Assembly: GCF_022869865.1 (NCBI RefSeq)
Contig: NZ_CP094984.1
Coordinates: forward strand, 3,348,001-3,412,000
DNA from: Arthrobacter zhangbolii
GTDB taxonomy: Bacteria; Actinomycetota; Actinomycetes; Actinomycetales; Micrococcaceae
DNA: 64,000 nucleotides
Reading direction: 5' to 3'
Shown: positions 1-64,000 of the stretch, piece by piece
Numbering within the stretch: position 1 is the first letter of the stretch
Layout of the letters: every line of letters starts with the position of its first letter
Position numbers and translations under genes: made by a program
The notes under the pieces: generated by a model
The model's input: only the letters and a program-made list of their open reading frames with translations
Told to the model about the DNA's origin: nothing
Database searches by the model: none

Positions 1-266
1 GCCTGCCCGGCGTGGTGGAAGCGGCCGACGGCGCGCCGGTGCTTTTCGATTCAGGGGTGCGTTCCGGCGTGGACGCGCTGCGGGCACTGGCCCTCGGGGC
101 CACCGCGGTGGGGATCGGACGGCCCTACGTGTACGGGCTGGCCGTGGGCGGGCAGGCCGGGGTGTCCCATGTGATGCGCAGCCTGCTTGCCGAGGCGGAC
201 CTGACCATGGCGGTCAACGGCTATCCGGACCTGGCCTCGCTGCGGGGAGCCCTGCACCGGCTCTAA
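1..266 (+). CDS. FMN-dependent alpha-hydroxy-acid oxidase, lactate 2-monooxygenase-like (3' end only)
   Basis: The gene enters from the left edge; only the last 87 residues are present, read from base 3. They form the C-terminal part of the FMN-binding TIM barrel of the lactate oxidase/glycolate oxidase family: an [17 protein letters not shown] strand-helix followed by the phosphate-binding [14 protein letters not shown] loop, then the usual short helical tail. The long [10 protein letters not shown] tail resembles lactate 2-monooxygenases, which oxidise L-lactate to acetate, CO2 and water, but the active-site His and Arg lie outside the window, so the substrate is inferred. Its stop overlaps the 3' end of the convergent TetR gene by 4 bp. 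Confidence 0.85.
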
Positions 267-964
267 GACTGTCCGGGCTCTAGGGCTTCCGTGCTTCGGG
301 CCCCCGCCGCGCCGGATCCGCGTCCGGGGACCGGCTGGGGTGCGGGCGGAAAACCTTCCCTTGGCCACCAAACGGGAAGAAGGTTCCGCAGCGAACCGAG
401 CCAGGCTTCGACGTCGTCGTCGTCACTGATGACCCACTGCTCGAACCAGGACGCGTAAGCGCCGCCCAGGTACCCGGCGGTAGCCTCCGGATCAAGGTCC
501 GGCAGCACTCCGTGCGCCTGCCACACATCCATGGCCAGCACAAAGCGCATCCGCAGGTCCTCGACCAGGACGCCGAGGAACGCTTCGGTGTGGAACAGGG
601 CCCGGTACACCCGCTGCTCGTCCTTGGTGTGCTGCAGGATCTGCCGGATGGATTCAACGTAGAGTTCGCCGATTTCGGCGACGGTACGCCCCGTCCCCCG
701 CTGGTCCAGGTCCACGGTGCCCAGCCGGTCCACGAGTCCGGCGTAGACGGAGGCTGCGAAGTCGAAAATGTTCCGGTGATGCCCGTAGAAGGTGGTCCGG
801 TGCACTCCGGCCACCTTGCAGAGCGCGGAGACGCTGATTTCCGCCAGTTCATGCTCACGCAGGAGCTCCCATAGTCCGGCTTCGAGGGCTTCCCGGGTCC
901 GGGCAGTCCGGGGTTCCTCCGGAGAGGGGCGCCGTGGCGGCTTGGGCTCTTCCGGTGCAGACAT
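263..964 (-). CDS. TetR/AcrR family transcriptional regulator
   Basis: A 233-residue regulator. A charged Pro-rich tail of about 20 residues precedes the TetR helix-turn-helix (residues about 22-68, with [21 protein letters not shown] as the recognition part). The remainder is a helical ligand-binding domain of normal TetR length. A short charged, Pro-rich C-terminus follows. The ligand is unknown. It converges on the lactate oxidase-type gene with a 4-bp tail overlap and lies downstream of an SDR gene on the same strand, but a hairpin at 988-1017 separates them, so it probably has its own promoter in 965-987. No strong Shine-Dalgarno is visible. Confidence 0.85.
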
Positions 965-987
965 AAACCTAATCTTCGCAGATACAC

Positions 988-1017
988 GAAAGGACCCCGC
1001 CGAAGCGGAGTCCTTTC
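988..1017 (-). terminator. Hairpin terminator after the FabG3-like SDR gene
   Basis: GAAAGGAC-CCCGC, loop CGAA, then GCGGA-GTCCTTTC. The stem is near perfect with one mismatch and lies 47 bp past the SDR stop on the minus strand. It separates that gene from the downstream TetR gene. Confidence 0.6.
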
Positions 1018-1063
1018 ATGCCGCGGCGCAGGGGGACGCCGCAAGCTTGTATGCGCAGGGGCC

Positions 1064-1798
1064 TTAGTGGTTGGCCAGGCCTGCGGTTTCGCCGCCGTCA
1101 ACAACGAACTCGGCTCCGGTGGAGAAGCTGGAATCGTCGCTCGCGAGGAAGAGGACCATCCGGGACACTTCCTCCGCCTCACCCATGCGGTGCAGGGCGA
1201 CGTGGTTCATGGGGTTCTCCATGCCCTCGGTCATCGGCGTCTTGATGACGCCCGGGTGCACCGAGTTCACGCGGATGCCGTACTTGCCCAGATCCAGGGC
1301 CACGGACTTGCTCAGGCCGCGCACCGCGTACTTGGTGGCGGTGTAGCCCGGCAGTTCCACGAAGCCCTGCAGGCCGGCAGTGGAGGAGATGTTGATGATC
1401 GAGCCGCCCTTGGATTCCTTCAGTGCCGGAATCGCTGACTTGATACCCAGGAAGACGCCGTTGAGGTTGATGTTTACAATCGCATTCCACTGCTCAACGC
1501 TGTAATCCTCGATGTGCCCGAAGTTCGCGATGCCCGCATTGTTGACCAGCACGTCCAGGCCGCCGAATTCGGTGACGGCGGTCCGCACCGCAGCTTCCCA
1601 GTCTTCTGCCTTGGTCACATCCAGGTGGACGTAACGGGCGTTGTCGCCCAGCTCCGCGGCGGTCTGCCGGCCGTCGTCGTCGAGAATGTCGCCAATAACG
1701 ACCATGGCACCTTCTTCGACCAGCAGGCGGGCATGCGAGGCACCCATGCCCCGTGCACCTCCGCTGATCAGTGCCACTTTGCCGCTCACGCGTCCCAT
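1064..1798 (-). CDS. Short-chain dehydrogenase, FabG3-like 3-alpha/20-beta-hydroxysteroid dehydrogenase type
   Basis: A 244-residue classical SDR for NAD(H)-dependent alcohol/ketone interconversion. Visible features are the cofactor loop SGGARGMG near the N-terminus, NNAG in the middle, the catalytic Ser in INISS and the YTATK catalytic pair, ending with STGAEFVVDGG. From memory it closely matches Mycobacterium tuberculosis FabG3 (Rv2002) along its whole length, including the GGARGMGASH start and DGG C-terminus, so a steroid or related ring alcohol substrate is plausible. The reading frame continues upstream, but ATG at 1798 is chosen because GAAGGGAACGT lies just before it and it matches the family N-terminus. 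It appears monocistronic. Confidence 0.85.
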   Translation of the reverse strand: MGRVSGKVALISGGARGMGASHARLLVEEGAMVVIGDILDDDGRQTAAELGDNARYVHLDVTKAEDWEAAVRTAVTEFGGLDVLVNNAGIANFGHIEDYSVEQWNAIVNINLNGVFLGIKSAIPALKESKGGSIINISSTAGLQGFVELPGYTATKYAVRGLSKSVALDLGKYGIRVNSVHPGVIKTPMTEGMENPMNHVALHRMGEAEEVSRMVLFLASDDSSFSTGAEFVVDGGETAGLANH

Positions 1799-1895
1799 TA
1801 CGTTCCCTTCGTTGTGATTACATCCTGCCCTATTCAACACATGTAGAAGAACTCGGCATTCCGAAAACACGGAAATGTGACGCGGCGAACATTTA

Positions 1896-2711
1896 TCAGA
1901 GGGGCTGCTCCTGCTGCCGGCGCGGCGGCAGCGGGATGATCGGGGAGGTGTGCTGTTCATACCGGCGGTAATCCGGATACCTGCTCCGGGAGATGCTCTC
2001 GGTAAAAACAGTGGAACCGATAAACAACAGCGTCAGGAGCACCGGTCCGGCCAGGGTCCAGTGCAGCCACGCGCCGGATGCCGTGATGGCAAACCCGTAG
2101 AAGAGCCACCACTGGACCTGCTCGAAGAAAAAGTTCGGATGCCGCGAGAACCGGAACAGCCCCGTGTGGACAAACCCCGGCGCCGGGGTTCGCCCGGCAG
2201 CGCGCTGGGCCTTTTTCCACTGTTGAAAGTTCCACTGCTCCTGATCCGCCAGCGTCTCTCCGGCCAGGGCCGCAAGGAACAGTACCGCCAGCAGCCAGTC
2301 CCCCGGGGTCAGCGGGCCCGGGTGTTGGTACACAGTAAGCACCGGCAGGGTGATCAGCCAGATAATGGCGTTCTGGTACACGCTAATGAACCCGAGGTTG
2401 AAGAGCTGGAACTGCCAGGGCCGCAGCCGCTGCTGCAGTATCCCCCACCGGTAATCCTCCCCGCCCGGCCGGTACCCGCCCTTCCGGGCGAAATTGAACG
2501 TCAGCCGGGCGCCCCACAGCGACACAAGGACCGCCATCAGCACTATCCGCGGCTCACCCCCGGACGCGGCGGCAAAGACCCAGAGATAAACCACCGGGGT
2601 CACTGACCAGATCCGGTCGGTCCATGAGTACTCCCGCGTCAGGAGCGAAAAAACCCACGTTCCGGCGGCAGTGGCAAGGAAAATCCAGAAGCAGGTGCGA
2701 ACCGGGTCCAT
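1896..2711 (-). CDS. DUF1295 family integral membrane protein (steroid 5-alpha-reductase-like fold)
   Basis: About 271 residues with roughly seven hydrophobic segments. The conserved C-terminal block GLFRFSRHPNFFFEQ with downstream aromatic residues is the signature of DUF1295 proteins, which are distantly related to steroid 5-alpha reductases and isoprenylcysteine methyltransferases. The biochemical role in bacteria is not established. The start at 2711 (MDPVRTCFW) precedes the first membrane helix, but no strong ribosome-binding site is visible and the frame is open further upstream, so the start is uncertain. It is divergent from the GNAT gene at 2844. Confidence 0.75.
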   Translation of the reverse strand: MDPVRTCFWIFLATAAGTWVFSLLTREYSWTDRIWSVTPVVYLWVFAAASGGEPRIVLMAVLVSLWGARLTFNFARKGGYRPGGEDYRWGILQQRLRPWQFQLFNLGFISVYQNAIIWLITLPVLTVYQHPGPLTPGDWLLAVLFLAALAGETLADQEQWNFQQWKKAQRAAGRTPAPGFVHTGLFRFSRHPNFFFEQVQWWLFYGFAITASGAWLHWTLAGPVLLTLLFIGSTVFTESISRSRYPDYRRYEQHTSPIIPLPPRRQQEQPL

Positions 2712-2831
2712 TCTTGTCAGGATACGGACGCCTGTTTCCAAGCGGGAGCCCTCCGGCCCGAAGCCGGGACACACGGGCAGACCCCGTGCCACACAGCCCG
2801 GCAAATAAAGGGCCCGTCGCCTACGCAGGCA

Positions 2832-2837
2832 TAGTAT
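2832..2837 (+). promoter_or_regulatory. -10 element TAGTAT placed for a leaderless GNAT transcript
   Basis: TAGTAT ends exactly 6 nt before the ATG at 2844, so the expected transcription start is the A of the start codon. No Shine-Dalgarno sequence lies between them. This is the geometry of actinobacterial leaderless mRNAs. Confidence 0.5.
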
Positions 2838-2843
2838 GTCCGG

Positions 2844-3371
2844 ATGGCCACCCTGATCACCCCGCATGCCCGTTTCCGTGAAAGCTGGCTTGCCGCCGCC
2901 GAAGAGTTCGGCGGCGAGCACATGGACGGTTCCGGCGTGTACGGCGGGAACCCGCTCAAGCGGATCCGTACGGAAATAGCCGCGGATTTCCCCGGTTTTG
3001 TCGACGGGCTGGTGGCGGAGCGGCTGCCGGAGACGCCCCGACCGCCTGAGTTTGTGCCCTGCACATATCTTTGGCTGGCCGAAGAGGATGAATTCCTCGG
3101 GTCCCTGGCCATCCGGCACACCCTGAACGACTTCCTGTTCGAACAGGGCGGGCACATCGGTTACAGCGTGCGGCCCTCGGCCCGCCGGCAGGGACACGCC
3201 GTCCGTGCCCTGCATGATGCCCTGCCGGTTGCCCGCGGGCTGGGAATCGAGCGGGTGCTCGTCACCTGCGCCGAGGACAACACCGGCTCCCGGACGATCA
3301 TCGAGAAAAACGGCGGCGTGTATGAGGACTCACGGGAAGGTGCCCGGCGGTACTGGATCGAGTTGCCCTAA
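2844..3371 (+). CDS. GNAT family N-acetyltransferase
   Basis: A 175-residue acyl-CoA-dependent acetyltransferase. The acetyl-CoA binding motif A is IGYSVRPSARRQGHAVRAL (about residues 108-126), followed by the motif B region VTCAEDNTGSRTIIEKNGG, typical of GNATs in which the Asn/Ser pair contacts the acyl group. The C-terminus RRYWIEL is usual for the RimJ/RimL-like branch. The acceptor substrate is unknown. The ATG at 2844 has no Shine-Dalgarno but has a -10 hexamer 6 nt upstream, suggesting leaderless translation. It is divergent from the DUF1295 gene. Confidence 0.85.
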   Translation: MATLITPHARFRESWLAAAEEFGGEHMDGSGVYGGNPLKRIRTEIAADFPGFVDGLVAERLPETPRPPEFVPCTYLWLAEEDEFLGSLAIRHTLNDFLFEQGGHIGYSVRPSARRQGHAVRALHDALPVARGLGIERVLVTCAEDNTGSRTIIEKNGGVYEDSREGARRYWIELP

Positions 3372-3481
3372 CCGGGCGTTTCCCTGCGGCAGGATGGCAA
3401 CCTGCCTACCCCTGATGGTCAGCAGGCTTATGGTTCTTATGGTTACTTGTCACACCATCAAGCAGCGCCGAAGGGGACGCC

Positions 3482-4321
3482 ATGAGCGAGGAACGCCGCA
3501 GGGAAATCGGCCAGTCCGATGCACCCGTTGAAGACGAACTTCACGAATCATTTGAGAATACGATCACCGAAGGCGGGGAACGGCTGCACCGGACGGGTCG
3601 CACCATTCTGATCACCGGCTTTTTCGGCGGCCTCGAAGTGGGACTCGGTGTGATGGCCTACTTGGCGGTTATGCATGAAACGGGCGACCACCTGCTGGCC
3701 GGCATTGCCTTCAGCGTCGGGTTGATCGCCCTGTTCCTTGCCCACAGTGAGCTCTTCACCGAGAACTTCCTTATGCCCGTTGCCGCAGTTGCCGCCAAAG
3801 AAGGCAGCGTTAAGCAGTTGGGCAAACTGTGGGGCGGAACCCTGGTGGCCAACCTTGCTGGCGGCTGGGTCTTTATGTGGATTGTCATGCAGGCGTTTCC
3901 GCAATGGGAGCCAACGGTGGCGGAATCGGCACGGCACTTCACCGACGCGCCGTTTTCCCTCCAGACTGTTGCCCTGGCCATTCTGGGCGGCAGCACCATC
4001 ACCCTCATGAGCCGTATGCAGCAGGGCACCACCTCTGACCCGGCCAAGATCGTGGCTACGGTAATCGGCGGGTTCCTCCTCGCCGGCCTGCAACTGTTCC
4101 ACTCAATCCTGGATTCCCTGCTCGTGTTCGGCGCCATCCAGTCCGGCGCCGGGATCAGTTACCTGCAATGGCTGGGGTGGTTCGGATACACCCTGCTGTT
4201 CAACATGATCGGCGGCCTGGTCCTGGTGACGGCGCTGCGTCTGCTGCGCACCAAGGAACTGGTGGCCCAGCGGCGCAGGGAGGCACCTGATGACCCGGAC
4301 GCCGCCCGCAAGGATGCCTAG
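3482..4321 (+). CDS. Formate/nitrite transporter family protein (FocA/NirC/YfdC type)
   Basis: A 279-residue member of the pentameric FNT channels for small monovalent anions. A charged 40-residue N-terminal tail is followed by six membrane segments; FFGGLEVGLGVMAY, AHSELFTENF and the mid-protein GGTLVANLAGG are the family re-entrant loop and half-helix motifs. The long acidic N-terminus and an SEL/TENF context are closer to the YfdC branch than to FocA, so formate or nitrite should not be assumed. Good AGGGGAC-type ribosome-binding sequence precedes ATG. It ends tail-to-tail with the next gene, overlapping by 4 bp. Confidence 0.85.
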   Translation: MSEERRREIGQSDAPVEDELHESFENTITEGGERLHRTGRTILITGFFGGLEVGLGVMAYLAVMHETGDHLLAGIAFSVGLIALFLAHSELFTENFLMPVAAVAAKEGSVKQLGKLWGGTLVANLAGGWVFMWIVMQAFPQWEPTVAESARHFTDAPFSLQTVALAILGGSTITLMSRMQQGTTSDPAKIVATVIGGFLLAGLQLFHSILDSLLVFGAIQSGAGISYLQWLGWFGYTLLFNMIGGLVLVTALRLLRTKELVAQRRREAPDDPDAARKDA

Positions 4322-5481
4322 GGACTCCGACGGGCCAGGCCGGCCAGGCCGCCGGCGGCACACAGGGCGGCAGCCAGAGCCGCCGGGAGCGCCGGACCCC
4401 AGAGGTCCAGTGCCACGCCGAAGCCCGCCGATCCGGCAGCCTGCCCGGTAGCCAGGGCAATAAAGAGCATGGAAGTGCCCGCCCCGGCATGGTACGGCCA
4501 GACGGACCGTGCCCATAGGATGAGCACGGCCGACATACCCATGTATCCGGCGCCGAAGACGGCCAGCCCGGCATAGGCGGCCCAGGGATTGCCCGTTACG
4601 GCGGATAATCCGACGGCGGCTGTCGCCACGGCCAGAGACCCGGCGCAGAGGACCCATCCCGCCCGGAGGCCAATGCGGTTCACCAGCTTCCCGGTCAGCG
4701 TGCCAAACAGGCCGCCGGCCCCGAGCACGATCCAGAGCCACCCCACTTGCCCCCCGGCCACCGCTCCGCCCTGGCTGACCAGCAGCGGACCGAAGGTCCA
4801 CGCAAGGGCGGAGCCGGCACCGACAACCACCGCAGCAGCACTGGGAATACCCAGAAGCTTCCAGGAAGCTGCACCCGGAGACCGGGCGGCTGGGCGACGG
4901 GCGCCGGAGAGTGCGGCCGGATGGCGGACGGGGTACCAGGCAGCAGCTGCGGCCGCGGCACAGATCAACGCCATGAGCAGCCAGGCGAAACCGACCGAGG
5001 GCGCCGCGAAGGCTATGCCGCCGGCTCCGATGACTCCCACCGCGGTCCCGGCATTGGCAACGGACTGTGCCGTGCCCGCGGATCCCGGGTCCGTCACCGC
5101 GTCAATGACCGGCACCAGGGCCGGGGAGGCAAAGCCGCCGCCCATGCCACCGATCAGGACGGCCAGCACGAACATCAGCGGTTCCGTTGCCACGGCCACC
5201 CCGATGCAGCCGGCCGTTGCCGTGGCCCCGGCCAGCAGCAGTCCGGTACGCGGGTGCCGATCCACGAGCCGGGCGGCGGCAAGCGCCGCCAGGGAATAGG
5301 ACGTGAACTGCGCCGCTGCGGCCCAACCCAGGGCTCCAACCAGCTCCGGACGGACGGCCGCCAGCGCGGGGGCAAACAGACCCACCCCAAACCGGGCCAT
5401 CCCGTACGTGGCGGCGATGAGCAGCATGCCGGCAACAGCGATCCCCGGACCTGCGGCGGAGCTGAGGCGTGTCTGGCTCAT
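4318..5481 (-). CDS. MFS transporter, YbfB/YjiJ-like exporter
   Basis: A 387-residue, Ala/Gly-rich major facilitator protein with about twelve membrane helices. The first helix motif ATYGMARFGVGLFAPAL is typical of the YbfB/YjiJ family. The substrate is unknown. ATG at 5481 is preferred over the in-frame GTG two codons earlier because CAGG/AGGTGG sits just upstream. It is divergent from the TetR gene at 5532 and the 50-bp spacer contains two copies of an AACG-NN-CGTT palindrome, so this pump is very probably repressed by that regulator and induced by a compound it exports. Confidence 0.85.
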   Translation of the reverse strand: MSQTRLSSAAGPGIAVAGMLLIAATYGMARFGVGLFAPALAAVRPELVGALGWAAAAQFTSYSLAALAAARLVDRHPRTGLLLAGATATAGCIGVAVATEPLMFVLAVLIGGMGGGFASPALVPVIDAVTDPGSAGTAQSVANAGTAVGVIGAGGIAFAAPSVGFAWLLMALICAAAAAAAWYPVRHPAALSGARRPAARSPGAASWKLLGIPSAAAVVVGAGSALAWTFGPLLVSQGGAVAGGQVGWLWIVLGAGGLFGTLTGKLVNRIGLRAGWVLCAGSLAVATAAVGLSAVTGNPWAAYAGLAVFGAGYMGMSAVLILWARSVWPYHAGAGTSMLFIALATGQAAGSAGFGVALDLWGPALPAALAAALCAAGGLAGLARRSP

Positions 5482-5493
5482 GACCACCTGCTT

Positions 5494-5522
5494 AACGATC
5501 GTTTCACTGTAACGAACGTTAC
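5494..5522. promoter_or_regulatory. Double TetR-type operator between MFS and TetR genes
   Basis: AACGATCGTT at 5494-5503 is a perfect palindrome. GTAACGAACGTTAC at 5509-5522 is palindromic except for its two central bases. Centres are about 17 bp apart, suiting two regulator dimers. The second copy overlaps the -10 element of the TetR gene. Confidence 0.65.
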
Positions 5523-5525
5523 ACT
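5520..5525 (+). promoter_or_regulatory. -10 element TACACT for a leaderless TetR transcript
   Basis: TACACT is followed by 6 nt and then ATG at 5532; there is no Shine-Dalgarno. The last three bases of the palindromic operator lie within the hexamer, consistent with autorepression. Confidence 0.5.
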
Positions 5526-5531
5526 ATAGGC

Positions 5532-6110
5532 ATGGCACCCCCGCAGGACACCCAAACCCGGCTGCTCGATTCGGCGGAAAAGCTGTTTTTCCAGAACGGC
5601 ATCGCCGTTTCGGGGGTGGACTCCGTGGCGGCCGACGCCGGCGTCTCGGTGGTGACCCTCTATAAACACTTCAAGTCCAAGGACAACCTCCTCCGCCAAG
5701 TCCTCGCGCGCAGGCTCAGCGACTGGACGGGACACTGGGATGCCGCCATAGCCGCTGCCCCGTCGCCCGCCGACCGCCTGCTGGCGGTTTTCGATGCGGT
5801 TGAGACCTTCCGCGCGGCATCCGGTCCCACCCAGTGGTGTTGCTTCCTTGCCACCGCCTCGGAGCGTCCCATCCCGGCCGCGGGGGCATCCGACCCGGTG
5901 CAGGCACTGCTGGAGACGGACAGCCGGCTGGTCAGTGAACGGCTCGGGGAACTGGCCCGGGCGGCTGGCTGCCGGCAGCCTGCTGCCACTGCCTCGGCCC
6001 TGCTGCTGATCTACAACGGCGTTCTGGCCAGCCTGCTGCGCGGCCTGCCGGCGGACCCGCTTGTCAGCGCCCGCGCAGCGGCCCGGGCGCTGGTGCGGGC
6101 CGAAGCATAG
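5532..6110 (+). CDS. TetR/AcrR family repressor of the divergent MFS pump
   Basis: A 192-residue TetR protein. The N-terminal helix-turn-helix (residues about 8-52) ends in VAADAGVSVVTLYKHFKSKDNLL. The C-terminal helical domain carries a WCCFLATASE segment likely to line the ligand pocket. It sits head to head with an MFS exporter, with two palindromes between them, the classic arrangement of a local drug or metabolite efflux switch. ATG at 5532 has no ribosome-binding site but has an ideally spaced -10 hexamer, so a leaderless message is inferred. Confidence 0.88.
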   Translation: MAPPQDTQTRLLDSAEKLFFQNGIAVSGVDSVAADAGVSVVTLYKHFKSKDNLLRQVLARRLSDWTGHWDAAIAAAPSPADRLLAVFDAVETFRAASGPTQWCCFLATASERPIPAAGASDPVQALLETDSRLVSERLGELARAAGCRQPAATASALLLIYNGVLASLLRGLPADPLVSARAAARALVRAEA

Positions 6111-6391
6111 GGACTCTCCGGCCCCGTTCACGGACCGCACGCCGTGGCGGAGCCGGGAGCACTTGCCCCGGGAGGATATGCTGACGGCACAGCGTGGGAC
6201 TGCGGAACCGCTGGCGGCGGTTGCTACCGGCGCCAGGCACTATCCACACACCCCGCGCCTGGGACTTGACTCCTTCTCTATTGCCCGCGGTCCAAACTGC
6301 CACGGCCGTGCGTGAGCGGCCTGTGCAGGTCAGTGCGGTCTTTGGGAGCCCCGCTTCCGAAGCATGCCTACCTGAACAGAGGGACGTCATT

Positions 6392-6904
6392 TTGAAATTC
6401 ACCGTCGGCCAGACCCTGGTATATCCGCACCACGGCGCCGTCACAGTCACAGATATCTCCCCCATGACCATCAAGGGGGTTGAGCGGGAAACCCTTACCT
6501 TCCGCGTGCACGCCACGGAGCTGACCATCAAGCTCCCCGCGGACAATGCCGAGGACGTGGGGGTGCGCAGCGTCATTAACGACGACGGCGTTCAGGCCGT
6601 GTTCTCCGTGCTGCGCGGCCCGGCAGGCCTCGAACCGGACAACTGGTCCCGCAGGTTCAAAGCCAATGAGGGCAAGATGAGCACCGGCGAGCTCCACCTG
6701 ATTGCCGAAGTTGTCCGCGACCTGTGGTCCCGGGAACGGACCCATCCGCTGTCCACCGGCGAAAAACGGATGCTCCTCAAAGCCCGGCAGCTGCTGGTTT
6801 CCGAACTTGCCCTGGCCCGCCAGGCCACGGCGGAAGAGGCAGGTGAACTCCTGGACTCCGTGCTGATGGAGGCCGCCGGGGAACCGGAGCTGGCCAGCAG
6901 CTGA
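6392..6904 (+). CDS. carD: CarD family RNA polymerase-binding transcription factor
   Basis: A 170-residue CarD-type protein. CarD binds the RNA polymerase beta subunit through its N-terminal Tudor-like domain and stabilises open complexes through the C-terminal helical domain. Matches are the N-terminal VGQTLVYPHHGAV, then NWSRRFKANEGKM, VVRDLWSRER and LSTGEKRMLLKARQLL, aligning along the whole of mycobacterial CarD (recalled). The start is read as TTG at 6392: AGAGGGA lies 7 nt upstream and it places MKFTVG at the family N-terminus, whereas the open frame continues upstream without conservation. The 6111-6391 gap contains no other gene. Actinobacteria may have more than one CarD-like protein, so the paralogue status is not known. 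Confidence 0.85.
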   Translation: MKFTVGQTLVYPHHGAVTVTDISPMTIKGVERETLTFRVHATELTIKLPADNAEDVGVRSVINDDGVQAVFSVLRGPAGLEPDNWSRRFKANEGKMSTGELHLIAEVVRDLWSRERTHPLSTGEKRMLLKARQLLVSELALARQATAEEAGELLDSVLMEAAGEPELASS

Positions 6905-6917
6905 CCCCGCCGCCGGG

Positions 6918-6947
6918 TTCCCTGCCGGACCGCAGCGGCGCAGGGAA
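6918..6947 (+). terminator. Hairpin after carD
   Basis: TTCCCTG at 6918-6924 pairs with CAGGGAA at 6941-6947, with additional CCG/CGG pairing inside. It starts 13 bp after the carD stop; no T tract follows. Confidence 0.45.
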
Positions 6948-7456
6948 TCCGGGGGTCCCGGCAGGCCCGTTTCGGCCCCGGGACACCGTTTTGAAACCGG
7001 GCAGCCCTGCGTTGTATCACGGTATATAGGACGGTTCCAGCCCCCGGGGCAGGCACCGTCCAACGGATCAAAGAGAACTTCGAGGGCCTTGATGCCTGGG
7101 CCCGGAAAGGCGCCCGTGAACTTCCCCTGCACCTGCTTTTACCAGCCTGTGCCCGGAACGGGCCGGCTGGGCATTGAAATGTATGATCCGTTCTGCCTGG
7201 TGCGGCAGCACCGGGTCGCCGGGTCCACTAACCGTGAACCCACCTATGGGCACGGCAGACGCTAATCCGTCCGGGCAAGGGGGCCTCTGCCCTCGGCTGG
7301 GAGAATCCTTGGAAGCGGCTTCAGGCAGGTCATGTATTATCTCTTGGACTATGGATGACCCTCCCTCACATAAACCCTTGCCCCTCCCCGTCCTGACCGA
7401 CGTGCAGTCCGTGTTTACCCCGGCTGCACCGGCTATCACGAGAGAGGGGCAGCCCC
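6948..7456 (+). other. 509-bp non-coding region and possible structured leader of the CNNM operon
   Basis: No open frame with coding character is seen. A CCGTG-AA-CCCA stem closes with TGGG-CACGG at 7232-7255. The segment 7160-7320 is rich in short G/C stems. It could contain a long 5' leader of the downstream CNNM genes, but I cannot match it to a named riboswitch. Confidence 0.35.
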
Positions 7457-8818
7457 ATGTATGAATGGCTCATGGTCGGCGTAGGCTTGCTCCTCACCGT
7501 CGGCACCGGACTGTTCGTCGCCTCCGAGTTTTCACTCGTCAACCTGGACCGCACGGAGCTTGAAGCCCGGCGTGACCGTGGTGAGAAGCGGCTGAACCCC
7601 ACGATCAACGCACTGAAGATCACGTCCACGCATCTTTCCAGTGCCCAGCTCGGCATTACGCTAACCACGCTGCTGACCGGCTACACCTTTGAACCCGCAA
7701 TCAGCTCAATGCTGAGTTCCCCGCTTACCGCCCTGGGCGTTCCCGAGGCAGTAGTGCCGGGCGTCGGCGCGGTGATCGGCATCTTCCTGGCAACCATCTT
7801 CTCCATGATCATCGGTGAACTGGTTCCCAAGAACTTTGCCCTGGCCCTCCCCCTGGCCACCGCCAAACTGGTGGTTCCCTTCCAGTCGGTGTTCACCACC
7901 GTGTTCAAACCCGTCATTCTGCTGTTCAACAACACGGCCAACGCGATCATCCGGTCCTTCGGCATTGAGCCCAAGGAAGAGCTTTCCGGTGCCCGCAGCG
8001 CAGAGGAACTCAGTTCCCTCGTACGCCGCTCCGCACTGGAAGGCCTGCTGGATCTGGACCACGCGGTCCTCCTGAACCGCACCCTGCGGTTCGCTGACCA
8101 TTCGGCCGCAGACGTTATGACGCCCCGTGTGCGGATGAAGACCGTCCATGAGGCGGATACTTCCGAACAGGTGGTGGCCCTGGCCACCTCCACCGGCTAT
8201 TCCCGGTTCCCTGTGATCGGCCGGGATTCCGATGACATCCTGGGTGTCCTGCACGTCAAGCAGGCCTTTGCAGTGCCTTTGGCCTCCCGCGGCTCAGTAA
8301 CCGCTGCCGAGCTGATGGTTGAACCGCTGCACGTGCCCGAGTCCATGGGCGTGGATACCCTGCTGGGACTGCTGCGCGCCCAGGGCCTGCAGGTGGCCAT
8401 TGTCTCCGACGAGCACGGCGGCACAGCGGGCATCGTCACCCTCGAAGACCTCGTGGAAGAGATTGTGGGCGAGCTGGAGGACGAGCATGACCGCGCCCGG
8501 GTGGGTGTGGTCCGCACAGGCCGCGCCATCACCTTCGACGCCGCACTGCGGCCCGACGAACTCCTGGACCGCACGGGCGTAACCGTTCCGGACGGCGAGG
8601 AATATGACACCATTGCCGGGTTTGTCACCGACGAGCTGGACCGCATTCCGGAACTGGGCGACGAGGTGGAGATCAACGGCGGCACGCTCCGGGTGGAGCG
8701 TGTGGTCCGCAACCACATTGAACGCCTCCGGTTCACACCTTCCGGCACCTCGGAAGCTCCGAAGAGCGCCCATGACCGCATTGTTGACTCTCTGACCAAG
8801 GAACTGACCCATGAGTGA
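7457..8818 (+). CDS. CNNM/CorC-type membrane protein with DUF21, CBS pair and CorC_HlyC domains
   Basis: A 453-residue protein, full length for the so-called hemolysin family that is now linked to Mg2+/divalent cation transport. The order is a DUF21 membrane domain (about 1-200; FVASEFSLVNLDRTELEARRD and SMIIGELVPKNFAL are hallmark segments), two CBS motifs (about 220-340, starting MTPRVRMKTV and VTLEDLVEEIVGEL) and a C-terminal CorC_HlyC domain (about 350-435, GEEYDTIAGFVTDELDRIPELGDEVE). It overlaps the next gene by 8 bp, so the two are translationally coupled. The long region upstream may hold a regulatory leader. Confidence 0.88.
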   Translation: MYEWLMVGVGLLLTVGTGLFVASEFSLVNLDRTELEARRDRGEKRLNPTINALKITSTHLSSAQLGITLTTLLTGYTFEPAISSMLSSPLTALGVPEAVVPGVGAVIGIFLATIFSMIIGELVPKNFALALPLATAKLVVPFQSVFTTVFKPVILLFNNTANAIIRSFGIEPKEELSGARSAEELSSLVRRSALEGLLDLDHAVLLNRTLRFADHSAADVMTPRVRMKTVHEADTSEQVVALATSTGYSRFPVIGRDSDDILGVLHVKQAFAVPLASRGSVTAAELMVEPLHVPESMGVDTLLGLLRAQGLQVAIVSDEHGGTAGIVTLEDLVEEIVGELEDEHDRARVGVVRTGRAITFDAALRPDELLDRTGVTVPDGEEYDTIAGFVTDELDRIPELGDEVEINGGTLRVERVVRNHIERLRFTPSGTSEAPKSAHDRIVDSLTKELTHE

Positions 8819-9851
8819 ATACCTGCCCGGAATCATCTGGCTCGTAGTGCTGCTGGCGGTCAACGCGTTTTTTGTCGGCGCTGAATTCGCGGTCATCTCG
8901 GCCCGGCGGTCACAGATTGAGCCGAAGGCGGAAGCCGGGAGCAAGGCTGCGAAAACCACACTGTGGGCCATGGAACACGCCACGCTGATGCTGGCCACGG
9001 CCCAGCTGGGTATCACTGTCTGCTCGCTGGTCATCCTGAATGTCTCGGAGCCGGCCATCCACCACCTGCTCGAGATACCACTGGCACTGACGCGGCTGTC
9101 TCCGGACGCCATTGGTGTTATTGCCTTTATCGTGGCGCTGCTGCTGGTGACCTTCCTGCACGTGGTGGTGGGCGAAATGGTGCCGAAGAATATTTCCTTC
9201 TCGGTGCCCACCCGCGCCGCCCTGCTGCTCGCGCCGCCCCTGGTGCTGGTTTCCCGTATTGTCCGTCCGGTGATCTGGTCCCTGAACGGGATAGCCAACA
9301 GCGTACTGCGCCTGTTCAAGGTGGAACCCAAGGATGAGGCGACCAGTGCGTACACCCTGGACGAAGTGGCCACCATTGTTGAGCAGTCCACCCGTGAGGG
9401 TGTACTGACCGACCGCAGCGGAACACTGACGGCCGCTTTCGAATTCACCGAGAAGAGAGTGGCCGACGTCGAGGTTCCCATTGCCCGGATGGTGCTGTTG
9501 CCGGAAACCGCCTCGCCGGCGGACCTGCAGCAGGCCGTGGATATCCATGGCTACTCGCGGTACATCCTGACCAACGAGGCCGGGGATCCCGACGGTTACC
9601 TGCACCTGAAGGACGTTATGGACCTGACCTCCCCGGATGAGTTCACCGCACCCGTGCCGGCCAAGCGCATCCGCCGCCTGGCCTCGGCCTACCGCGAAAG
9701 CGAACTGGAGGATGCACTGGCCACCATGCGCCGCACCGGCGCCCACGTGGCGCGGGTCTTCGATGCCGAAGGCAATACCACCGGCGTGCTGTTCCTCGAG
9801 GACATCATCGAAGAGCTGGTGGGCGAAGTCCAGGACGCCACTACCGTCTAG
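8811..9851 (+). CDS. Second CNNM-type membrane protein lacking the CorC_HlyC domain
   Basis: A 346-residue paralogue of the upstream gene, with a DUF21 membrane domain (FFVGAEFAVISARRSQIE, VVVGEMVPKNISFS) and two CBS motifs (to about 340, ending FLEDIIEELVGEV). The C-terminal CorC_HlyC domain is absent, which is common for the second member of such tandem pairs. The ATG overlaps the preceding stop by 8 bp and has little room for its own ribosome-binding site, implying coupled expression and probably a heteromeric transporter (inference). Confidence 0.87.
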   Translation: MSEYLPGIIWLVVLLAVNAFFVGAEFAVISARRSQIEPKAEAGSKAAKTTLWAMEHATLMLATAQLGITVCSLVILNVSEPAIHHLLEIPLALTRLSPDAIGVIAFIVALLLVTFLHVVVGEMVPKNISFSVPTRAALLLAPPLVLVSRIVRPVIWSLNGIANSVLRLFKVEPKDEATSAYTLDEVATIVEQSTREGVLTDRSGTLTAAFEFTEKRVADVEVPIARMVLLPETASPADLQQAVDIHGYSRYILTNEAGDPDGYLHLKDVMDLTSPDEFTAPVPAKRIRRLASAYRESELEDALATMRRTGAHVARVFDAEGNTTGVLFLEDIIEELVGEVQDATTV

Positions 9852-9854
9852 GGC

Positions 9855-10445
9855 CTAGCGTTTCCGTCTCCACCATGGCCGCCGCCGCTCCTCTTCCGGG
9901 GCGGCGGCGGCTGTGCTTTGCGCCGCCGCTTTCCGTTCCCGCCAGCGTTGCAGCTCCAGTTCCACGTCCCGGGTGGGGGTGATGACCGGAGGGCCGCCCT
10001 CGAGCTGGCGCCGGGCGTCGATCACCCGGGCATTGAAGTCCTCGAGGATTTCCCGCACCTGCCTCTCGCTCCACCGGGTGTCCAATCTGGCATCCAGTTC
10101 CGCGTCCTCGGTACGCAACAGGATGGCCCTGGGACCCAGGCCGGTGACGTTTTCCCGCTGGAGCAGGCCCTTGATCCACCAGTCCGGATCATGGGCATCA
10201 CCCAGTCCGGGAATGGGTTTGCCGGCGTACTTCAGGTTGTCGAACTCGCCGCGGGCCATCGCATCACGGACAAGGTAATCCGCCCGCGCAGCGTCGTCGA
10301 ACTGGCGGCGCTGGTGCTGCAGCTCTTCCTCCGCCGCCACGGCCCTGGCATCTTCAGCGTCGAGTTCCCCGCCGGCCGCGGCCGCCCTGAGCCGGGCTGC
10401 CCGTTCCATCCGGCGCCGATACTGCTCCACTCCCCTGCCGTCCAT
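9855..10445 (-). CDS. DUF1992 (DnaJC28-like) domain protein
   Basis: About 196 residues. The central block AMARGEFDNLKYAGKPIPGLGDAHD (shortened here to its core) is the DUF1992 signature shared with eukaryotic DnaJC28, which lacks a demonstrated enzymatic role. Flanks are Arg/Ala-rich and helical, with a very basic C-terminus. ATG at 10445 has AAGGCGG about 9 nt upstream; an in-frame GTG at 10490 with GGGA upstream is an alternative start. It ends 3 bp from the convergent CNNM gene. Confidence 0.72.
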   Translation of the reverse strand: MDGRGVEQYRRRMERAARLRAAAAGGELDAEDARAVAAEEELQHQRRQFDDAARADYLVRDAMARGEFDNLKYAGKPIPGLGDAHDPDWWIKGLLQRENVTGLGPRAILLRTEDAELDARLDTRWSERQVREILEDFNARVIDARRQLEGGPPVITPTRDVELELQRWRERKAAAQSTAAAAPEEERRRPWWRRKR

Positions 10446-10535
10446 GCCCGGCCACCGCCTTACCTGCCTTGCTTTCGCATCCGACTCCACCAGTATTCCC
10501 ACCGCCTGGGGCGGCCTGCAACGCACTCACGGTTT

Positions 10536-11111
10536 TTACTTCCGCAGCCGCCGGGCCGCTGCGCCAATGGCCGTGGCCAGGCCCGCACCGGCAAGCAGCC
10601 ACGGGCCGCCCACCAGGAGGGGATCAATCCACTGATGATTGGTGTCCGCCCGTTTCCTGCCGGCGCGGGACGCGTACCCGTGCCGGGAAAATTCGCTGAG
10701 CACCCCTGTCTCGGTGACCGGATTGTCCGGACGCAGGCTCACGAAGGATGCCAGGTGGCTTTCCACCGCATCCACCCGGTCCGCCGCCAGCAGGATCAGC
10801 CAGTGCGCAGCCCGGGCCTCACTGTAACGGCTGTAGGCATAGCGTCGCATCACGCCCGATAATCCCTTCGGCGGACAGGAGGTGCCGAAAACGGGAGTGA
10901 GGAACTTGTGCTCCATGGACCGTTCCCGCGGATACTTTTCCTCCTGGCGTTCCGGAAACTCCCAGTGGGCGCCGCTGAGCGTCGGATCGAACTGCAGTTT
11001 GGGCACTGCGGGCCGGTCCTTCGGGTCCAGGTCCGCGCCCCATCCCGGGATCCGTGCACGCAGCTCCTCACTGCTCGGCGTCAGGGCGGGCTTCTGCGGT
11101 GTGTAGGCCAT
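10536..11111 (-). CDS. Conserved hypothetical protein with one C-terminal membrane helix
   Basis: A 191-residue protein with no domain I recognise. The N-terminal half is polar and Pro-rich, the middle is helical (RRYAYSRYSEARAAHWLILLAADRVDAVE), and a single hydrophobic segment near the C-terminus (LLVGGPWLLAGAGLATAIGAAA) is followed by basic residues, suggesting a tail-anchored topology. AAAGGA lies 9 nt before ATG. It is 15 bp downstream of the alcohol dehydrogenase on the same strand, so the two are probably cotranscribed. Confidence 0.7.
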   Translation of the reverse strand: MAYTPQKPALTPSSEELRARIPGWGADLDPKDRPAVPKLQFDPTLSGAHWEFPERQEEKYPRERSMEHKFLTPVFGTSCPPKGLSGVMRRYAYSRYSEARAAHWLILLAADRVDAVESHLASFVSLRPDNPVTETGVLSEFSRHGYASRAGRKRADTNHQWIDPLLVGGPWLLAGAGLATAIGAAARRLRK

Positions 11112-11126
11112 GACCGTGTCCTTTCT

Positions 11127-12272
11127 TTAGGATCCGGGGACAATGACGGGCTTGATGCAGTTATCCAGCTTCGCCGAGAACATGTGATAGCCCTCAGCGA
11201 TGTGTTCCAGGGGGATCCGGTGCGTGATGATTTCACTGGGCTTCAGGTACCCGGCACGGATATGTTCAAAGAGCCGCGGCCACTGCCGCTTCATCGGAGC
11301 CTGGTTCATATTCAGGGTCAGGCCCTTATTCATGGCGTCGCCGAACTTCACGGCACTGAACATGGGGCCGTAGGCGCCCATCACCGAGACAGTCCCCGCC
11401 TTCCGTACCGAGTCGATCGCCCAGTTCAGGGCCACCGGGGATCCGCCCTGCAGCTTGAGCTTGGCCCCGGTGACGTGCTGCAGGAAATTACCGTCAGCTT
11501 CCGCCCCCACCGCGTCGATGGCTACGTCGGCACCGAGATGGTCGGTGATCTGCTTCATGTGCACCACGATGTCCTGATGCTCGGTGAAGTTGTAGGTTTC
11601 CGCATGTGCGAAGGTGCGCGCCTTTTCGAGCCGGTAATCCAGGTGGTCTATCACGATGACCCGCCCGGCGCCCATCAGCCAGGCCGACTTGGCAGCGTAG
11701 AGGCCCACGGGGCCTGCTCCAAAGACCACCACGGTATCGCCCTCGACAATGTCTCCGAGCTGCGCGCCAAAGTATCCCGTCGCCAGGGCGTCGGTGCACA
11801 TCAGTGCGTCTTCCTCGTCCATCCAGTCGGGGATCACGGAGGGCCCGACGTCGGCAAACGGCACGCGCACATACTCGGCCTGGCCGCCGTCGTACCCGCC
11901 GGTGGTGTGCGAATACCCGTACAGGCTCCCGACGGCGGTGGCGTTCGGGTTCACGTTGTGGCAGTTCGAGTACATTCCGCGGGCGCAGAAGTAACAGGAA
12001 CCGCAGTAAATGTTGGCGGGAACCATCACCCGGTCCCCGACCTTCAGGTTCTGCACCGAGGGGCCTACCTCTTCCACCACTCCAATGAATTCGTGGCCGA
12101 AGGTGTGCCCGATCCGGGTGTCCGGCATCAGCCCGTGGTACAGGTGCAGGTCGGAGCCGCAGATCGCAGCCAGGGTGACCCGGATGATGGCATCGTTGGG
12201 ATGCTCTATGGGCGGGCGGTCCTTTTCCTCAACCCGCACCTTGTAGGGTCCTCGGTACACCATCGCTCGCAC
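11127..12272 (-). CDS. Zinc-dependent alcohol dehydrogenase (MDR, formaldehyde dehydrogenase-like)
   Basis: A 381-residue medium-chain dehydrogenase. The catalytic zinc ligands are in ICGSDLHLYHG and GHEFIGVVEEVG; a structural zinc site of four Cys lies in YCGSCYFCARGMYSNC. The NAD(P) fold has VVFGAGPVGLYAAKSAWLMGA. Length and the TFGHEFIGVVEEVG motif match the glutathione-independent formaldehyde dehydrogenase-like branch, but substrate specificity cannot be read from sequence. It leads a probable two-gene unit with the small tail-anchored protein downstream. Confidence 0.87.
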   Translation of the reverse strand: MRAMVYRGPYKVRVEEKDRPPIEHPNDAIIRVTLAAICGSDLHLYHGLMPDTRIGHTFGHEFIGVVEEVGPSVQNLKVGDRVMVPANIYCGSCYFCARGMYSNCHNVNPNATAVGSLYGYSHTTGGYDGGQAEYVRVPFADVGPSVIPDWMDEEDALMCTDALATGYFGAQLGDIVEGDTVVVFGAGPVGLYAAKSAWLMGAGRVIVIDHLDYRLEKARTFAHAETYNFTEHQDIVVHMKQITDHLGADVAIDAVGAEADGNFLQHVTGAKLKLQGGSPVALNWAIDSVRKAGTVSVMGAYGPMFSAVKFGDAMNKGLTLNMNQAPMKRQWPRLFEHIRAGYLKPSEIITHRIPLEHIAEGYHMFSAKLDNCIKPVIVPGS

Positions 12273-12734
12273 AGGCCTGCCTCCTCGTCTCCGCGGATTC
12301 CGGGTCCGGGCGGGGCCCCCGGACGACCCTGCCCGGCGAGGCCCTCACCCCAAGTCCCTTAACCATAAGCAGACTTAGTAACTTTGCAAATGTTGCAGGT
12401 CCGGCGGGTGCGCCGATCAGCGGCGCAATCGGCGCCGATTATGGCACTGCCCGGACCATTGCGGAAGTGCAGCAGCAGGCCTGGATCCCCTCCAAGGGAA
12501 CCCTCCCGGGACGGGCCGAATGCCAAGGGATAGTACTCCACTTCGGCAGGATGGCGAGGTCTTCCGACAACCTTTCCGAACAGGTTCCGGGGACGGTGGA
12601 CACGGCCGTTTGACTGGGGAAGACTTCCTACCCGGGACGCCCTGAAAAAGGGCATTCCGGACGGGGTGGTCCAGCATGAGCAGTCCTGAGTGGAATCACG
12701 AGTTATCCCGCACAGACAGCACGAAAGGATGGCT
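12273..12734. other. Intergenic region between divergent adh and Lant_dehydr_C genes
   Basis: Roughly 460 bp with no convincing gene. It contains a relatively A+T-rich patch (12358-12392) and, before the next gene, AAAGG that serves as its ribosome-binding site. A stretch from about 12362 to 12613 is open on the plus strand but has no good start codon. No recognisable RiPP precursor was found. Confidence 0.4.
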
Positions 12735-13685
12735 ATGAGCCAGCCAACCACACTTCGCACCCCGTTCCGTTCCGCCCCGCATCCGGTGTGGTGGAACCTG
12801 TCCGTAGAGGCCGGCGGTTTTGAGCTGGCGGACCGCATTATCGGGGAATTGGTCACCCCGCTTGTTGCACAGGCTCGCAGATGGGGGGCCCAGCGATGGT
12901 TCTATACCCGGCGAATGCAGCCCGCGAACGCCCAGGTGCGGCTCAGGGTCCTCGCCCCGTCGGAAACCCTGGACAGGCTTAAACCCCTGCTGGGGGCGCT
13001 GCAGGACCAGTCCGGGGACCCGGTGCGCAGCATGCCGGTGGGGCATGAGTTCAGCGACCCGGTCCTGGACCGCACTGTGGGAACCGATCCGCTGCTGCCC
13101 TGGGTCGAAGCCGACCTGGCGCGGTATGGCGGCGTGGAAGGCCTGAGCCTCGCGGAAGAGGTCTTCGAGCTTTCCTCTGATTTGTGCCTGTGGGCAACAG
13201 CCCGGTTTCCCAAGGCACAAAACCGGTCCGCGCTGGCCTCGCTGCTGCTCTTCGATTCCGCCTACGCGATGATGAAGGGGCCGCGCGCCTCCACGTGGCC
13301 GGACCGGCGCCGGGTGTCCTGGGAATACTACTGGGACAGCCACCTGCACAGCTGCACCGCCTCGGATCCCCGGGCGGCCGGCGTGCAGAAAGCCACCGGC
13401 GCACAGGCACAGGCCCAGCTGATGCCGGTCCACCGCCTGATGATGGCCACCGCCTCCGAGTCGGCGGTAGCAAACTGGCGACGGCGCTGGCTGCGGGCCA
13501 TAGACACCTATTTGTACCGGGCGGACAAGGCAGGGGCGAGCCGCAGCGCACAGCACCTCACCGTCTACCAGGCGCACGGATTGCTCAACCGGCTCGGGTT
13601 CACGCTCCGGCAGGAAGCCCTGATCGGGGTCTACGCCAGGACGTGGAGCCGGGAGAAGGAAACGGAACTCACAGACTCGCTTTAA
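12735..13685 (+). CDS. Stand-alone thiopeptide-type bacteriocin biosynthesis (Lant_dehydr_C/SpaB_C) domain protein
   Basis: A 316-residue protein. Recognisable blocks are WWNLSVEAGG at the N-terminus, WGAQRWFYTRRMQPANAQVRLR (trimmed here), then a PWVEADLARYGG and LAEEVFELSSDLCLW block, which follow the wFfiRy-x-HlRlR and RYGG-aaE-F-S pattern of the lantibiotic dehydratase C-terminal family. That family provides the glutamate-elimination domain of split LanB enzymes and the pyridine synthases of thiopeptides. No LanB N-terminal domain, cyclodehydratase or precursor gene is nearby, so its substrate is unknown. The start at 12735 has AAAGG 6 nt upstream. Confidence 0.7.
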   Translation: MSQPTTLRTPFRSAPHPVWWNLSVEAGGFELADRIIGELVTPLVAQARRWGAQRWFYTRRMQPANAQVRLRVLAPSETLDRLKPLLGALQDQSGDPVRSMPVGHEFSDPVLDRTVGTDPLLPWVEADLARYGGVEGLSLAEEVFELSSDLCLWATARFPKAQNRSALASLLLFDSAYAMMKGPRASTWPDRRRVSWEYYWDSHLHSCTASDPRAAGVQKATGAQAQAQLMPVHRLMMATASESAVANWRRRWLRAIDTYLYRADKAGASRSAQHLTVYQAHGLLNRLGFTLRQEALIGVYARTWSREKETELTDSL

Positions 13686-13734
13686 GTCCGTCCGGCCGGC
13701 GCCGCCGAACCAGCGGGAACGGCGGCGTCGGCGA

Positions 13735-13740
13735 TAGACT
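13735..13740 (+). promoter_or_regulatory. -10 element TAGACT for a leaderless GAF-ANTAR transcript
   Basis: TAGACT is followed by exactly 6 nt and ATG at 13747, with no Shine-Dalgarno. Confidence 0.5.
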
Positions 13741-13746
13741 CGCATC

Positions 13747-14478
13747 ATGAAACTTGCCCCGCAGCAGCATTCGGTCGCAGCCGAACTGCAGGCGTTAATC
13801 CTCGAGACCGAATCGATGGAGTACTTCCTGGAGGCGTTTGCGGCCCGTGCCGCCGAGCTTTTCAGTACGGACGCAGACATCCTGGTGGGCGTGACCCTGC
13901 TCCGCAATAAGCAGGGCGCCACGGTCGCCAGCAGCAGTGACGCCGCCCGGGTGCTGGATGAGGTCCAGTACGGTTACGGCGACGGCCCGTGCCTGCGTGC
14001 GGCGCGAACGGGAAAAACGGTGCTGATCCAGGATGTGAGCACCGACCCCCGCTGGCCGGAATACGCGGACGTTATACGCGACCGCGGTTTCCATTCCATC
14101 CTCGGCGTACCCCTGGTTCTCGGCAACGACGGCGGGGCGGGGCTAAATCTCTATGCCCCTGAAGCGGAGTACTTCACTGAAGAGCGGATCGCGGCGGCGG
14201 AAGCCTTTGCCGGTGAGGCCAGCTCAGCACTGCAGCTGGCCGTGGAGATTGCCCGGCACAAGAACACGGCAGAGCACCTGCGGGCGGCCATGGAGGCTCG
14301 AACCACCATCGACCTTGCCGTGGGCATTGTCATGGCGCAAAACAAGTGCAGCCAGGACGCGGCCTTCGAGATCCTGCGGCGGGCCTCCAGCAACCGGAAC
14401 GTGAAGCTGCGGGACCTCGCGGAGCGTGTGGTGGGCTCGATTACCTCGGAGTCCGTGGAAACGCATTTCGTGAACTAG
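13747..14478 (+). CDS. GAF-ANTAR domain RNA-binding antitermination regulator
   Basis: A 243-residue two-domain regulator. The GAF domain spans about residues 12-165 (YGYGDGPCLRAARTGKTVLIQDV and ILGVPLVL are typical), and the C-terminal ANTAR helices span about 176-236 (RTTIDLAVGIVMAQNKCSQDAAF and a C-terminal LRDLAERVV). ANTAR proteins bind paired hexaloop hairpins in nascent RNA and prevent termination. The GAF signal and RNA target are unknown. ATG at 13747 follows an ideally spaced -10 hexamer, so a leaderless message is likely. It stands 61 bp after the Lant_dehydr_C gene. Confidence 0.88.
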   Translation: MKLAPQQHSVAAELQALILETESMEYFLEAFAARAAELFSTDADILVGVTLLRNKQGATVASSSDAARVLDEVQYGYGDGPCLRAARTGKTVLIQDVSTDPRWPEYADVIRDRGFHSILGVPLVLGNDGGAGLNLYAPEAEYFTEERIAAAEAFAGEASSALQLAVEIARHKNTAEHLRAAMEARTTIDLAVGIVMAQNKCSQDAAFEILRRASSNRNVKLRDLAERVVGSITSESVETHFVN

Positions 14479-14498
14479 TCGCGTTCACGGAGGTTCGA

Positions 14499-14738
14499 TC
14501 ACTCGACAGTCTGGGAGTCCAACTCGATGAAGGCCCAGTCGGGTTCGTTCAGAATGGGATCCATGACCGGCCCGCCGGCCTCCGCAATCCGGTCCTGCAC
14601 CCTGGGCGGCAGGCCGTCCTGGCGCAGGTTGTGCCTCAGCCAATCCTTGGCCGAACCGTCCAGGTACGGCCACCATCGTTCGATTCGGATAGGTTCCACA
14701 GCAGCCCCCTTCAGCGTCGCGTAAATCCACGGTGACAC
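14499..14738 (-). CDS. Small hypothetical protein
   Basis: A 79-residue protein with no recognised domain. It is not membrane-bound and is rich in Trp and charged residues (WIYATLKGAA, RWWPYLDGSAKDWLRHNL). Codon use has G/C at third positions like its neighbours, and the frame is preferred over the overlapping 94-residue frame, which has Arg/Gly-rich shadow composition. It lies convergent to the GAF-ANTAR gene and 84 bp downstream of the pstS-like gene. Confidence 0.55.
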   Translation of the reverse strand: MSPWIYATLKGAAVEPIRIERWWPYLDGSAKDWLRHNLRQDGLPPRVQDRIAEAGGPVMDPILNEPDWAFIELDSQTVE

Positions 14739-14822
14739 CGGTGTGCAGGCGGCGCAAGAGTGCGCCCAAAGAGCGGCAACCGAAGATGCAGCTAACTGCA
14801 GACCGCCTCGATTGCAGTACGC

Positions 14823-15938
14823 CTAGTCGCGCACGGTAATGGATTTCACCGCGGCGAGGGTATCTTCGGCAAGTGCCGGCGGGATCGGTGCGCTCTTCGC
14901 GGCATCGGCGGAGGCGGCCTGTCCGGCCTCGCTGACCACGTACTCCCCGAAGGCCTTGACGCGTTCCACCAGGGCGGCGTCGTCGTAGGAGCTGCAGTAG
15001 ATCTGGTAGGAGACCAGGACCAGCGGGTAGGCACCGGGTTCGGTGGTCTTCCGGTCCAGGTGCAGCGCAATATCGTGCTCGCTGCGCCCCGGTACCCGGG
15101 TGGACTGTTCGACGGCGGTGCTCGCCGCTTCGGCGCTGATCGGGACGAATTCCTCCCCGACCAGCAGGTTGGCGGTGCCCATGGATTCGTCGATCACCGA
15201 ATCATCGGCGTAGGTCACGGCGCCTTCGGTCCGCGTGACGGTGCTGACTACACCGGAGTTACCCTGTGCGTTCTCACCTTCGAGGCCTCCCGGCCAGGTT
15301 CCCGACGGCGCATCGGGCCATGCGTCCGGTGCCACCTCGTGCAGGTACTCAGTGAAGTTTTCCGTGGTGCCCGAGTCATCGGCGCGGCTCACGGGGGTGA
15401 CGCGGGTGGATGGCAACGCGACCCCGGGATTCAGGGCAGCAATGGCCGGATCATCCCAGGTTTCAATGCTGCCGCGGAAAATGGCCGCGATGGTCGCAGC
15501 GTCCAGATTCAGTGATTCGAAGCCTGGCAGATTAAACGCCACGGCAATCGGTGAAATGTAGGCCGGGATGTCCAGTGCGCCCTCCGGTCCGCAGACTTCC
15601 CGGGCAGCAGCCATTTCCTCTTCCTGCAGGTACGCATCCGACCCGGCGAAATCCACGGCGCCGGCCAGCAGCGCGCTGCGCCCGGCACCCGATCCGTCCG
15701 GAGAGTACTGCAGCTGCACCTTCGGATGCAGCGTCCCGAACCCGGCGATCCACGCGTCCATGGCGGGACCCTGGGCACTTGATCCGGCCCCGGACAGCAC
15801 ACCGCTGAGGGTCGAGTTGCTGTTTTCGGCGGCCTCGCGCTGGGCGTCGCCAAGAGGATAGTCGGATCCGCAGGCGGTGAGGGCAAGGGATGCCAGCACC
15901 ACCATGGCCAGGGAACGGGCGGGGCGGATTGGGCGCAA
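14823..15938 (-). CDS. pstS: PstS-type phosphate-binding lipoprotein
   Basis: About 371 residues. A basic N-terminus and hydrophobic segment end in the lipobox LTAC, so the protein is exported and lipid-anchored. The mature part carries the phosphate-binding signatures GAGSSAQGPAMDAWI and the RADDSGTTENFTEYL segment typical of PstS. TTG at 15938 is chosen because GGAAGGA lies 7-8 nt upstream and gives a normal signal peptide; the frame is open 36 bp further. No pstC, pstA or pstB follows, so this is a solitary PstS that may feed a transporter encoded elsewhere. Confidence 0.85.
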   Translation of the reverse strand: MRPIRPARSLAMVVLASLALTACGSDYPLGDAQREAAENSNSTLSGVLSGAGSSAQGPAMDAWIAGFGTLHPKVQLQYSPDGSGAGRSALLAGAVDFAGSDAYLQEEEMAAAREVCGPEGALDIPAYISPIAVAFNLPGFESLNLDAATIAAIFRGSIETWDDPAIAALNPGVALPSTRVTPVSRADDSGTTENFTEYLHEVAPDAWPDAPSGTWPGGLEGENAQGNSGVVSTVTRTEGAVTYADDSVIDESMGTANLLVGEEFVPISAEAASTAVEQSTRVPGRSEHDIALHLDRKTTEPGAYPLVLVSYQIYCSSYDDAALVERVKAFGEYVVSEAGQAASADAAKSAPIPPALAEDTLAAVKSITVRD

Positions 15939-16173
15939 TGGGTTTCCTTCCGGGAAAGCGGCAGCGGCGTCCAACGCCGGTAGGGTGAGGGCCGGTACAA
16001 CGGCCGCTCATTCAAGGCTAGCTCGCTTTTGGCCGCGCCCGCCAACCGAAACAGACACGCGGCCTTGAGGGCGGGACCGTGGGCTGTCAGGATTGACCGC
16101 ACCGGCGGAGGTTACCGTCCCCGGCGCGGCAGTGCCGGACGGCTCTGCCCGGGCAATGCCAAGGGAGCCCCCC

Positions 16174-16557
16174 GTGCTGATAATCGCAGCCATCCTTGCC
16201 GTGGTCGCCGCTGCTGTGGCCTTCTACCTTTTTATGCTCGAATCCCTGAGATGGACGGACCCGGGGACCGTTGCGATCTTTCAGCTTCGGGGTACAAGTT
16301 CCGCAGCGGCGACGGCACAGCTGGCCTACAACCTGGGTTTCCACAACCTGTTCCTCGCCGTGGGTGCCTGCCTCGGCGTGGTGCTGCTGATCGCCGGCAA
16401 CGCGGTGGCAGGCCTGACGCTTATGAGCTTCAGCACGGCGTGCATGCTGCTGGCCGCCGTCGTCCTGGTGCTTAGCGACCGCAGGCTCGGCCGGCTGGCC
16501 GCGGTGCAGGGAGGCCCGGCAGGCGTCTCGCTGATGTTCTCCCTGCTGGGAGCCTAA
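16174..16557 (+). CDS. DUF1304 family small membrane protein
   Basis: A 127-residue protein with four predicted membrane helices. MLESLRWTD near the first helix, YNLGFHNLFLAVGA, then a FSTACMLLAAVVL helix and the C-terminal QGGPAG are typical of DUF1304 (YwcD-like). Function is unknown. GTG at 16174 is selected since AAGGGAG is 6 nt upstream and the resulting length fits the family; an upstream ATG at 16156 lacks a ribosome-binding site. It ends tail-to-tail with alkA, overlapping by 4 bp. Confidence 0.75.
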   Translation: MLIIAAILAVVAAAVAFYLFMLESLRWTDPGTVAIFQLRGTSSAAATAQLAYNLGFHNLFLAVGACLGVVLLIAGNAVAGLTLMSFSTACMLLAAVVLVLSDRRLGRLAAVQGGPAGVSLMFSLLGA

Positions 16558-17543
16558 CCCGCGGCTTTGCCGACGGCGGCCTTCCCGACGGGAGCGTACG
16601 CAGCGGCGGTCCAGAGGTGGAACAGGGCATAGGACCGCCAGGGACGCCACGGCTGGGAAAGCAGTGCGGCCTCCCGTCCGGTACCGACGCCCAGCGCACG
16701 CTTGAGCACCAGGTCATCCGCCGGATAGGCGTCGCGGTCCCCGAGCACGCGGACAGCCAGGTAGTCCGCGGTCCAGGGACCGATCCCCGGGAGCGCCAGC
16801 AGTTCCCGCCGTGCCGTATTCCGGTCAGCGCCGGGGTGCAGTGCCAGCCCTTCCGCGGCAGCCCGGGCCACTGCGGATACCGTGCGTGCGCGGGCGTGGG
16901 GAATCCGGACGGCAGCCTGGATATCTTCGGCAGGCACGGCGGCCAGAGACTCAGGTGTCGGGAAGGTGGAAAGTCCGGCCGGCCCGGGGCGGCCGAAGGA
17001 GGCAACCAGGCGCGCCCCGAAGGTCCGGGCAGCGGCGAGGGTTACCTGCTGTCCCAGGACGGTGAGTACGGCAGTTTCGAAACCGTCAGTGGTACCCGGT
17101 ACCCGCAGCCCGGGATGGCACCGCACCAGCGGTTCCAGGAGGTCAAAGCGGGACAGGAACGGATCAATCACCGTGTGGTCCGCCTCCAGGTCCAACCAGG
17201 AACGGACCCTTGCGGTCAGTTCGGCGTCCTCCGCGTCCGGCAGTTGCGGACGGGCCAGCACCACCTCGCCGTCCGAACGGAAACGGACGGCGATCTCCAC
17301 GGGACCGGAGGGCAACGTCAGAAGCCGTTCCACCGCGGCGCCGTCGCTGCCGCGCGTGACCCGTTCCAGTCCGGGCACGGCGTGGGCGGCGAGGGCGTTG
17401 ACCAGCGGCTCCCGCGCCAGCGGCCCCCGGTATGCCAGGGAGTCCTGCCGCACGGCACCGCCGCCGGCTCGGGGCACCGCGCCGTTTTGGACAACTGCGC
17501 CGTTTTGGACATCGGGCACTGCGCCGGGGCCGCTCGGGCTCAT
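16554..17543 (-). CDS. alkA: DNA-3-methyladenine glycosylase II (AlkA type)
   Basis: A 329-residue glycosylase that removes alkylated purines from DNA. An AlkA_N-like domain begins at about residue 36 (LAYRGPLAREPLVNAL) and is followed by an HhH-GPD domain with LPGIGPWTADYLAVR and the catalytic Asp in YPADD (Asp276/277). The first 35 residues are Gly/Ala/Gln-rich with an NGAV repeat and are probably disordered. It is the last of four genes; its start overlaps the alkB stop by 4 bp. Confidence 0.87.
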   Translation of the reverse strand: MSPSGPGAVPDVQNGAVVQNGAVPRAGGGAVRQDSLAYRGPLAREPLVNALAAHAVPGLERVTRGSDGAAVERLLTLPSGPVEIAVRFRSDGEVVLARPQLPDAEDAELTARVRSWLDLEADHTVIDPFLSRFDLLEPLVRCHPGLRVPGTTDGFETAVLTVLGQQVTLAAARTFGARLVASFGRPGPAGLSTFPTPESLAAVPAEDIQAAVRIPHARARTVSAVARAAAEGLALHPGADRNTARRELLALPGIGPWTADYLAVRVLGDRDAYPADDLVLKRALGVGTGREAALLSQPWRPWRSYALFHLWTAAAYAPVGKAAVGKAAG

Positions 17544-18226
17544 CCGCTCAGGCCGGTCATCCGGAGGGTGATGTTGATGCGGCCGGTGGCCAGCCCGCCC
17601 GCCGGGTCCGCGGTACCGGCATGGGTACGGGGTACTCCGTGATAGGCAAAGCGTGAGGGCCCGCCGAAGACAAACAGGTCCCCTCCCTCCAGTTCAAGAT
17701 CCGTATACGGCCGGTTCCGCGTTTCCGGGTTGCCGAAACGGAACACGCATGTGTCACCAATACTGATGGATACCACTGGGGCGCTGGATTTCTCGTCCTT
17801 GTCCTGGTGCATGCCCATATGGGCGCCCTCGGCGTAGTAGTTGATCAGTGCAGTGTCCGGCGTGTAGTTTTCCGGCCGGTAGTCATCCCGCTCATAGCTG
17901 CCGTCCGGCCGGCGGTACGCAGCACGCAGCGCATCGCGTCCCAGTTCGACCAGCCACTCGGGCACGTCCGCGACGCGGCCACCACCGACGTCGTCGGCGG
18001 TTCGCGTGTACTTGTACGGCTGCCAGTGCCAGCCCAGGCAGACGGTCTGGACGGACATCGGGTGCCCGCCGGGCAGCACCGCCGATCGCATGGGAACCGG
18101 CCCAACGGCCCACTGCCGGCAGGCATCCACTATCTCGCGCTGGCGCTGCGCGGGCAGCCAGCCGGGAACATGCACGGCCCCCACGGCCGGTTCTGTCCGT
18201 TCGCGGGGAAAGAGGGAGTTGCTCAT
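17540..18226 (-). CDS. alkB: AlkB-type alpha-ketoglutarate/Fe(II)-dependent DNA dioxygenase
   Basis: A 228-residue oxidative demethylase for 1-methyladenine and 3-methylcytosine. The iron ligands are His140 and Asp142 in MHQDKDE and His196; Arg216 and Arg222 in GRINITLRMTG bind 2-oxoglutarate and substrate. LINYYAEGAHMGMHQD is the family core. It overlaps ogt by 4 bp upstream and alkA by 4 bp downstream, so all three repair enzymes are coexpressed. Confidence 0.9.
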   Translation of the reverse strand: MSNSLFPRERTEPAVGAVHVPGWLPAQRQREIVDACRQWAVGPVPMRSAVLPGGHPMSVQTVCLGWHWQPYKYTRTADDVGGGRVADVPEWLVELGRDALRAAYRRPDGSYERDDYRPENYTPDTALINYYAEGAHMGMHQDKDEKSSAPVVSISIGDTCVFRFGNPETRNRPYTDLELEGGDLFVFGGPSRFAYHGVPRTHAGTADPAGGLATGRINITLRMTGLSG

Positions 18227-18846
18227 GCTGCGGCTTCCAGATCGAGGAGAATCTTTTTCGCGGCCGGTCCTCCGCGGTACCCGCCGGTGGTTCCGTCCGA
18301 GCGCAGGACCCGGTGGCAGGGAATCACCAGCGGCAGCGGATTGCGGCCGCAGGCGGTGCCCACCGCCCGCACGGCACCGGGGTTGCCGGTGAGTGCGGCT
18401 ATGCCTGCATAGGTCACCGTGTGTCCGTAGCCGATCCCCTGCAGGACCTGGACCACGGTGCGCCGGTAACCGGATGTCAGGCGGAGATCCAGGTCCAGGT
18501 CGAAGCTGTGCCGGGCGCCGTCGAAATACTCCTGCAGCTGCGCCACGGGAACGGCAAGCCGCTCCGGCGCCTCCAGGATCCGCGGGCTGATCCGGTCGCT
18601 GAGCACCTGCAGCACCTCGTCGACTCCCTCACATTCGAAGGCCACCCTGACCAGGCCGGCGTCCGTTGCGGCCAGGATCAGCCTGCCCACCGGGCTGTCC
18701 ATCACCGTATACGCGAGGTCCAGGACTCCGGCGGACCCGGCGTCGGCGGCCAGGCGGGAATGCAGCCGCGCCAGGACCGCTGCGTCCGGCTCTCCGGCCG
18801 CCATGCCGGCCAGGAGGCCCGCTTCGGAAAGATCAAAGGATGGCAT
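18223..18846 (-). CDS. ogt: O6-alkylguanine-DNA alkyltransferase with an N-terminal extension
   Basis: A 207-residue suicide methyltransferase. The acceptor is Cys177 in the PCHR motif, preceded by the helix-turn-helix region and AVGTACGRNPLPLV; YRGG lies downstream. The canonical fold begins at about residue 43 (LDLAYTVMDSPVGRL). The 42 residues before it (DLSEAGLLAGMAAGEPDAAVLARL) form a small helical extension that is not part of the catalytic fold. Ogt shares 14 bp with the upstream sigma factor gene; this fixes a tight stoichiometric coupling and suggests a functional link beyond repair. Confidence 0.9.
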   Translation of the reverse strand: MPSFDLSEAGLLAGMAAGEPDAAVLARLHSRLAADAGSAGVLDLAYTVMDSPVGRLILAATDAGLVRVAFECEGVDEVLQVLSDRISPRILEAPERLAVPVAQLQEYFDGARHSFDLDLDLRLTSGYRRTVVQVLQGIGYGHTVTYAGIAALTGNPGAVRAVGTACGRNPLPLVIPCHRVLRSDGTTGGYRGGPAAKKILLDLEAAA

Positions 18847-19315
18847 TGCGGTCCTCCCTGTACAGCGTCCGTAGTTTCTTCATGCCATCTGCCGCCGAGC
18901 GCCGGCAGGCCGCTTCGCTACCGCCCAGCAACAGTGCCACCTCGGCGTACGGCAGCCCTGCCAGATGGTGGTACGCCAAGGCCTCACGCTGACGCACGGG
19001 CAGGGTTTTCAGCGCATGCCAGAGTCCGTCCAGCTCGGCGGCTCCCCCGGCAGGGGGCGGTTCCGGCAGCTGCTCCACCGGCAGCGGATTCCTGGCTGCT
19101 GACCGGTGCTGGTCGATCGCTTTCCGTTTGGCAATGGTGACCAGCCAGGCCTGGATGTTGGCACCCTCCGGCAGAGCAGGGTAGGCGCGCAGCGCGGCCA
19201 GGAATGTTTCCGACCACGCGTCTTCCGCGTCCTGCGGACCGAGCACGGCACGGCAGACCCTCAGCACGGCCGGGCCGTGCTCCTGCACAATCTGCTCAAA
19301 GGGTTTCACTTCCAC
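18833..19315 (-). CDS. ECF-type sigma factor leading the alkylation-repair operon
   Basis: A 160-residue sigma-70 family protein. Region 2 is at about residues 5-75 (VCRAVLGPQDAEDAWSETFLAALRAY, trimmed), and region 4 is at about 98-150 (LPVRQREALAYHHLAGLPYAEVA). No anti-sigma gene with a membrane helix is nearby. GTG at 19315 is the start. CGTCTA, an ECF-like -10, lies 6 nt upstream, but the GAAC further upstream is too close for a standard ECF -35, so autoregulation is only suggested. The gene heads a four-gene operon with ogt, alkB and alkA. Confidence 0.85.
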   Translation of the reverse strand: MEVKPFEQIVQEHGPAVLRVCRAVLGPQDAEDAWSETFLAALRAYPALPEGANIQAWLVTIAKRKAIDQHRSAARNPLPVEQLPEPPPAGGAAELDGLWHALKTLPVRQREALAYHHLAGLPYAEVALLLGGSEAACRRSAADGMKKLRTLYREDRNAIL

Positions 19316-19430
19316 ATACGGTAGACGGTTTTGGGGAAACGTTCGTGAGCCGGTCCGGCAAAAAAGCTCGGCAGCACCCGTCCGCTGTGGCTAGACTGCC
19401 CACAACGTTGCACGATCAAAGGAGATCCCC

Positions 19431-20981
19431 ATGGCCAACCTCGCCCGCGTCCTTACCGACACAGTTGCCCGTGTTCCGGAGCGGACCGCTCTGAAACTGG
19501 ATGAGACCGTAGTGACGTACGCGGCGCTGGAGGCCATGAGCGCAAAAGTGGCGGGTGTCCTGGCTGCACGGGGCGTGGCTCCCGGCGACCGCGTGGGGCT
19601 GGTGATGCCGAACATTCCGCAGATGCCGTTCATCTATTACGGTGCGCTGCGGTACGGAGCCGTTGTGGTGCCTATGAATCCGCTGCTGAAGGCCCGGGAG
19701 ATTGCCTATCACCTGCAGGATTCCGGGGCACGGATTGTTTTCGCCTGGGAAGGGGTGGCTGCGGAGGTAACCGCCGGAGCCGAAGAGGCCGGGAATGTGG
19801 ACGTAGTTTCCGTGGACTCGGTGGAGTTCCTCCAGCTGCTGGCTGCCGCGGATTCCCGCCTTGAGGTTGCCGACGTAGATGATGAAGACATCGCGGTAAT
19901 CCTCTACACCTCCGGGACCACCGGCCGCCCCAAGGGTGCGGCGCTCACCCACTGGAACCTGCTGAGCAATGCCCAGGTCTCACGCTCCCTGCTGGACACC
20001 CTCGAGACCGACGTCATCTTCGGCGGACTGCCGTTCTTCCACGTGTTCGGCCAGACCGCCGCCCTCAATTCCGCCGTTCTTGCCGGTGCATCCATCAGCT
20101 TGCTGCCCCGGTTTGATGCCGGCAAGGCACTGCAGATTATTGAGCGTGACGGCGTGACCATTTTTGAGGGGGTCCCCACCATGTACGTGGCGATGCTGCG
20201 CCACCCGGACGTGAAAACCACCGATCTGTCCTCGCTTCGCGGTGCCATCACCGGCGGCTCCGCCATGCCGCTGGAAATCCTGCATGAGTTCGAGGACGTT
20301 TTCGGAACCTACCTGCTGGAGGGGTACGGGCTCTCCGAAACCTCGCCGATTGTTTCCTTCAACCTTCCGGGCGGCGAGCGGAAGGCGGGGTCCATCGGCC
20401 GGCCGGTTGACGGCATGGAGGTGCGGATACTGGATCCCGAAGGCAGGGACGTGCCAACCGGTGAGATCGGAGAGCTCTCCATCCGCGGCGAAGGCGTGAT
20501 GAAGGGGTACTGGCACAACGATGACGCCACGGCTGCCGCCATTCCGGACGGCTGGTTCCGCAGCGGGGACCTTGCCCGCCTGGATGAGGAGGGCAACATC
20601 TACATTGTGGACCGGAAGAAGGACATGATCCTGCGCGGCGGGTACAACGTGTATCCCCGCGAGGTCGAGGAGGTGCTCTACGGGCATCCGGCAGTGGCTG
20701 AAGCGGCGGTGATCGGTGTCCCCGATGACCTGCACGGCGAGGAAATCGTGGCCGTGGTGGGCCTGCGTGAAGAATCCCGGCCGGCTGATGACAGCGCCCG
20801 GGACCAGCTGGTGGCGGAGATTGCCCAGTTCGCCAAGGACCGTCTGGCGGCCTACAAATATCCCCGCCGGATCCAGCTGACCGATGCCCTGCCCAAGGGG
20901 CCTACGGGCAAGATCCTGAAGCGGGAAATAACGGTGGAGCCGGTGGAAGCGCCGCTGGTAGGCGAGGCTCCGGGCGCCTGA
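19431..20981 (+). CDS. Long-chain fatty-acid-CoA ligase (FadD-like AMP-forming)
   Basis: A 516-residue acyl-adenylate-forming ligase. The P-loop-like motif is ILYTSGTTGRPKGAALTH (about residues 160-177), the adenine motif is GYGLSETSP, the hinge region is GDLARLDEEG and the C-terminal catalytic Lys is in KGPTGKILKRE. Length and PLLKAREIAYHL are typical of acyl-CoA ligases acting on fatty or aryl-alkyl acids; the exact substrate is unknown. AAAGGAG is 6 nt before ATG and TAGACT at 19392 is a likely -10. It faces EamA through a shared hairpin. Confidence 0.87.
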   Translation: MANLARVLTDTVARVPERTALKLDETVVTYAALEAMSAKVAGVLAARGVAPGDRVGLVMPNIPQMPFIYYGALRYGAVVVPMNPLLKAREIAYHLQDSGARIVFAWEGVAAEVTAGAEEAGNVDVVSVDSVEFLQLLAAADSRLEVADVDDEDIAVILYTSGTTGRPKGAALTHWNLLSNAQVSRSLLDTLETDVIFGGLPFFHVFGQTAALNSAVLAGASISLLPRFDAGKALQIIERDGVTIFEGVPTMYVAMLRHPDVKTTDLSSLRGAITGGSAMPLEILHEFEDVFGTYLLEGYGLSETSPIVSFNLPGGERKAGSIGRPVDGMEVRILDPEGRDVPTGEIGELSIRGEGVMKGYWHNDDATAAAIPDGWFRSGDLARLDEEGNIYIVDRKKDMILRGGYNVYPREVEEVLYGHPAVAEAAVIGVPDDLHGEEIVAVVGLREESRPADDSARDQLVAEIAQFAKDRLAAYKYPRRIQLTDALPKGPTGKILKREITVEPVEAPLVGEAPGA

Positions 20982-21012
20982 GCGGCGCACCGGCGTCGGA
21001 CCCGCTCAGGCG
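20975..21012. terminator. Bidirectional hairpin spanning both stop codons of fadD and eamA
   Basis: CGCCTGAGCGG (20975-20985) pairs perfectly with CCGCTCAGGCG (21002-21012). The stop codons of both convergent genes lie inside the arms. Confidence 0.6.
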
Positions 21013-21986
21013 TAGGGTTCGACGTCGGCCGCTGCCTCGCCGGGCAGTCCCGCCGGCTCATCGGAGCGGACCAGCACCACCCCTGCCACAATCAGGGCTC
21101 CGCCCGCCAGCTGCACCGGACGCGGCAGCTCTGCAAGCAGCAGCCACGCCCACAGAACCGCGAAGAGGACTTCCGTCAGCGAGACAAAGGACGCCACGCG
21201 TGAGCCCAGGCCGCGGGCAGCGATGATCCCGGTGACGTAGGCCAGAACGGTGGAGAACAGCACCAGGCCGGCCACCGGCACCCACCACGGGGTCCGCCAG
21301 CCGCCAAGATCCACATCGGCGGCGCTGAACCCCAGCGGCAGAATGCCCGTGAGGCCCAGAACCGCCATTGTTGCTCCGCCAACCAGCATGCCTCCGGTGG
21401 CCAGCACCAGCGGCGGCAGGGAATCATTCTGTTTGGCGGTAATAAAGAAGTACATGGCCAGGCACACGGCTGCCGCCAGGCCCCACAGCACGCCGATCGG
21501 ATCAATCCGGGTGCTGCCGCCAAGGTCAAGCACCAGGACCAGCCCGGCAATTGCCGCCAAAGTCCCCAGCACGGTCCGCAGGCCGGGCCGGCGCCGGGTG
21601 GCTGCCCAGATCCAGAGCACCATCAGCACGGGGGCCAGGAACTCCAGCAGCAGCGCCACTCCCACGGAAAGACGCTCCACTGCGTTGAAGTAGAAGAACT
21701 GGCATCCGGCCACGCCGATAAACCCGAAGAGTGCGATGGTGCGCCAGTTGTCCCGCACCTGGTGCCAGCGGCCGCGAAGTGCGATCGCGGCGGGAACCGC
21801 GAGGACCAGCGCTGCACCAAGCATCCGAACCGCCACGGCTCCGGTGCTGGTCCATCCGGTCTCCAGCAGCGACTTGGCAAACGAACCGGAGAGGCCGAAC
21901 ACTGCCGAGGACGCGAGCGCCACCAAAATTCCCCCGGCCCCTGCCTGTGCCGCGCCGGAACCGGCACCTGTACGCCCTCGTCCCAC
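21006..21986 (-). CDS. EamA/DMT family transporter
   Basis: A 326-residue protein with ten membrane helices in two EamA repeats (about 20-145 and 165-300), as in RhaT/YdcZ-type metabolite exporters. GLSGSFAKSLLETGWTS opens the first repeat and AARGLGSRVASFVSLTEVLFA closes the second. Substrate unknown. GTG at 21986 has AAGGAG 5 nt upstream. Confidence 0.85.
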   Translation of the reverse strand: MGRGRTGAGSGAAQAGAGGILVALASSAVFGLSGSFAKSLLETGWTSTGAVAVRMLGAALVLAVPAAIALRGRWHQVRDNWRTIALFGFIGVAGCQFFYFNAVERLSVGVALLLEFLAPVLMVLWIWAATRRRPGLRTVLGTLAAIAGLVLVLDLGGSTRIDPIGVLWGLAAAVCLAMYFFITAKQNDSLPPLVLATGGMLVGGATMAVLGLTGILPLGFSAADVDLGGWRTPWWVPVAGLVLFSTVLAYVTGIIAARGLGSRVASFVSLTEVLFAVLWAWLLLAELPRPVQLAGGALIVAGVVLVRSDEPAGLPGEAAADVEPYA

Positions 21987-22378
21987 GTTTCTCCTTGGAT
22001 CCGGGGCAGCGTGCGCGCCGTGGCTGGCATTGTCAATGTGACGCTACCCGGGCCGTGCGGCGGGATCAATATGTGTCCCCCGGCTCTGCCCGTCCACCCT
22101 TGCTATCTCCTCCCGGGGCCGCTATTCTCTCGAGTGCCTCCCCGTATGATCTATGTCATTAACATTTTTGGGCGTGGGAACCGCGGCGGGCAGGAGTTAT
22201 TCGGTACTATCACTGGCGTTTTTTTAATCAGTTCACTGAGTAAAACCCGGCTACGGGCAGTTTCCGCATCACTCGCAGTAAACATTTGCAGTTCACAGTC
22301 TTGTCCCCTCCGCACTTCCAGCACCGCATTAGCGCCCGCATGGAAAGCCGGAGGCCAACGTCTATGGGGGAAAATTTC
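21987..22378. other. Intergenic promoter region between divergent eamA and S1 protease genes
   Basis: About 390 bp without a convincing gene. It is A+T-richer than its surroundings around 22140-22290 and includes a T7 run. It probably holds the promoter of the protease gene, but I cannot name a single -35/-10 pair. Confidence 0.4.
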
Positions 22379-24814
22379 ATGCAGGAAAGTCCACGCCCGC
22401 TCTACGCACGGGCAGGTGCCCTTGGCGCCGCCGCCCTTCTGGCGGTGAGCGGCGCCTTTATCGCCGGACCGGCGATGGCAACCACGGGGGAAACCCCGCA
22501 GCCGGCCGCCACGGAGGCACCGGCCGTTCCGGCTGTTGAAGGCACCGAAGCGCCTGTCGAGGACGGTGCGGCAACACTGGCCCCCGGCCTGAGCGAAGCG
22601 CTCCAGCGCGATCTGGGAATGACGGTCGAGGAGTTCCTGGCGGCCGGCGAGCTCGGCAAGAAGGCCTCCGACGCACTTGACCGGCTCAAGGCCACCGATG
22701 GCTTTGTCAGCATCGAGCTCGTTGACGGCGCCCTGGTCATCACCGGCAGCGGCGAGGACCTGCAGACGCTGGCCACTGAACTGGATGCCACGGTGGTGGA
22801 TCCCGCCCCGGCAACCGAAGCACCGGCCGAAGAAGCGCCGGCCGAGGAAGCACCGGTTGAGGAAGCGCCGGCACCGGAGCAGACCGAAGCTCCGGCACCC
22901 GCTGAGAACACCACTGAAGCCCCCGAGGAGGAAGCCGCTGCACCCCTGAAGCGCGCCTCCGACCTGCGGAGCCTCCTGAAGGATTACGCTGACGCCACTG
23001 GTGCCGCTGACAAGCTGCAGTCCGTGACCGGGAACGCAGGCAGCGGCTTCGTGCTGACCGTCGGTGAGCCGGCTACGGAGCTCGGCGGAGCCCAGGCCCG
23101 CGCCATGGCTCCGTCCACGATCGCAGAGGAATTCGCCGCCACGTACGAGAACGTGAGTGTCGAATCTGCCACGGGTATGCCGGAGAACTTCGCGGAGACC
23201 GATATCCCGAACGGTTCCGGTTACCTCTTCGAGAGCGGCGACGGCCTGGCTGCCGCCTGCTCCATTGGCTTCAACGGCTTCAATGCCACCGGCGACGACG
23301 CTGTGATCAGCGCCGGTCACTGTGCAGAGGGAGCGGCCGGCCCGCTCACCATCCTTGAGCACGCCGACTACGAGTTGGGCATGTTCGGCACGTACTCCTT
23401 CGAGGGCACCGAAGCTAACCCGGGCACGGACATTTCCGTGATCGACAACATCAACCCCGAGCTGACCCTGCTGCCGGAAACCCTGCAGTGGGCGAATGAA
23501 GAGGACCTGGAAGCAACCACAGTCCAGATCACCGGCTCCACCACCCCGGTGGTTGGCGCGCCGATCTGCAAGTCCGGCCGGACCTCCTTCTGGACCTGCG
23601 GATTCATCCTCGAGTCCGATGTCCTCTTCAACGCTGAAGGCACCTGGACTGAAGGTTTCCAGGCTGAGCTGGACGCCGCTCCCGGCGACTCCGGCGGCAG
23701 CATGATCTCCGGCAGCCTGGCCGTCGGCCTCATCAGCGCCGGCGTCCCCGGATCCGGCAAGGTTTACGGCGTGGACCTGGCCCGCTCCATGGCTGCCATT
23801 CCCGGCTACTCCGTGGCGATCCACCTGGCCGCTCCGGCACTGACCAGCCCGGCGGACGGCGGCACGGTGGAAACCGATGCGCCCATCACCGGAACGGCTC
23901 CGGCCGGCAGCACCGTACAGCTCTCGCTCAACGGCGAAGAGTCCGAGGTAGTGGCAGGTCCCGACGGGATCTGGTCCACCAAGGCTCCTACGCTGGTTCC
24001 CGAGGGCGCGAAGCTGGAAATCACGGCACAGGCCGTGAACGGTTTCAACAAGTCGACCGTCAGCGAATTCGAGCTGACTGTCAAGGAAGCACCGCTGCCC
24101 GTTCCGGTGTTCACCACTCCCGCCACGGTCCTGAACTCCCTCAGCAGCATTGAAGGCACCGGCGTAGCCGGGGCCACGGTGTCGGTGTCCATTCCGGATG
24201 ACCAGGTGGAGAACTTCGCCACCCGCACCGTAGAGGTTGATGAGGAAGGCAACTGGGCGTACACGCTCGAAGAGCCGCTGAGCTACGGCGTCTACGAAGT
24301 AACTGCCCGCCAAGGCGGCATTGAAGGCAAGGAAGATTCCGCTGCCGCCGAGCTGAACCTGACGGTTGCTCCGGAAGCACCGGTCATCACCAACCCGGCC
24401 GACGGCTCGGAGTTCACGCAGAGCGAGCTTCCCGACACCGTAACCGGCACGGCCAAGCCCGGCGCCCTGGTGCTGGTCAGCTTCGACGGCCAGCCGGCCG
24501 TGGAACTGCAGGCTGACGACAACGGCAACTGGTCCGCCCCCATGGGCGACCTGGCGGTCAGCAGCCACGGCGTGGAGGTCACGCAGGTATACCAGGGCGC
24601 TCCTTCTGCAGCTGCCTTCGTCTCCTTCATTGTCAACGCTGATCCGGCGCCTGTCGCACCGGTCGCACCGGCAGGAAACCCGGGAACGGGCGGACTGCCT
24701 GACACCGGTGCTTCCAACATCGCACTGCTGGCCGGAGGCGGAGCTACCCTGCTCGCCGCCGGTGCTGCTGCAGTGCTCTACACCAAGCGCCGCCGGGTAC
24801 TCGCGGACGCGTAA
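22379..24814 (+). CDS. Secreted cell-wall anchored S1 family serine protease with Ig-like repeats
   Basis: An 811-residue exported protein. A signal peptide (1-35, ending AMA) is followed by an acidic prodomain-like region (60-140) and an EAPAEEAP-type repeat (145-185). The chymotrypsin-fold domain spans about 280-470, with His314 (SAGHC), Asp351 (PGTDIS) and Ser438 (PGDSGG), and Cys pairs 294/315 and 397/407. Three bacterial Ig-like modules follow (about 487-568, 575-662, 668-752), then a Pro/Ala hinge, LPDTG at 773-777, a hydrophobic helix and a basic tail, which is a sortase signal. GGGGGA lies 7 nt before ATG 22379. Substrates are unknown. Confidence 0.88.
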   Translation: MQESPRPLYARAGALGAAALLAVSGAFIAGPAMATTGETPQPAATEAPAVPAVEGTEAPVEDGAATLAPGLSEALQRDLGMTVEEFLAAGELGKKASDALDRLKATDGFVSIELVDGALVITGSGEDLQTLATELDATVVDPAPATEAPAEEAPAEEAPVEEAPAPEQTEAPAPAENTTEAPEEEAAAPLKRASDLRSLLKDYADATGAADKLQSVTGNAGSGFVLTVGEPATELGGAQARAMAPSTIAEEFAATYENVSVESATGMPENFAETDIPNGSGYLFESGDGLAAACSIGFNGFNATGDDAVISAGHCAEGAAGPLTILEHADYELGMFGTYSFEGTEANPGTDISVIDNINPELTLLPETLQWANEEDLEATTVQITGSTTPVVGAPICKSGRTSFWTCGFILESDVLFNAEGTWTEGFQAELDAAPGDSGGSMISGSLAVGLISAGVPGSGKVYGVDLARSMAAIPGYSVAIHLAAPALTSPADGGTVETDAPITGTAPAGSTVQLSLNGEESEVVAGPDGIWSTKAPTLVPEGAKLEITAQAVNGFNKSTVSEFELTVKEAPLPVPVFTTPATVLNSLSSIEGTGVAGATVSVSIPDDQVENFATRTVEVDEEGNWAYTLEEPLSYGVYEVTARQGGIEGKEDSAAAELNLTVAPEAPVITNPADGSEFTQSELPDTVTGTAKPGALVLVSFDGQPAVELQADDNGNWSAPMGDLAVSSHGVEVTQVYQGAPSAAAFVSFIVNADPAPVAPVAPAGNPGTGGLPDTGASNIALLAGGGATLLAAGAAAVLYTKRRRVLADA

Positions 24815-24831
24815 GTGCACTAGCGAATAGT

Positions 24832-24866
24832 GGAACGGGTCCCGGCCAGCGGCCGGGACCCGTTCC
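24832..24866 (+). terminator. Strong hairpin terminator after the S1 protease gene
   Basis: A perfect 16-bp stem: GGAACGGGTCCCGGCC, loop AGC, GGCCGGGACCCGTTCC. It sits between the protease stop and the lipoprotein gene. A short GGTTT follows. Confidence 0.75.
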
Positions 24867-24899
24867 GGTTTAGGCTACAGTCACGCCGAGGAGGGAACC

Positions 24900-25544
24900 A
24901 TGGAACCGAACACCCGTCAGCTCCACCCCAAAGCACGGTCACTGGCCGCGGCCGTCCTGGCAGTAGCAGTCCTCACCGCACTTGGCGGCTGCGGAACGGA
25001 TTCCGGCACGCGCCCCGACAACGCCCCTACGGCCGATCCGTCCGCGGCTTCATCATCCGCTGCGGCGTCCCCCGGTATCGGGGCAACACCGGCGGGCCCC
25101 GCCACCGGACCGGAAGGAAATATGGCCACGGACGAATACACCACACAGCTGCTCCTGCTGCATGAGCAGCTCAAAACCCAGCTGGGCCCGGCGTACTCGG
25201 ATGCCTGGGTCGACGGCGGTGTGCTGCACGTAGCGGTCACGGATTCCGCAGCGGAAGCCACCGTCCGCGACGCCGGTGCCGTTCCGGTGCTGGTGGGCTT
25301 CAACAGCACCGAGCTGCAGCAAGCCAAGGCGCAGGTCCGGACCTGGCTGGCCCAACAGCCGCTGCCGGCTTTGGAGGTCCATGCCATCGCAGCCAGCGGC
25401 CGTGACGGTGCAGTGATCGTCGAAGTACCGGCAGATCAGGTGACTGCCCTCCAGTCGGCAGCCGCTGATCAGGCGCCGGCCGGAGAGGTTCCGGTAATTG
25501 TGAAGGAATCCCCCGGAATGGCAACCCCCTACTCCACGAAGTAG
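24900..25544 (+). CDS. Lipoprotein resembling an isolated streptogrisin-type protease prodomain
   Basis: A 214-residue exported lipoprotein with lipobox LGGC (Cys31) followed by a Ser/Ala/Pro linker to about residue 75. Residues about 85-195 (LGPAYSDAWVDGGVLHVAVTD, AAGAVP-like DAGAVPVLV, STELQQAKAQV) resemble the prodomains that fold and inhibit alpha-lytic/streptogrisin proteases, as recalled from that family; no protease domain follows. GAGGAGGGAA precedes ATG. It directly follows the LPDTG-anchored S1 protease gene, so an in-trans chaperone or inhibitor role is inferred. Confidence 0.65.
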   Translation: MEPNTRQLHPKARSLAAAVLAVAVLTALGGCGTDSGTRPDNAPTADPSAASSSAAASPGIGATPAGPATGPEGNMATDEYTTQLLLLHEQLKTQLGPAYSDAWVDGGVLHVAVTDSAAEATVRDAGAVPVLVGFNSTELQQAKAQVRTWLAQQPLPALEVHAIAASGRDGAVIVEVPADQVTALQSAAADQAPAGEVPVIVKESPGMATPYSTK

Positions 25545-25643
25545 GGACAACCTCCGCAGAACCGCAAGCGGGCCCCGTGAATGGCCTAGGGTTGGTGCGT
25601 CGAGAAGACGGCACCTTCCTCCTTTCGCCCAGGAACATTCACC

Positions 25644-26042
25644 ATGGAGCAAAAGATCCTCTCCTTCGTCAGCCCCCGAACGGCCTGGATTGTCCTTGCC
25701 GGCTGCGTGGCCTTCTGGCTGGCCTCAGCCGCCGACCTTTTGGAGGCGCCGCCGGGCACCCCGCCGACCATGACGTTCCTCTGGCTCTACGCCAACCTGA
25801 TGCTCGCTCTGGCCAGCACTCTGGTTGCCGTCGGAGCGGTGGCGGTCCTGGTGCTGCACCGGAGGGCTGCGGCCGGAAACCAGCCGACTGTAAATATCCC
25901 GGCTGACGAGGATGCTGAGCCGTCAGATTCAGCGGACGCCCCCTCCGCAGTGCAAGCGGCCGTCCTGCCCGCTGGAGAGCACACCCCGTCAGCGCCTTTT
26001 CGCCTCGCCTCCCGCCTCAGGGACAGGGCCCAGCGCCGCTGA
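25644..26042 (+). CDS. Hypothetical membrane protein with two helices
   Basis: A 132-residue protein. Two membrane segments (about 13-30, AWIVLAGCVAFWLAS, and 45-70, LWLYANLMLALASTLVAVGA) are followed by a polar acidic C-terminal tail. No family recognised. Its last 54 bp overlap the 3' end of the XRE regulator gene on the other strand. Both tails are low-complexity Ala/Arg, so one of the two ends may be unconstrained. Confidence 0.6.
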   Translation: MEQKILSFVSPRTAWIVLAGCVAFWLASAADLLEAPPGTPPTMTFLWLYANLMLALASTLVAVGAVAVLVLHRRAAAGNQPTVNIPADEDAEPSDSADAPSAVQAAVLPAGEHTPSAPFRLASRLRDRAQRR

Positions 26043-26303
26043 ACCGGGCGCGACGCCCTCGGGGGCTCCATCGGCTGCCGGCTGATGGCTCCCGTTCGGA
26101 TCCGGCTCCCAGCGCAGCAGGTCTCCGGGTTGGCACTCCAGCACTTCACACAGCGCAGCCAAGGTGGTGAACCGTACTGCCTTCGCGCGACCGTTTTTGA
26201 GCACTGCCAGGTTCGCCGGGGTAATTCCGATGCGCTCCGCCAGCATCCCTACGGGCATTTTCCGTTTTGCCAGCATCACGTCGATGTCCACGATGATCGG
26301 CAT
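25989..26303 (-). CDS. XRE/Cro-CI family regulator paired with DUF2975
   Basis: A 104-residue regulator. The N-terminal helix-turn-helix (residues about 8-65: MLAERIGITPANLAVLKNG and a following ALCEVLECQPGDLLRW) belongs to the YozG/YodB-like Cro/CI branch that commonly accompanies DUF2975 membrane proteins. The C-terminal 35 residues are a disordered Pro/Ala/Gly tail. ATG overlaps the DUF2975 stop by 1 bp (TGATG), so translation is coupled. It probably autoregulates the two-gene unit. Confidence 0.85.
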   Translation of the reverse strand: MPIIVDIDVMLAKRKMPVGMLAERIGITPANLAVLKNGRAKAVRFTTLAALCEVLECQPGDLLRWEPDPNGSHQPAADGAPEGVAPGSAALGPVPEAGGEAKRR

Positions 26304-26794
26304 CAGATCACGCCGCCGAGTTCGTTGCGCAGCTGGTGCGCTTCCGCTGCAGTGGCGACGGCGGAGGCCAACAGCGCCCGCATCACCAGGACCAGCAGCG
26401 CGCCGGCGGCGACTGTCACACCCATGCCGCCGATGAGCAGGACAACGCCGGGTGCCACGCTTTCGCCCGGGGCCAGCACGGCTCCGAGGGCGAACAGCAG
26501 CAGCGCGGCTGCAGACAGCGCTCCGATGACGACGTCCACGTAGCGGAAGGCTCCGGCGGAGAACACGGTCCCCCGCCGGACCAAGGTCAGCAGGCACCAG
26601 ACGCACACCAGGCAGACCTGGAAGGCGAGGATACCGAGCACCACTATGGCAAGCACTGGCACCCGCACCGGCTGCGCACCGGCCTCTGCCAGGTCGATGG
26701 CGAACAACGGCACCAGGACCGCTTGGACAAACAGGGTGCCCAGGAGCACCAGGACCAGCACTATCCGTAACGCCAGAACGGCTGCATTTCCCAT
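26303..26794 (-). CDS. DUF2975 family membrane protein
   Basis: A 163-residue protein with four predicted membrane helices. ADVQ-like IDLAEAGAQPVRVPVLA and the helix CLVCVWCLLTLVRRGTVFSAGAFRYVDVV (trimmed core) fit the DUF2975 family; its function is not established. Cys pair CLVCVWC lies in a membrane segment. It is the first gene of a coupled pair with the XRE regulator. Confidence 0.75.
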   Translation of the reverse strand: MGNAAVLALRIVLVLVLLGTLFVQAVLVPLFAIDLAEAGAQPVRVPVLAIVVLGILAFQVCLVCVWCLLTLVRRGTVFSAGAFRYVDVVIGALSAAALLLFALGAVLAPGESVAPGVVLLIGGMGVTVAAGALLVLVMRALLASAVATAAEAHQLRNELGGVI

Positions 26795-26832
26795 GGCACA
26801 CTCCCTGAGGGACCTCGACCCCCACCTGCTTC

Positions 26833-26860
26833 TATCGACGGACAGTCAATACTTATCGAC
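26833..26860. promoter_or_regulatory. Repeated TATCGAC boxes upstream of the DUF2975-XRE pair
   Basis: TATCGAC occurs at 26833-26839 and again at 26854-26860, the starts 21 bp apart (two helical turns), about 40-65 bp upstream of the DUF2975 start. This is a plausible binding site for the XRE regulator. Confidence 0.4.
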
Positions 26861-26991
26861 AATCGAGAGGCCTTGCAAGGGGTTCCCGAAACCAGGAGCA
26901 GAACTTCCCACGCACTGTGACTGCTGTTTCAGAAGGGACCACACTGGCAACACAGGTATCAAAGCGTGGGAACTCCCGCCCGCAGGTTCCC

Positions 26992-27237
26992 CTAGGGTGC
27001 CGAATCCACCACCGAGGTGGTGACGGCGGTCCAGCAGACGGCTGACCCGGCCGGGATGCTGCCCTGGTCCTCGAGCAGGATTTCCCGTTCGCCGATCAGC
27101 TGGCCGGTGGAAGGGTCAATGATCAGCTCCTTCCGGGCCTTGTACCCTGGGGTCTCCATCCCCAAGGAGATGCCTGTCCGGCCGTCCAAAGCAGCTTCCC
27201 GATCCATCACGGTGACCGTGTTCAGTGGACACCGCAT
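26992..27237 (-). pseudogene. C-terminal remnant resembling CU044_5270 family protein
   Basis: 81 residues are readable from an ATG at 27237. The part ALDGRTGISLGM...ELIIDPSTGQLIGEREIL...AVCWTAVTTSVVDSAP looks like the C-terminal end of CU044_5270-type proteins that are usually over 300 residues and sit beside ECF sigma factors. The N-terminal two thirds are absent, the start lies immediately after the gap terminator and there is no ribosome-binding site. A truncated, decayed gene is the simplest reading; a short functional peptide is less likely. Confidence 0.5.
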
Positions 27238-27244
27238 TAAACGA

Positions 27245-27290
27245 CGACGGCGCCGCCCGGACTCGCAGGGAGTCCGGCGCGGCGCCGTCG
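27245..27290 (-). terminator. Terminator downstream of gap
   Basis: A near-perfect GC-rich hairpin: ACGGCGCCGC-CCGGACT (27247-27263) pairs with AGTCCGGCGCGGCGCCGT (27271-27288). On the minus strand it starts 18 bp after the gap stop. A TTTTT run on the plus side makes it look functional in that direction too. Confidence 0.7.
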
Positions 27291-27307
27291 GGCGGTTTTT
27301 CCGAAGA

Positions 27308-28324
<1,017 letters not shown>

Positions 28325-28337
28325 CTAGAAGCTAGAG

Positions 28338-28358
28338 TAAATTTAGAGACTAAATTTA
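28338..28358. promoter_or_regulatory. Perfect inverted-repeat operator between gap and ROK gene
   Basis: TAAATTTAG, spacer AGA, CTAAATTTA. It starts 23 bp upstream of the gap GTG, overlapping the expected promoter-leader zone. It is a 9-bp perfect repeat in an A+T-rich island, a strong candidate for the ROK protein target. Confidence 0.7.
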
Positions 28359-28413
28359 ATGTCTTCTACAATTATTATGCTGTTATTGCCGCCACACGTC
28401 AAAGGCCACTTCC

Positions 28414-29616
28414 ATGGACGCCTCCGCAAACACCCCGCAGCTGCTGCGCCGAACCAATCTGCGCGCCGTGCTCGAAGTGCTGCGCTCCGTCCCGTCCGTC
28501 ACCGGCACGGACCTGATCAATGCCACCGGACTGACCCGCGCAACGGTCATTGCGGTCTGCGATGACCTGATTGCCCGCGGCTGGGCCCGCGAAACCCCCT
28601 CCCTGCGCACTGACCGGCAAAAGGGGCGGCCCGCCCGGCGGTTTGAGTTCAACGAAAGTGCCGGGTACGTCCTCGGTCTCGACGTCGGCATTGCCACTGT
28701 CCGTGTGCTGGCCGCCGATCTCTCCGGCGCCGTCGTCGGCGGATCCGAGGCACGGTTCCCGCGCCACGGGGGACAGCCGGAGGAGCGCCGGGACGTGGTT
28801 ACGGCCGCCGTCGACGCCGCACTTGCCGACGCCGGGATTGAGGCTTCGGCGGTCCTCTGCACCGGAATGGGGATCGCCGCGCAGGTCACGGGAAACGGCG
28901 ACGTCGCCCCGGGGCAGGAAGTGGCACCCATGTTCGATTTGGGGCTGAGCCGGGAATTCGGCGACACGAGGGGGTGGCCCCTGCTGGTGGAAAACGATGC
29001 CAAGCTCGCGGCTCTGGCAGAACGCTGGCGCGGAGTGGGTGCCGGGGAGGAGAACCTTGCCGTGATCCTGGCCGGCGAGCGCCTCGGCAGCGGCATCATT
29101 GAGTCCGGCCGGCTGCTGCATGGCGCCTCGGGGGGCACCGGCGGCATGGGTGCCCTGCAGCTGGTGGAGGGCGTGGGCAACGAGGACGGCATAGCCAAGC
29201 TGGCCCGGCTGTGGGGCAGCGCCGCCCTCAGGGACGGGCACAACGGCAGAATCCGGGAGCTTGTGGGACCGGATACCAACCGGGCCTCGGCACGCCTGGT
29301 ATTCGAAGCAGCAGCCGCGGGAGATCCGGTGGCCGTGGAGATCCTGAACCGCATAGCGGCCCGCATGGCCCGGGTGCTGGCGCTGGTGTCCTCCTTCTTC
29401 GATCCGCGGCTGATTGTCATCGGCGGTGCCGTTGCGGCATCGGCCACCGCCCTGCTGCCGGCCATGACGCGGGAACTTGCACACTATGTGGCGGAGCCGC
29501 CGCGGCTGGCTGTCTCGGACCTGGGCAAAATGCTGGTCCCCACGGGCGCGGTCCGCCTGGCCCTGGATTACGTGGAGACCCACCTGCTGAACCTGGTTCC
29601 CGAGCCAAAACGCTAA
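28414..29616 (+). CDS. ROK family transcriptional regulator
   Basis: A 400-residue NagC/XylR-type regulator. A winged helix-turn-helix occupies residues about 8-70 (LRAVLEVLRSVPSVTGTDLI, RATVIAVCDDLIARGW). The ROK sugar kinase-like domain follows (VLGLDVGIATVRV as phosphate loop 1). The usual zinc-binding CxCGxxGC motif is absent, so kinase-type metal binding is probably lost. The effector is presumably a sugar or sugar phosphate. It is divergent from gap across an inverted repeat. Confidence 0.85.
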   Translation: MDASANTPQLLRRTNLRAVLEVLRSVPSVTGTDLINATGLTRATVIAVCDDLIARGWARETPSLRTDRQKGRPARRFEFNESAGYVLGLDVGIATVRVLAADLSGAVVGGSEARFPRHGGQPEERRDVVTAAVDAALADAGIEASAVLCTGMGIAAQVTGNGDVAPGQEVAPMFDLGLSREFGDTRGWPLLVENDAKLAALAERWRGVGAGEENLAVILAGERLGSGIIESGRLLHGASGGTGGMGALQLVEGVGNEDGIAKLARLWGSAALRDGHNGRIRELVGPDTNRASARLVFEAAAAGDPVAVEILNRIAARMARVLALVSSFFDPRLIVIGGAVAASATALLPAMTRELAHYVAEPPRLAVSDLGKMLVPTGAVRLALDYVETHLLNLVPEPKR

Positions 29617-29662
29617 CGAGGGTGCTCCGCCGGCGTTGAACCGGAAGGGCGGCCGCTGACAG

Positions 29663-29696
29663 GAAAGGGCCGGGCGCGTATGCGCCCGGCCCTTTC
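29663..29696. terminator. Bidirectional terminator between the ROK gene and the Asp-rich protein gene
   Basis: A perfect 15-bp stem: GAAAGGGCCGGGCGC, loop GTAT, GCGCCCGGCCCTTTC. The two flanking genes converge on it. Confidence 0.75.
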
Positions 29697-29749
29697 ACCT
29701 CCGGTTCCGGTGCGGAGTCCGCTCCGGGGCCGGCTAGGACCCTGCAGGA

Positions 29750-30271
29750 TTATCCGTCGGTTTCGCCGTCTGCGGTGTCCCCGTCGGCGGCGTCGTCCCC
29801 ATCCCGGGGACCATCGTGCCGTTCATCGTGATGATCCCCGCGTCCGCGGTCCTCCCGTTCGGGCCGGCCTTCACGTCCGTCGCGGTCCTGGTCATCCTGG
29901 TCCTGGCCGCTCTGGTTCGGGTCATCCTGGTTCTGGCCGTCCTGGTCCTGGCCGTCCCGACTCTCATCATCTGGACCCTCGCCGTTGTGCCCCGGGCCCT
30001 TATGCTCCCGAGCCTCCCGGCCATCCTGGTCCTGATCCTGGTCCTGACCCTGATCCCGGTCCTGATCCCGGTCCTGGTCCTGCAGCTCCCTGCCGTCCCG
30101 GTCTTCGGCGTCCCGGGTGTTTTCCTGTTGCGTCGTGGAACCTGCCTGCTCCAAAGCATCGTCCCCGCCAACGGCGGTACCGGCGAAAAAGCTGCCAACC
30201 AGCAGTCCGGCTCCGGCAAGGGCACCGGCGGTCCAGATCACGACCCGCTTGGCCTTGCTACCCAAAGCCAT
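29750..30271 (-). CDS. Membrane-anchored Asp/Gln-rich repetitive protein downstream of a two-component system
   Basis: A 173-residue protein. ALGSKAKR and one hydrophobic helix (about 9-33, VVIWTAGALAGAGLLVGSFFAG) precede an extracellular, highly acidic tail built of QDQDRDQ, DQDGQNQDD and DGDD repeats with very few hydrophobic residues, so it is disordered and could bind cations. No family recognised. ATG at 30271 is chosen because GGAGGTG is 9 nt upstream; two ATGs before it lack this. It follows the kinase gene by 75 bp on the same strand and is likely part of that operon. Confidence 0.7.
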   Translation of the reverse strand: MALGSKAKRVVIWTAGALAGAGLLVGSFFAGTAVGGDDALEQAGSTTQQENTRDAEDRDGRELQDQDRDQDRDQGQDQDQDQDGREAREHKGPGHNGEGPDDESRDGQDQDGQNQDDPNQSGQDQDDQDRDGREGRPEREDRGRGDHHDERHDGPRDGDDAADGDTADGETDG

Positions 30272-30346
30272 GGGTGTCTTCACCTCCATCAAGTGGTTTG
30301 CTGATAATTCAATCCTGACGCCGGATTCTTCGAGATTTCTTAGAAG

Positions 30347-31639
30347 TTATGCCTGGGAGCCAGGCGCGGACAGCGGCAGCCGGACCCTCAGGGATGTCCC
30401 GGCCCCCGGGCTTGATTCGGCCCGGATGGACCCGCCGAACCGGGCCGCGATTTCCGCCGCCAATGCCAGGCCCAGACCGTAATGCCGCTGGGGGCCGGCT
30501 CCCTCCGCCGGGTCCACCGGACTGGCTGCGCGGACGGATGAGAACCGCTCGAACAGGCGTCCTTCAAGTTCCGGCGGCAGGCCGGGTCCGTCGTCGGCCA
30601 CCGTCAGCACCGCCTCCCGGCCGACCGGCTCCACGGTCAGCCGCACCGCCGATCCGGCGTAATCCACCGCGTTAGCCAGCAGGGAGGTCACCAGCCGCTG
30701 GAACGCCGCCCGCACACCGCGGACGGCCACCGGACCCTGAGGTGCCCGCACCTCCAGCTGAAGACCGCGCTCCCCCGCCATCGATTCGAAACTATCCGCA
30801 ACGTCGCGGACGACGGCGGTCAGATCCACGGGTTCCACGGTTTCATTCCTGCGCGGGTCAGCGGAGACCAGCAGGTCCTCCAGGATGCCGGTCAGCACGC
30901 CGGCATCGGAGACGATTTCCGCCAGCCCGTCCTGCAGCCACTTTTCCGGCTCCGGGCCTGTCCCGGTCCCGGCCCCGATTCCGGCACCCGAACCTCCCCC
31001 ACTGCTCCCGCGGTCCAGACGCCGGCGCAGCAACTGTGCGCGGGTGCTAAGCAGGGTCAGCGGGGTACGCAGTTCATGACTCGCATCGGCAACGAAACGC
31101 CGCTGCAGCGCCAGCGCCCGCGCGAGAGGCCTGATGGCCGCACGTGCCGCCAGCACGGAGAAGGCCGCAGCGATCACCGCCGCGCCCAGGATGGTTCCCA
31201 CCAGCACCAGCACCAGCCGCTGCAGTTCATTGCGGGATTCGCGGGTATCCACTGCCGCCTGAACCACGTCATTGCCCCGGCGGACGGTGAGCACCTGGTA
31301 CGTTGCACCGCCCACCGAGACCGTCTCCTCACGGCTTCCGCCGCCGGCGGAAACCTCGGCGAGGGCGTCTTCAACCGGCAGCCCGGCGGGCATGTCACGC
31401 GAAACCGCCAGCCTGCCCCGGTCATAAACGGCCAGGAAAACATCAAGCGGAGCGTCCCGGGCATTCGAGAGGTCGACGGCGTCCTCCAGTGTTTCGCGCG
31501 CGGCAGCGGTGGATCCCGCGGCAGCGAGCGAATACACCAGCACCCCCACAAGGGAAAGGAGGACCACGATGAAGGCGGTGAATTGAAGGGAAAGCCGGAT
31601 GGTCGCCCTCTGCAGTTCGGAGCTGTCCCGCCGGCTCAT
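30347..31639 (-). CDS. Two-component sensor histidine kinase
   Basis: A 430-residue membrane kinase. Membrane helices at about 18-40 and 141-163 enclose an extracytoplasmic sensor of about 100 residues. His188 in ADASHELRTPL is the phosphorylation site, and LLANAVDYAG, ADDGPGLPPE and HYGLGLALAAEIA are the N, G1 and G2 boxes. A Gly/Ser insertion (about 213-230) splits the HisKA helices from the rest, which is unusual. The ATG overlaps the regulator stop by 4 bp. Confidence 0.9.
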   Translation of the reverse strand: MSRRDSSELQRATIRLSLQFTAFIVVLLSLVGVLVYSLAAAGSTAAARETLEDAVDLSNARDAPLDVFLAVYDRGRLAVSRDMPAGLPVEDALAEVSAGGGSREETVSVGGATYQVLTVRRGNDVVQAAVDTRESRNELQRLVLVLVGTILGAAVIAAAFSVLAARAAIRPLARALALQRRFVADASHELRTPLTLLSTRAQLLRRRLDRGSSGGGSGAGIGAGTGTGPEPEKWLQDGLAEIVSDAGVLTGILEDLLVSADPRRNETVEPVDLTAVVRDVADSFESMAGERGLQLEVRAPQGPVAVRGVRAAFQRLVTSLLANAVDYAGSAVRLTVEPVGREAVLTVADDGPGLPPELEGRLFERFSSVRAASPVDPAEGAGPQRHYGLGLALAAEIAARFGGSIRAESSPGAGTSLRVRLPLSAPGSQA

Positions 31640-32304
31640 GGGCTCCTGCCCAGCCGGTAGCCCACCCCGCGCACCGTCATCACCACGGGGCGGCCGAGTT
31701 TCCGGCGCAGATAATGCACATAGGTGTCCACCACGCCGTCGTCGTCCGCGTCCGGGAACACCAGGTCCTGGAGCTCCACGCGGGGGTAGATCCGGCCCGG
31801 ATGCCGGGCCAGGACCTCCAGTAGTTCCGCCTCGCGTTCGGACAGCTGGACGGCCTTGCCGGTATCCGCGGACACCGTCCTGGCTTCCGGGTCAAAGGTC
31901 CCGCCGGGAACGGGGAGCACCGGAATACGTTCCAGAGTGCGCCGGCGCAGGGCCCGCAGCCGGGCCAGGAGTTCGTCCATGTCGAAGGGTTTGGCCAGAT
32001 AGTCCTCGGCACCGCGGTCCAGCCCCTCCACCCGGTCCGATGGGTTGCCCAGCGCCGAGAGCACCAGCACGGGGGTCAGCACGCCGCGGCTGCGCAGCCG
32101 GGCCATAACGTCGAGGCCCTCGATGGCGGGCAGCCCACGGTCCAGCAGCAGCACGTCGAAGTTCCCGGTGAGTCCCTCATGCAGTGCCCGCTGCCCGTCG
32201 TGGGCGAGAGTGACGGCATAGCCTTCGTCTTCCAGGATTTCAGCCAGCATCCCGGCCAGGCGCCGGTCATCCTCCACCACCAGGATCCGGGGTTGGTCCT
32301 CCAT
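31636..32304 (-). CDS. OmpR/PhoB-type response regulator
   Basis: A 222-residue regulator. The receiver domain has the acidic pair EDD (11-13), phosphoacceptor Asp55 (LLLDRGLP) and Lys at the KPFDM motif. The C-terminal winged helix ends YVHYLRRKLGRPVVMTVRGVGYRLG (trimmed core VRGVGYRL). It is encoded first and overlaps the kinase gene by 4 bp. The target is unknown; the Asp-rich gene downstream is a natural candidate. Confidence 0.92.
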   Translation of the reverse strand: MEDQPRILVVEDDRRLAGMLAEILEDEGYAVTLAHDGQRALHEGLTGNFDVLLLDRGLPAIEGLDVMARLRSRGVLTPVLVLSALGNPSDRVEGLDRGAEDYLAKPFDMDELLARLRALRRRTLERIPVLPVPGGTFDPEARTVSADTGKAVQLSEREAELLEVLARHPGRIYPRVELQDLVFPDADDDGVVDTYVHYLRRKLGRPVVMTVRGVGYRLGRSP

Positions 32305-32396
32305 CCGTGAAGTATAGGACCGCGCGGGCGGGACGCTCCCGGAGGGGAACCGAATCTGAACCCCAAAGGGGAGATTCAGCTCACCGTCATCGCACC

Positions 32397-32624
32397 TTAG
32401 CGCCAGTAGTCATTGGCCGCGGCAATGGTCGCAAATTCGGTGGCCACCACCTGCGAGGCGGCAAGCAGGTCTTCCGGATTGTTCGCGTACGTAGTGCGGA
32501 TAATCTCCTGGACGTGTTCGTCCGGCTGCATGGCAAAGGACGTCTGCAGCGCCAGGCTGATCGCCAGCCGGCGGCCGTCCTCAGGAGTGGTGCATTTCAG
32601 GGAATTGTTGGGAACAAGCTCCAT
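32397..32624 (-). CDS. Small hypothetical protein
   Basis: A 75-residue mostly helical protein with no recognised domain and no membrane segment. It has normal codon bias and an AGGACGG-like site 9 nt upstream of ATG. It lies between the response regulator and the phenylpropanoid CoA ligase, on the opposite strand to the latter. Confidence 0.55.
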   Translation of the reverse strand: MELVPNNSLKCTTPEDGRRLAISLALQTSFAMQPDEHVQEIIRTTYANNPEDLLAASQVVATEFATIAAANDYWR

Positions 32625-32740
32625 GATGTCCGTCCTATCGACTGCGTCGCGGGCCGGCGCCCGTCCGGGCCGCCAGTTTCATTGTGGGCAGGGCATATTC
32701 CCGGCACAACCCCTGCACGCAACCGGAACTACCCGTGACA

Positions 32741-32789
32741 TCTATAACCATTGACTTTGTCAATAGAACGCTGTTTCAATGGTTATAGA
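32741..32789. promoter_or_regulatory. PhdR/CouR-type operator upstream of phdA
   Basis: ATAACCATTGAC-TTT-GTCAAT is at 32744-32764; the 32750-32764 core is a perfect 6-bp inverted repeat. A second ATAACCATTGA lies inverted at 32776-32787, so the arms TCTATAACCATTGA (32741-32754) and TCAATGGTTATAGA (32776-32789) form a perfect 14-bp inverted repeat. The same motif precedes phdB. Confidence 0.7.
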
Positions 32790-32822
32790 AAATGTGAAGT
32801 GCATCACGACAGAGGAGTCACG

Positions 32823-34328
32823 GTGAATCTCGGAATCGGTTCCTGGCCGGCACGGCGCGCAAAGGTGCGGCCGGACGATACTGCCATCACCTTCGAGAAC
32901 CGGGAATGGACCTACGCCGAGGTGGACCGGCGCGTCCTGCGCCTGGCCAACGCCCTCCGCGACGCCGGCATCCGCAGTGGTGACCGGGTGGCCTACGCCG
33001 GTTTCAACCACCCTGCACTGCTGGAGACCTTCTTCGCCGCCGGACTCATCGGGGCGGCCTGCGTGCTGGTAAACCCGCGGCTGCGCGCTGCCGAGGTGGA
33101 CTACATCCTGCGCGACTGCGGAGCGCGCGCCGTGGTCTTCACCGAAGAGCAGCGGCCAAATGCCGAACAGCTTTCCACCGGACTCGACGGCATCCAATGG
33201 CTCAGTGTCGACGGCGGCGGACCGGGCACGCTATTTGAGGATTTCCTGGCCGGCGGCAGCACGGCGCCGGTGACCGATGAGGTGGATCTGGAAGACCTCG
33301 CGCTGATCATGTACACCTCGGGCACCACCGGGCGGCCCAAGGGTGCAATGCTCTCCCACCGCAACCTCTTCTACCAGTACGTCAACGCCCTGATCGGCCA
33401 GGACCTGCGCCAGGATGAGGTCCATCTGGCCGTTGCGCCGCTGTTCCACATCGCCGGGCTGAACATGGTCACCCTTCCCACCTTCACCCTGGGCGGGCGG
33501 ATCATCATCCACCGGTCCTTCTCGCCGGACACCGTGCTGCGCGAAATCGCCGAATCCGGTGTCACCTCCGCCTTTATGGTTCCCGCCATGCTGGATGCCC
33601 TCAGCCAGCATCCCGGATTTGCATCCGCGGACCTGGGCTCCCTCCGCGGGCTGATGGTGGGCGGCTCACCCCTGCCGGAACGCACCATCCGCACCTGGGC
33701 GGAAAAGGATGTGGCCATCATGCAGGGCTTCGGCATGACCGAAACGGCACCCGGCGTGTGCATGCTCGAGTCCCGGGACGGACTTGCCAAGGCGGGCTCG
33801 GCCGGGCGGCCGCACTTCTTCACCGAATACCGGCTCGTGGATCTGGACGGCAAGGACGTTCCCCCCGGCGTCGCCGGCGAAGTGGTGATTCAGGGCCCCA
33901 ATGTGATGTCCGGGTACTGGAACAAGCCCGAGGAATCCGCAAAGGCGCTCGACGGCGGCTGGTACCACTCCGGCGACGTCGCGCTCCGGGACGAGGACGG
34001 TTACCTGTACATCAAGGACCGGATCAAGGACATGTACATCTCCGGCGGAGAGAACGTCTACCCCGCCGAAGTGGAAAACGCCCTGTTGAACATTCCGGGC
34101 GTGCTCGACGCCGCCGTCATCGGCGTCCCCGACGAAAAGTGGGGAGAGACCGGGCAGGCCTTTATCACCCTCGCCGAAGGGGACCCCCGCGGCGGCGAGG
34201 ATTTCCGCGCCCTGCTGCGGGAACGCCTGGCAACCTACAAGCTTCCGCGCGAGATCCAGGTGGTGCGCGAACTTCCCCGCACCGCCACCGGCAAGATCCA
34301 GAAACACATCCTCCGCTCCGGCGCCTAG
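32823..34328 (+). CDS. phdA: Phenylpropanoid/cinnamate-CoA ligase (PhdA/CouL type)
   Basis: A 501-residue AMP-forming CoA ligase. IMYTSGTTGRPKGAMLSH (about 158-175) is the nucleotide motif, GFGMTET the adenine motif, and RTATGKIQKH holds the catalytic Lys. The likely substrates are cinnamic acids or dihydrocinnamic acids, inferred from the neighbourhood, which matches the Corynebacterium glutamicum phd and Rhodococcus cou clusters (recalled). GTG at 32823 is selected: AGAGGAG lies 5 nt upstream; the frame is open earlier, but that segment contains the operator. It is followed by the transporter with 36 bp between. Confidence 0.85.
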   Translation: MNLGIGSWPARRAKVRPDDTAITFENREWTYAEVDRRVLRLANALRDAGIRSGDRVAYAGFNHPALLETFFAAGLIGAACVLVNPRLRAAEVDYILRDCGARAVVFTEEQRPNAEQLSTGLDGIQWLSVDGGGPGTLFEDFLAGGSTAPVTDEVDLEDLALIMYTSGTTGRPKGAMLSHRNLFYQYVNALIGQDLRQDEVHLAVAPLFHIAGLNMVTLPTFTLGGRIIIHRSFSPDTVLREIAESGVTSAFMVPAMLDALSQHPGFASADLGSLRGLMVGGSPLPERTIRTWAEKDVAIMQGFGMTETAPGVCMLESRDGLAKAGSAGRPHFFTEYRLVDLDGKDVPPGVAGEVVIQGPNVMSGYWNKPEESAKALDGGWYHSGDVALRDEDGYLYIKDRIKDMYISGGENVYPAEVENALLNIPGVLDAAVIGVPDEKWGETGQAFITLAEGDPRGGEDFRALLRERLATYKLPREIQVVRELPRTATGKIQKHILRSGA

Positions 34329-34364
34329 GCACCGATTCCCATCACCCACCCTCAAGGAACCGCC

Positions 34365-35708
34365 ATGTCCGTAACACCCGACGCCCCCGCGCCATCGGGG
34401 CAGCGCACCCAAAGGAATGAAGCCCGACGGGTCATTCTTTCCAGCTACCTTGGCTCCACCATTGAGTTCTACGACTTCCTGCTTTATGCCTCGGCCGCAG
34501 CCCTGGTCTTTCCGCACGTCTTCTTCACCGATCTCGATCCATTGGCGGGGGCGATCGCCTCCTACGGCACGTTCGCCGCCGGCTACCTCGCGCGCCCCTT
34601 GGGCGGCGCCATCTTTGGACACTTCGGAGACCGGCTGGGCCGGAAGAAGATGCTGATCCTCTCCATGCTGATCATGGGCATTGCCTCAACACTTATCGGC
34701 CTGATCCCGGGCGCGGACATTATCGGATCCTGGGGCGCCGTCATCCTGATCCTGCTGCGCGTCTGCCAGGGCATCGCCGTCGGCGGCGAATGGGGCGGGG
34801 CCGCACTGATGGCCCTGGAGCACTCCGCAAAGGGCAACCGCGGGTTCGCTGCCTCGTTCACCAACGCGGGCGCTCCCACCGGCGCCGCCCTGGGTACCTT
34901 CATTCTGGGGCTTTTCGCCGCCATGCCTGAGGATCAGTTCCTGGCCTGGGGCTGGCGGATACCGTTCCTGCTCTCGGCACTGCTGCTGGGCGTCGGCATC
35001 TTCGTGCGCTCCAAGGTCTCGGAAAGCCCCATCTTCAAGGAAGCCGTGGAGCGGGAGGAAGCCAACAAGGCTGCCAACAGGACCAAGCCCAAACTGCCCA
35101 TCCTGCAGGTCCTCCGCCGCCCGAAGGCACTGATCTTCACCATGCTGGCCGGAGCCTCAGGCTTCGCCCTCCAGGTTTTCCTGGCTACCTTCGCGGTGAG
35201 TTACGCAGTGGAAAACGGTGCTGAGCGACAGGCTGTGCTGTATACCTTCGCGATTGCCTCCATCCTCAGCGTGGCCTTCGTAGTGGGCATGGGCAGGCTT
35301 TCGGACCGGCTGGGACGCCGCCCGGTGATGCTGGCCGGCCTGGCGCTGTTCATCGCGCTGATCTTCCCGATGTTCAGCTGGCTCGCCACCGCCAACTCCT
35401 GGCTGATTTTCACCACTTTTATGGTGGGCCTGCTCTGCCACGCGGCAATCTACGGCCCGCTGGCCGCGTTCATTTCGGAGCAGTTCGGCACGTCCTCCCG
35501 TTACACCGGAGCGTCCCTGGGCTACCAGTTTGCCACTCTGCTCGGAGCCGGATTCACGCCGAGCATCCTGTCCTCCATCTACGCCTCCAGCGACCGGTCC
35601 ACCGGTCCTGTGGTCTGGTACCTGGCCGGGATGGCACTGGTCAGCGCCATCTTTATCCTGCTGACCCGCGAGTCCAAGGACTACGATCTGGCGACCCACG
35701 AGCACTGA
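34365..35708 (+). CDS. phdT: MHS-family metabolite:H+ symporter (PhdT/CouT type)
   Basis: A 447-residue MFS transporter with twelve helices. SSYLGSTIEFYDFLLYASAAAL, RPLGGAIFGHFGDRLGRKK and GIAVGGEWGGAALMALE (trimmed where long) are hallmark motifs of the MHS branch, which imports organic and aromatic acids with protons. Cotranscription with the CoA ligase indicates uptake of phenylpropanoids. AAGGAA precedes ATG. It converges on phdR through a terminator hairpin. Confidence 0.87.
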   Translation: MSVTPDAPAPSGQRTQRNEARRVILSSYLGSTIEFYDFLLYASAAALVFPHVFFTDLDPLAGAIASYGTFAAGYLARPLGGAIFGHFGDRLGRKKMLILSMLIMGIASTLIGLIPGADIIGSWGAVILILLRVCQGIAVGGEWGGAALMALEHSAKGNRGFAASFTNAGAPTGAALGTFILGLFAAMPEDQFLAWGWRIPFLLSALLLGVGIFVRSKVSESPIFKEAVEREEANKAANRTKPKLPILQVLRRPKALIFTMLAGASGFALQVFLATFAVSYAVENGAERQAVLYTFAIASILSVAFVVGMGRLSDRLGRRPVMLAGLALFIALIFPMFSWLATANSWLIFTTFMVGLLCHAAIYGPLAAFISEQFGTSSRYTGASLGYQFATLLGAGFTPSILSSIYASSDRSTGPVVWYLAGMALVSAIFILLTRESKDYDLATHEH

Positions 35709-35722
35709 CGGAACGGCGCGTT

Positions 35723-35760
35723 GTGGCCGCTTCGGATTCCCGCAGATCCGAAGCGGCCAC
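35723..35760. terminator. Bidirectional terminator between phdT and phdR
   Basis: GTGGCCGCTTCGGAT and ATCCGAAGCGGCCAC form a perfect 15-bp stem with an 8-nt loop. Confidence 0.75.
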
Positions 35761-35771
35761 TGGCGTAAGCG

Positions 35772-36224
35772 CTAGAAAGCCACCCGCTGCAGCAGCCGGG
35801 ACAGTTCCTGCCGCTCCGCCGCGGAGAGCGCTGCCAGGGAGGATTCAGTGGCTCCTGCCACCAGTTTTCGCGCCTGTGCGTAGAGCTCCCGGCCCCCTCC
35901 GGTGGGCATGATGACCTTGGAACGGCGGTCCCTCGGGTCCGTCCGGCGCTCGACGGCGCCGCGCTGTTCCAGTTCATCCACGATGGCCACAATCTGGCTG
36001 GGGTCCAGCACCAGGAACTGGCTCAGCTCCCGCTGCGTGGGCGCTCCGCCGCTGCAGGCCAGCGAGAGTACCGAATAGTGCCGCACTTTCAGTCCCAGCT
36101 CGGCAAGGCTCCGGTTAGCCTGCGCGGATCCGATCGAGGCCGCGCGGGCCATCAGGAACACCGGTTCCGCACCGAGGTCGGATTCCGTGAAACGCACGGC
36201 GGGGCCATCAGGGGTGGTGGTCAT
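35772..36224 (-). CDS. phdR: MarR family repressor of the phd cluster (PhdR/CouR type)
   Basis: A 150-residue winged-helix MarR protein. The recognition helix region SQFLVLDPSQIVAIVDELEQRG and the wing VERRTDPRDRRSKVIMPT (trimmed) identify the family. CouR/PhdR homologues derepress on binding the cinnamoyl-CoA-type thioester made by the ligase (established for that family). ATG 36224 has AAGGA 8 nt upstream; the frame is open further but lacks conservation. It is divergent from phdB; the 172-bp spacer carries a single ATAACCGTTGAC operator. Confidence 0.87.
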   Translation of the reverse strand: MTTTPDGPAVRFTESDLGAEPVFLMARAASIGSAQANRSLAELGLKVRHYSVLSLACSGGAPTQRELSQFLVLDPSQIVAIVDELEQRGAVERRTDPRDRRSKVIMPTGGGRELYAQARKLVAGATESSLAALSAAERQELSRLLQRVAF

Positions 36225-36294
36225 GGGGAGGTGTCCTTCGGCGGAGTTGGATATGGGCCCACAGCGGCTGTTGCCCCCAGTATAGGTGAGAAAC

Positions 36295-36317
36295 ATAACC
36301 GTTGACATTTTCAACGA
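36295..36317. promoter_or_regulatory. PhdR-type operator between phdR and phdB
   Basis: ATAACCGTTGAC-ATT-TTCAACG. The CGTTGA/TCAACG core (36300-36316) is a perfect 6-bp inverted repeat. It matches the site upstream of phdA at 18 of 22 aligned positions by eye. Confidence 0.7.
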
Positions 36318-36396
36318 TATGGCGTGGAATAGGAGCACGTCGCCGCCAACGTGGCCGGAGTCACAACAGGCCCCGGCCCAGCAGAAGGAGCAACAC

Positions 36397-37347
36397 ATGA
36401 GCAACGAATCCGCAGGTGCACTGGCCGGCAAGGTCGCCGTCGTCACCGGATCCGGACAGGGCCTCGGCCTGGCCTACGCACAGGAACTGGCCCGCCACGG
36501 GGCGGCCGTAGTGATCAACGACGTTGTGCAGGAGACCGCCGAACGTGCCGTTGAGGCCATCACCGCCGCCGGCGGCCGGGCGGTTGCCGTGGTGGCCCCG
36601 GTCGGAAGCACTGAAGCTGCCACCGCACTCGTCGAGGGCGCCGTCGCCGCCTTCGGACGCCTCGACATCCTGGTCACCAATGCCGGCGTACTGCGTGATA
36701 AGTCGATACTGAAGATGACCGATGAAGACTTCGACCTGGTCATTCAGGTACACCTTCGCGGCACCTTTACCTGCGCCCGGGAGGCATACCGCCACTTCAA
36801 GGAAAACAACGTGGCCGGGCGCATCATCACCATCGGCTCCCCCACCGGACAGTACGGCAACTTCGGGCAGACCAATTACGCCGCCGCCAAGGCCGGCATC
36901 GTGGGCATGGTCCGCACCTGGGCACTGGAAATGAAGAAGGCCGGCGTCACTGCCAACGCCGTCATTCCGGTAGCGGCTACGGCCATGACCGAAACCGTGC
37001 CGTTCTTCCGCAGCGCGGTGGAGGCGGACCGCCGGGGCGAACCCATGCCGGACTTCTTCCGCAAGGACCTCGGTTTCGGCACCGCGAACGACGTCGCCGG
37101 CCTAATCGCCTACCTGGCTTCCGACGAAGCCGCAGATATCACCGGCCAGGCCATCGGCGTCGGCGGAGACCGTCTGCAGATCTTCTCCCACCCGCAGCCT
37201 GTCGTGACCGAATACCGGGACGGCGGCTGGGATTTCGACAGCCTGCGCGAACAGTTCCCGGCCGCCGCCGAAGGAAACCTGCAGCGCGTGGGCGAGAAAC
37301 TGCCGCCGCTGCCCGAGGAACTCCAGACCGCACCGCAGGCACGGTAG
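36397..37347 (+). CDS. phdB: SDR 3-hydroxyacyl-CoA dehydrogenase (PhdB/CouN type)
   Basis: A 316-residue SDR, related to the dehydrogenase half of MFE-2 enzymes. NAD loop TGSGQGLG at residues 17-24, TNAGVL mid-protein, catalytic Ser in IGSPTGQYGN, and NYAAAK as the Tyr/Lys pair are present. It should oxidise the 3-hydroxy-3-arylpropionyl-CoA made by the hydratase. A 70-residue C-terminal extension follows the classical SDR end, as in the MFE-2-like group. AGAAGGAG is 6 nt before ATG 36397. It is first in the phdBCDE operon. Confidence 0.85.
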   Translation: MSNESAGALAGKVAVVTGSGQGLGLAYAQELARHGAAVVINDVVQETAERAVEAITAAGGRAVAVVAPVGSTEAATALVEGAVAAFGRLDILVTNAGVLRDKSILKMTDEDFDLVIQVHLRGTFTCAREAYRHFKENNVAGRIITIGSPTGQYGNFGQTNYAAAKAGIVGMVRTWALEMKKAGVTANAVIPVAATAMTETVPFFRSAVEADRRGEPMPDFFRKDLGFGTANDVAGLIAYLASDEAADITGQAIGVGGDRLQIFSHPQPVVTEYRDGGWDFDSLREQFPAAAEGNLQRVGEKLPPLPEELQTAPQAR

Positions 37348-37364
37348 GAAAAGGGAAAATTCAC

Positions 37365-38306
37365 ATGGTTTACGAATACGGGCTGGATCTGGCCACCCTG
37401 GATGCGATCGACATGCACGTCCACATCGAGTGTTCCGACCACGGACATGCCTCCCTGCCCCCGGCCCTGACCGAGGCATCGGCCAAGTACTTCAAGTCAG
37501 AGGACCGCAGTCCGTCCCTGGACACCATTGCCGAACGCTACCGCGAATGGCGCATGGCCGCCGTCGTGTTCACCGTGGACGCCACCACCGCACTTGGCCA
37601 CGAGCCGAACCCCATCGAGGAGATCGCCGAGGGGGCAGCCCGCAACAATGACGTGCTTATCCCCTTTGGATCGGTTGATCCGCTGCAGGGTGCCAGGGCC
37701 GTGGACCGTGCCCGGATGCTGGTGGAGGACTACGGCGTAAAGGGCTTCAAGTTCCACCCCTCCCTGCAGGGTTTCGACCCGTCGGATCCGCAGTTCTATC
37801 CGATCTATGAGGCCATCCAGTCCCTGGGCGTACCTGCCCTCTTCCACACCGGGCAGAACGGCATGGGCGCCGGGCTGCCGGGCGGGTACGGCATTAAGCT
37901 CGCCTACTCCAACCCGATGCTGCTCGACGCCGTCGCTGCAGACTTTCCCGAACTCCAGGTGATAATGGCCCACCCCTCCGTCCCATGGCAGGACGAGGCG
38001 AACTCCATTGCCACCCACAAGGCCAACGTGTGGATTGATCTGTCCGGGTGGTCCCCTAAATACTTCCCCGAGTCCCTGGTCCGCGCCTCAAACTCGATGC
38101 TGCAGGACAAGGTCCTCTTCGGCACGGACTATCCGCTGATCTCCCCGCAGAAGTGGCTCGGGGCCTTTGAACAGCAGAGCTTCAAGGACGAGGTCCGGCC
38201 CAAGATCCTCAAGGAGAACGCCATCCGCCTGCTCGGACTGGATGCACTCCCCGGGCCGGCCGCCCCGCAGGACGCACTGGGCACGGCAGGCGGTCCGGTG
38301 GCATGA
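37365..38306 (+). CDS. phdC: Amidohydrolase-2 family aryl-beta-ketoacyl-CoA hydrolase (PhdC/CouO type)
   Basis: A 313-residue metal-dependent hydrolase. Metal-site residues are His18 and His20 (DMHVH), His161 (LFHTGQ), His203 (MAHPS) and Asp255 (FGTDYP); Rhodococcus CouO requires the equivalent Asp257 (established). In that pathway the enzyme replaces thiolase and thioesterase, releasing the aryl beta-keto acid/aryl carboxylate from the beta-ketoacyl-CoA. AAGGGA precedes ATG. Its stop overlaps the phdD start by 4 bp. Confidence 0.83.
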   Translation: MVYEYGLDLATLDAIDMHVHIECSDHGHASLPPALTEASAKYFKSEDRSPSLDTIAERYREWRMAAVVFTVDATTALGHEPNPIEEIAEGAARNNDVLIPFGSVDPLQGARAVDRARMLVEDYGVKGFKFHPSLQGFDPSDPQFYPIYEAIQSLGVPALFHTGQNGMGAGLPGGYGIKLAYSNPMLLDAVAADFPELQVIMAHPSVPWQDEANSIATHKANVWIDLSGWSPKYFPESLVRASNSMLQDKVLFGTDYPLISPQKWLGAFEQQSFKDEVRPKILKENAIRLLGLDALPGPAAPQDALGTAGGPVA

Positions 38307-39499
38307 CGGCCCTAACCACAGATGAACGGCTATACCCGGACTGCGACCCCCTGAATGTCGAAGGCCGGCTGACCGAGGAGGAAAAGGCCCCGCTGCGCCG
38401 CCTGCGCCGGATGCTCGACGAGACGGCACGGCCCCTGCTGGAGGAGTATTGGGAAGCGGGGGAATTTCCCCACCAGCTGGACGGCCCGCTGCGGGATTTG
38501 AACCTCATGGCACCGGAGGAGCTCACCGTCGGCGGCGGCGAGCCCCGCGCCCTGTACCACGGCTTCCGGATCTTCGAGCTGGCCCGCACGGATGCTTCAC
38601 TGGCCACGTACTACACCGCGCAGGCCGGGCTGTTCCGCACCGCCTGCCGGGTGGGGGGAACGGCCGAACAGTTCGCGGCCTGGGATCCCGCCATTACCAC
38701 CTTCGAGATGACCGGCGTCTTCTGTCTGACCGAGCCGGAGCACGGCTCCGACATTGCCGGCGGCCTGGCGACCTCTGCCCGCCGTGAGGGAGACGAATGG
38801 ATTCTGGATGGTGCCAAACGCTGGATCGGCGGCGCCTTCAGCGCCGATTACCTGGCCGTCTTTGCCCGGGATACCGCCGACGGCCAGGTCAAAGGCTTCC
38901 TCGTGGAGCGCGGGGCCGAGGGAGTACATCTGGAAAAAATCCGCGGAAAGACCTCGCTGCGAATGATGCAAAACGCGCACATCACCCTCGACGGTGTCCG
39001 GGTACCGGAAAGCCTGCGGCTGGGAAACGTCAATTCATTCAAGGACGTTGCCGCCATGCTGCGCGCCATGCGCTCGGACGTCGCGTGGATTGCCACGGGC
39101 ATCCAGGCGGGAGCGTATGAAGCCGCACTGCGGTACGTGCGCAGCCGCGAACAGTTTGGCCGGTCCCTGGGCAGCTTCCAACTGGTGCAGGAGAAACTGG
39201 CCCGCATGCTCGGCAACGTCACCGCGTCACTGAGCCTGGTGGCCGGACTCGCGGAACGGCAGCAGGAGGGGATTTTCCGGGATGAGGATTCAGCCCTGGC
39301 CAAGATGTGGATCAGCCTGCACATGCGCGACACCGTGGCGCTGGCCCGCGAAGTGGTCGGCGGCAACGGCATCACGCTCGCTACCGACGTCGCCAGGTTC
39401 CACGCCGACGCCGAGGCGGTCTACTCCTACGAGGGAACCCACGAAATCAATGCGCTGGTGGTGGGCCGTTCCATCACCGGCAAAAGCGCCTTCGCCTGA
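38303..39499 (+). CDS. phdD: Acyl-CoA dehydrogenase (PhdD type)
   Basis: A 398-residue flavoprotein. TGVFCLTEPEHGSDI is the FAD/substrate loop, and the catalytic Glu lies in YSYEGTHEINALVVGR, as in glutaryl-CoA dehydrogenase-like enzymes. It would desaturate arylpropionyl-CoA (dihydrocinnamoyl-CoA) to cinnamoyl-CoA, so the cluster can use saturated as well as unsaturated phenylpropanoids. ATG overlaps the phdC stop by 4 bp, so expression is coupled. Confidence 0.85.
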   Translation: MTALTTDERLYPDCDPLNVEGRLTEEEKAPLRRLRRMLDETARPLLEEYWEAGEFPHQLDGPLRDLNLMAPEELTVGGGEPRALYHGFRIFELARTDASLATYYTAQAGLFRTACRVGGTAEQFAAWDPAITTFEMTGVFCLTEPEHGSDIAGGLATSARREGDEWILDGAKRWIGGAFSADYLAVFARDTADGQVKGFLVERGAEGVHLEKIRGKTSLRMMQNAHITLDGVRVPESLRLGNVNSFKDVAAMLRAMRSDVAWIATGIQAGAYEAALRYVRSREQFGRSLGSFQLVQEKLARMLGNVTASLSLVAGLAERQQEGIFRDEDSALAKMWISLHMRDTVALAREVVGGNGITLATDVARFHADAEAVYSYEGTHEINALVVGRSITGKSAFA

Positions 39500-39538
39500 C
39501 ACCCATCAGCACACCCAACAGCAACCAAGGAGATACCC

Positions 39539-40015
39539 ATGACTGCAGCAGCATCCCCGGCCAAGACCGTTGTCGACTTCAGCGAGGTACCCGGCCTCGT
39601 AGGCCGGAACCTCGGCTACTCCGAGTACCGGGTCGTCACCCAGGGCCAGGTGGACACCTTCGCCGATGCCACGGATGACCACCAGTGGATCCATGTGGAC
39701 CCCGAACGGGCCAAGGACGGACCCTTTGGCGCACCCATCGCCCACGGCTTCCTCACCCTGTCCCTGCTGATCCCGATGTGGACCGAACTTTTCGATGTCA
39801 CCGGCGCCGGGACCAAGGTCAATTACGGCCTGGACAAGGTCCGGTTCACTTCACCGGTGAAGGTCGGTTCCCGCATCCGCATGACCGTCACCATCGCGGA
39901 TGTCCAGGAGGTCAAGGGCAACGGACTGCACGTGGTGGCCGATGCCACCATAGAGATCGAGGGCGAAGAGCGGCCCGCCGTCGTGGCCCGGTTCCTCAGC
40001 CGGCTGTACCCCTAA
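39539..40015 (+). CDS. phdE: MaoC-like enoyl-CoA hydratase (PhdE/CouM type)
   Basis: A 158-residue single hot-dog domain. The R-hydratase motif is DDHQWIHVDPERAKDGPFGAPIAHGFLTLSL (core DHQWIHVD and PIAHGFLTL), where Asp and His are catalytic. It would hydrate cinnamoyl-CoA to the 3-hydroxy ester for PhdB. AAGGAG is 6 nt before ATG. Last gene of the phdBCDE operon. Confidence 0.85.
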   Translation: MTAAASPAKTVVDFSEVPGLVGRNLGYSEYRVVTQGQVDTFADATDDHQWIHVDPERAKDGPFGAPIAHGFLTLSLLIPMWTELFDVTGAGTKVNYGLDKVRFTSPVKVGSRIRMTVTIADVQEVKGNGLHVVADATIEIEGEERPAVVARFLSRLYP

Positions 40016-40055
40016 CCTCCCGGCTTCCGTTCCGGCGACTGCCGGGACGGAAGCT

Positions 40056-40613
40056 CTAGTCCCGGCGGCTGCGGGACCGCTCGTAGTTAAGCGCGTGGAT
40101 GCCCAGCAGGGCGAGGGCGCCTGCCAGGCCGAACGGCAGCAGGTTGGGACCCATCATCTGGAAGTTGACCATCACCATGCTCTTCCGTGTCATGACCTGC
40201 GTGTTGACACCGTACAGAGAGTCCATCTGGAGGCTGCCGAAAAACCAGAGCAGCCCAACGCCAAGCATCAGCGCCACCACCGCCCAGGCCCCACAGAGAT
40301 AAGGGTTGACCCGCCGCGAGTCCGGGGCGCCGGCCGGCAGAAAACCAGGGCTTTCCTCCCCGCTGCCGCGCGGATCCTCTTCCCTGACGGTTTCCCCGGA
40401 GACCCGGCCGACCCCGGCCGCTGCCGACATTGGCCCGGTGCTGTGCCGCCGCAGCCCGCGCGCACCGGCATCCGCTGCAGTACCGCCGTCGTCGTCAGCC
40501 CACGTCCCGGCTTCGGTGCTGCCGGCCTGCCCCGCCCAGCCGCCGCTGCCGCCCGCCTCGGGACGGGCATAGAGCCGGTAATCCGCTTCGTGTGTGTCTC
40601 GTCGCTTCCCCAT
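40056..40613 (-). CDS. Hypothetical membrane protein
   Basis: A 185-residue protein with a disordered, Gly/Asp-rich N-terminal half (about 1-100) and two C-terminal membrane segments (about 105-127, LCGAWAVVALMLGVGLLWFF, and 155-172, LLPFGLAGALALLGIHALNY). No recognised family. It separates the phd operon from the second catabolic island and is on the opposite strand to both. Confidence 0.6.
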   Translation of the reverse strand: MGKRRDTHEADYRLYARPEAGGSGGWAGQAGSTEAGTWADDDGGTAADAGARGLRRHSTGPMSAAAGVGRVSGETVREEDPRGSGEESPGFLPAGAPDSRRVNPYLCGAWAVVALMLGVGLLWFFGSLQMDSLYGVNTQVMTRKSMVMVNFQMMGPNLLPFGLAGALALLGIHALNYERSRSRRD

Positions 40614-40698
40614 GTCCGGAGCCTACTGGAGACCTGGCGTCTGGTCATCCGCCCAGCCGGGAATACCGCGCATGCGCAGGTTCAGAGACAAGACCCGA

Positions 40699-40726
40699 AT
40701 TTCACTAGACACCTGTCCAGTGAAAT
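40699..40726. promoter_or_regulatory. TetR-type operator upstream of the P450 island operon
   Basis: ATTTCACTAGAC-ACCT-GTCCAGTGAAAT is an inverted repeat matching at 11 of 12 positions per arm. The core TAGACANNTGTCCA is typical of TetR-family operators. It lies 61-88 bp upstream of the SDR start at 40787. Confidence 0.65.
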
Positions 40727-40786
40727 GGCATGATGTGGATCACATTCATGGACCACACCGCCGTGGTCGGAGCAAAAGGGGTACCC

Positions 40787-41599
40787 GTGCAACTGCAGGA
40801 CAAAATCGCCGTCATCACCGGAGCCGGCTCGGGCATGGGGCTCGCCGCAGTGCGGACCTTCGTAGCCGAAGGCGCCACCGTCTACGCCCTCGACATATCC
40901 CAGGCCGCCCTGGACCGCGAACTGGCAGACCTGCCCGGGGCCACGGGCATTGCCGTTGACATTGCCGATTCCGCTGCCGTCAACGCCGCGTTCAAACGCG
41001 TTGCCGATGAACACGGCCGGCTGGACGTACTGATCAACGCCGCCGGCGTGAACACCCCCCATCGGCAGGCGACGGAATGGCTGGACGGCATCAACCACAG
41101 GATGCTGGACGCCATGAAGGCCGGCGAGCCGTTCACCCCCGAATTCATCACCGAAATCCCGGACGAGGACTTTGACCGGGTCATGCGCATCAATGTGTAC
41201 GGCACGTTCTACTGCCTGCGCGCAGCCGTGCCCCTGCTGAAGGCAGCCGGCGGCGGCGCCGTCGTCAACTTCGCTTCCGTGGCCGGCCTGGTGGGCCTGC
41301 CCATGCCCACCTACTACCCCGCGTCCAAGGCCGCCGTCGTCGGCATGACGCGCACCACCGCCGGTGAACTGGCACCGTTCGGGATCCGGGTCAATGCCCT
41401 GGCCCCCGCCGGAATCAACACACAGCTGATGACCCAGTCCGGTGAGGACCATGTCCAGGCCCTGCTGGCACTGCAGCCGCTCAAACGTCTGGCCGAACCG
41501 GAGGAAATCGCCGGAACCCTCGTCTTCCTGGCCTCCGACGCGGGCGCCCACTACACCGGCCAGGTGCTCTCGCCCTCGGGCGGGGCCCTGATGTCCTGA
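40787..41599 (+). CDS. SDR family oxidoreductase, first gene of the P450 island
   Basis: A 270-residue classical SDR. Cofactor loop TGAGSGMG, NAAGV mid-protein, NFASVAG catalytic Ser and YYPASK Tyr/Lys pair. A 30-residue insertion follows the NAAG segment (HRQATEWLDGINHRM), longer than in most SDRs of this type. GTG at 40787 is chosen over upstream ATGs because AAAAGGGG lies 5-6 nt before it. Probably oxidises an alcohol released by the esterase or P450 downstream (inference). Confidence 0.83.
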   Translation: MQLQDKIAVITGAGSGMGLAAVRTFVAEGATVYALDISQAALDRELADLPGATGIAVDIADSAAVNAAFKRVADEHGRLDVLINAAGVNTPHRQATEWLDGINHRMLDAMKAGEPFTPEFITEIPDEDFDRVMRINVYGTFYCLRAAVPLLKAAGGGAVVNFASVAGLVGLPMPTYYPASKAAVVGMTRTTAGELAPFGIRVNALAPAGINTQLMTQSGEDHVQALLALQPLKRLAEPEEIAGTLVFLASDAGAHYTGQVLSPSGGALMS

Positions 41600-41660
41600 C
41601 CCGCCCTCTCCCCGCAGTTCACCGGCGTTTCCCGCCGCAGCGCCCACCCCGAAAGGCACC

Positions 41661-42830
41661 ATGATCACCAATGTTGAGGGCCTAAACCCCGCAGCCCTGC
41701 AAACCCTCGAAGACACCATCGCAACGGATATTGACCGCCGCAGCTACGACGGAGCCAACATCATCGTCGCCCGGCACGGCCGGATCGGACTGCAGGGCAG
41801 CTACGGGTTCGCCGACCGGGCCGCCGGCCGGCGCACGGACCGCGGGGATGTTTACCGGATCCTGTCCATGTCCAAGGCCTTCACCAACACCCTGGCCTAC
41901 CGTGCCCTGGGCGAAGGGAAACTCGCACTGTCCACCCGCGTAGTGGACCTGATTCCGGAGTTCTTCGGCACCGACCGGTTCCGGGCCGTGCGCAAGGACA
42001 AGATCAACCTGGGCCACCTGCTCACGCACCGCTCCGGAATGCCCGCCACCCCCGATCCCGGGCTGCCCGCGGACCGGTTCGGTGTACTGGCTGACGTGAT
42101 CGAGGCCCTGGGCGGCGTGGACGTAGTGAACGAGCCGGGCAGCAACCTCAACTACGCACCCTCCATCAACCACGCACTGATCGGCGAAATGGTCCGGCGC
42201 GCTTATGGCTACGACCATTTCCGGGACCTGGCCCGGGATCTGGTCTTCACTCCGCTGGGCATGGGCGACACAGCCTTCGGGCTGCCCGCCGACCGCGCCG
42301 AACGGGCTGTTCCGCTGAAGGTCTATGTTCCCGAAGACGGTTGGCTCTCACCCGAGGACATTGAGTGCCTGAACACCTACATCACCGAAGACGCTGAAAT
42401 GCCCTGGGTGGGGGCGACCTCCACCGTTGACGATGTGTTCCGCTTCGCCGAAATGTTCCGCAACCAGGGCCGGGCCGACGGGGTCCAGTTGGTGGCCCCG
42501 GCGGTGGTGGATGCAGCCACCACCCTGCAGACAGGGGACATGCCCAATGACCTGTATTCGGGGATCGCCGCCATGCGCGGCTGGGAAGCGCCCAACGGCA
42601 ACTTCGGCCTGGGCTTCTCCCTCTCCGGCACCGGCACCGCGCCCACGTTCTTCGGTCCGTTCACCAGCCCGCGGACGTTCGGCAACTACGGTGCCGGGTC
42701 CACGCTGTTCTGGGTGGACCCCGTCCGGGACCTGACCTTCGTATTCCTCTCCTCCGGCGTCATGGACGAGGGCGAGAACGTAGCCCGGTTCCAGAAGCTC
42801 TCCACCCTCGCCGTCGCCGCAGCACTCTAA
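41661..42830 (+). CDS. Class C beta-lactamase-fold serine hydrolase (EstB-like esterase)
   Basis: A 389-residue cytoplasmic protein of the beta-lactamase/esterase VIII family: SMSK gives the nucleophile Ser69 and Lys72; LNYAPSINHALIG is the Tyr-x-x-like second motif with a Pro in place of the usual Asn. There is no signal peptide, so antibiotic hydrolysis is unlikely; ester or lactone hydrolysis is more probable. GAAAGG precedes ATG. It is flanked at 61 bp and 23 bp by the SDR and P450 genes, all in one transcription unit. Confidence 0.82.
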   Translation: MITNVEGLNPAALQTLEDTIATDIDRRSYDGANIIVARHGRIGLQGSYGFADRAAGRRTDRGDVYRILSMSKAFTNTLAYRALGEGKLALSTRVVDLIPEFFGTDRFRAVRKDKINLGHLLTHRSGMPATPDPGLPADRFGVLADVIEALGGVDVVNEPGSNLNYAPSINHALIGEMVRRAYGYDHFRDLARDLVFTPLGMGDTAFGLPADRAERAVPLKVYVPEDGWLSPEDIECLNTYITEDAEMPWVGATSTVDDVFRFAEMFRNQGRADGVQLVAPAVVDAATTLQTGDMPNDLYSGIAAMRGWEAPNGNFGLGFSLSGTGTAPTFFGPFTSPRTFGNYGAGSTLFWVDPVRDLTFVFLSSGVMDEGENVARFQKLSTLAVAAAL

Positions 42831-42853
42831 ACCCCCTTTCAAGGACGCCCCCC

Positions 42854-45097
42854 ATGACCGCCACCAGTTCCGCCCCCGCCAAATGCCCCGTGGCCCACGG
42901 CTTCGATGCCATGGGCGATGCCTACTACCGTGACCCTGCCGCGCACTTCGCTGAAGTGCGCGACGCCACGCCTACCTTCTTTTACCCGCACCTGAATGCC
43001 TGGATTGTCACCCGACGCGAAGACGCACTGACCGTGCTCTCGGACTGGCAGAAATTCTCCTCCGCCTCCAACGGCGGCCTGATCGAGGTGCCCGAGGAAT
43101 ACCGGTCCACCATTCCAGCGGAACTGATGTCCCGCATCCTGGTCGGGTCCGATCCGCCCGGGCACACCACGGCGCGCGGCGTGGCCCAGCTCGGCTTCCT
43201 GCAGGAACGGATGGACGCCCTGCAGCCGGAGATCGAAGCCCGGGCACACCGCATCATTGACCGGTTCGAGAACAACGGTGCCGGCAACCTGCTGGAGGAC
43301 TACTGTCTGGAGCTGACCACCCAGACGCTCATGGCGCTGATGGACCTGGACTACGAATACGACCCGATGATGCGCCAGCTGCGCGACGATTTCTTCCAGA
43401 TCCTGGCCTCCGCGCAGGAGCCGTTCCCGGAGCCCCGGCGCTCCGAGGTATGGAAGCGCTACACCGAGGCCAACCTGGTACTGCGCGGCATCATTGAATC
43501 CCGGCGCACCTCGGAGGCGGAGGACCTGATTTCCGTGATGGCCTCGGCCCGCGACGAGAAGGGAAACTATGCCCTCGGTGCGGACCAGATTGCCATCCAC
43601 CTGACCGAGTTCGCCGCAGCGGGCACCGATACCACCGCCCAGGCCATGGCCAACGCCGTGCTGTTCCTGGACGGCAGCCCCGAGGCCCGCAGTGACGCGC
43701 TGGCCGAACCGGAACTCTGGCCGCGGGTCTTCGAGGAAACCGTCCGGCGCCGACCCTCCTCCACCTTCGCGTCCCGGCGCGCGAACATCGACATTGAACT
43801 CGGCGGGGCGCAGATCAGGGCCGGGGACATGGTCTGGCTTGCGCTGGCGGCAGTGAACACCGATCCCGACTACGTGGAGCACCCCTTCACCTTCGACATC
43901 CACCGCACCGACCCCGCCGACCACCTGGGCTTTTCCACCGGGCGGCACAAGTGCCTGGGCAATCCGCTGGCGCGGGTGCAGGGTGCTGCCGGGCTGAAGG
44001 TCCTCTACGAACGGCTGCCGTCCCTGCGCCCGGATGACGCCGAGGCGCTGGACTTCGTCCGGTTCGCGCTGCTGCCCGCCCGCCGCTCGCTGAACGTACA
44101 CTGGGACGTCGCCGACGTCGCCCGTTCCAAGGAACGCGCCGTGCGCACCTTGAACCTGCGGGTGCTGCAGCGCCGCGAGGAGTCCGACGGCGTGGTCTCA
44201 CTGCTCCTGGGCCACCCCGACGGCGGGGAGCTGCCCCGCTGGAAGGCCGGGGCGCACATTGACCTGCACCTCCCCGGGGAACCGGAGCAGCTGGTGCGCC
44301 AGTACTCGCTGTGTTCGGATCCGGAGGACACCACCGCCTACCGGGTAGGGGTGCTGCGTGCCGACGCCGGCCGCGGCGGCTCGCTGGCGGTGCACCGGAC
44401 CCTGCGCGAAGGTGCAGCGGTCACCGTGTCCTGGCCGCGGAACAACTTCCGCTTCACCGCCGCCCGGAAGTACCTGTTTATTGCCGGCGGTATCGGCGTC
44501 ACCCCCATCCTCGCCATGATCCGCGAAGCTGAACGGGCGGGCGCGGACTGGGAGCTGGTCTACGGCGGAAGGACCCGCAGTTCCATGGCCTTCCTGGATG
44601 AGCTGGCACCCTACGCGGAGCGGGTGACCCTGGTGCCCCAGGACACCCACGGGCTGATGGACCTGCCGAACCTGCTGCGCGAGCCGCGGGAGGACACCCT
44701 GATCTACTGCTGCGGTCCCGAGCCGGTGCTCCGTGCCGCGGAAACCCTGTCCGCGCACTGGCCCAAGGGGTCCCTGCGCCTGGAGCGCTTCGCCGCCAAG
44801 GAAGTGGAGATCACCGGACCGGAGCACGGTTTCGAGGTGGAATTCGCGGCATCCGGAGTCACCGTGCAGGTGGGCACCGGCGAGAGCATTCTTGACGCTG
44901 CGGAGCGTGCCGGGCTGCCGGTCATCTCCTCCTGCAAAACCGGCACCTGCGGCACCTGCGAAACGCGGCTGCTCTCCGGGCGGGCCGAACACCGGGACTC
45001 GATCCTCACCGCCGACGAGCAGGACGCCAATGAAACGCTGATGATCTGCGTTTCCCGGGCCGAGCGCGGCTGCCCGCGGCTGGTCCTGGACCGGTAG
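42854..45097 (+). CDS. Self-sufficient cytochrome P450 fused to FMN reductase and 2Fe-2S ferredoxin (CYP116B type)
   Basis: A 747-residue fusion. The P450 domain spans about 1-415, with I-helix AAAGTDTT (254-261), ExxR at Glu295-Arg298 and heme ligand Cys367 in FSTGRHKCLG. A phthalate dioxygenase reductase-like part follows (about 430-655): RQYSL binds FMN and IAGGIGVTPIL binds NADH. The C-terminal [2Fe-2S] domain has the CxxxxCxxC pattern in SSCKTGTCGTCET and a fourth Cys in MICVSRA. This architecture needs no separate partners and is typical of P450RhF. Substrate unknown. AAGGA precedes ATG. Confidence 0.92.
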   Translation: MTATSSAPAKCPVAHGFDAMGDAYYRDPAAHFAEVRDATPTFFYPHLNAWIVTRREDALTVLSDWQKFSSASNGGLIEVPEEYRSTIPAELMSRILVGSDPPGHTTARGVAQLGFLQERMDALQPEIEARAHRIIDRFENNGAGNLLEDYCLELTTQTLMALMDLDYEYDPMMRQLRDDFFQILASAQEPFPEPRRSEVWKRYTEANLVLRGIIESRRTSEAEDLISVMASARDEKGNYALGADQIAIHLTEFAAAGTDTTAQAMANAVLFLDGSPEARSDALAEPELWPRVFEETVRRRPSSTFASRRANIDIELGGAQIRAGDMVWLALAAVNTDPDYVEHPFTFDIHRTDPADHLGFSTGRHKCLGNPLARVQGAAGLKVLYERLPSLRPDDAEALDFVRFALLPARRSLNVHWDVADVARSKERAVRTLNLRVLQRREESDGVVSLLLGHPDGGELPRWKAGAHIDLHLPGEPEQLVRQYSLCSDPEDTTAYRVGVLRADAGRGGSLAVHRTLREGAAVTVSWPRNNFRFTAARKYLFIAGGIGVTPILAMIREAERAGADWELVYGGRTRSSMAFLDELAPYAERVTLVPQDTHGLMDLPNLLREPREDTLIYCCGPEPVLRAAETLSAHWPKGSLRLERFAAKEVEITGPEHGFEVEFAASGVTVQVGTGESILDAAERAGLPVISSCKTGTCGTCETRLLSGRAEHRDSILTADEQDANETLMICVSRAERGCPRLVLDR

Positions 45098-45109
45098 GCA
45101 CCCGGCGCC

Positions 45110-45137
45110 AGCGTGCCGGCGGACCCGCCGGCACGCT
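45110..45137. terminator. Bidirectional terminator between P450 and TetR genes
   Basis: AGCGTGCCGGCGG and CCGCCGGCACGCT form a 13-bp GC-rich stem with a minimal loop; the last two bases of the stem lie in the TetR stop codon. Confidence 0.7.
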
Positions 45138-45720
45138 AGCGCGGTTCGAACAGGGTCAGCAGCTGCCGGGCCAGGGCGTCCAGTACCAGCTCATGCCGGT
45201 CCTGGTGGCCCCGGACATAGAGGAAGTAGAAGTTGCGGTCCAGGCTCATCATGAAGGTGACCAGGTGGGTCTGGCGTTCCTCGCGCTCCTGTTCCGAGGC
45301 GCAGGTGGAATACAGCCGCTGCATGGATCCGCTGACCCGGCGCAGCATCCCCAGCCACTCATCTGCCACCGCCGTGTCCGCGGCCATCGCCTGTTCCATG
45401 GCGGCGAACTCAATGGAGTAGGTATCCCACAGCTCCCGGATCTCGACCAGCCAGGCGCGCAGGACGGTGAAGTCGTAGCCGGGCAGCGCGTCCAGCCGCC
45501 GGTACCCGGCAGCAATTTCATCTTCGATGTCGCGCATTTTCGCCATGACCAGTTCGGGCTTGTTGCGGAAATGCAGGTACAGGTTGGCGCGGCTGCCCCC
45601 GGCAGCCGCGGCAATCTGGTTCATGCTGGTGGCCGAAAACCCGTTATCCAGGAACAGGCGCATGGCGGTGTCAATGAAGCGCTGCCGTGTCTCGCTGCGC
45701 TGCTGCTCACGAAGATTCAT
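45136..45720 (-). CDS. TetR/AcrR regulator of the P450/ABC island
   Basis: A 194-residue TetR protein. The helix-turn-helix covers about residues 8-55 (TSMNQIAAAAGGSRANLYLHF). The C-terminal domain is of the usual length. It sits convergent to the P450 operon and downstream of the ABC importer on the same strand. The palindrome at 40699 is its likely target; a half-site TGGACA lies upstream of this gene. Start at 45720 (MNLREQQRSETRQRF) is the family-typical beginning; no strong ribosome-binding site is visible. Confidence 0.82.
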   Translation of the reverse strand: MNLREQQRSETRQRFIDTAMRLFLDNGFSATSMNQIAAAAGGSRANLYLHFRNKPELVMAKMRDIEDEIAAGYRRLDALPGYDFTVLRAWLVEIRELWDTYSIEFAAMEQAMAADTAVADEWLGMLRRVSGSMQRLYSTCASEQEREERQTHLVTFMMSLDRNFYFLYVRGHQDRHELVLDALARQLLTLFEPR

Positions 45721-45824
45721 TGCCGGACCGCCGCGCGGCAGGAGGCGCTGCCCGCGGCGGCGGAAAGCGAAGGGGCGGCGGTGCAGATGTCCATACCCTG
45801 ACCTTATCCGCAGCCGCGCGCCAC

Positions 45825-46607
45825 CTACGTCCCCGTCCGCCGCTTCACCGCTGCCTCCACGGCCGAGACTGCGGCGTAGAGTAGGATCGAGGCCAGGGTC
45901 ACCACCACGACGCCGGCCCACACCTGGTCATACCGGGCCCGGGACACGGCGGAGACAATTCCGTAGCCGATGCCCTGCCCGGTGGCCAGCCATTCGGCCA
46001 GCAGCGCGCCGGTGAGTGCCCCGGGGATGGAGACCCGCAGCGCGGTGAACAGCGCCGGTGCCGCAGAGGGCATGGCCACCTTGCGGAAGGCGTCCAGCCG
46101 GCTGCCGCCGTAAACCTGCACCACCTCCAGCATGGCCGGCGAGGCCGAGCGCAGCCCGAAGACGATGGTTACCAGGGCCGGAAAAAACACCACTATCCCG
46201 CCCATGGCCGCCACTGCCGCTTCCTGGCGTCCAAAGACCAGGATGATCATCGGGGCCAGGGCCACCAGCGGCACGGACCGCAGCAGCATCGCCACCGGCA
46301 TCAGGGCATGTTCCACGCCCCTAAAGAGGGTGAAGAGACAGGCCGCGGCGAGCGCGGCCGCCATGCCGGCGGAGAACCCCATGCCGGCGTCGAGCAGGGT
46401 CTGCCCCAGCTGTCCCAGCACCAGGTCGCGGTGGGCGGCGGCCTCCGGGTCCCGTATCAGGTAACTCCACACGTCCAGGGGGCCCTTGCCAATGTAGGAG
46501 GAGACGTTAAAGACCTGAAGCAGGCCCACCCACAGCACCCCGACGACGGCCAGGGAGAGTGCCAGCCCGAGCAGCGTCCGCGCGGCGGACTGCAGTGCCG
46601 CCCCCAT
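45825..46607 (-). CDS. ABC transporter permease (SsuC/TauC-like)
   Basis: A 260-residue BPD-type permease with about six helices. The EAA-loop-like segment is VQVYGGSRLDAFRKVAMPSAAPALFTALRVSIPGALTGALLAEW (core PSAAPALFTALRVSIPGA). ATG 46607 overlaps the preceding permease stop by 1 bp. It is one half of a heteromeric pore for the NMT1-type binding protein. Confidence 0.85.
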   Translation of the reverse strand: MGAALQSAARTLLGLALSLAVVGVLWVGLLQVFNVSSYIGKGPLDVWSYLIRDPEAAAHRDLVLGQLGQTLLDAGMGFSAGMAAALAAACLFTLFRGVEHALMPVAMLLRSVPLVALAPMIILVFGRQEAAVAAMGGIVVFFPALVTIVFGLRSASPAMLEVVQVYGGSRLDAFRKVAMPSAAPALFTALRVSIPGALTGALLAEWLATGQGIGYGIVSAVSRARYDQVWAGVVVVTLASILLYAAVSAVEAAVKRRTGT

Positions 46608-47425
46608 CAGAGGCTCCCCGCCCGGACGCCGGATGCCCAGGGCGCGGCGATCCGGGACACCAGTCCCAGCACCGCGTAAGCCGCACCCGCCAGGAGGGCG
46701 CAGGCAAACGCCACACCCCACACCCGGGCCACTTCCAGCGTCTGCTGGGCGTTGACCATGGCCGGTCCGAGGCCGCGGTCCACACCGCCCACGTATTCAC
46801 CAAGGATCGCTCCCAGCAGTGCCGCCGGGGCGGCGATCTTCAGGGCCGCGAGGACGGCCGGCAGCGCAGCAATCAGCCGCACCTTGACCAGCTGGTGGAT
46901 CCGCCGTCCCCCGAACACCGTCACAATGTCCAGGCAGGCCCGGTCGGCAGCCTTCAGCCCGGCCAGGGCGCTGACCATGGTGGTGAAGAAAACGGACAGC
47001 GCGGCCAGGGCGACGGCGGTGCCGGAGGATTCCCCGGAACGCGGCGGCCCCAGCACAATAAAGATGACCGGACCCACCGCCACTACCGGCAGGCAGTAGG
47101 TAATCACCGCCAGCTGGGTGGCAAGGCGTTCCAGGCCCGGCAGCAGCAGCACCACAAACGCCAGGATCAGGGCCAGGGCATTACCCCAGGCATATCCGGC
47201 TCCGGCTTCCGCCAGCGTCACGGCGGCATTGCGCCAGTAAAAGCCGGCGCCGTCCGCCCCCATCTGGCTGAGCACCTGCCACGGCGTGGGGATGGCCCCG
47301 GGCCCGCCGCCGGGCGGTGCACCGATTCCGCGCAGGAACGTGGCGGCGCCGATCCACCACAGGGCCAGCACCGCCGCCGTGCCCGCTGCTCCTACGGCCC
47401 AGGGCGGCACCCTGCGCCCGTTCAC
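46607..47425 (-). CDS. ABC transporter permease (SsuC/TauC-like)
   Basis: A 272-residue permease with about six helices, the second pore subunit. The loop [37 protein letters not shown] (core [18 protein letters not shown]) is the EAA region. An atypical Gly-rich extracytoplasmic segment ([16 protein letters not shown]) follows the first helix. It overlaps the ATPase gene by 4 bp upstream and the second permease by 1 bp downstream. Confidence 0.85.
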
Positions 47426-48237
47426 CGCGCGTCCAGCCCGGCCGGTGCGGCAGCCTGGCGCGGACTCTCCGGCCCGGCGAACAGCAGTTCGGATGCGTGG
47501 TCATGCAGGGCGTGGAACTCGGGGCTGCGCATCATGTCCGGTGTGCGCGGGCGGGGCAGGTCCACGTCAATGACTTCCTTGATCCGGCCGGGCCGCGGGC
47601 TCATCACCGCCACGGTGTCGGAAAGAAAGATCGCCTCGGAAATCCCGTGCGTGACCATCAGCGTGGTGGCCGGTTTCTCTGTCCAGATCCGCAGCAGCTC
47701 CAGGTTCAGGCGCTGCCGGGTCATGTCATCCAGTGCCCCAAACGGCTCATCCAGCAGCAGCACCGAGGGTTTGAGCACCAGTGCCCGCGCAATGGACACA
47801 CGCTGGCGCATGCCGCCGGAGAGCTGCGCCGGACGGGCCTTTTCGAAGCCCTCCAGCCCCACCAGCGCAATGAGTTCGCGGATGTATGCATCATCGGCGG
47901 GCAGTCCGGATACCTCCAGCGGCAGCCGGATGTTCGCGTAGACACTGCGCCAGGGCAGCAGGGCCGAGTCCTGGAAGGCAATGCCCAGTTCATGGCCGCG
48001 GCGCAGGTCCTGCGGGGTCTTCCCGTCCACCAGCACGTCTCCGGTTGTGGGGTTCTCCAACCCGGCCAGGATGCGCAGCACCGTGGACTTACCGCAGCCC
48101 GAGGGGCCCAGCAGGGACAGGAAGGAGCCGCGGTCAGTACTCAGGTTGGCCGCTTCCAGGGCCACTACCGGGCTGCGGCCGGCAGCGTAGGTTTTGCCGA
48201 GGTTCTGCAGGCTGATCCCGCTTCCGGTGCGCGGCAT
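47422..48237 (-). CDS. ABC transporter ATP-binding protein (SsuB/TauB-like)
   Basis: A 271-residue ATPase. Walker [10 protein letters not shown], signature LSGGMRQR, Walker [12 protein letters not shown] and H-loop VTHGISEA are intact. It belongs to the nitrate/sulfonate/thiamine-precursor importer group. The gene begins directly after the binding-protein stop (no gap) and overlaps the first permease by 4 bp. Confidence 0.88.
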
Positions 48238-49311
48238 CTATTTCAGCTCCGGGTTTTCCTCGTAGACCTCCGCCAGCAGGCTCATGTCAAAGACCTCTTC
48301 GGCTTCCAGGTCATATCCGGCCAGCTTGAGGATGGACAGGTTCTCCTGGATCAGCTCATCGCTGACCGTGAAAAGCCCGTTGGCGTCCGTCTCCGCGGAG
48401 ACCACCAGCTTGGTGTTCTGTTCCTCCGCCTGGCGGATTTCCTTGGCCATGTCCAGGTTCAGGTCCGAGCCGTAGACTTCCACGGCCAGCCGGGCGGATT
48501 CCTCGGGATCCGCCACTGCGTCCTGCCAGCCCCGCAGGGTGGCCCGCAGGAAGGCCTTCAGTTCTTCGCGGCGGGTCTCAATGGCCTCATCGGTGGTGAC
48601 AAAGCTCTCGGCAATAAACGGCAGTCCGTTATCGGCGAACGGCAGCACCGCGGTGGCATGCCCGGCCTGCTCCAGGGTCAGCACCTCATTGGTCAGGTAA
48701 CCGAAGAAACCGTCCACGTCACCGTTGACCAGCGGCTGCGGATCGTATTGGACCGGAACCTTCTCCACGGAACCCGGATCAATGCCGTTGACCTCCAGCA
48801 GCGCGTCGAAGAGTGTTTCGTTCACGCCGGCCTGTACACCGATCCGCTGGCCGGCTAGCTCCGCGGGCGTGGTGATGGGATTACCGTCCAGGGAAATGAT
48901 GACGAACGGGTTCTTTTGATAGGTGGTGCCGATGATCTTCAGCGGCGCGTCTTCCTCCGCGATGACCGGTGCAACCCCCATGGGGCTGGAGGTGCCTACC
49001 AGTGCGCCGCCGGAGAGGACCATGGTCTCGGTGGAGGTGCCGCCCGGGCCGCCCGCAATCAGGTTGACGTCGGAGAACCCGGCTTCCTTGTAGTAGCCGG
49101 AGGCATCCGCAAAATACTCGCCGGCAAACTCCGCGTTTTTGATCCAGGACAGGTTCAGGTCCAGGGTGCCGTAGTCAGCGGTGCCGCCGCCGGTGTCAGC
49201 CTCGGTGGATCCTCCGCACGCTGTGACCAGCAGGACCCCGGAAAGAGCCAGGGTTCCCGCGAGGATCCGTGCCGACGTCGAACGTGCCCTGAGGCGGGTG
49301 CTAAGGCTCAT
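48238..49311 (-). CDS. NMT1/THI5-like substrate-binding lipoprotein
   Basis: About 357 residues. Signal peptide with lipobox VTAC, then NMT1-like WIKNAEFAGEYFADASGYYKEAGF (core LSWIKNAEFAGEYFA). This family binds pyrimidine thiamine precursors, riboflavin, sulfonates or aromatic acids; the residues that would choose among these are not diagnostic by eye. No thiamine or flavin riboswitch is visible upstream. ATG 49311 is preferred; TTG 49329 is possible. It is the first gene of the SBP-ATPase-permease-permease-(TetR) unit. Confidence 0.83.
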   Translation of the reverse strand: MSLSTRLRARSTSARILAGTLALSGVLLVTACGGSTEADTGGGTADYGTLDLNLSWIKNAEFAGEYFADASGYYKEAGFSDVNLIAGGPGGTSTETMVLSGGALVGTSSPMGVAPVIAEEDAPLKIIGTTYQKNPFVIISLDGNPITTPAELAGQRIGVQAGVNETLFDALLEVNGIDPGSVEKVPVQYDPQPLVNGDVDGFFGYLTNEVLTLEQAGHATAVLPFADNGLPFIAESFVTTDEAIETRREELKAFLRATLRGWQDAVADPEESARLAVEVYGSDLNLDMAKEIRQAEEQNTKLVVSAETDANGLFTVSDELIQENLSILKLAGYDLEAEEVFDMSLLAEVYEENPELK

Positions 49312-49328
49312 GGGGACCAGCGCTTTCA

Positions 49329-49374
49329 ATAGAAACGGGTGAATACCCAGAGCCTAAAAAGGCATTGTTTCTAT
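49329..49374. promoter_or_regulatory. ATAGAAAC/GTTTCTAT inverted repeat upstream of the NMT1 ABC operon
   Basis: ATAGAAAC (49329-49336) and GTTTCTAT (49367-49374) are perfect inverted copies 30 bp apart. Between them lie two small stems, GGGT/ACCC and GCC/GGC. It is close to the start of the binding-protein gene and could be an operator or a leader structure. Confidence 0.4.
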
Positions 49375-49442
49375 CGGCGGCACCGGTTGTTACGGTGCGG
49401 TAAATCCGGGAACCGGACCCGCGGTCCGGCTTGTGGTGCGGC

Positions 49443-49814
49443 TCAGTTCGTGGGATCGGCCGGGCGGGACGTGCCCGGATCCTCATCGCGCGGGGCGGAC
49501 GACGGCGCCGGCTTGCCGACGCTGCCTGCTCCCCCGGGGATCTTGGCCGAGCTGCGGTGGATACCCGAACCCTCACTGAGGTAGTCCGGGTTGGGCTTTT
49601 CCGTCATCAGCAGCAGGGAGGAGATCAGCAGGGACGCGATGAAGGCGATTCCCATGGCCGTCAGGCCCAGATCAACCCGGAGTTCCTTCTCGGCTCCGCC
49701 GGTGGCGAAGATCATGGTGCAGACACCGGCGACCACCGCCAGCACAGCGGAGAAGATCAGCGGTGCCTTCACGGAGTTCCGCCTCTGCGGGCCGCCGGTT
49801 GAGCTCTTCGCCAC
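49443..49814 (-). CDS. Small hypothetical membrane protein
   Basis: A 123-residue protein with two membrane segments (about 18-40 and 48-70) and a Ser/Pro/Gly-rich C-terminal tail. No recognised domain. It stands apart from the ABC operon (about 130 bp between it and the binding-protein gene) and precedes nothing on its strand closely. Confidence 0.62.
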   Translation of the reverse strand: MAKSSTGGPQRRNSVKAPLIFSAVLAVVAGVCTMIFATGGAEKELRVDLGLTAMGIAFIASLLISSLLLMTEKPNPDYLSEGSGIHRSSAKIPGGAGSVGKPAPSSAPRDEDPGTSRPADPTN

Positions 49815-49874
49815 GTTAGATCCTCCTGCTGGGTTGGGGTTGCGCGGGTTGGTGCCGAATGCACTGCCGCGTCT

Positions 49875-50450
49875 CTAGTTTACGGCCTTTGCGGGATCCC
49901 CCTGGGCGCTGCGGGCATCATGCCGGGCCCCCAGGGCCGAAAGCGCCAGGATCACGGCAATGATGATTGCGGATCCGCCGGTAACCCCGAGCAGGGCGCG
50001 GGGGCCCAGGTCCTGGAACACCAGCACCAGCACACCCGCACCAGCGGCCGCTGCGCCGGTGATGAGCCCGTCACGGACCGGCAGGAAGGTCTTCCGGTCC
50101 CTGAACCACAGGAACAATTCAATGGCGCCGCCGACTATCAGGGCGGTGGACGCCGCCGCCGGGAAGGCCTGCATGGTTCCGGCCGCAGCCGGAACCACGG
50201 TGAGCGCACCTGCCAGCACGTAGAGAACGGCCTCGGCCGACAGGAAGGTTTTGGTGCTGCCGTGGCCGCGGGCCGTGCCGGCCAGGAGCAGGAGCGCGGC
50301 ACCGGTCAGCAGCAGATAAGCACCGCCGGCATAGGCCAGGACGGAATCATCGGGTTCCTGCCAGAAGATCGTCAGCACGCCGTAGACCGCCGCTACCGCT
50401 GAACGCAGCAGCATGGGTACCCATGGTGCTCCGGTGTTGGATGCGCCCAC
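49875..50450 (-). CDS. Multi-pass membrane protein (HdeD-like)
   Basis: A 191-residue protein with six short hydrophobic segments of the HdeD/DUF308-like type (YGVLTIFWQEPDD, GGAYLLLTGAALLLLAG, GGAIELFLWFRDRK). Function unknown. GTG at 50450 has GGAGG about 7 nt upstream. Confidence 0.65.
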   Translation of the reverse strand: MGASNTGAPWVPMLLRSAVAAVYGVLTIFWQEPDDSVLAYAGGAYLLLTGAALLLLAGTARGHGSTKTFLSAEAVLYVLAGALTVVPAAAGTMQAFPAAASTALIVGGAIELFLWFRDRKTFLPVRDGLITGAAAAGAGVLVLVFQDLGPRALLGVTGGSAIIIAVILALSALGARHDARSAQGDPAKAVN

Positions 50451-50508
50451 TGCAGAGCCTCCGCTTTCATTTCGCCGTCATGGAGTAGCCGGTTGGCCAC
50501 CGTCCAGC

Positions 50509-51867
50509 TTAGTCGCTGGCTGTTCCCGATGCCGCACCGGTAACCATCCAGGCATCCTGCCGTACGCGCCAGGAGAGCGTGGCTGCCCGGGCACACATGT
50601 AGCCCAGGGCGAAGGCAGCCCACAACCAGGCGATGCCGACGGAACCTGCAAGCTGCGAGGCATGCACCCAGATCAGCAGCGGCAGGTAGACCGCCAGGTT
50701 TATCAATCCGGTCAGCGCAAGGTAGCGGGCGTCCCCCGCCCCGATCAGCACACCGTCCAGGACAAACACCAGCCCGCAGATCGGCTGGGACACGGCCAGG
50801 ACCCACAGGCCGGCCGTCATGGCCTGCTGCACGCCGGTGTCGCCGGTGAAAAGCACGCCGGCCACCGGGGCGGCAATCGCCAGCAGGCCGCCGGTAATGA
50901 CGCCGAAGCCCACGCCCCACACCACCATCCGGCGTGTCAGGGCACGGGCCAGCGCGGTGTCCCCGGCCCCCAGTTCCTTGCCGATCATGGCCTGCGCGGC
51001 AATGGCCAGGGCATCCAGGGCAAAGGCCAGGAAGGTAAACACGGTCATCACCAGCTGGTGGGCCGCCAGGGATTCCGGGCCCTGCGCCGTGGCAACCAGC
51101 ACCGTGGCCAGCACGGCTGCCCGCAGGCTGAGGGTGCGCAGCATCAGCCAGGACCCCACGTGCGCGGTGTTGCGGATCCCCGCCGCCGTTGGCCGCAGCG
51201 GCACGCCCCGGGCACGGGACATCCGGGCCACTGCCGCAAGGTAGAAAACGGCCATGCCCCACTGGGCGATGCTGGTGCCCAGTGCGGAACCCGCCACCGA
51301 GAGGGAGAAGCCGTACACCAGAAGGTAGTTCAGCCCAATGTTTGCGGCGAAGCCCACGGTGGCAACCACCAGCGGTGTCCGGGTGTCCTGCAGTCCGCGG
51401 AGCACACCCGTAGCGGCGAGGACCACCAGCATGGCGGTGAGTCCCGGCATGGAAAAGCGCAGGTAGTCCACGGCATACCGGTGCACATCCCCGGTGGCGC
51501 CCATAACGGTGCACAGTTGCGGCGCGAAGATGTAGCCGGCCGTGGAGAGCACCGCGCCCAGCCCCAGGGCCAGGGCTATTCCGTCCCGGCCGGCGGCGAG
51601 CGCGTCCGCGTGCCGGTTGCCGCCGAGGTAGCGGGCAACGGTACCGGTGGTGGAGTAGGCGAGGAAAACCATAAGTCCGACGGCGGTCTGCAGCACGGTG
51701 GAGGCGAGGCCGACGCCGGCCAGCTGGTTCACGCCCAGATGGCCGACAATCGCCGAATCGGCGAGCAGGAAAAGCGGCTCCGCAATCAGCGCGCCCAGCG
51801 CCGGCAGGGCCAGGGCCAGGATCCGCCGGCTGAGCCGCCGTGAGGAAAGGTCGGCTGGGGTATTCAC
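50509..51867 (-). CDS. MATE family efflux transporter (DinF-like)
   Basis: A 452-residue exporter with twelve helices. LALPALGALIAEPLFLLADSAIVGHLGV (core LPALGALIAEPLFLLADSA) and a second-half QAMIGKELGAGD place it in the DinF branch of MATE proteins, which expel cationic or lipophilic compounds with Na+ or H+. GTG at 51867 is the start. It follows the MFS gene by 10 bp on the same strand. Confidence 0.87.
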   Translation of the reverse strand: MNTPADLSSRRLSRRILALALPALGALIAEPLFLLADSAIVGHLGVNQLAGVGLASTVLQTAVGLMVFLAYSTTGTVARYLGGNRHADALAAGRDGIALALGLGAVLSTAGYIFAPQLCTVMGATGDVHRYAVDYLRFSMPGLTAMLVVLAATGVLRGLQDTRTPLVVATVGFAANIGLNYLLVYGFSLSVAGSALGTSIAQWGMAVFYLAAVARMSRARGVPLRPTAAGIRNTAHVGSWLMLRTLSLRAAVLATVLVATAQGPESLAAHQLVMTVFTFLAFALDALAIAAQAMIGKELGAGDTALARALTRRMVVWGVGFGVITGGLLAIAAPVAGVLFTGDTGVQQAMTAGLWVLAVSQPICGLVFVLDGVLIGAGDARYLALTGLINLAVYLPLLIWVHASQLAGSVGIAWLWAAFALGYMCARAATLSWRVRQDAWMVTGAASGTASD

Positions 51868-51877
51868 AGCATCCAGC

Positions 51878-53140
51878 CTACGTTTTCACCGGCCCGGCCG
51901 CGGCGTTTCCACCGCCGTCGTCGGCGCGCAGGACCAGACCGGCCACCAGTGCCGCCGCCAGCAGCAGCGCACCCACAAACAGCACCAGGGCCGGCCAGCC
52001 GTTGTGTTGGAAGCAGTAGCCGCCGGCCCAGCCCAGCACGCTGGAACCGGTGTAATAAAAGAGGTTGTACAGCGAGGATGCCTGGGCGCGGCCCACCGGG
52101 GCCAGCAGCGGCGTCCAGCCCGAGGCAATCGCGTGGGCACCGAAAAACCCTGCGGTGAATACCAGCAGACCGGCCACGATGGCCGCCAGATGATCGGCAA
52201 GGGTCAGGGCCAGGCCGGCCCCCATGGCCCCCGTGGAGAGCAGCAGCACCAGCTTGCGCCCGCCGCGGCCTGCCAGCCGGGCCGCCAGGGTGCCGGCTGC
52301 CCGGGAGGACCAGGTGCCGGCGAGGTAGGCCAGGAACAGGGCGCTTGCCAGGGACTGCGGCAGCCCGAAGGGCGGGCCGCCCAGCCGGAAGCCGAGGTAG
52401 TTGTAGACCGCAACAAAGCCGCCCATCAGCAGGAAACCCTGCAGATAGAGGGCCAGCAGGCGGGGGTTGCGGAGATTTGTGCCCAGCCGGGCCGCCAGCT
52501 CGCGGCCGGGAGCGGCAGCCCGTTCCGGAACAAACCCGTGCTGGCGTGGCGCGGTCAGCATAAAAACGACGGCGGCGCACGCGGCGAGAATACTTACGGC
52601 AGCCACACCGGCCCGCCAGTTGATCAGTTCGGCCACGGGGGCCGCCAGGATCCGGCCGGCAAGGCCGCCGAGGGTAGTGCCGGAGACGTAGGTACCCGCA
52701 GCCACCGCAGCGTGGAGGCGGCTCACCTCTTCGCTGAGGTAGGCCAGGGCCACGGCGGGAATGCCGCCCAGGGCGGCGCCCTCAAGGAAGCGCAGCACCA
52801 GCAGGACCGGAAGGGTGGGGCTTAGCGGCACCGCCAGTCCCAGCACCACCGCAGCCAGGATCGCCACCCGCATTACCGGCAGCCGGCCGAAACGATCCGC
52901 CGCTGCGGACCACGGAATCACCGTCACCGCGAGGCCGAGCGTGGCGGCGGAAACGGTGAGGGCGGCCGACGACGCCGAAATTCCCATCCCGGCCGCAAGC
53001 TCCGGCAGGACGCCCTGCAGGGAATACAGCTGGGCGAAGGTGGCCACGCCGGCCGCGGCCAGGCCCACCAGCACCCCCCGGTAGCCGCGGGTCCCTTTGG
53101 CGTGCCCGGTGAAACCGGCGGGCCCGGCCGGCACGCTCAT
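51878..53140 (-). CDS. MFS transporter (YnfM-like)
   Basis: A 420-residue major facilitator with twelve helices. GVATFAQLYSLQGVLPELA in helix 1 and AADRFGRLPVMR in loop 2-3 match the YnfM group. Substrate unknown. ATG overlaps the upstream HD-domain gene stop by 4 bp, so the three genes HD-MFS-MATE appear cotranscribed. Confidence 0.86.
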   Translation of the reverse strand: MSVPAGPAGFTGHAKGTRGYRGVLVGLAAAGVATFAQLYSLQGVLPELAAGMGISASSAALTVSAATLGLAVTVIPWSAAADRFGRLPVMRVAILAAVVLGLAVPLSPTLPVLLVLRFLEGAALGGIPAVALAYLSEEVSRLHAAVAAGTYVSGTTLGGLAGRILAAPVAELINWRAGVAAVSILAACAAVVFMLTAPRQHGFVPERAAAPGRELAARLGTNLRNPRLLALYLQGFLLMGGFVAVYNYLGFRLGGPPFGLPQSLASALFLAYLAGTWSSRAAGTLAARLAGRGGRKLVLLLSTGAMGAGLALTLADHLAAIVAGLLVFTAGFFGAHAIASGWTPLLAPVGRAQASSLYNLFYYTGSSVLGWAGGYCFQHNGWPALVLFVGALLLAAALVAGLVLRADDGGGNAAAGPVKT

Positions 53141-54081
53141 GGCCGGTCCCGGCGGGGTGCGCCGGGGCCCGGCCTACCTTCATTTCCCTGGCCGGCGGGA
53201 GCGGTTCCCTCCAGCATCCCGGTGAGTTCCGCGCGGAGGTTTCGGCGTGCCTGCTCTTGCCAAAGCTTTCGGCCGGAGGCCGTGCGGAACAACGGATCCG
53301 CGGCCATGAACTGCCGTATCACCCGCTCACGGCCCGCGGCGAATTCCTGATCCGAGAGGTGGGCATACTCGGCGCGGACCTCCGTTACGTAGGCGCGGTA
53401 CCGGTCCGGCTGACGGGCCAGCACCGAGAGGTCGGCGTCGGCCAGGAGCTCGCCGTGCCGGTCCCCGGGCCGGGGATCATGCCCCGCCGTGAGGCGGACC
53501 AGGCGGGCACATTCGGCGGTATCTGCCGCGGTCACGCCCGCAGCAGGCAGCAGGGCCTCAGCGAGCCGGGCAGAGGCTTCCTCATCCTTACCCGGAGCCC
53601 CGGAATAGACGGCGTCATGGAACCAGGCGGCAAGGGCCACCGGGACCGGAACCCCGGAACCGGCAAGCAGGTCCAGGGCCTCCAGCACCTGCAGGAGGTG
53701 GCGGCGGTCATGGTAGCGGCGGTGCGGTTCATTCCAGTGCTCCAGCAGGCGCTCCCCCAGGTCCGGGGCGCCGGGCAGCAGCCGGTTCCAGCGGTGCATC
53801 AGGGGCCGGGCGAGCGCTGAGGGCCGGTCCCGTGCCGGAATCCGGAGTCCGCTGGCAATCAGGATGCGCACCAGGTTCCCGCCGGTGACGGGCACCGCGC
53901 CGCGCCGGACCAACGCGTCGTAGCGCTGCTGCGGGACGTCGTAATGGTCGCCGTCGAACGCACGCGGCGAGATACCGGCGGCCCGGGCAAATGCGTGCAG
54001 CTCGCCCAGCCCGGCATCGGAAATGAGGTGGGAGAAAAGGGTGTTGTGTGCCGGCCACATCGGCGGATCGATGTAGATCAT
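53137..54081 (-). CDS. DUF4031-HD domain fusion protein
   Basis: A 314-residue fusion. Residues 1-85 are DUF4031-like (MIYIDPPMWPAHNTLFSHLI, YDVPQQRYDALVRRGA). A predicted metal-dependent HD-type domain follows (about 110-290), with YHDRRHLLQVLEAL and AAWFHDAVY providing the His-Asp pair. Function unproven; hydrolysis of a nucleotide or phosphate ester is possible. Start at 54081 is set by the conserved DUF4031 beginning. It is the first gene in a unit with the MFS and MATE exporters. Confidence 0.75.
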   Translation of the reverse strand: MIYIDPPMWPAHNTLFSHLISDAGLGELHAFARAAGISPRAFDGDHYDVPQQRYDALVRRGAVPVTGGNLVRILIASGLRIPARDRPSALARPLMHRWNRLLPGAPDLGERLLEHWNEPHRRYHDRRHLLQVLEALDLLAGSGVPVPVALAAWFHDAVYSGAPGKDEEASARLAEALLPAAGVTAADTAECARLVRLTAGHDPRPGDRHGELLADADLSVLARQPDRYRAYVTEVRAEYAHLSDQEFAAGRERVIRQFMAADPLFRTASGRKLWQEQARRNLRAELTGMLEGTAPAGQGNEGRPGPGAPRRDRP

Positions 54082-54259
54082 GGGTCCATGGCGTTCAGTG
54101 GCAACAACTGCATCGTTTATGTGTATCGCACGCGCGGCCCCCATTTCCATGTGGGAGCTGGACGGGGTGCCCCGGCATACCGGGCAGGACGCCGGTCCGG
54201 GTACGGGAAACTTCAGGAACCCCCTTGTTCTGCCTGTGCCGCAATGCTGCAATAACGGC

Positions 54260-55363
54260 ATGGATGAGGTCACAGCCGGTCACCCCGTGCCCGCAGTGGT
54301 TGCCATAGGAACCCGGAAGGGCCTCTGGCTTGCCACCAGCAGCGACCGCCGGAACTGGACGCTGAGCGGGCCGGAATTCGCGATGGCCGAGGTTCCCTCC
54401 CTGGCCTTCGATACCCGCACGGACACTCCGCGGCTGCTGGCCGGGGTGCGGTCGGAGTGGTGGGGCACCAACGTTGCCGTCTCGGATGATCTCGGCAAGA
54501 CCTGGCAGGAACCCGAGGCCCCGGCCATCGCCTTCCCCGCGGACACCGGGGCCACACTGGAGCGGATCTGGCAGCTAAGGCCGGACACCGAAGACCGCCC
54601 CGGGGTGGTCTGGGCCGGCTGCGAGCCCATTTCCGTGTTTCGTTCCGCGGACGGCGGGAAGCACTTCGAGCTGGTCCGCGGACTGTGGGACCATCCGCAC
54701 CGGACCCGGTGGGGTGCAGGGTACGGCGGTCCGGCGGCGCACACCGTACTGCCGAGCCCCGCGGATGATTCCGTCCATGTGGCCATCAGCAGCGGCGGCG
54801 TATACCGCTCCGATGACCGCGGCGAGAGCTGGGATGCCTTCAACACCGGGATCATTGCCGATTTCATGCCGGAGCATTACCCCGAATTCGGACAGTGTGT
54901 GCACAAGGTGGCCCGTGATGCAGGCAATCCGCAGCGGCTCTATGCGCAGAACCACGGCGGGGTCTACCGCAGCGACGACGCCGGCGGGCAGTGGGTGTCC
55001 ATTGCGGACGGGCTGCCTGCGGATTTCGGTTTTGTGATGCTCGCCCACCCCACCCGTCCGGACACCATCTGGACCATCCCGCTGGGTTCCGCCGGTGAGC
55101 GCAATCCTCCGCAGGGGCATCCGGCGGTGTACCGCAGCACCGACGCCGGCAGCAGCTGGGAGCGGCACGACGCCGGCCTTCCCGCCTATGACTTTAACGC
55201 GGTGCTGCGCGATGCCGCGGATGTGGACCGGGCGGATCCGGCGGGCATCTACTTCGGCACGCGCGGCGGCGAGGTGTACGCCAGCTCCGATGAAGGGGAA
55301 AGCTTCAGCCTGCTCACCGCCAACCTTCCGGATGTGCTCTGTGTCCGGGCGCTTGCCCTCTGA
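54260..55363 (+). CDS. BNR/sialidase-like beta-propeller protein (exo-alpha-sialidase-like)
   Basis: A 367-residue propeller. Four Asp-box-like motifs are visible: RSDDRGESW, RSDDAGGQW, RSTDAGSSW and SSDEGESF. There is no signal peptide. Such proteins are often annotated as exo-alpha-sialidase or photosystem-type YCF48 repeats, but glycosidase residues are not evident, so an enzymatic role is uncertain. It overlaps the following MoaD/ThiS-like gene by 32 bp and is divergent from the DUF4031-HD gene. Confidence 0.75.
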   Translation: MDEVTAGHPVPAVVAIGTRKGLWLATSSDRRNWTLSGPEFAMAEVPSLAFDTRTDTPRLLAGVRSEWWGTNVAVSDDLGKTWQEPEAPAIAFPADTGATLERIWQLRPDTEDRPGVVWAGCEPISVFRSADGGKHFELVRGLWDHPHRTRWGAGYGGPAAHTVLPSPADDSVHVAISSGGVYRSDDRGESWDAFNTGIIADFMPEHYPEFGQCVHKVARDAGNPQRLYAQNHGGVYRSDDAGGQWVSIADGLPADFGFVMLAHPTRPDTIWTIPLGSAGERNPPQGHPAVYRSTDAGSSWERHDAGLPAYDFNAVLRDAADVDRADPAGIYFGTRGGEVYASSDEGESFSLLTANLPDVLCVRALAL

Positions 55364-55730
55364 CGCGCAGGGCGCCGCCTCCGCCGTCGAGCTTCTGCTG
55401 CCGGCGGCGCTGGCTGAGGCTGCCGGCGGCAGCCGCAGCTTGGTGTTCCGTCCCGGCTCCCCGGGCCATTCTGCCGGGACCGCTGGCGGTGCGGGCGCTG
55501 GCGGTGTGGGTGCTGGCGGTGACCGGGCCCCGACCATCGGCGTGCTTTTGGAACTGCTGCGGGACCGGCATCCCGGGGTGTACCGGCGCATTGTGGACGA
55601 CGCGGGAGACATCCGCCGGCACGTGAACCTGTATGTGGACGGTGATGACATCCGGGACCTGGCCGGTTCCTCAACTGTGCTGGGCCCCGGTGCCGTGGTG
55701 CTGGTGCTGCAGTCGATTGCCGGCGGCTAA
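55332..55730 (+). CDS. MoaD/ThiS-like sulfur-carrier protein with a Gly-rich insertion
   Basis: About 132 residues. The ubiquitin-like core ends HVNLYVDGDDIRDLAGSSTVL and PGAVVLVLQSIAGG, giving the terminal Gly-Gly used for thiocarboxylation. A Gly/Ala/Val repeat (about 45-65) separates the first strands from the rest. Start is uncertain: ATG 55332 or GTG 55341, both inside the upstream gene. The pairing with a BNR propeller is common in actinobacteria (recalled), suggesting a shared role. Confidence 0.72.
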   Translation: MCSVSGRLPSDAQGAASAVELLLPAALAEAAGGSRSLVFRPGSPGHSAGTAGGAGAGGVGAGGDRAPTIGVLLELLRDRHPGVYRRIVDDAGDIRRHVNLYVDGDDIRDLAGSSTVLGPGAVVLVLQSIAGG

Positions 55731-55747
55731 CCGCGGTTAAACGCGTG

Positions 55748-55777
55748 CGGGCGCCCCGCTTGGTAGCGGGGCGCCCG
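55748..55777. terminator. Bidirectional terminator between MoaD and Rpf-LysM genes
   Basis: CGGGCGCCCCGCT, loop TGGT, AGCGGGGCGCCCG: a perfect 13-bp stem between convergent genes. Confidence 0.75.
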
Positions 55778-55832
55778 ATGCGTCGGCAGCCGGCCGTCGT
55801 CGGTCCGGTGCCGAAGCTGTGTACTCCGGTGG

Positions 55833-56561
55833 TTAGGCCGGCAGCTGCAGGGTCTGACCGGTGAAGATCAGGTCCTGGTGAATCACGGTGTCGGCGTTGG
55901 CGTTGTACAGCGCCTGCCAGCCGCCCTCAATGCCCAGCTTCTCGGCAATGGTGGACAGCGTGTCGCCGGCCTGGATGACGTAGGTCTCGCCGGACAGGGC
56001 CGGGGCAGGAGCCTGCACCGGTGCAACAGCCTGGACCTCAACGTTGGTCGGGGCCGGCAGCTGCTCCGGAAGGGCCTGCGGCTCAACATAGGTCGGTGCC
56101 GGAGCGGCTTCAACCGGAGCGGTTTCAACCGGGGCGTAGGTCTGTGCCGGCGCCTGGGTTTCCACCGGGGTGGTCGCGGGGGCCGGGGTGGCGGCCTGCG
56201 GGTTGGCAGTGGCACCGGTCAGGCCCAGCTTGGCAGTGCAGGCAGGCCATGCGCCGGGACCCTGTTCGGCCAGGACCCGCTCAGCTACGGCAATCTGCTG
56301 CTCGCGGCTGGCGTTGGCCGGGTCACCGGTTCCGCCGAAGGCGGCCCAGGTGCTGGGGGTGAACTGCAGGCCGCCGGAGAAACCGTTACCGGTGTTGGTA
56401 GCCCAGTTTCCACCGCTTTCGCACTGTGCAAGCGCGTCCCAGTCCATTGAGCTGGCGTTGGCTGGTGCCGCAAGGCCTGCGAGGCCGGCAGCGCCGACAC
56501 CGGTGAGGGCAGCGGTGGCCAGTCCACGACGTACGATACGACGGATCTTCTGGTTCTTCAT
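55833..56561 (-). CDS. Resuscitation-promoting factor-like protein with LysM domain
   Basis: A 242-residue secreted cell-wall lytic protein. Signal peptide (1-37, ending ANA), then the transglycosylase-like Rpf domain (about 38-112) with catalytic Glu48 in CESGGNW and [17 protein letters not shown]; a Pro/Ala/Val/Thr linker (115-190) and a C-terminal LysM (about 195-240, [17 protein letters not shown]) that binds peptidoglycan. Rpf proteins cleave the glycan strand and promote growth resumption. ATG 56561 is chosen on the signal-peptide fit; a ribosome-binding GGGAG lies 11 nt upstream. A roughly 440-nt leader precedes it. Confidence 0.88.
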
Positions 56562-57000
56562 CGGTTCTTGTGCTCCCAAGGGTTCCACCTGCGCTCAACC
56601 CGTCCCCGGGCTTCCGCGCGCCGTCGCCTACCCCGACTGATAGAGGTCTTTTTCGGTACCACGCAGCGGCGACGTACAGTGGACGCGTGGTACTTAGTGC
56701 GATTCATGCATCGGCCGCACCAGCTTTGGGTGCCGACCGCGCCGGCCTTCGAAACGGCCGGCAGTCCAGCCCTCGATCCGGGCTCATAAACAACCTAAGG
56801 CAGTCATTTGTCGAGATCAAATCGCTACCTAATCGAAACCTAATCGTTACCGGCCGCGATCCGCGCCAATAAGCCGATCGAGGCGGGTCTTGTAGGGTTC
56901 ATCACAATCAGTTCCGGGTAACGCTGGACACACGTCAATTTGCGTTCTATCTTGCTTTCTGCGTCGACGCTCACAACCGGATTCGGCAGCCCTTAACGAA
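56562..57000 (-). ncRNA. Candidate structured 5' leader of the rpf-LysM gene, possible c-di-AMP riboswitch
   Basis: No coding frame is convincing. On the minus strand, hairpins include CCCG-GGGA-CGGG and a GGGTT/AACCC stem next to the start codon, plus the pair CGGCCGTTTCGAAGGCCG (imperfect) about 180 nt upstream. ydaO-yuaA (c-di-AMP) riboswitches are established upstream of rpf genes in actinobacteria, but I can only match short elements, so this is a candidate rather than an identification. Confidence 0.35.
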
Positions 57001-57004
57001 CGGT

Positions 57005-57030
57005 GGCGGGCCCCCTCCCGGGAACCCGCC
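57005..57030 (-). terminator. Hairpin downstream of the sugar ABC permease
   Basis: GGCGGG (57005-57010) and CCCGCC (57025-57030) pair with additional inner CCC/GGG contacts, about 18 bp past the permease stop. Confidence 0.5.
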
Positions 57031-57048
57031 GCCTGTTTTATGCGTGGT

Positions 57049-58299
57049 TCATTTCAAGGCATTGGAGGCCTTGCGCTTGTTGAAGACGTCGAAACCGACC
57101 GCAAGCAGCAGGACCAGGCCCTTGATGAACTGCTGATAGTCGATCCCCACGCCCATCAGGGACATTCCGTTGTTCAGGACGCCCATGATCAGGCCTCCGG
57201 TGATCGCGCCGACAATGGTCCCCACTCCGCCGGTGACAGCGGCGCCGCCGATGAATGCCGCGGCAATCGCGTCAAGCTCGAAGAGGTTTCCGGCACCCGG
57301 GCCCGCCGAGTTCAGTCGTCCGGTGAAGATCAGTCCGGCAAGTGCGGCCAGCACGCCCATGTTCACGAAGAGCAGAAAGTCCACCCGTTTGGTGTTGACG
57401 CCCGAAAGCTGGGCCGCCTGCAGGTTCCCGCCGCGCGCATAGACATGGCGGCCAAAGACCGAGCGGTTCATCACGGCACTGTAGGCCACCACCAGCACCC
57501 CCAGGACAACGAGCACTATGGGTGTTCCGCTCCTGGAGCTGGCAAGCAGGTAGGTCAGTCCAAGGACAACGACGGCGCTGAACAGCAGGCGGGTGAAGAA
57601 CCATGCCTTCGGTTCGTCATCCAGGTTCAGCTTCATCCGGGCAGCCCGTCCGCGGAGCTGGCTGAGGACCAGCAGGATAGTGGCCAGCAGGCCGAGTCCC
57701 ACGGTGGTCCAGTCCAGCAGGTTGGTTTCCGCCGGGAACAGCCCGGGAAACAGGGACCCTCCGCCGAGCTGGCGGTATTCCTCCGGGAAACCGGTGATCC
57801 GCTGGTTCCCCAGGATGATCTGGGTGAGGCCGCGGAAAACGAGCATGCCGGCCAGTGTGACGATGAAGGCGGGGATCCCTACGTACGCCACCCAGAATCC
57901 CTGCCAGGCGCCGACCAGCGCACCCACCACCAGGGAGGCCACCAGCGCAGCCCACCATGGCATTCCCCAGTCGCGGATCATGATGCCGGACATGGCGCCC
58001 ACAAAGGCCGCGACGGATCCCACGGACAGGTCAATGTGGCCGGCCACGATGATCATGACCATACCGATGGCCAGCAGCAGGATGTAGCTGTTCTGCACAA
58101 TGATGTTGGCCACGTTGTCCGGCTGCAGCAGGGCGCCGCCGGTCAGGACCTGGAACAGGGTGACGATCACCAGCAGGGCCAGGAAGATGCCGATCTGCCG
58201 CAGCCGGCCGGCCAGGAACCGTCCGGCGTCGGCGAGCGGGGACGGTTTGGGGGTCCTGGTGCCGAGTGCCGGATCCTCACCGGCGAGAGTGGTAGCCAT
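57049..58299 (-). CDS. Sugar ABC transporter permease (GguB/MmsB type)
   Basis: A 416-residue monosaccharide permease with about twelve membrane segments. IVAGHIDLSVGSVAAFVGA and the C-terminal TGGVGTIVGAITGGLIMGVLNNGMSLMGV (trimmed) are typical of the GguB/XylH group. It is the last gene of the arabinose unit, 2 bp from the ATPase. Confidence 0.87.
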   Translation of the reverse strand: MATTLAGEDPALGTRTPKPSPLADAGRFLAGRLRQIGIFLALLVIVTLFQVLTGGALLQPDNVANIIVQNSYILLLAIGMVMIIVAGHIDLSVGSVAAFVGAMSGIMIRDWGMPWWAALVASLVVGALVGAWQGFWVAYVGIPAFIVTLAGMLVFRGLTQIILGNQRITGFPEEYRQLGGGSLFPGLFPAETNLLDWTTVGLGLLATILLVLSQLRGRAARMKLNLDDEPKAWFFTRLLFSAVVVLGLTYLLASSRSGTPIVLVVLGVLVVAYSAVMNRSVFGRHVYARGGNLQAAQLSGVNTKRVDFLLFVNMGVLAALAGLIFTGRLNSAGPGAGNLFELDAIAAAFIGGAAVTGGVGTIVGAITGGLIMGVLNNGMSLMGVGIDYQQFIKGLVLLLAVGFDVFNKRKASNALK

Positions 58300-58301
58300 G
58301 G

Positions 58302-59831
58302 CTATTCCTTTTCCTGTGTCATGTGCTGCATAAGTCGTTCGGGGGTTGCCTCGGCAATCGGAACCTCGGCGGTGATGCGGCCCTGGGCAAGGGTGTAAAT
58401 GCGGTCACAGATGCCAAGGAGCTCCGGAAGTTCGGAGGAAATGACAATCACCGCCTTGCCCTGTGCCGCGAGCCGGTTGATGATCGTGTAGATCTCGTAT
58501 TTGGCTCCGACGTCGATCCCCCGGGTGGGCTCGTCAAGGATGAGGACATCCGGATCCGCGAACATCCATTTGGAGAGGACCACTTTCTGCTGGTTGCCGC
58601 CGGACAGCTTGCCCGCAACCGCACTGACGGACGGGGCCTTGATGTTCATGCTGCGCTGGTAGTCCTGCGCCACCACGGTTTCCCGGCCGCCGTCCACCCA
58701 CCCCCGGGTGGCGAGCTTGGTCAGGGCGGAGGCTGAGACGTTCCGCTTGATGTCCTCGATCAGGTTCAGGCCGTACCGCTTCCGGTCTTCGGTGGCATAG
58801 GCGATGCCGTGCCGGATCGCCTCCTGTACGGTGCGCGCGGTGATTTCCCGTCCGTTCTTGTACAGCGTGCCGCTGATGCCGGTGCCGTAACTGCGTCCGA
58901 AAATGCTCATGGCCAGTTCGGTACGCCCGGCGCCCATCAGCCCGGCGATGCCGACAATCTCCCCGGCGCGCACGGACAGGTGCGCCCTGTCGATCACGAC
59001 ACGGGCGTGTTCCGCGGGGTGGTGCACGGTCCAGTCCTCCACCCGCAGCACCTCCTCGCCAATCTCGGGGGTGCGGTCCGGGTAACGGCTGGTCAGTTCC
59101 CGTCCCACCATGCCCTTGATGATGCGTTCCTCGGTGACGGACCCGTCATCGAGGCTGAGCGTCTCGATGGTCTGCCCGTCCCGCAGGATGGTGACCGAGT
59201 CGGCAATGGCCCGGATTTCGTTGAGTTTGTGGCTGATGATGATGCAGGTGATGCCGTCCTCGCGCAGGCCGCGGACCAGGCCCAGCAGGTGGGCGGAGTC
59301 CTCATCATTCAGCGCAGCCGTGGGCTCATCCAGGATCAGCAGCTTCACGTCCTTGGACAGCGCCTTGGCAATCTCCACCAGCTGCTGCTTTCCCACGCCG
59401 ATGTCCCCGGCCCGGGTAACCGGGTTCAGGTCGAGTCCGACCCGGCGCATCAGTTCTGCCGCGCGGACATTGGTTTCGTTCCAGTTAATGAAGCCGCGGG
59501 CCGAGCGTTCATTGCCCAGGAAGATGTTTTCGGCCACGGAGAGGTACGGCGAAAGCGCCAGTTCCTGGTGGATGATGACGACGCCGCTGCGTTCGCTGTC
59601 CTTGATGTCCCGGAAGGCAACGGGCCGGCCGTCCAGCCGGATCTCGCCGTCGTAGCTGCCGTGCGGGTAGACACCGGACAGCACTTTCATCAGGGTGGAC
59701 TTGCCTGCCCCGTTCTCGCCGCAGATGGCATGGACCTCTCCGCGGGCCACGGCAAGGGTGACGTCCTGCAACGCCTTGACGCCGGGGAATGCCTTGCCGA
59801 TCCCGGTCATTTGGAGAATGTAGTCACTCAC
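58302..59831 (-). CDS. Sugar ABC transporter ATP-binding protein with two ATPase domains (GguA/MmsA type)
   Basis: A 509-residue tandem ATPase. The first Walker A is ENGAGKST and the first Walker B is [11 protein letters not shown], with signature [13 protein letters not shown]. The second half has [14 protein letters not shown] and [12 protein letters not shown]. As usual in this group the second Walker A is degenerate (GLMGAGRTE). GTG 59831 has GGAGG 5 nt upstream; the longer frame has no conservation. It is separated from the binding-protein gene by a strong hairpin. Confidence 0.87.
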
Positions 59832-59866
59832 GCGGACCTCCCTGTCCTGGACTTTCGATGGTGGTA

Positions 59867-59897
59867 CAGGTGGCGGCCGGTACCGGGCCGCCACCTG
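59867..59897 (-). other. Intercistronic hairpin between sugar-binding protein and ATPase genes
   Basis: CAGGTGGCGGCC and GGCCGCCACCTG form a perfect 12-bp stem with a 7-nt loop that begins 8 bp after the binding-protein stop. It is likely an RNA stabiliser or attenuator that raises binding-protein over pore-subunit expression. Confidence 0.6.
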
Positions 59898-59904
59898 CCG
59901 GGTG

Positions 59905-61026
59905 TTACTTAAGGTCGGAGGCCTCGTAGTAACCGCTGTCCACCAGGACTTCCTCATAGTTGTCGACGGTGACGATCTGGCTTTCGAGCAGGTACGCCGG
60001 CACTACCTTCGCGCCGTTGTCGTAGGTCTCCTCGTCATTGGTTTCCGGTTCCTCGTCCTTCATCAGGGCATCAACCATCAGCACGGCGCGTTTGCCGAGC
60101 TCGCGGACGTCCTTGAAGATCGTGGAGTACTGCTCGTCGCTCATGATCGACTGCACCGAGCCCACTTCCGCGTCCTGGCCGGTGATCACGGGCAGGTTCT
60201 CCCCGGAGTAGCCGCCGGAGCGCAGGGCGGAGATGATGCCGATGGACAGCCCGTCATACGGGGAGAGCACGCCGTCGATCTGTGCACCGCCGCCCACGGT
60301 CAGCAGGTCCTCCATCCGGTCCTGGGCGGTATCCGGCAGCCAGCGCAGGATGGCAGCCTGCTCGAAGGCGGTCTGCCCGCTGGGGACCTTCAGGGTTCCG
60401 TCATCAAGGTAGGGCTGCAGGGTGTCCATGGCGCCGTCCCAGAAGAACGTGGCGTTGTTGTCATCCGGGCTGCCCGCGAACAGTTCGACGTTGAACGGAC
60501 CCTTTTCCCCGGTCGGCTGCCCGGCGTCGTCCAGGACGCCCAGACCGGTGAGCAGTGAGGTGCCCTGCTGCACCCCCACCTCGTAGTTGTCGAAGGTGGT
60601 GTAGTAGTCCACGGTGTCGGATTCGTTGATCAGCCGGTCATAGGCGATCACCGGGATGTCCTGGGCTTCGGCGGTATCCAGCACACCGGTCAGCGTGGTG
60701 CCGTCAATGGAGGCAATGACCAGGGCCTCGGCGCCGCCGTTGATCATGTTCTCGATCTGGGAGACCTGGGTGGGGATGTCATCGTTGGCGTACTGCAGGT
60801 CCACCTCGTAGCCAAGTTCCTCAAGCTGGGACTTGACGTTCTCACCGTCGGCGATCCAGCGTTCGGACTGCTGCGTGGGCATGGCGACGCCGATCTTGGC
60901 GCCCTCGTTGGAGTCCCCGCCGGCGTCCCCGCCGCCGCGGTTGCCGGCGCAGGCGCTCATGCTGAGGGCCAGGCTCAGCGAGACTCCGCCGATAAGTACC
61001 CGCTTCAGTGTGGGTTTGCGTGTCAT
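59905..61026 (-). CDS. Sugar-binding lipoprotein, ChvE-like, probably for L-arabinose
   Basis: A 373-residue type I periplasmic-binding-fold lipoprotein with lipobox [35 protein letters not shown] (core [13 protein letters not shown]) and IASIDGTTL are typical of ChvE/MmsE multiple sugar-binding proteins. Asn/Arg/Asp contacts to sugar hydroxyls are likely but not assignable by eye. Placement directly after araA points to L-arabinose. ATG 61026 has GAAAGG 7 nt upstream, better than the ATG two codons before it. Confidence 0.87.
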
Positions 61027-61067
61027 GGTCATGCCTTTCGTGGTTGCCGTGCCTTGGTGAGGTGGGT

Positions 61068-62582
61068 TCAGAGTTTCTGGGCGAGCCGGTAATAGGCCGC
61101 ATTCCAGCGGACTTCCCGCTGGAAGGCGCGCAGGTCCGTGGTGTTGTCGATCAGCAGCAGTTCCACGCCGGACATCTCCGCGAAGTCGGTGAGCACGTCC
61201 GCCCCGAGGGCGGTGCTGAGCACGGTGTGGTGGGCGGCGCCGGCGGTGAGCCAGGCGGCCGCGGAGGTGGCGAGATCGGGATGCGGCTGCCAGACGGCGC
61301 GGGCCACGGGGAGGTTCGGCAGCGGGGCGTCCGGAGGAACCACGTCCACCGTGTTGGCGGTCAGCCTGAACCTGTCGCGCATGTCGGACATGGCCAGGAC
61401 GACGCCGGGGCCCGGGTCTGTGTTGAACACCAGGCGGACTGGGTCTTCCCGTCCGCCGATGCCCAGCGGGTGTACTTCCAGGCTGGGTTTGTCCGTGGTG
61501 AGGCTGGGACAGATCTCGAGCATGTGTGCGCCAAGGATTTTCTCCTCGCCGGGCACCAGATGGTAGGTGTAGTCCTCCATCAGGGAGGCGCCGCCGGGCA
61601 GGCCGGCGCCCATTACCTTGGCCGCCCGCACCAGCATGGCGGTTTTCCAGTCCCCTTCGGCGCCGAAACCGTAGCCGCTGAACATCAGCCGCTGGACGGC
61701 GAGTCCCGGCAGCTGCCGCAGTCCGCCCAGATCCTCGAAATTGGTGGTGAAGGCGCCGAAACCGCCTTCTTCAAGGAACTGGAGCAGGCCAAGTTCCTGC
61801 CGCGCCCCGTAGCGCAGGGATTCGTGCCGGCTTCCGCCGGGCCGCAGCTCCGGGGAAACGTCATAGATGTCTTCATACTCAGCGATCAGTTTGTCCACGC
61901 TGTCCTCGGACTGCGCGTCCATCACCTCCACCAGGTCATTGACCCCCCAGCTGTTGATGGAGACGCCAAAGCGCAGTTCGGCTTCGGTCTTATCCCCTTC
62001 GGTGACGGCAACGTTGCGCATGTTGTCGCCGAAACGGGCAACCCGCATGCCCTGCATGGCTGCCCGGCCGGCACAGGCACGCTGCCAGGAGGCAATCTGG
62101 GCAATAACGGCGGGGGCGGAAACGTGCCCGACGACGGTCTTGCGGGGCACGTCCAGGCGGGTGGAGATATAGCCGAATTCCCGGTCCCCGTGCGCAGCCT
62201 GGTTCAGGTTCATGAAATCGAAGTCGATCTCCGCCCACGGCAGTTCCACGTTGATCTGCGTGTGCAGGTGAAGAAGCGGCTTGCGCAGCGCGTCCAGCCC
62301 GCGGATCCACATTTTCGCGGGGCTGAAGGTGTGCATCCAGGCAATCACGCCTATGACGTTTTCCGCCGCATTGGCGGCGAGCGCTGCCGCATGGATGGAG
62401 CCTGTGTCCGTGAGTGTCGGTTTCCAGACCGGGCGCAGCGGCAGGCCGGCGTCGTCGAGCATGCCGACAATGGCCTTGGACTGTTCGGCTACCTGGTGCA
62501 GCGTGTCTTCTCCGTAGAGGTCCTGGCTGCCGGTGAGGAACCAGACCTCGTAGGGTTCGAGCGTGGTGTTGAGGGGACTCAC
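61068..62582 (-). CDS. araA: L-arabinose isomerase
   Basis: A 504-residue isomerase (L-arabinose to L-ribulose), full length for the family. [17 protein letters not shown] at the N-terminus, [15 protein letters not shown], and [11 protein letters not shown] are family blocks. GTG 62582 lies 1 nt after the araD stop and has AGGAG 9 nt upstream; the longer open frame inside araD is not conserved. Operon order is araB-araD-araA. Confidence 0.93.
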
Positions 62583-62583
62583 G

Positions 62584-63309
62584 TCAGTGCACTCCTGAAC
62601 TTGATGGGGTTGCTGCCGGCTGCTGGCCGTACACGTTCTGGTATCGCTCGAACAGGGCGTCGATGTGCGCCGGTTCGATGGGCAGGGGTTCCCCGAGCTG
62701 GCGGGCGAAGTGGACCGTGCGGGCAACGTCCTCGAGCATGACAGCTGCCTTGACGGCGTCGCGTGCGTCCCGGCCGATGGTGAAGGGACCGTGGTTCCGC
62801 ATCAGGACTGCGCGGGACCGGTGGCCCTGAAGGGTGGAAACGATGCCGCGGCCAATCGAGTCATCGCCGATGATGGCGAAGGGGCCCACGGGGATCTCCC
62901 CGCCGAACTCGTCAGCCATGGCGGTAAGCACGCAGGGAATCGTTTCACCGCGCGCCGCCCAGGCCGTGGCATACGGAGAGTGGGTGTGCACTACTCCCCC
63001 GGTTCCGGGCATGTTGCGGTACACGTAGGCATGGGCTGCCGTATCGCTGGACGGAGACAGGCCTGCGTCCTGGCTTCCGGCCACGGGACCCCCGTCGGGG
63101 TCGCACAGGATCAGGGATTCCGGACTGAGGTCCGCATATCCGACGCCGCTGGGCTTAATGACGAAGTATCCGGTGCCGGGAATCCGGCCGGAAACGTTTC
63201 CGGCCGTCCACGCCACCAGCCCGTACCGCACCAGTTCGCCGTGCAGGGCTGCCACCTCTGCGCGAACGCGTGCAACTGCCTGCTCGAAACCGTTCCCTGG
63301 AATACTCAT
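62584..63309 (-). CDS. araD: L-ribulose-5-phosphate 4-epimerase
   Basis: A 241-residue class II aldolase-fold epimerase that makes D-xylulose 5-phosphate. Metal-site His residues are in VVHTHS and MRNHGPF, and TAGNVSGR and KPSGVGY bind the phosphate. ATG overlaps the araB stop by 4 bp. It links the arabinose route to the pentose phosphate pathway. Confidence 0.93.
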
Positions 63310-64000
63310 GCGCTCACCTCACGGACCAGGCGGGCTGAGCGGCGTATGGCCTTCAGCTTCCGCATGACGTCGTTGCCGCCCCGGCCGAAATAGTCATGCA
63401 GCGCCGTGTATTCCGCGTACAGCGCGTTATAGGCCTGCGAACGCTCCGAATCCGGCAGGAACTCGTTGCGGTGCACCCTCCCCATGGCAGCCGCGGCGTC
63501 CCGCACGTGCGGGTACGCACCGGCGGCCACGGCAGCGTGGATGGCGGAGCCGAGTGCCGGGCCCTGGTCGCTGCCAATGACGGAGATCGGCATGCCGAGG
63601 ACGTCGGCGTAGATCTGCATCAGGAACCGGTTCCGAACGAGTCCCCCCGCCGCGACGAACTCCGTCACCGGAATGCCCGAGGAGGTGAAGGCCTCCACAA
63701 TGGTGCGGGTGCCGAAGGCCGTGGCTTCCAGCAGCGCCCGGTACACCTCGTGCGGGCGGGTTGCCAGGGTCAGTCCCACGAGCAGGCCGGAAAGCTCATG
63801 GTCCACCAGGACGGAGCGGTTCCCGGACTGCCAGTCCAGGGCAAGGAGCCCGTGGGCGCCTACCTCCTGCCCTGCAGCCTGTTCGGTGAGCAGATCATGC
63901 ACGCTCATCCCGCGGTCATCCGCCTCCCGGGTCAGTTCGGCGGGGACGAAGTGTGCGGTGAACCAGCCGAAAATGTCTCCGACACCTGACTGGCCGGCCT
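63306..64000 (-). CDS. araB: L-ribulokinase (3' part)
   Basis: The gene runs off the right edge; 231 residues of the C-terminal kinase domain are present. DIFGWF upstream, then LLALDWQSGNRSVL, ATAFGTRTIVEAF, FVAAGGLVRNRFLMQIYADVLG (core AAGGLVRNRFLMQ) and DQGPALGSAIHAA are the FGGY-family ATP and substrate segments. It is the first gene of araBDA; its promoter and any AraC/LacI regulator lie outside the window. Confidence 0.9.
   Translation of the reverse strand, partial: AGQSGVGDIFGWFTAHFVPAELTREADDRGMSVHDLLTEQAAGQEVGAHGLLALDWQSGNRSVLVDHELSGLLVGLTLATRPHEVYRALLEATAFGTRTIVEAFTSSGIPVTEFVAAGGLVRNRFLMQIYADVLGMPISVIGSDQGPALGSAIHAAVAAGAYPHVRDAAAAMGRVHRNEFLPDSERSQAYNALYAEYTALHDYFGRGGNDVMRKLKAIRRSARLVREVSA

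Follow-up and report, generated by a model that had tools for sequence, protein, structure and literature searches.

Sequence comparison shows that the genes for an SDR oxidoreductase, a beta-lactamase-fold hydrolase and a self-sufficient P450-PDR fusion make up a single conserved unit, accompanied by a conserved operator-like site. This cassette was studied in a 64,000-nucleotide stretch of Arthrobacter zhangbolii DNA (the window). We hold with high confidence the joint claim of a unit, its operator and an adjacent importer that is a separate module, and the P450 is very probably a P450-PDR fusion outside CYP116. The best overall explanation, which we consider probable, is that the cassette works on its own as a catabolic operon controlled by a TetR-type regulator. 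A broader proposal is offered tentatively: natural P450-PDR fusions may extend beyond CYP116 as a separate operon-borne class that came from a two-component system, kept the SDR, the hydrolase and the operator core as far as an alphaproteobacterium, and serves an undescribed route stripping ether or ester groups from aromatics. Self-sufficient P450s are prized as biocatalysts, and a further lineage whose heme domain differs would mean new enzyme scaffolds.

The features of the region are as follows.

32751 to 40015, no strand assigned: phenylpropanoid-type flanking cluster, by family matches
40700 to 40725, no strand assigned: predicted TetR operator palindrome, exact inverted repeat TTTCACT-N12-AGTGAAA
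40787 to 41599, plus strand: SDR oxidoreductase (adh_short_C2), GTG start, YPASK active site
41661 to 42830, plus strand: beta-lactamase-fold serine hydrolase (PF00144), SMSK at 69-72, Tyr165
42854 to 45097, plus strand: self-sufficient P450, a fusion of P450, NAD-binding and 2Fe-2S parts; heme domain, residues 1 to about 420; PDR-type reductase with NAD site and 2Fe-2S, residues about 430-747
45136 to 45720, minus strand: TetR-family regulator (PF00440), convergent to the operon
45825 to 46607, minus strand: ABC permease 1 (PF00528), separate module
46607 to 47425, minus strand: ABC permease 2 (PF00528), separate module
47422 to 48237, minus strand: ABC ATPase (PF00005), separate module
48238 to 49329, minus strand: NMT1-type substrate-binding protein (PF09084), separate module

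All eight ORFs from the SDR to the binding protein are open and match these families. An earlier, sequence-only reading had described three enzymes encoded in an operon that follows a TetR-type palindrome, with a convergent TetR gene, an adjoining ABC importer with an NMT1-like binding protein, and a phenylpropanoid-type cluster directly upstream; the ORFs and family matches bear out the presence of all three. The upstream cluster comprises genes for an acyl-CoA ligase, an MFS transporter, MarR (minus strand), an SDR, an amidohydrolase, an acyl-CoA dehydrogenase and a MaoC-like protein. Two details needed correction. What had been called an esterase-fold hydrolase is indeed a hydrolase, but its fold is of the beta-lactamase type (PF00144), and the SDR start, previously put at ATG 40730, was moved to GTG 40787 because the alignments of relatives begin there. 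Base composition was tried as a mark setting the island apart and rejected (GC 0.67-0.70 at 40-48 kb versus 0.63-0.72 for the whole window). DNA identity to the relatives L055 and L035 is about 80% for the cassette and for the flanks alike.

Is the cassette a unit elsewhere? Twenty distinct fused loci were counted: the window, L026-L039, L055, L057, L058, L059 and L077 (L056 was dropped because it duplicates L034, and L002-L004 are shorter versions of loci already in the count). The SDR is found at 20/20, with the L059 relative matching only from residue 41 on, the hydrolase at 18/20 and TetR at 17/20. The two loci with no hydrolase between SDR and P450 are both from Corynebacterium (L038, and L036, whose contig ends inside the P450); TetR went undetected at L036, L057 and L037, which has a LysR gene instead. 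The SDR-hydrolase-P450 unit, mostly with TetR, recurs in Arthrobacter, Kocuria, Corynebacterium, Streptomyces, Georgenia and others. The SxxK and Tyr residues of the hydrolase (S69-M-S-K72, Y165), which are the motif of family VIII, are kept in 22/22 aligned relatives and are common to family VIII esterases such as Est-Y29, likewise of the PF00144 fold family. Similarity to Est-Y29 is low (E 1e-17; best solved match E 4e-22).

The informative part of the palindrome is its core, TAGACACCTGTC at 40706-40717. Allowing up to 3 mismatches, the whole palindrome matches twice in the window versus a shuffle mean of 0.46, with at least two matches in 7/100 shuffles. Exact TAGACASSTGTC occurs once in the 3.46-Mb genome, at 40706-40717; with one mismatch there are 8 genome matches, the other strand of that site included, versus 19 for the reversed control pattern. 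Among the fused loci, 17/20 have GACANNTGTC (core GACA-NN-TGTC) in the 200 bp before the first cassette gene, the exceptions being L026, L057 and L059; it also stands upstream of a split version of the operon in Salipiger. Outside these 200-bp upstream stretches of 23 loci, GACASSTGTC occurs twice in 465,029 bases. GACANNTGTC was not found at the two Rhodococcus plasmid operons discussed below. Such an operator makes the inducer, and hence the substrate class, directly testable by reporter.

The importer had been taken as part of the catabolic unit, and its position could suggest a single functional island, with the NMT1-type importer taking up a compound that the three enzymes degrade: in the window genome the two are adjacent and convergently laid out, and read-through from the importer could reach the TetR gene, which shares its strand and lies about 100 bp beyond its last gene. 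Comparison of genomes makes this very improbable. A binding-protein orthologue (at least 80% identity) is present in 12/39 genomes and a full-length cassette P450 in 4/39, yet both occur together in one, the window's own. Absence at the same site is reciprocal: L055 and L035 have the cassette without the importer, retaining permease 1 3' remnants of 94 and 75 bp with the rest of the importer gone, whereas L066, L060 and L065 have the importer without the cassette. No binding-protein relative lies near any of the 19 other cassette loci (L030, L031 and L036 being short contigs), and pattern searches of window and genome gave no operator copy upstream of the binding-protein gene. As far as sequence tells, importer and P450 operon are regulated independently, a circumstance that the sequence-only reading had itself named as telling against its island. 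Locus comparison and independent distribution part the importer from the cassette, and we treat it as a separate module; the case cautions against assuming that an importer works for the catabolic operon beside it. As to its cargo, the binding protein has two solved matches, 3ix1 (a pyrimidine-precursor binder) and 4nmy (an unspecified binding protein). The NMT1 domain expected of an HMP/thiamine-precursor importer (ThiXYZ) is present; the five matches from an Rfam scan of 36-54 kb all fell short of the gathering score, which leaves the importer without a riboswitch lead.

The P450 fusion appears to fit the P450-PDR (PFOR-type) self-sufficient architecture by motifs in one chain. A Cys loop, an NAD motif and a four-Cys 2Fe-2S motif are found in 19/19 fused rows, an ExxR-type pattern in 18/19 (not L058) and an RxYSL flavin pattern in 18/19 (not L033). 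Heme domains of the same CYP family are at least about 40% identical. The window heme domain is 25.8-27.7% identical to three CYP116B-type proteins, those of C. metallidurans CH34 (CYP116B1), Rhodococcus ruber and Corynebacterium lubricantis, the last two fusions labelled by similarity; it is 55, 55 and 49% identical to unfused operon P450s of two Rhodococcus plasmids and Salipiger. Trees of both domains were built with the 19 fused rows among their entries (L036, whose P450 is partial, is absent; the CYP116B-type protein of L026 was entered twice per tree; stop or gap marks, if any, in standalone tblastn hits were removed beforehand). In both, the fused rows group together to the exclusion of the CYP116B rows. 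In the heme tree the CYP116B rows have their own group (100/100) and the fused rows share one 100/100 branch with the unfused operon P450s, outgroup branches being long. The proposed CYP116B placement is thus contradicted.

The CYP116B class VII enzymes (P450 RhF, OhpA, CYP116B1, CYP116B46) share the one-chain order of heme, flavin/NAD reductase and 2Fe-2S, and their reductase domains are 37-44% identical to that of the window fusion; they differ in the heme domain and in operon partners. That shared order is also what could suggest a CYP116B enzyme hydroxylating 2-hydroxyphenylacetate, like OhpA of Cupriavidus JMP134, but the heme identity refutes this and we give it almost no credence. Moreover, ohpA is described as sharing its operon with a gene for a transporter subunit, and the word 'esterase' is nowhere in the main text of that paper (PMC8449657). 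Passages of two other papers present the heme-PFOR self-sufficient type as the CYP116 family (PMC11889516, PMC12126322). A further solved P450, 7x53, of unstated function, has a deposited chain of 411 residues, the heme part alone; a literature search found no paper on that structure.

Where might the fusion have come from? The Rhodococcus plasmids pLP337 and pGD02.2.2 carry an unfused operon, TetR followed by SDR-hydrolase-P450-PDR. Gene order is shared with the window and identities are 55% for the P450, 53-56% for the hydrolase and 51-52% for the SDR; the differences are that P450 and reductase are separate genes, that the TetR gene is placed upstream (33-34% identity), and that both operons have an extra Rieske oxygenase and PDR. 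We propose a non-CYP116 origin for the fusion, its ancestor being a P450 with relatives that remain unfused in these homologous operons. In the reductase tree the Rhodococcus operon PDRs are not next to the fused reductases, to which a stand-alone Kocuria PDR is closer (97/95); the P450 may therefore have fused with a PDR from outside the operon. With unfused relatives in a matching operon setting and a built-in regulator and operator pair, the lineage offers a natural experiment on the origin of such fusions.

The unfused Rhodococcus operons also bear on the substrate. An fdhA (formaldehyde dehydrogenase) gene, above its curated cut-off, follows one of the two Rhodococcus operons. The guaiacol O-demethylase of Rhodococcus rhodochrous has two components, a P450 and a ferredoxin reductase, and would work alike, one reductase feeding a P450 that yields a phenolic product and formaldehyde; the parts of its description consulted do not mention SDR or hydrolase partners (PMC6411806). 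O-dealkylation as the P450 step is, in our view, less likely than not. In the neighbourhoods examined at the 20 fused loci, fdhA-type formaldehyde dehydrogenase was not found, only generic 27-28% matches at L026-L028.

Aromatic-type genes, phenol-hydroxylating flavoenzymes and meta-cleavage genes among them, lie in the neighbourhood of the cassette at several loci: a 4-hydroxybenzoate 3-monooxygenase at L031 (with a 94% identical copy at L032), a phenol 2-monooxygenase family gene at L058, MhpA-like, extradiol-like and FAH-like genes at L057, an FAD monooxygenase at L037, and HsaA/HsaB/HsaD-like genes with a BphC-type dioxygenase at L039. A density test used 17 rows (L036, L039 and L077 left out, L056 counted for L034, neighbourhood lengths entered by hand), collapsed to 12 loci by dropping L055, L035, L028, L030 and L032. 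PF01494 is present at four of the 12 (L031, L037, L057, L058) and at none of the other eight, versus 0.41 expected from genome-wide density; the P value, about 5e-4, is optimistic because the family was picked after the neighbours were seen. The hydroxylases vary between loci and so may not belong to a single pathway that includes the cassette. Aromatic compounds, as aryl ethers or aryl esters, are the best-fitting substrate class, and we lean slightly towards a putative aromatic substrate. No described pathway with the exact gene combination was found in literature searches, mostly of open-access papers, in agreement with the earlier reading.

Several monoterpene pathways are built on a combination of P450, SDR and hydrolase, and the cassette could degrade a terpenoid or an alicyclic or aliphatic ester or ether, with P450 hydroxylation, SDR oxidation to a ketone and cleavage of a lactone or ester by the hydrolase. 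The neighbours of the Salipiger split operon (another P450, a GMC oxidoreductase, an aldehyde dehydrogenase and an SMP-30 family gene) would suit this. The recurrence of aromatic hydroxylases and the formaldehyde dehydrogenase of one Rhodococcus operon count against it, and we regard it as unlikely. Somewhat less likely still is a role in detoxifying or remodelling some bioactive natural product, such as a plant or microbial phenolic, with no supply to carbon metabolism. Many loci have TetR, P450 and hydrolase without dedicated ring cleavage, the cassette is found in Streptomyces and on a large plasmid, and distribution is patchy, with 2/396 genomes of the order sample, the window's own included. 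A phylum sample of 396 genomes likewise gave two matches, one being the window's own, which makes the frequency of the cassette low but poorly measured. Catabolic genes, however, neighbour the cassette at several loci, and at most loci it has no further recurrent companion gene, be it an exporter or any other.

On our best reading, the cassette would unmask a phenol from an alkoxy- or acyl-aromatic precursor. TetR without inducer would occupy TAGACA-SS-TGTCTA and block the operon. Once expressed, the P450 would oxidise the alkoxy (or alkyl) group of the aromatic compound, electrons passing from NAD(P)H through flavin and 2Fe-2S to heme, all in one chain; the hydrolase would cleave an ester or lactone, and the SDR would oxidise the alcohol released or formed. 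The phenol product would pass to flavin hydroxylases and ring-cleavage enzymes, and in the window genome the phenylpropanoid pathway beside the cassette may provide one such outlet. A cluster of this phenylpropanoid type adjoins one or the other module, cassette or importer, in relatives too.

The genome of Arthrobacter zhangbolii is a single contig of 3464001 bases, of which the window spans 3348001-3412000. The sequence-only reading had placed one catabolic island at 40.7-49.3 kb, comprising an SDR, an esterase, a self-sufficient P450, a TetR regulator and an NMT1-type importer. The coordinates, strands and families (all by family match) confirm this gene set and its location, together with a flanking cluster:

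32.7-40.0 kb, phenylpropanoid-type cluster
40787-41599, + strand, SDR
41661-42830, + strand, PF00144 serine hydrolase
42854-45097, + strand, P450 fused to a PDR-type reductase
45136-45720, - strand, TetR gene
45825-49329, - strand, ABC importer (two permeases, ATPase, NMT1 binding protein)

GTG 40787 was taken as the SDR start because relatives align from it. Gene by gene, the flanking cluster presumably resembles the phd cluster that serves phenylpropanoids in Corynebacterium glutamicum; such a cluster is described in the literature.

A search for the fused P450 through a genome collection at species level, sampled genomes and plasmids found it at 20 distinct loci, among them loci of Arthrobacter, Kocuria, Corynebacterium, Streptomyces and Georgenia; the nearest named relative in the data, from Arthrobacter sp. 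zg-Y238, is 87% identical. An SDR relative adjoins it in all 20, the hydrolase is present in 18 and a TetR relative in 17. The two loci with no hydrolase between SDR and P450 are L038 and L036; the L036 contig stops within the P450. The order SDR-hydrolase-P450 is kept wherever all three occur, except in Corynebacterium lubricantis (L026), where the P450 comes first. The SxxK and Tyr of the hydrolase are kept in 22/22 aligned relatives, and the cassette family keeps the YPASK of the SDR. The cassette is a unit, a conserved combination of ordinary enzyme families. Its one unusual component is the P450-PDR fusion, which was judged to lie outside CYP116. No pathway with this combination had been known to the earlier reading, and our literature searches likewise found none in print. 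In two further P450-PDR fusions (L083:10070-12202, - strand, and L088:3447-5933) the heme domain shares only 24-29% identity with CYP116B-type proteins and with the window P450 alike; such fusion may have happened several times.

Is the importer a partner of the cassette, as had been proposed? A relative of its binding protein was found near none of the 19 other cassette loci (three of which, L030, L031 and L036, are short contigs); the sole permease match there is generic (25-29%, in L039), and generic ABC ATPases (37-39% identity) occur in three. At three loci (L066, L060, L065) the importer adjoins the same phenylpropanoid-type cluster without the cassette; at L055 and L035 the cassette adjoins that cluster, and the importer is gone but for decayed 3' remnants of permease 1 (L055:7091-7184, 94 bp, 79%; L035:7252-7326, 75 bp, 73%), suggesting that it once occupied the cassette's present place. 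Among 39 genomes, 12 have a binding-protein orthologue (at least 80% identity) and four a full-length cassette P450; only the window's own has both. Given this reciprocal absence and rare co-occurrence, the importer is not part of the cassette unit. DNA identity to L055 and L035 is about 80% for cassette and flanks alike; on this evidence the cassette does not appear to have arrived recently. The remnants lie upstream of the cassette and the window's importer downstream; this difference in cassette position suggests local rearrangement. A 242-bp segment that contains a small reading frame is found at window 32398-32639; L055, L035, L060, L065 and L066 have it about 7 kb away, directly after the MaoC-like gene, which points to a local rearrangement. 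The importer occupies more than one genomic place within the genus; its proteins fall far short of the cut-off scores for the named families (nitrate, taurine, sulfonate), and its binding protein has two solved matches, 3ix1 (a pyrimidine-precursor binder) and 4nmy.

A 26-bp palindrome with perfect arms (40700-40725, core TAGACACCTGTC) precedes the SDR. In 17/20 loci GACANNTGTC occurs at most 200 bp upstream of the first cassette gene, often inside CTAGACA-SS-TGTCTA or something close, and it also precedes the split operon of Salipiger; it is missing upstream of the L026, L057 and L059 cassettes and of two unfused Rhodococcus plasmid operons (L078, L079). Outside these 200-bp stretches GACASSTGTC occurs twice in 465,029 bases. 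Exact TAGACASSTGTC is unique within its own genome, where allowing one mismatch gives 8 matches vs 19 for the reversed control. Because the site is conserved and the TetR gene recurs, we infer that TetR binds the core; repression and induction would follow by analogy with its family. Beside its cassette, L026 has another self-sufficient P450, this one of the CYP116B type (16230-18638). The GACANNTGTC core lies just upstream of it (operator-like site at 16115), and a further TetR relative (46.6%) is encoded at 18901-19452; two different fusions may have recruited one regulator type here.

Neighbours at other loci were named by NCBIfam. L031 has a 4-hydroxybenzoate 3-monooxygenase (above the subfamily but below the equivalog cut-off), with a 94% identical copy in L032. 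Above cut-off are a phenol 2-monooxygenase (L058) and a bifunctional salicylyl-CoA 5-hydroxylase (L037). Below cut-off are MhpA-like hydroxylase, extradiol dioxygenase-like and FAH-like genes (L057), HsaA-, HsaB- and HsaD-like genes (L039, which also has a BphC-type dioxygenase) and, below every cut-off, an FAD monooxygenase (L037). Phenolic compounds are the established substrates of these named enzyme families. A PF01494 gene, a family chosen after the neighbours were seen, occurs at 4/12 collapsed loci vs 0.41 expected by chance from genome-wide counts (P about 5e-4), and at none of the other eight. One Rhodococcus operon runs on into a glutathione-independent formaldehyde dehydrogenase (above its curated cut-off), which fits O-demethylation; this enzyme was found near none of the 20 fused loci. 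From the neighbour enzymes, this dehydrogenase and the conserved hydrolase and SDR motifs we favour, with moderate confidence, a cassette by which an alkoxy- or acyl-aromatic would be unmasked to give a phenol.

Hydrolase relatives (41-42%) without a close P450 relative adjoin carboxymuconolactone-decarboxylase-family genes on Variovorax and Sphingobium plasmids (L081:11980-16426; L082:11561-13978). On both Rhodococcus plasmids (L078:7822-16285; L079:7855-16277) a common unit of PadR, Rieske oxygenase, PDR and HtaA-domain protein directly precedes TetR and the unfused SDR-hydrolase-P450-PDR operon.
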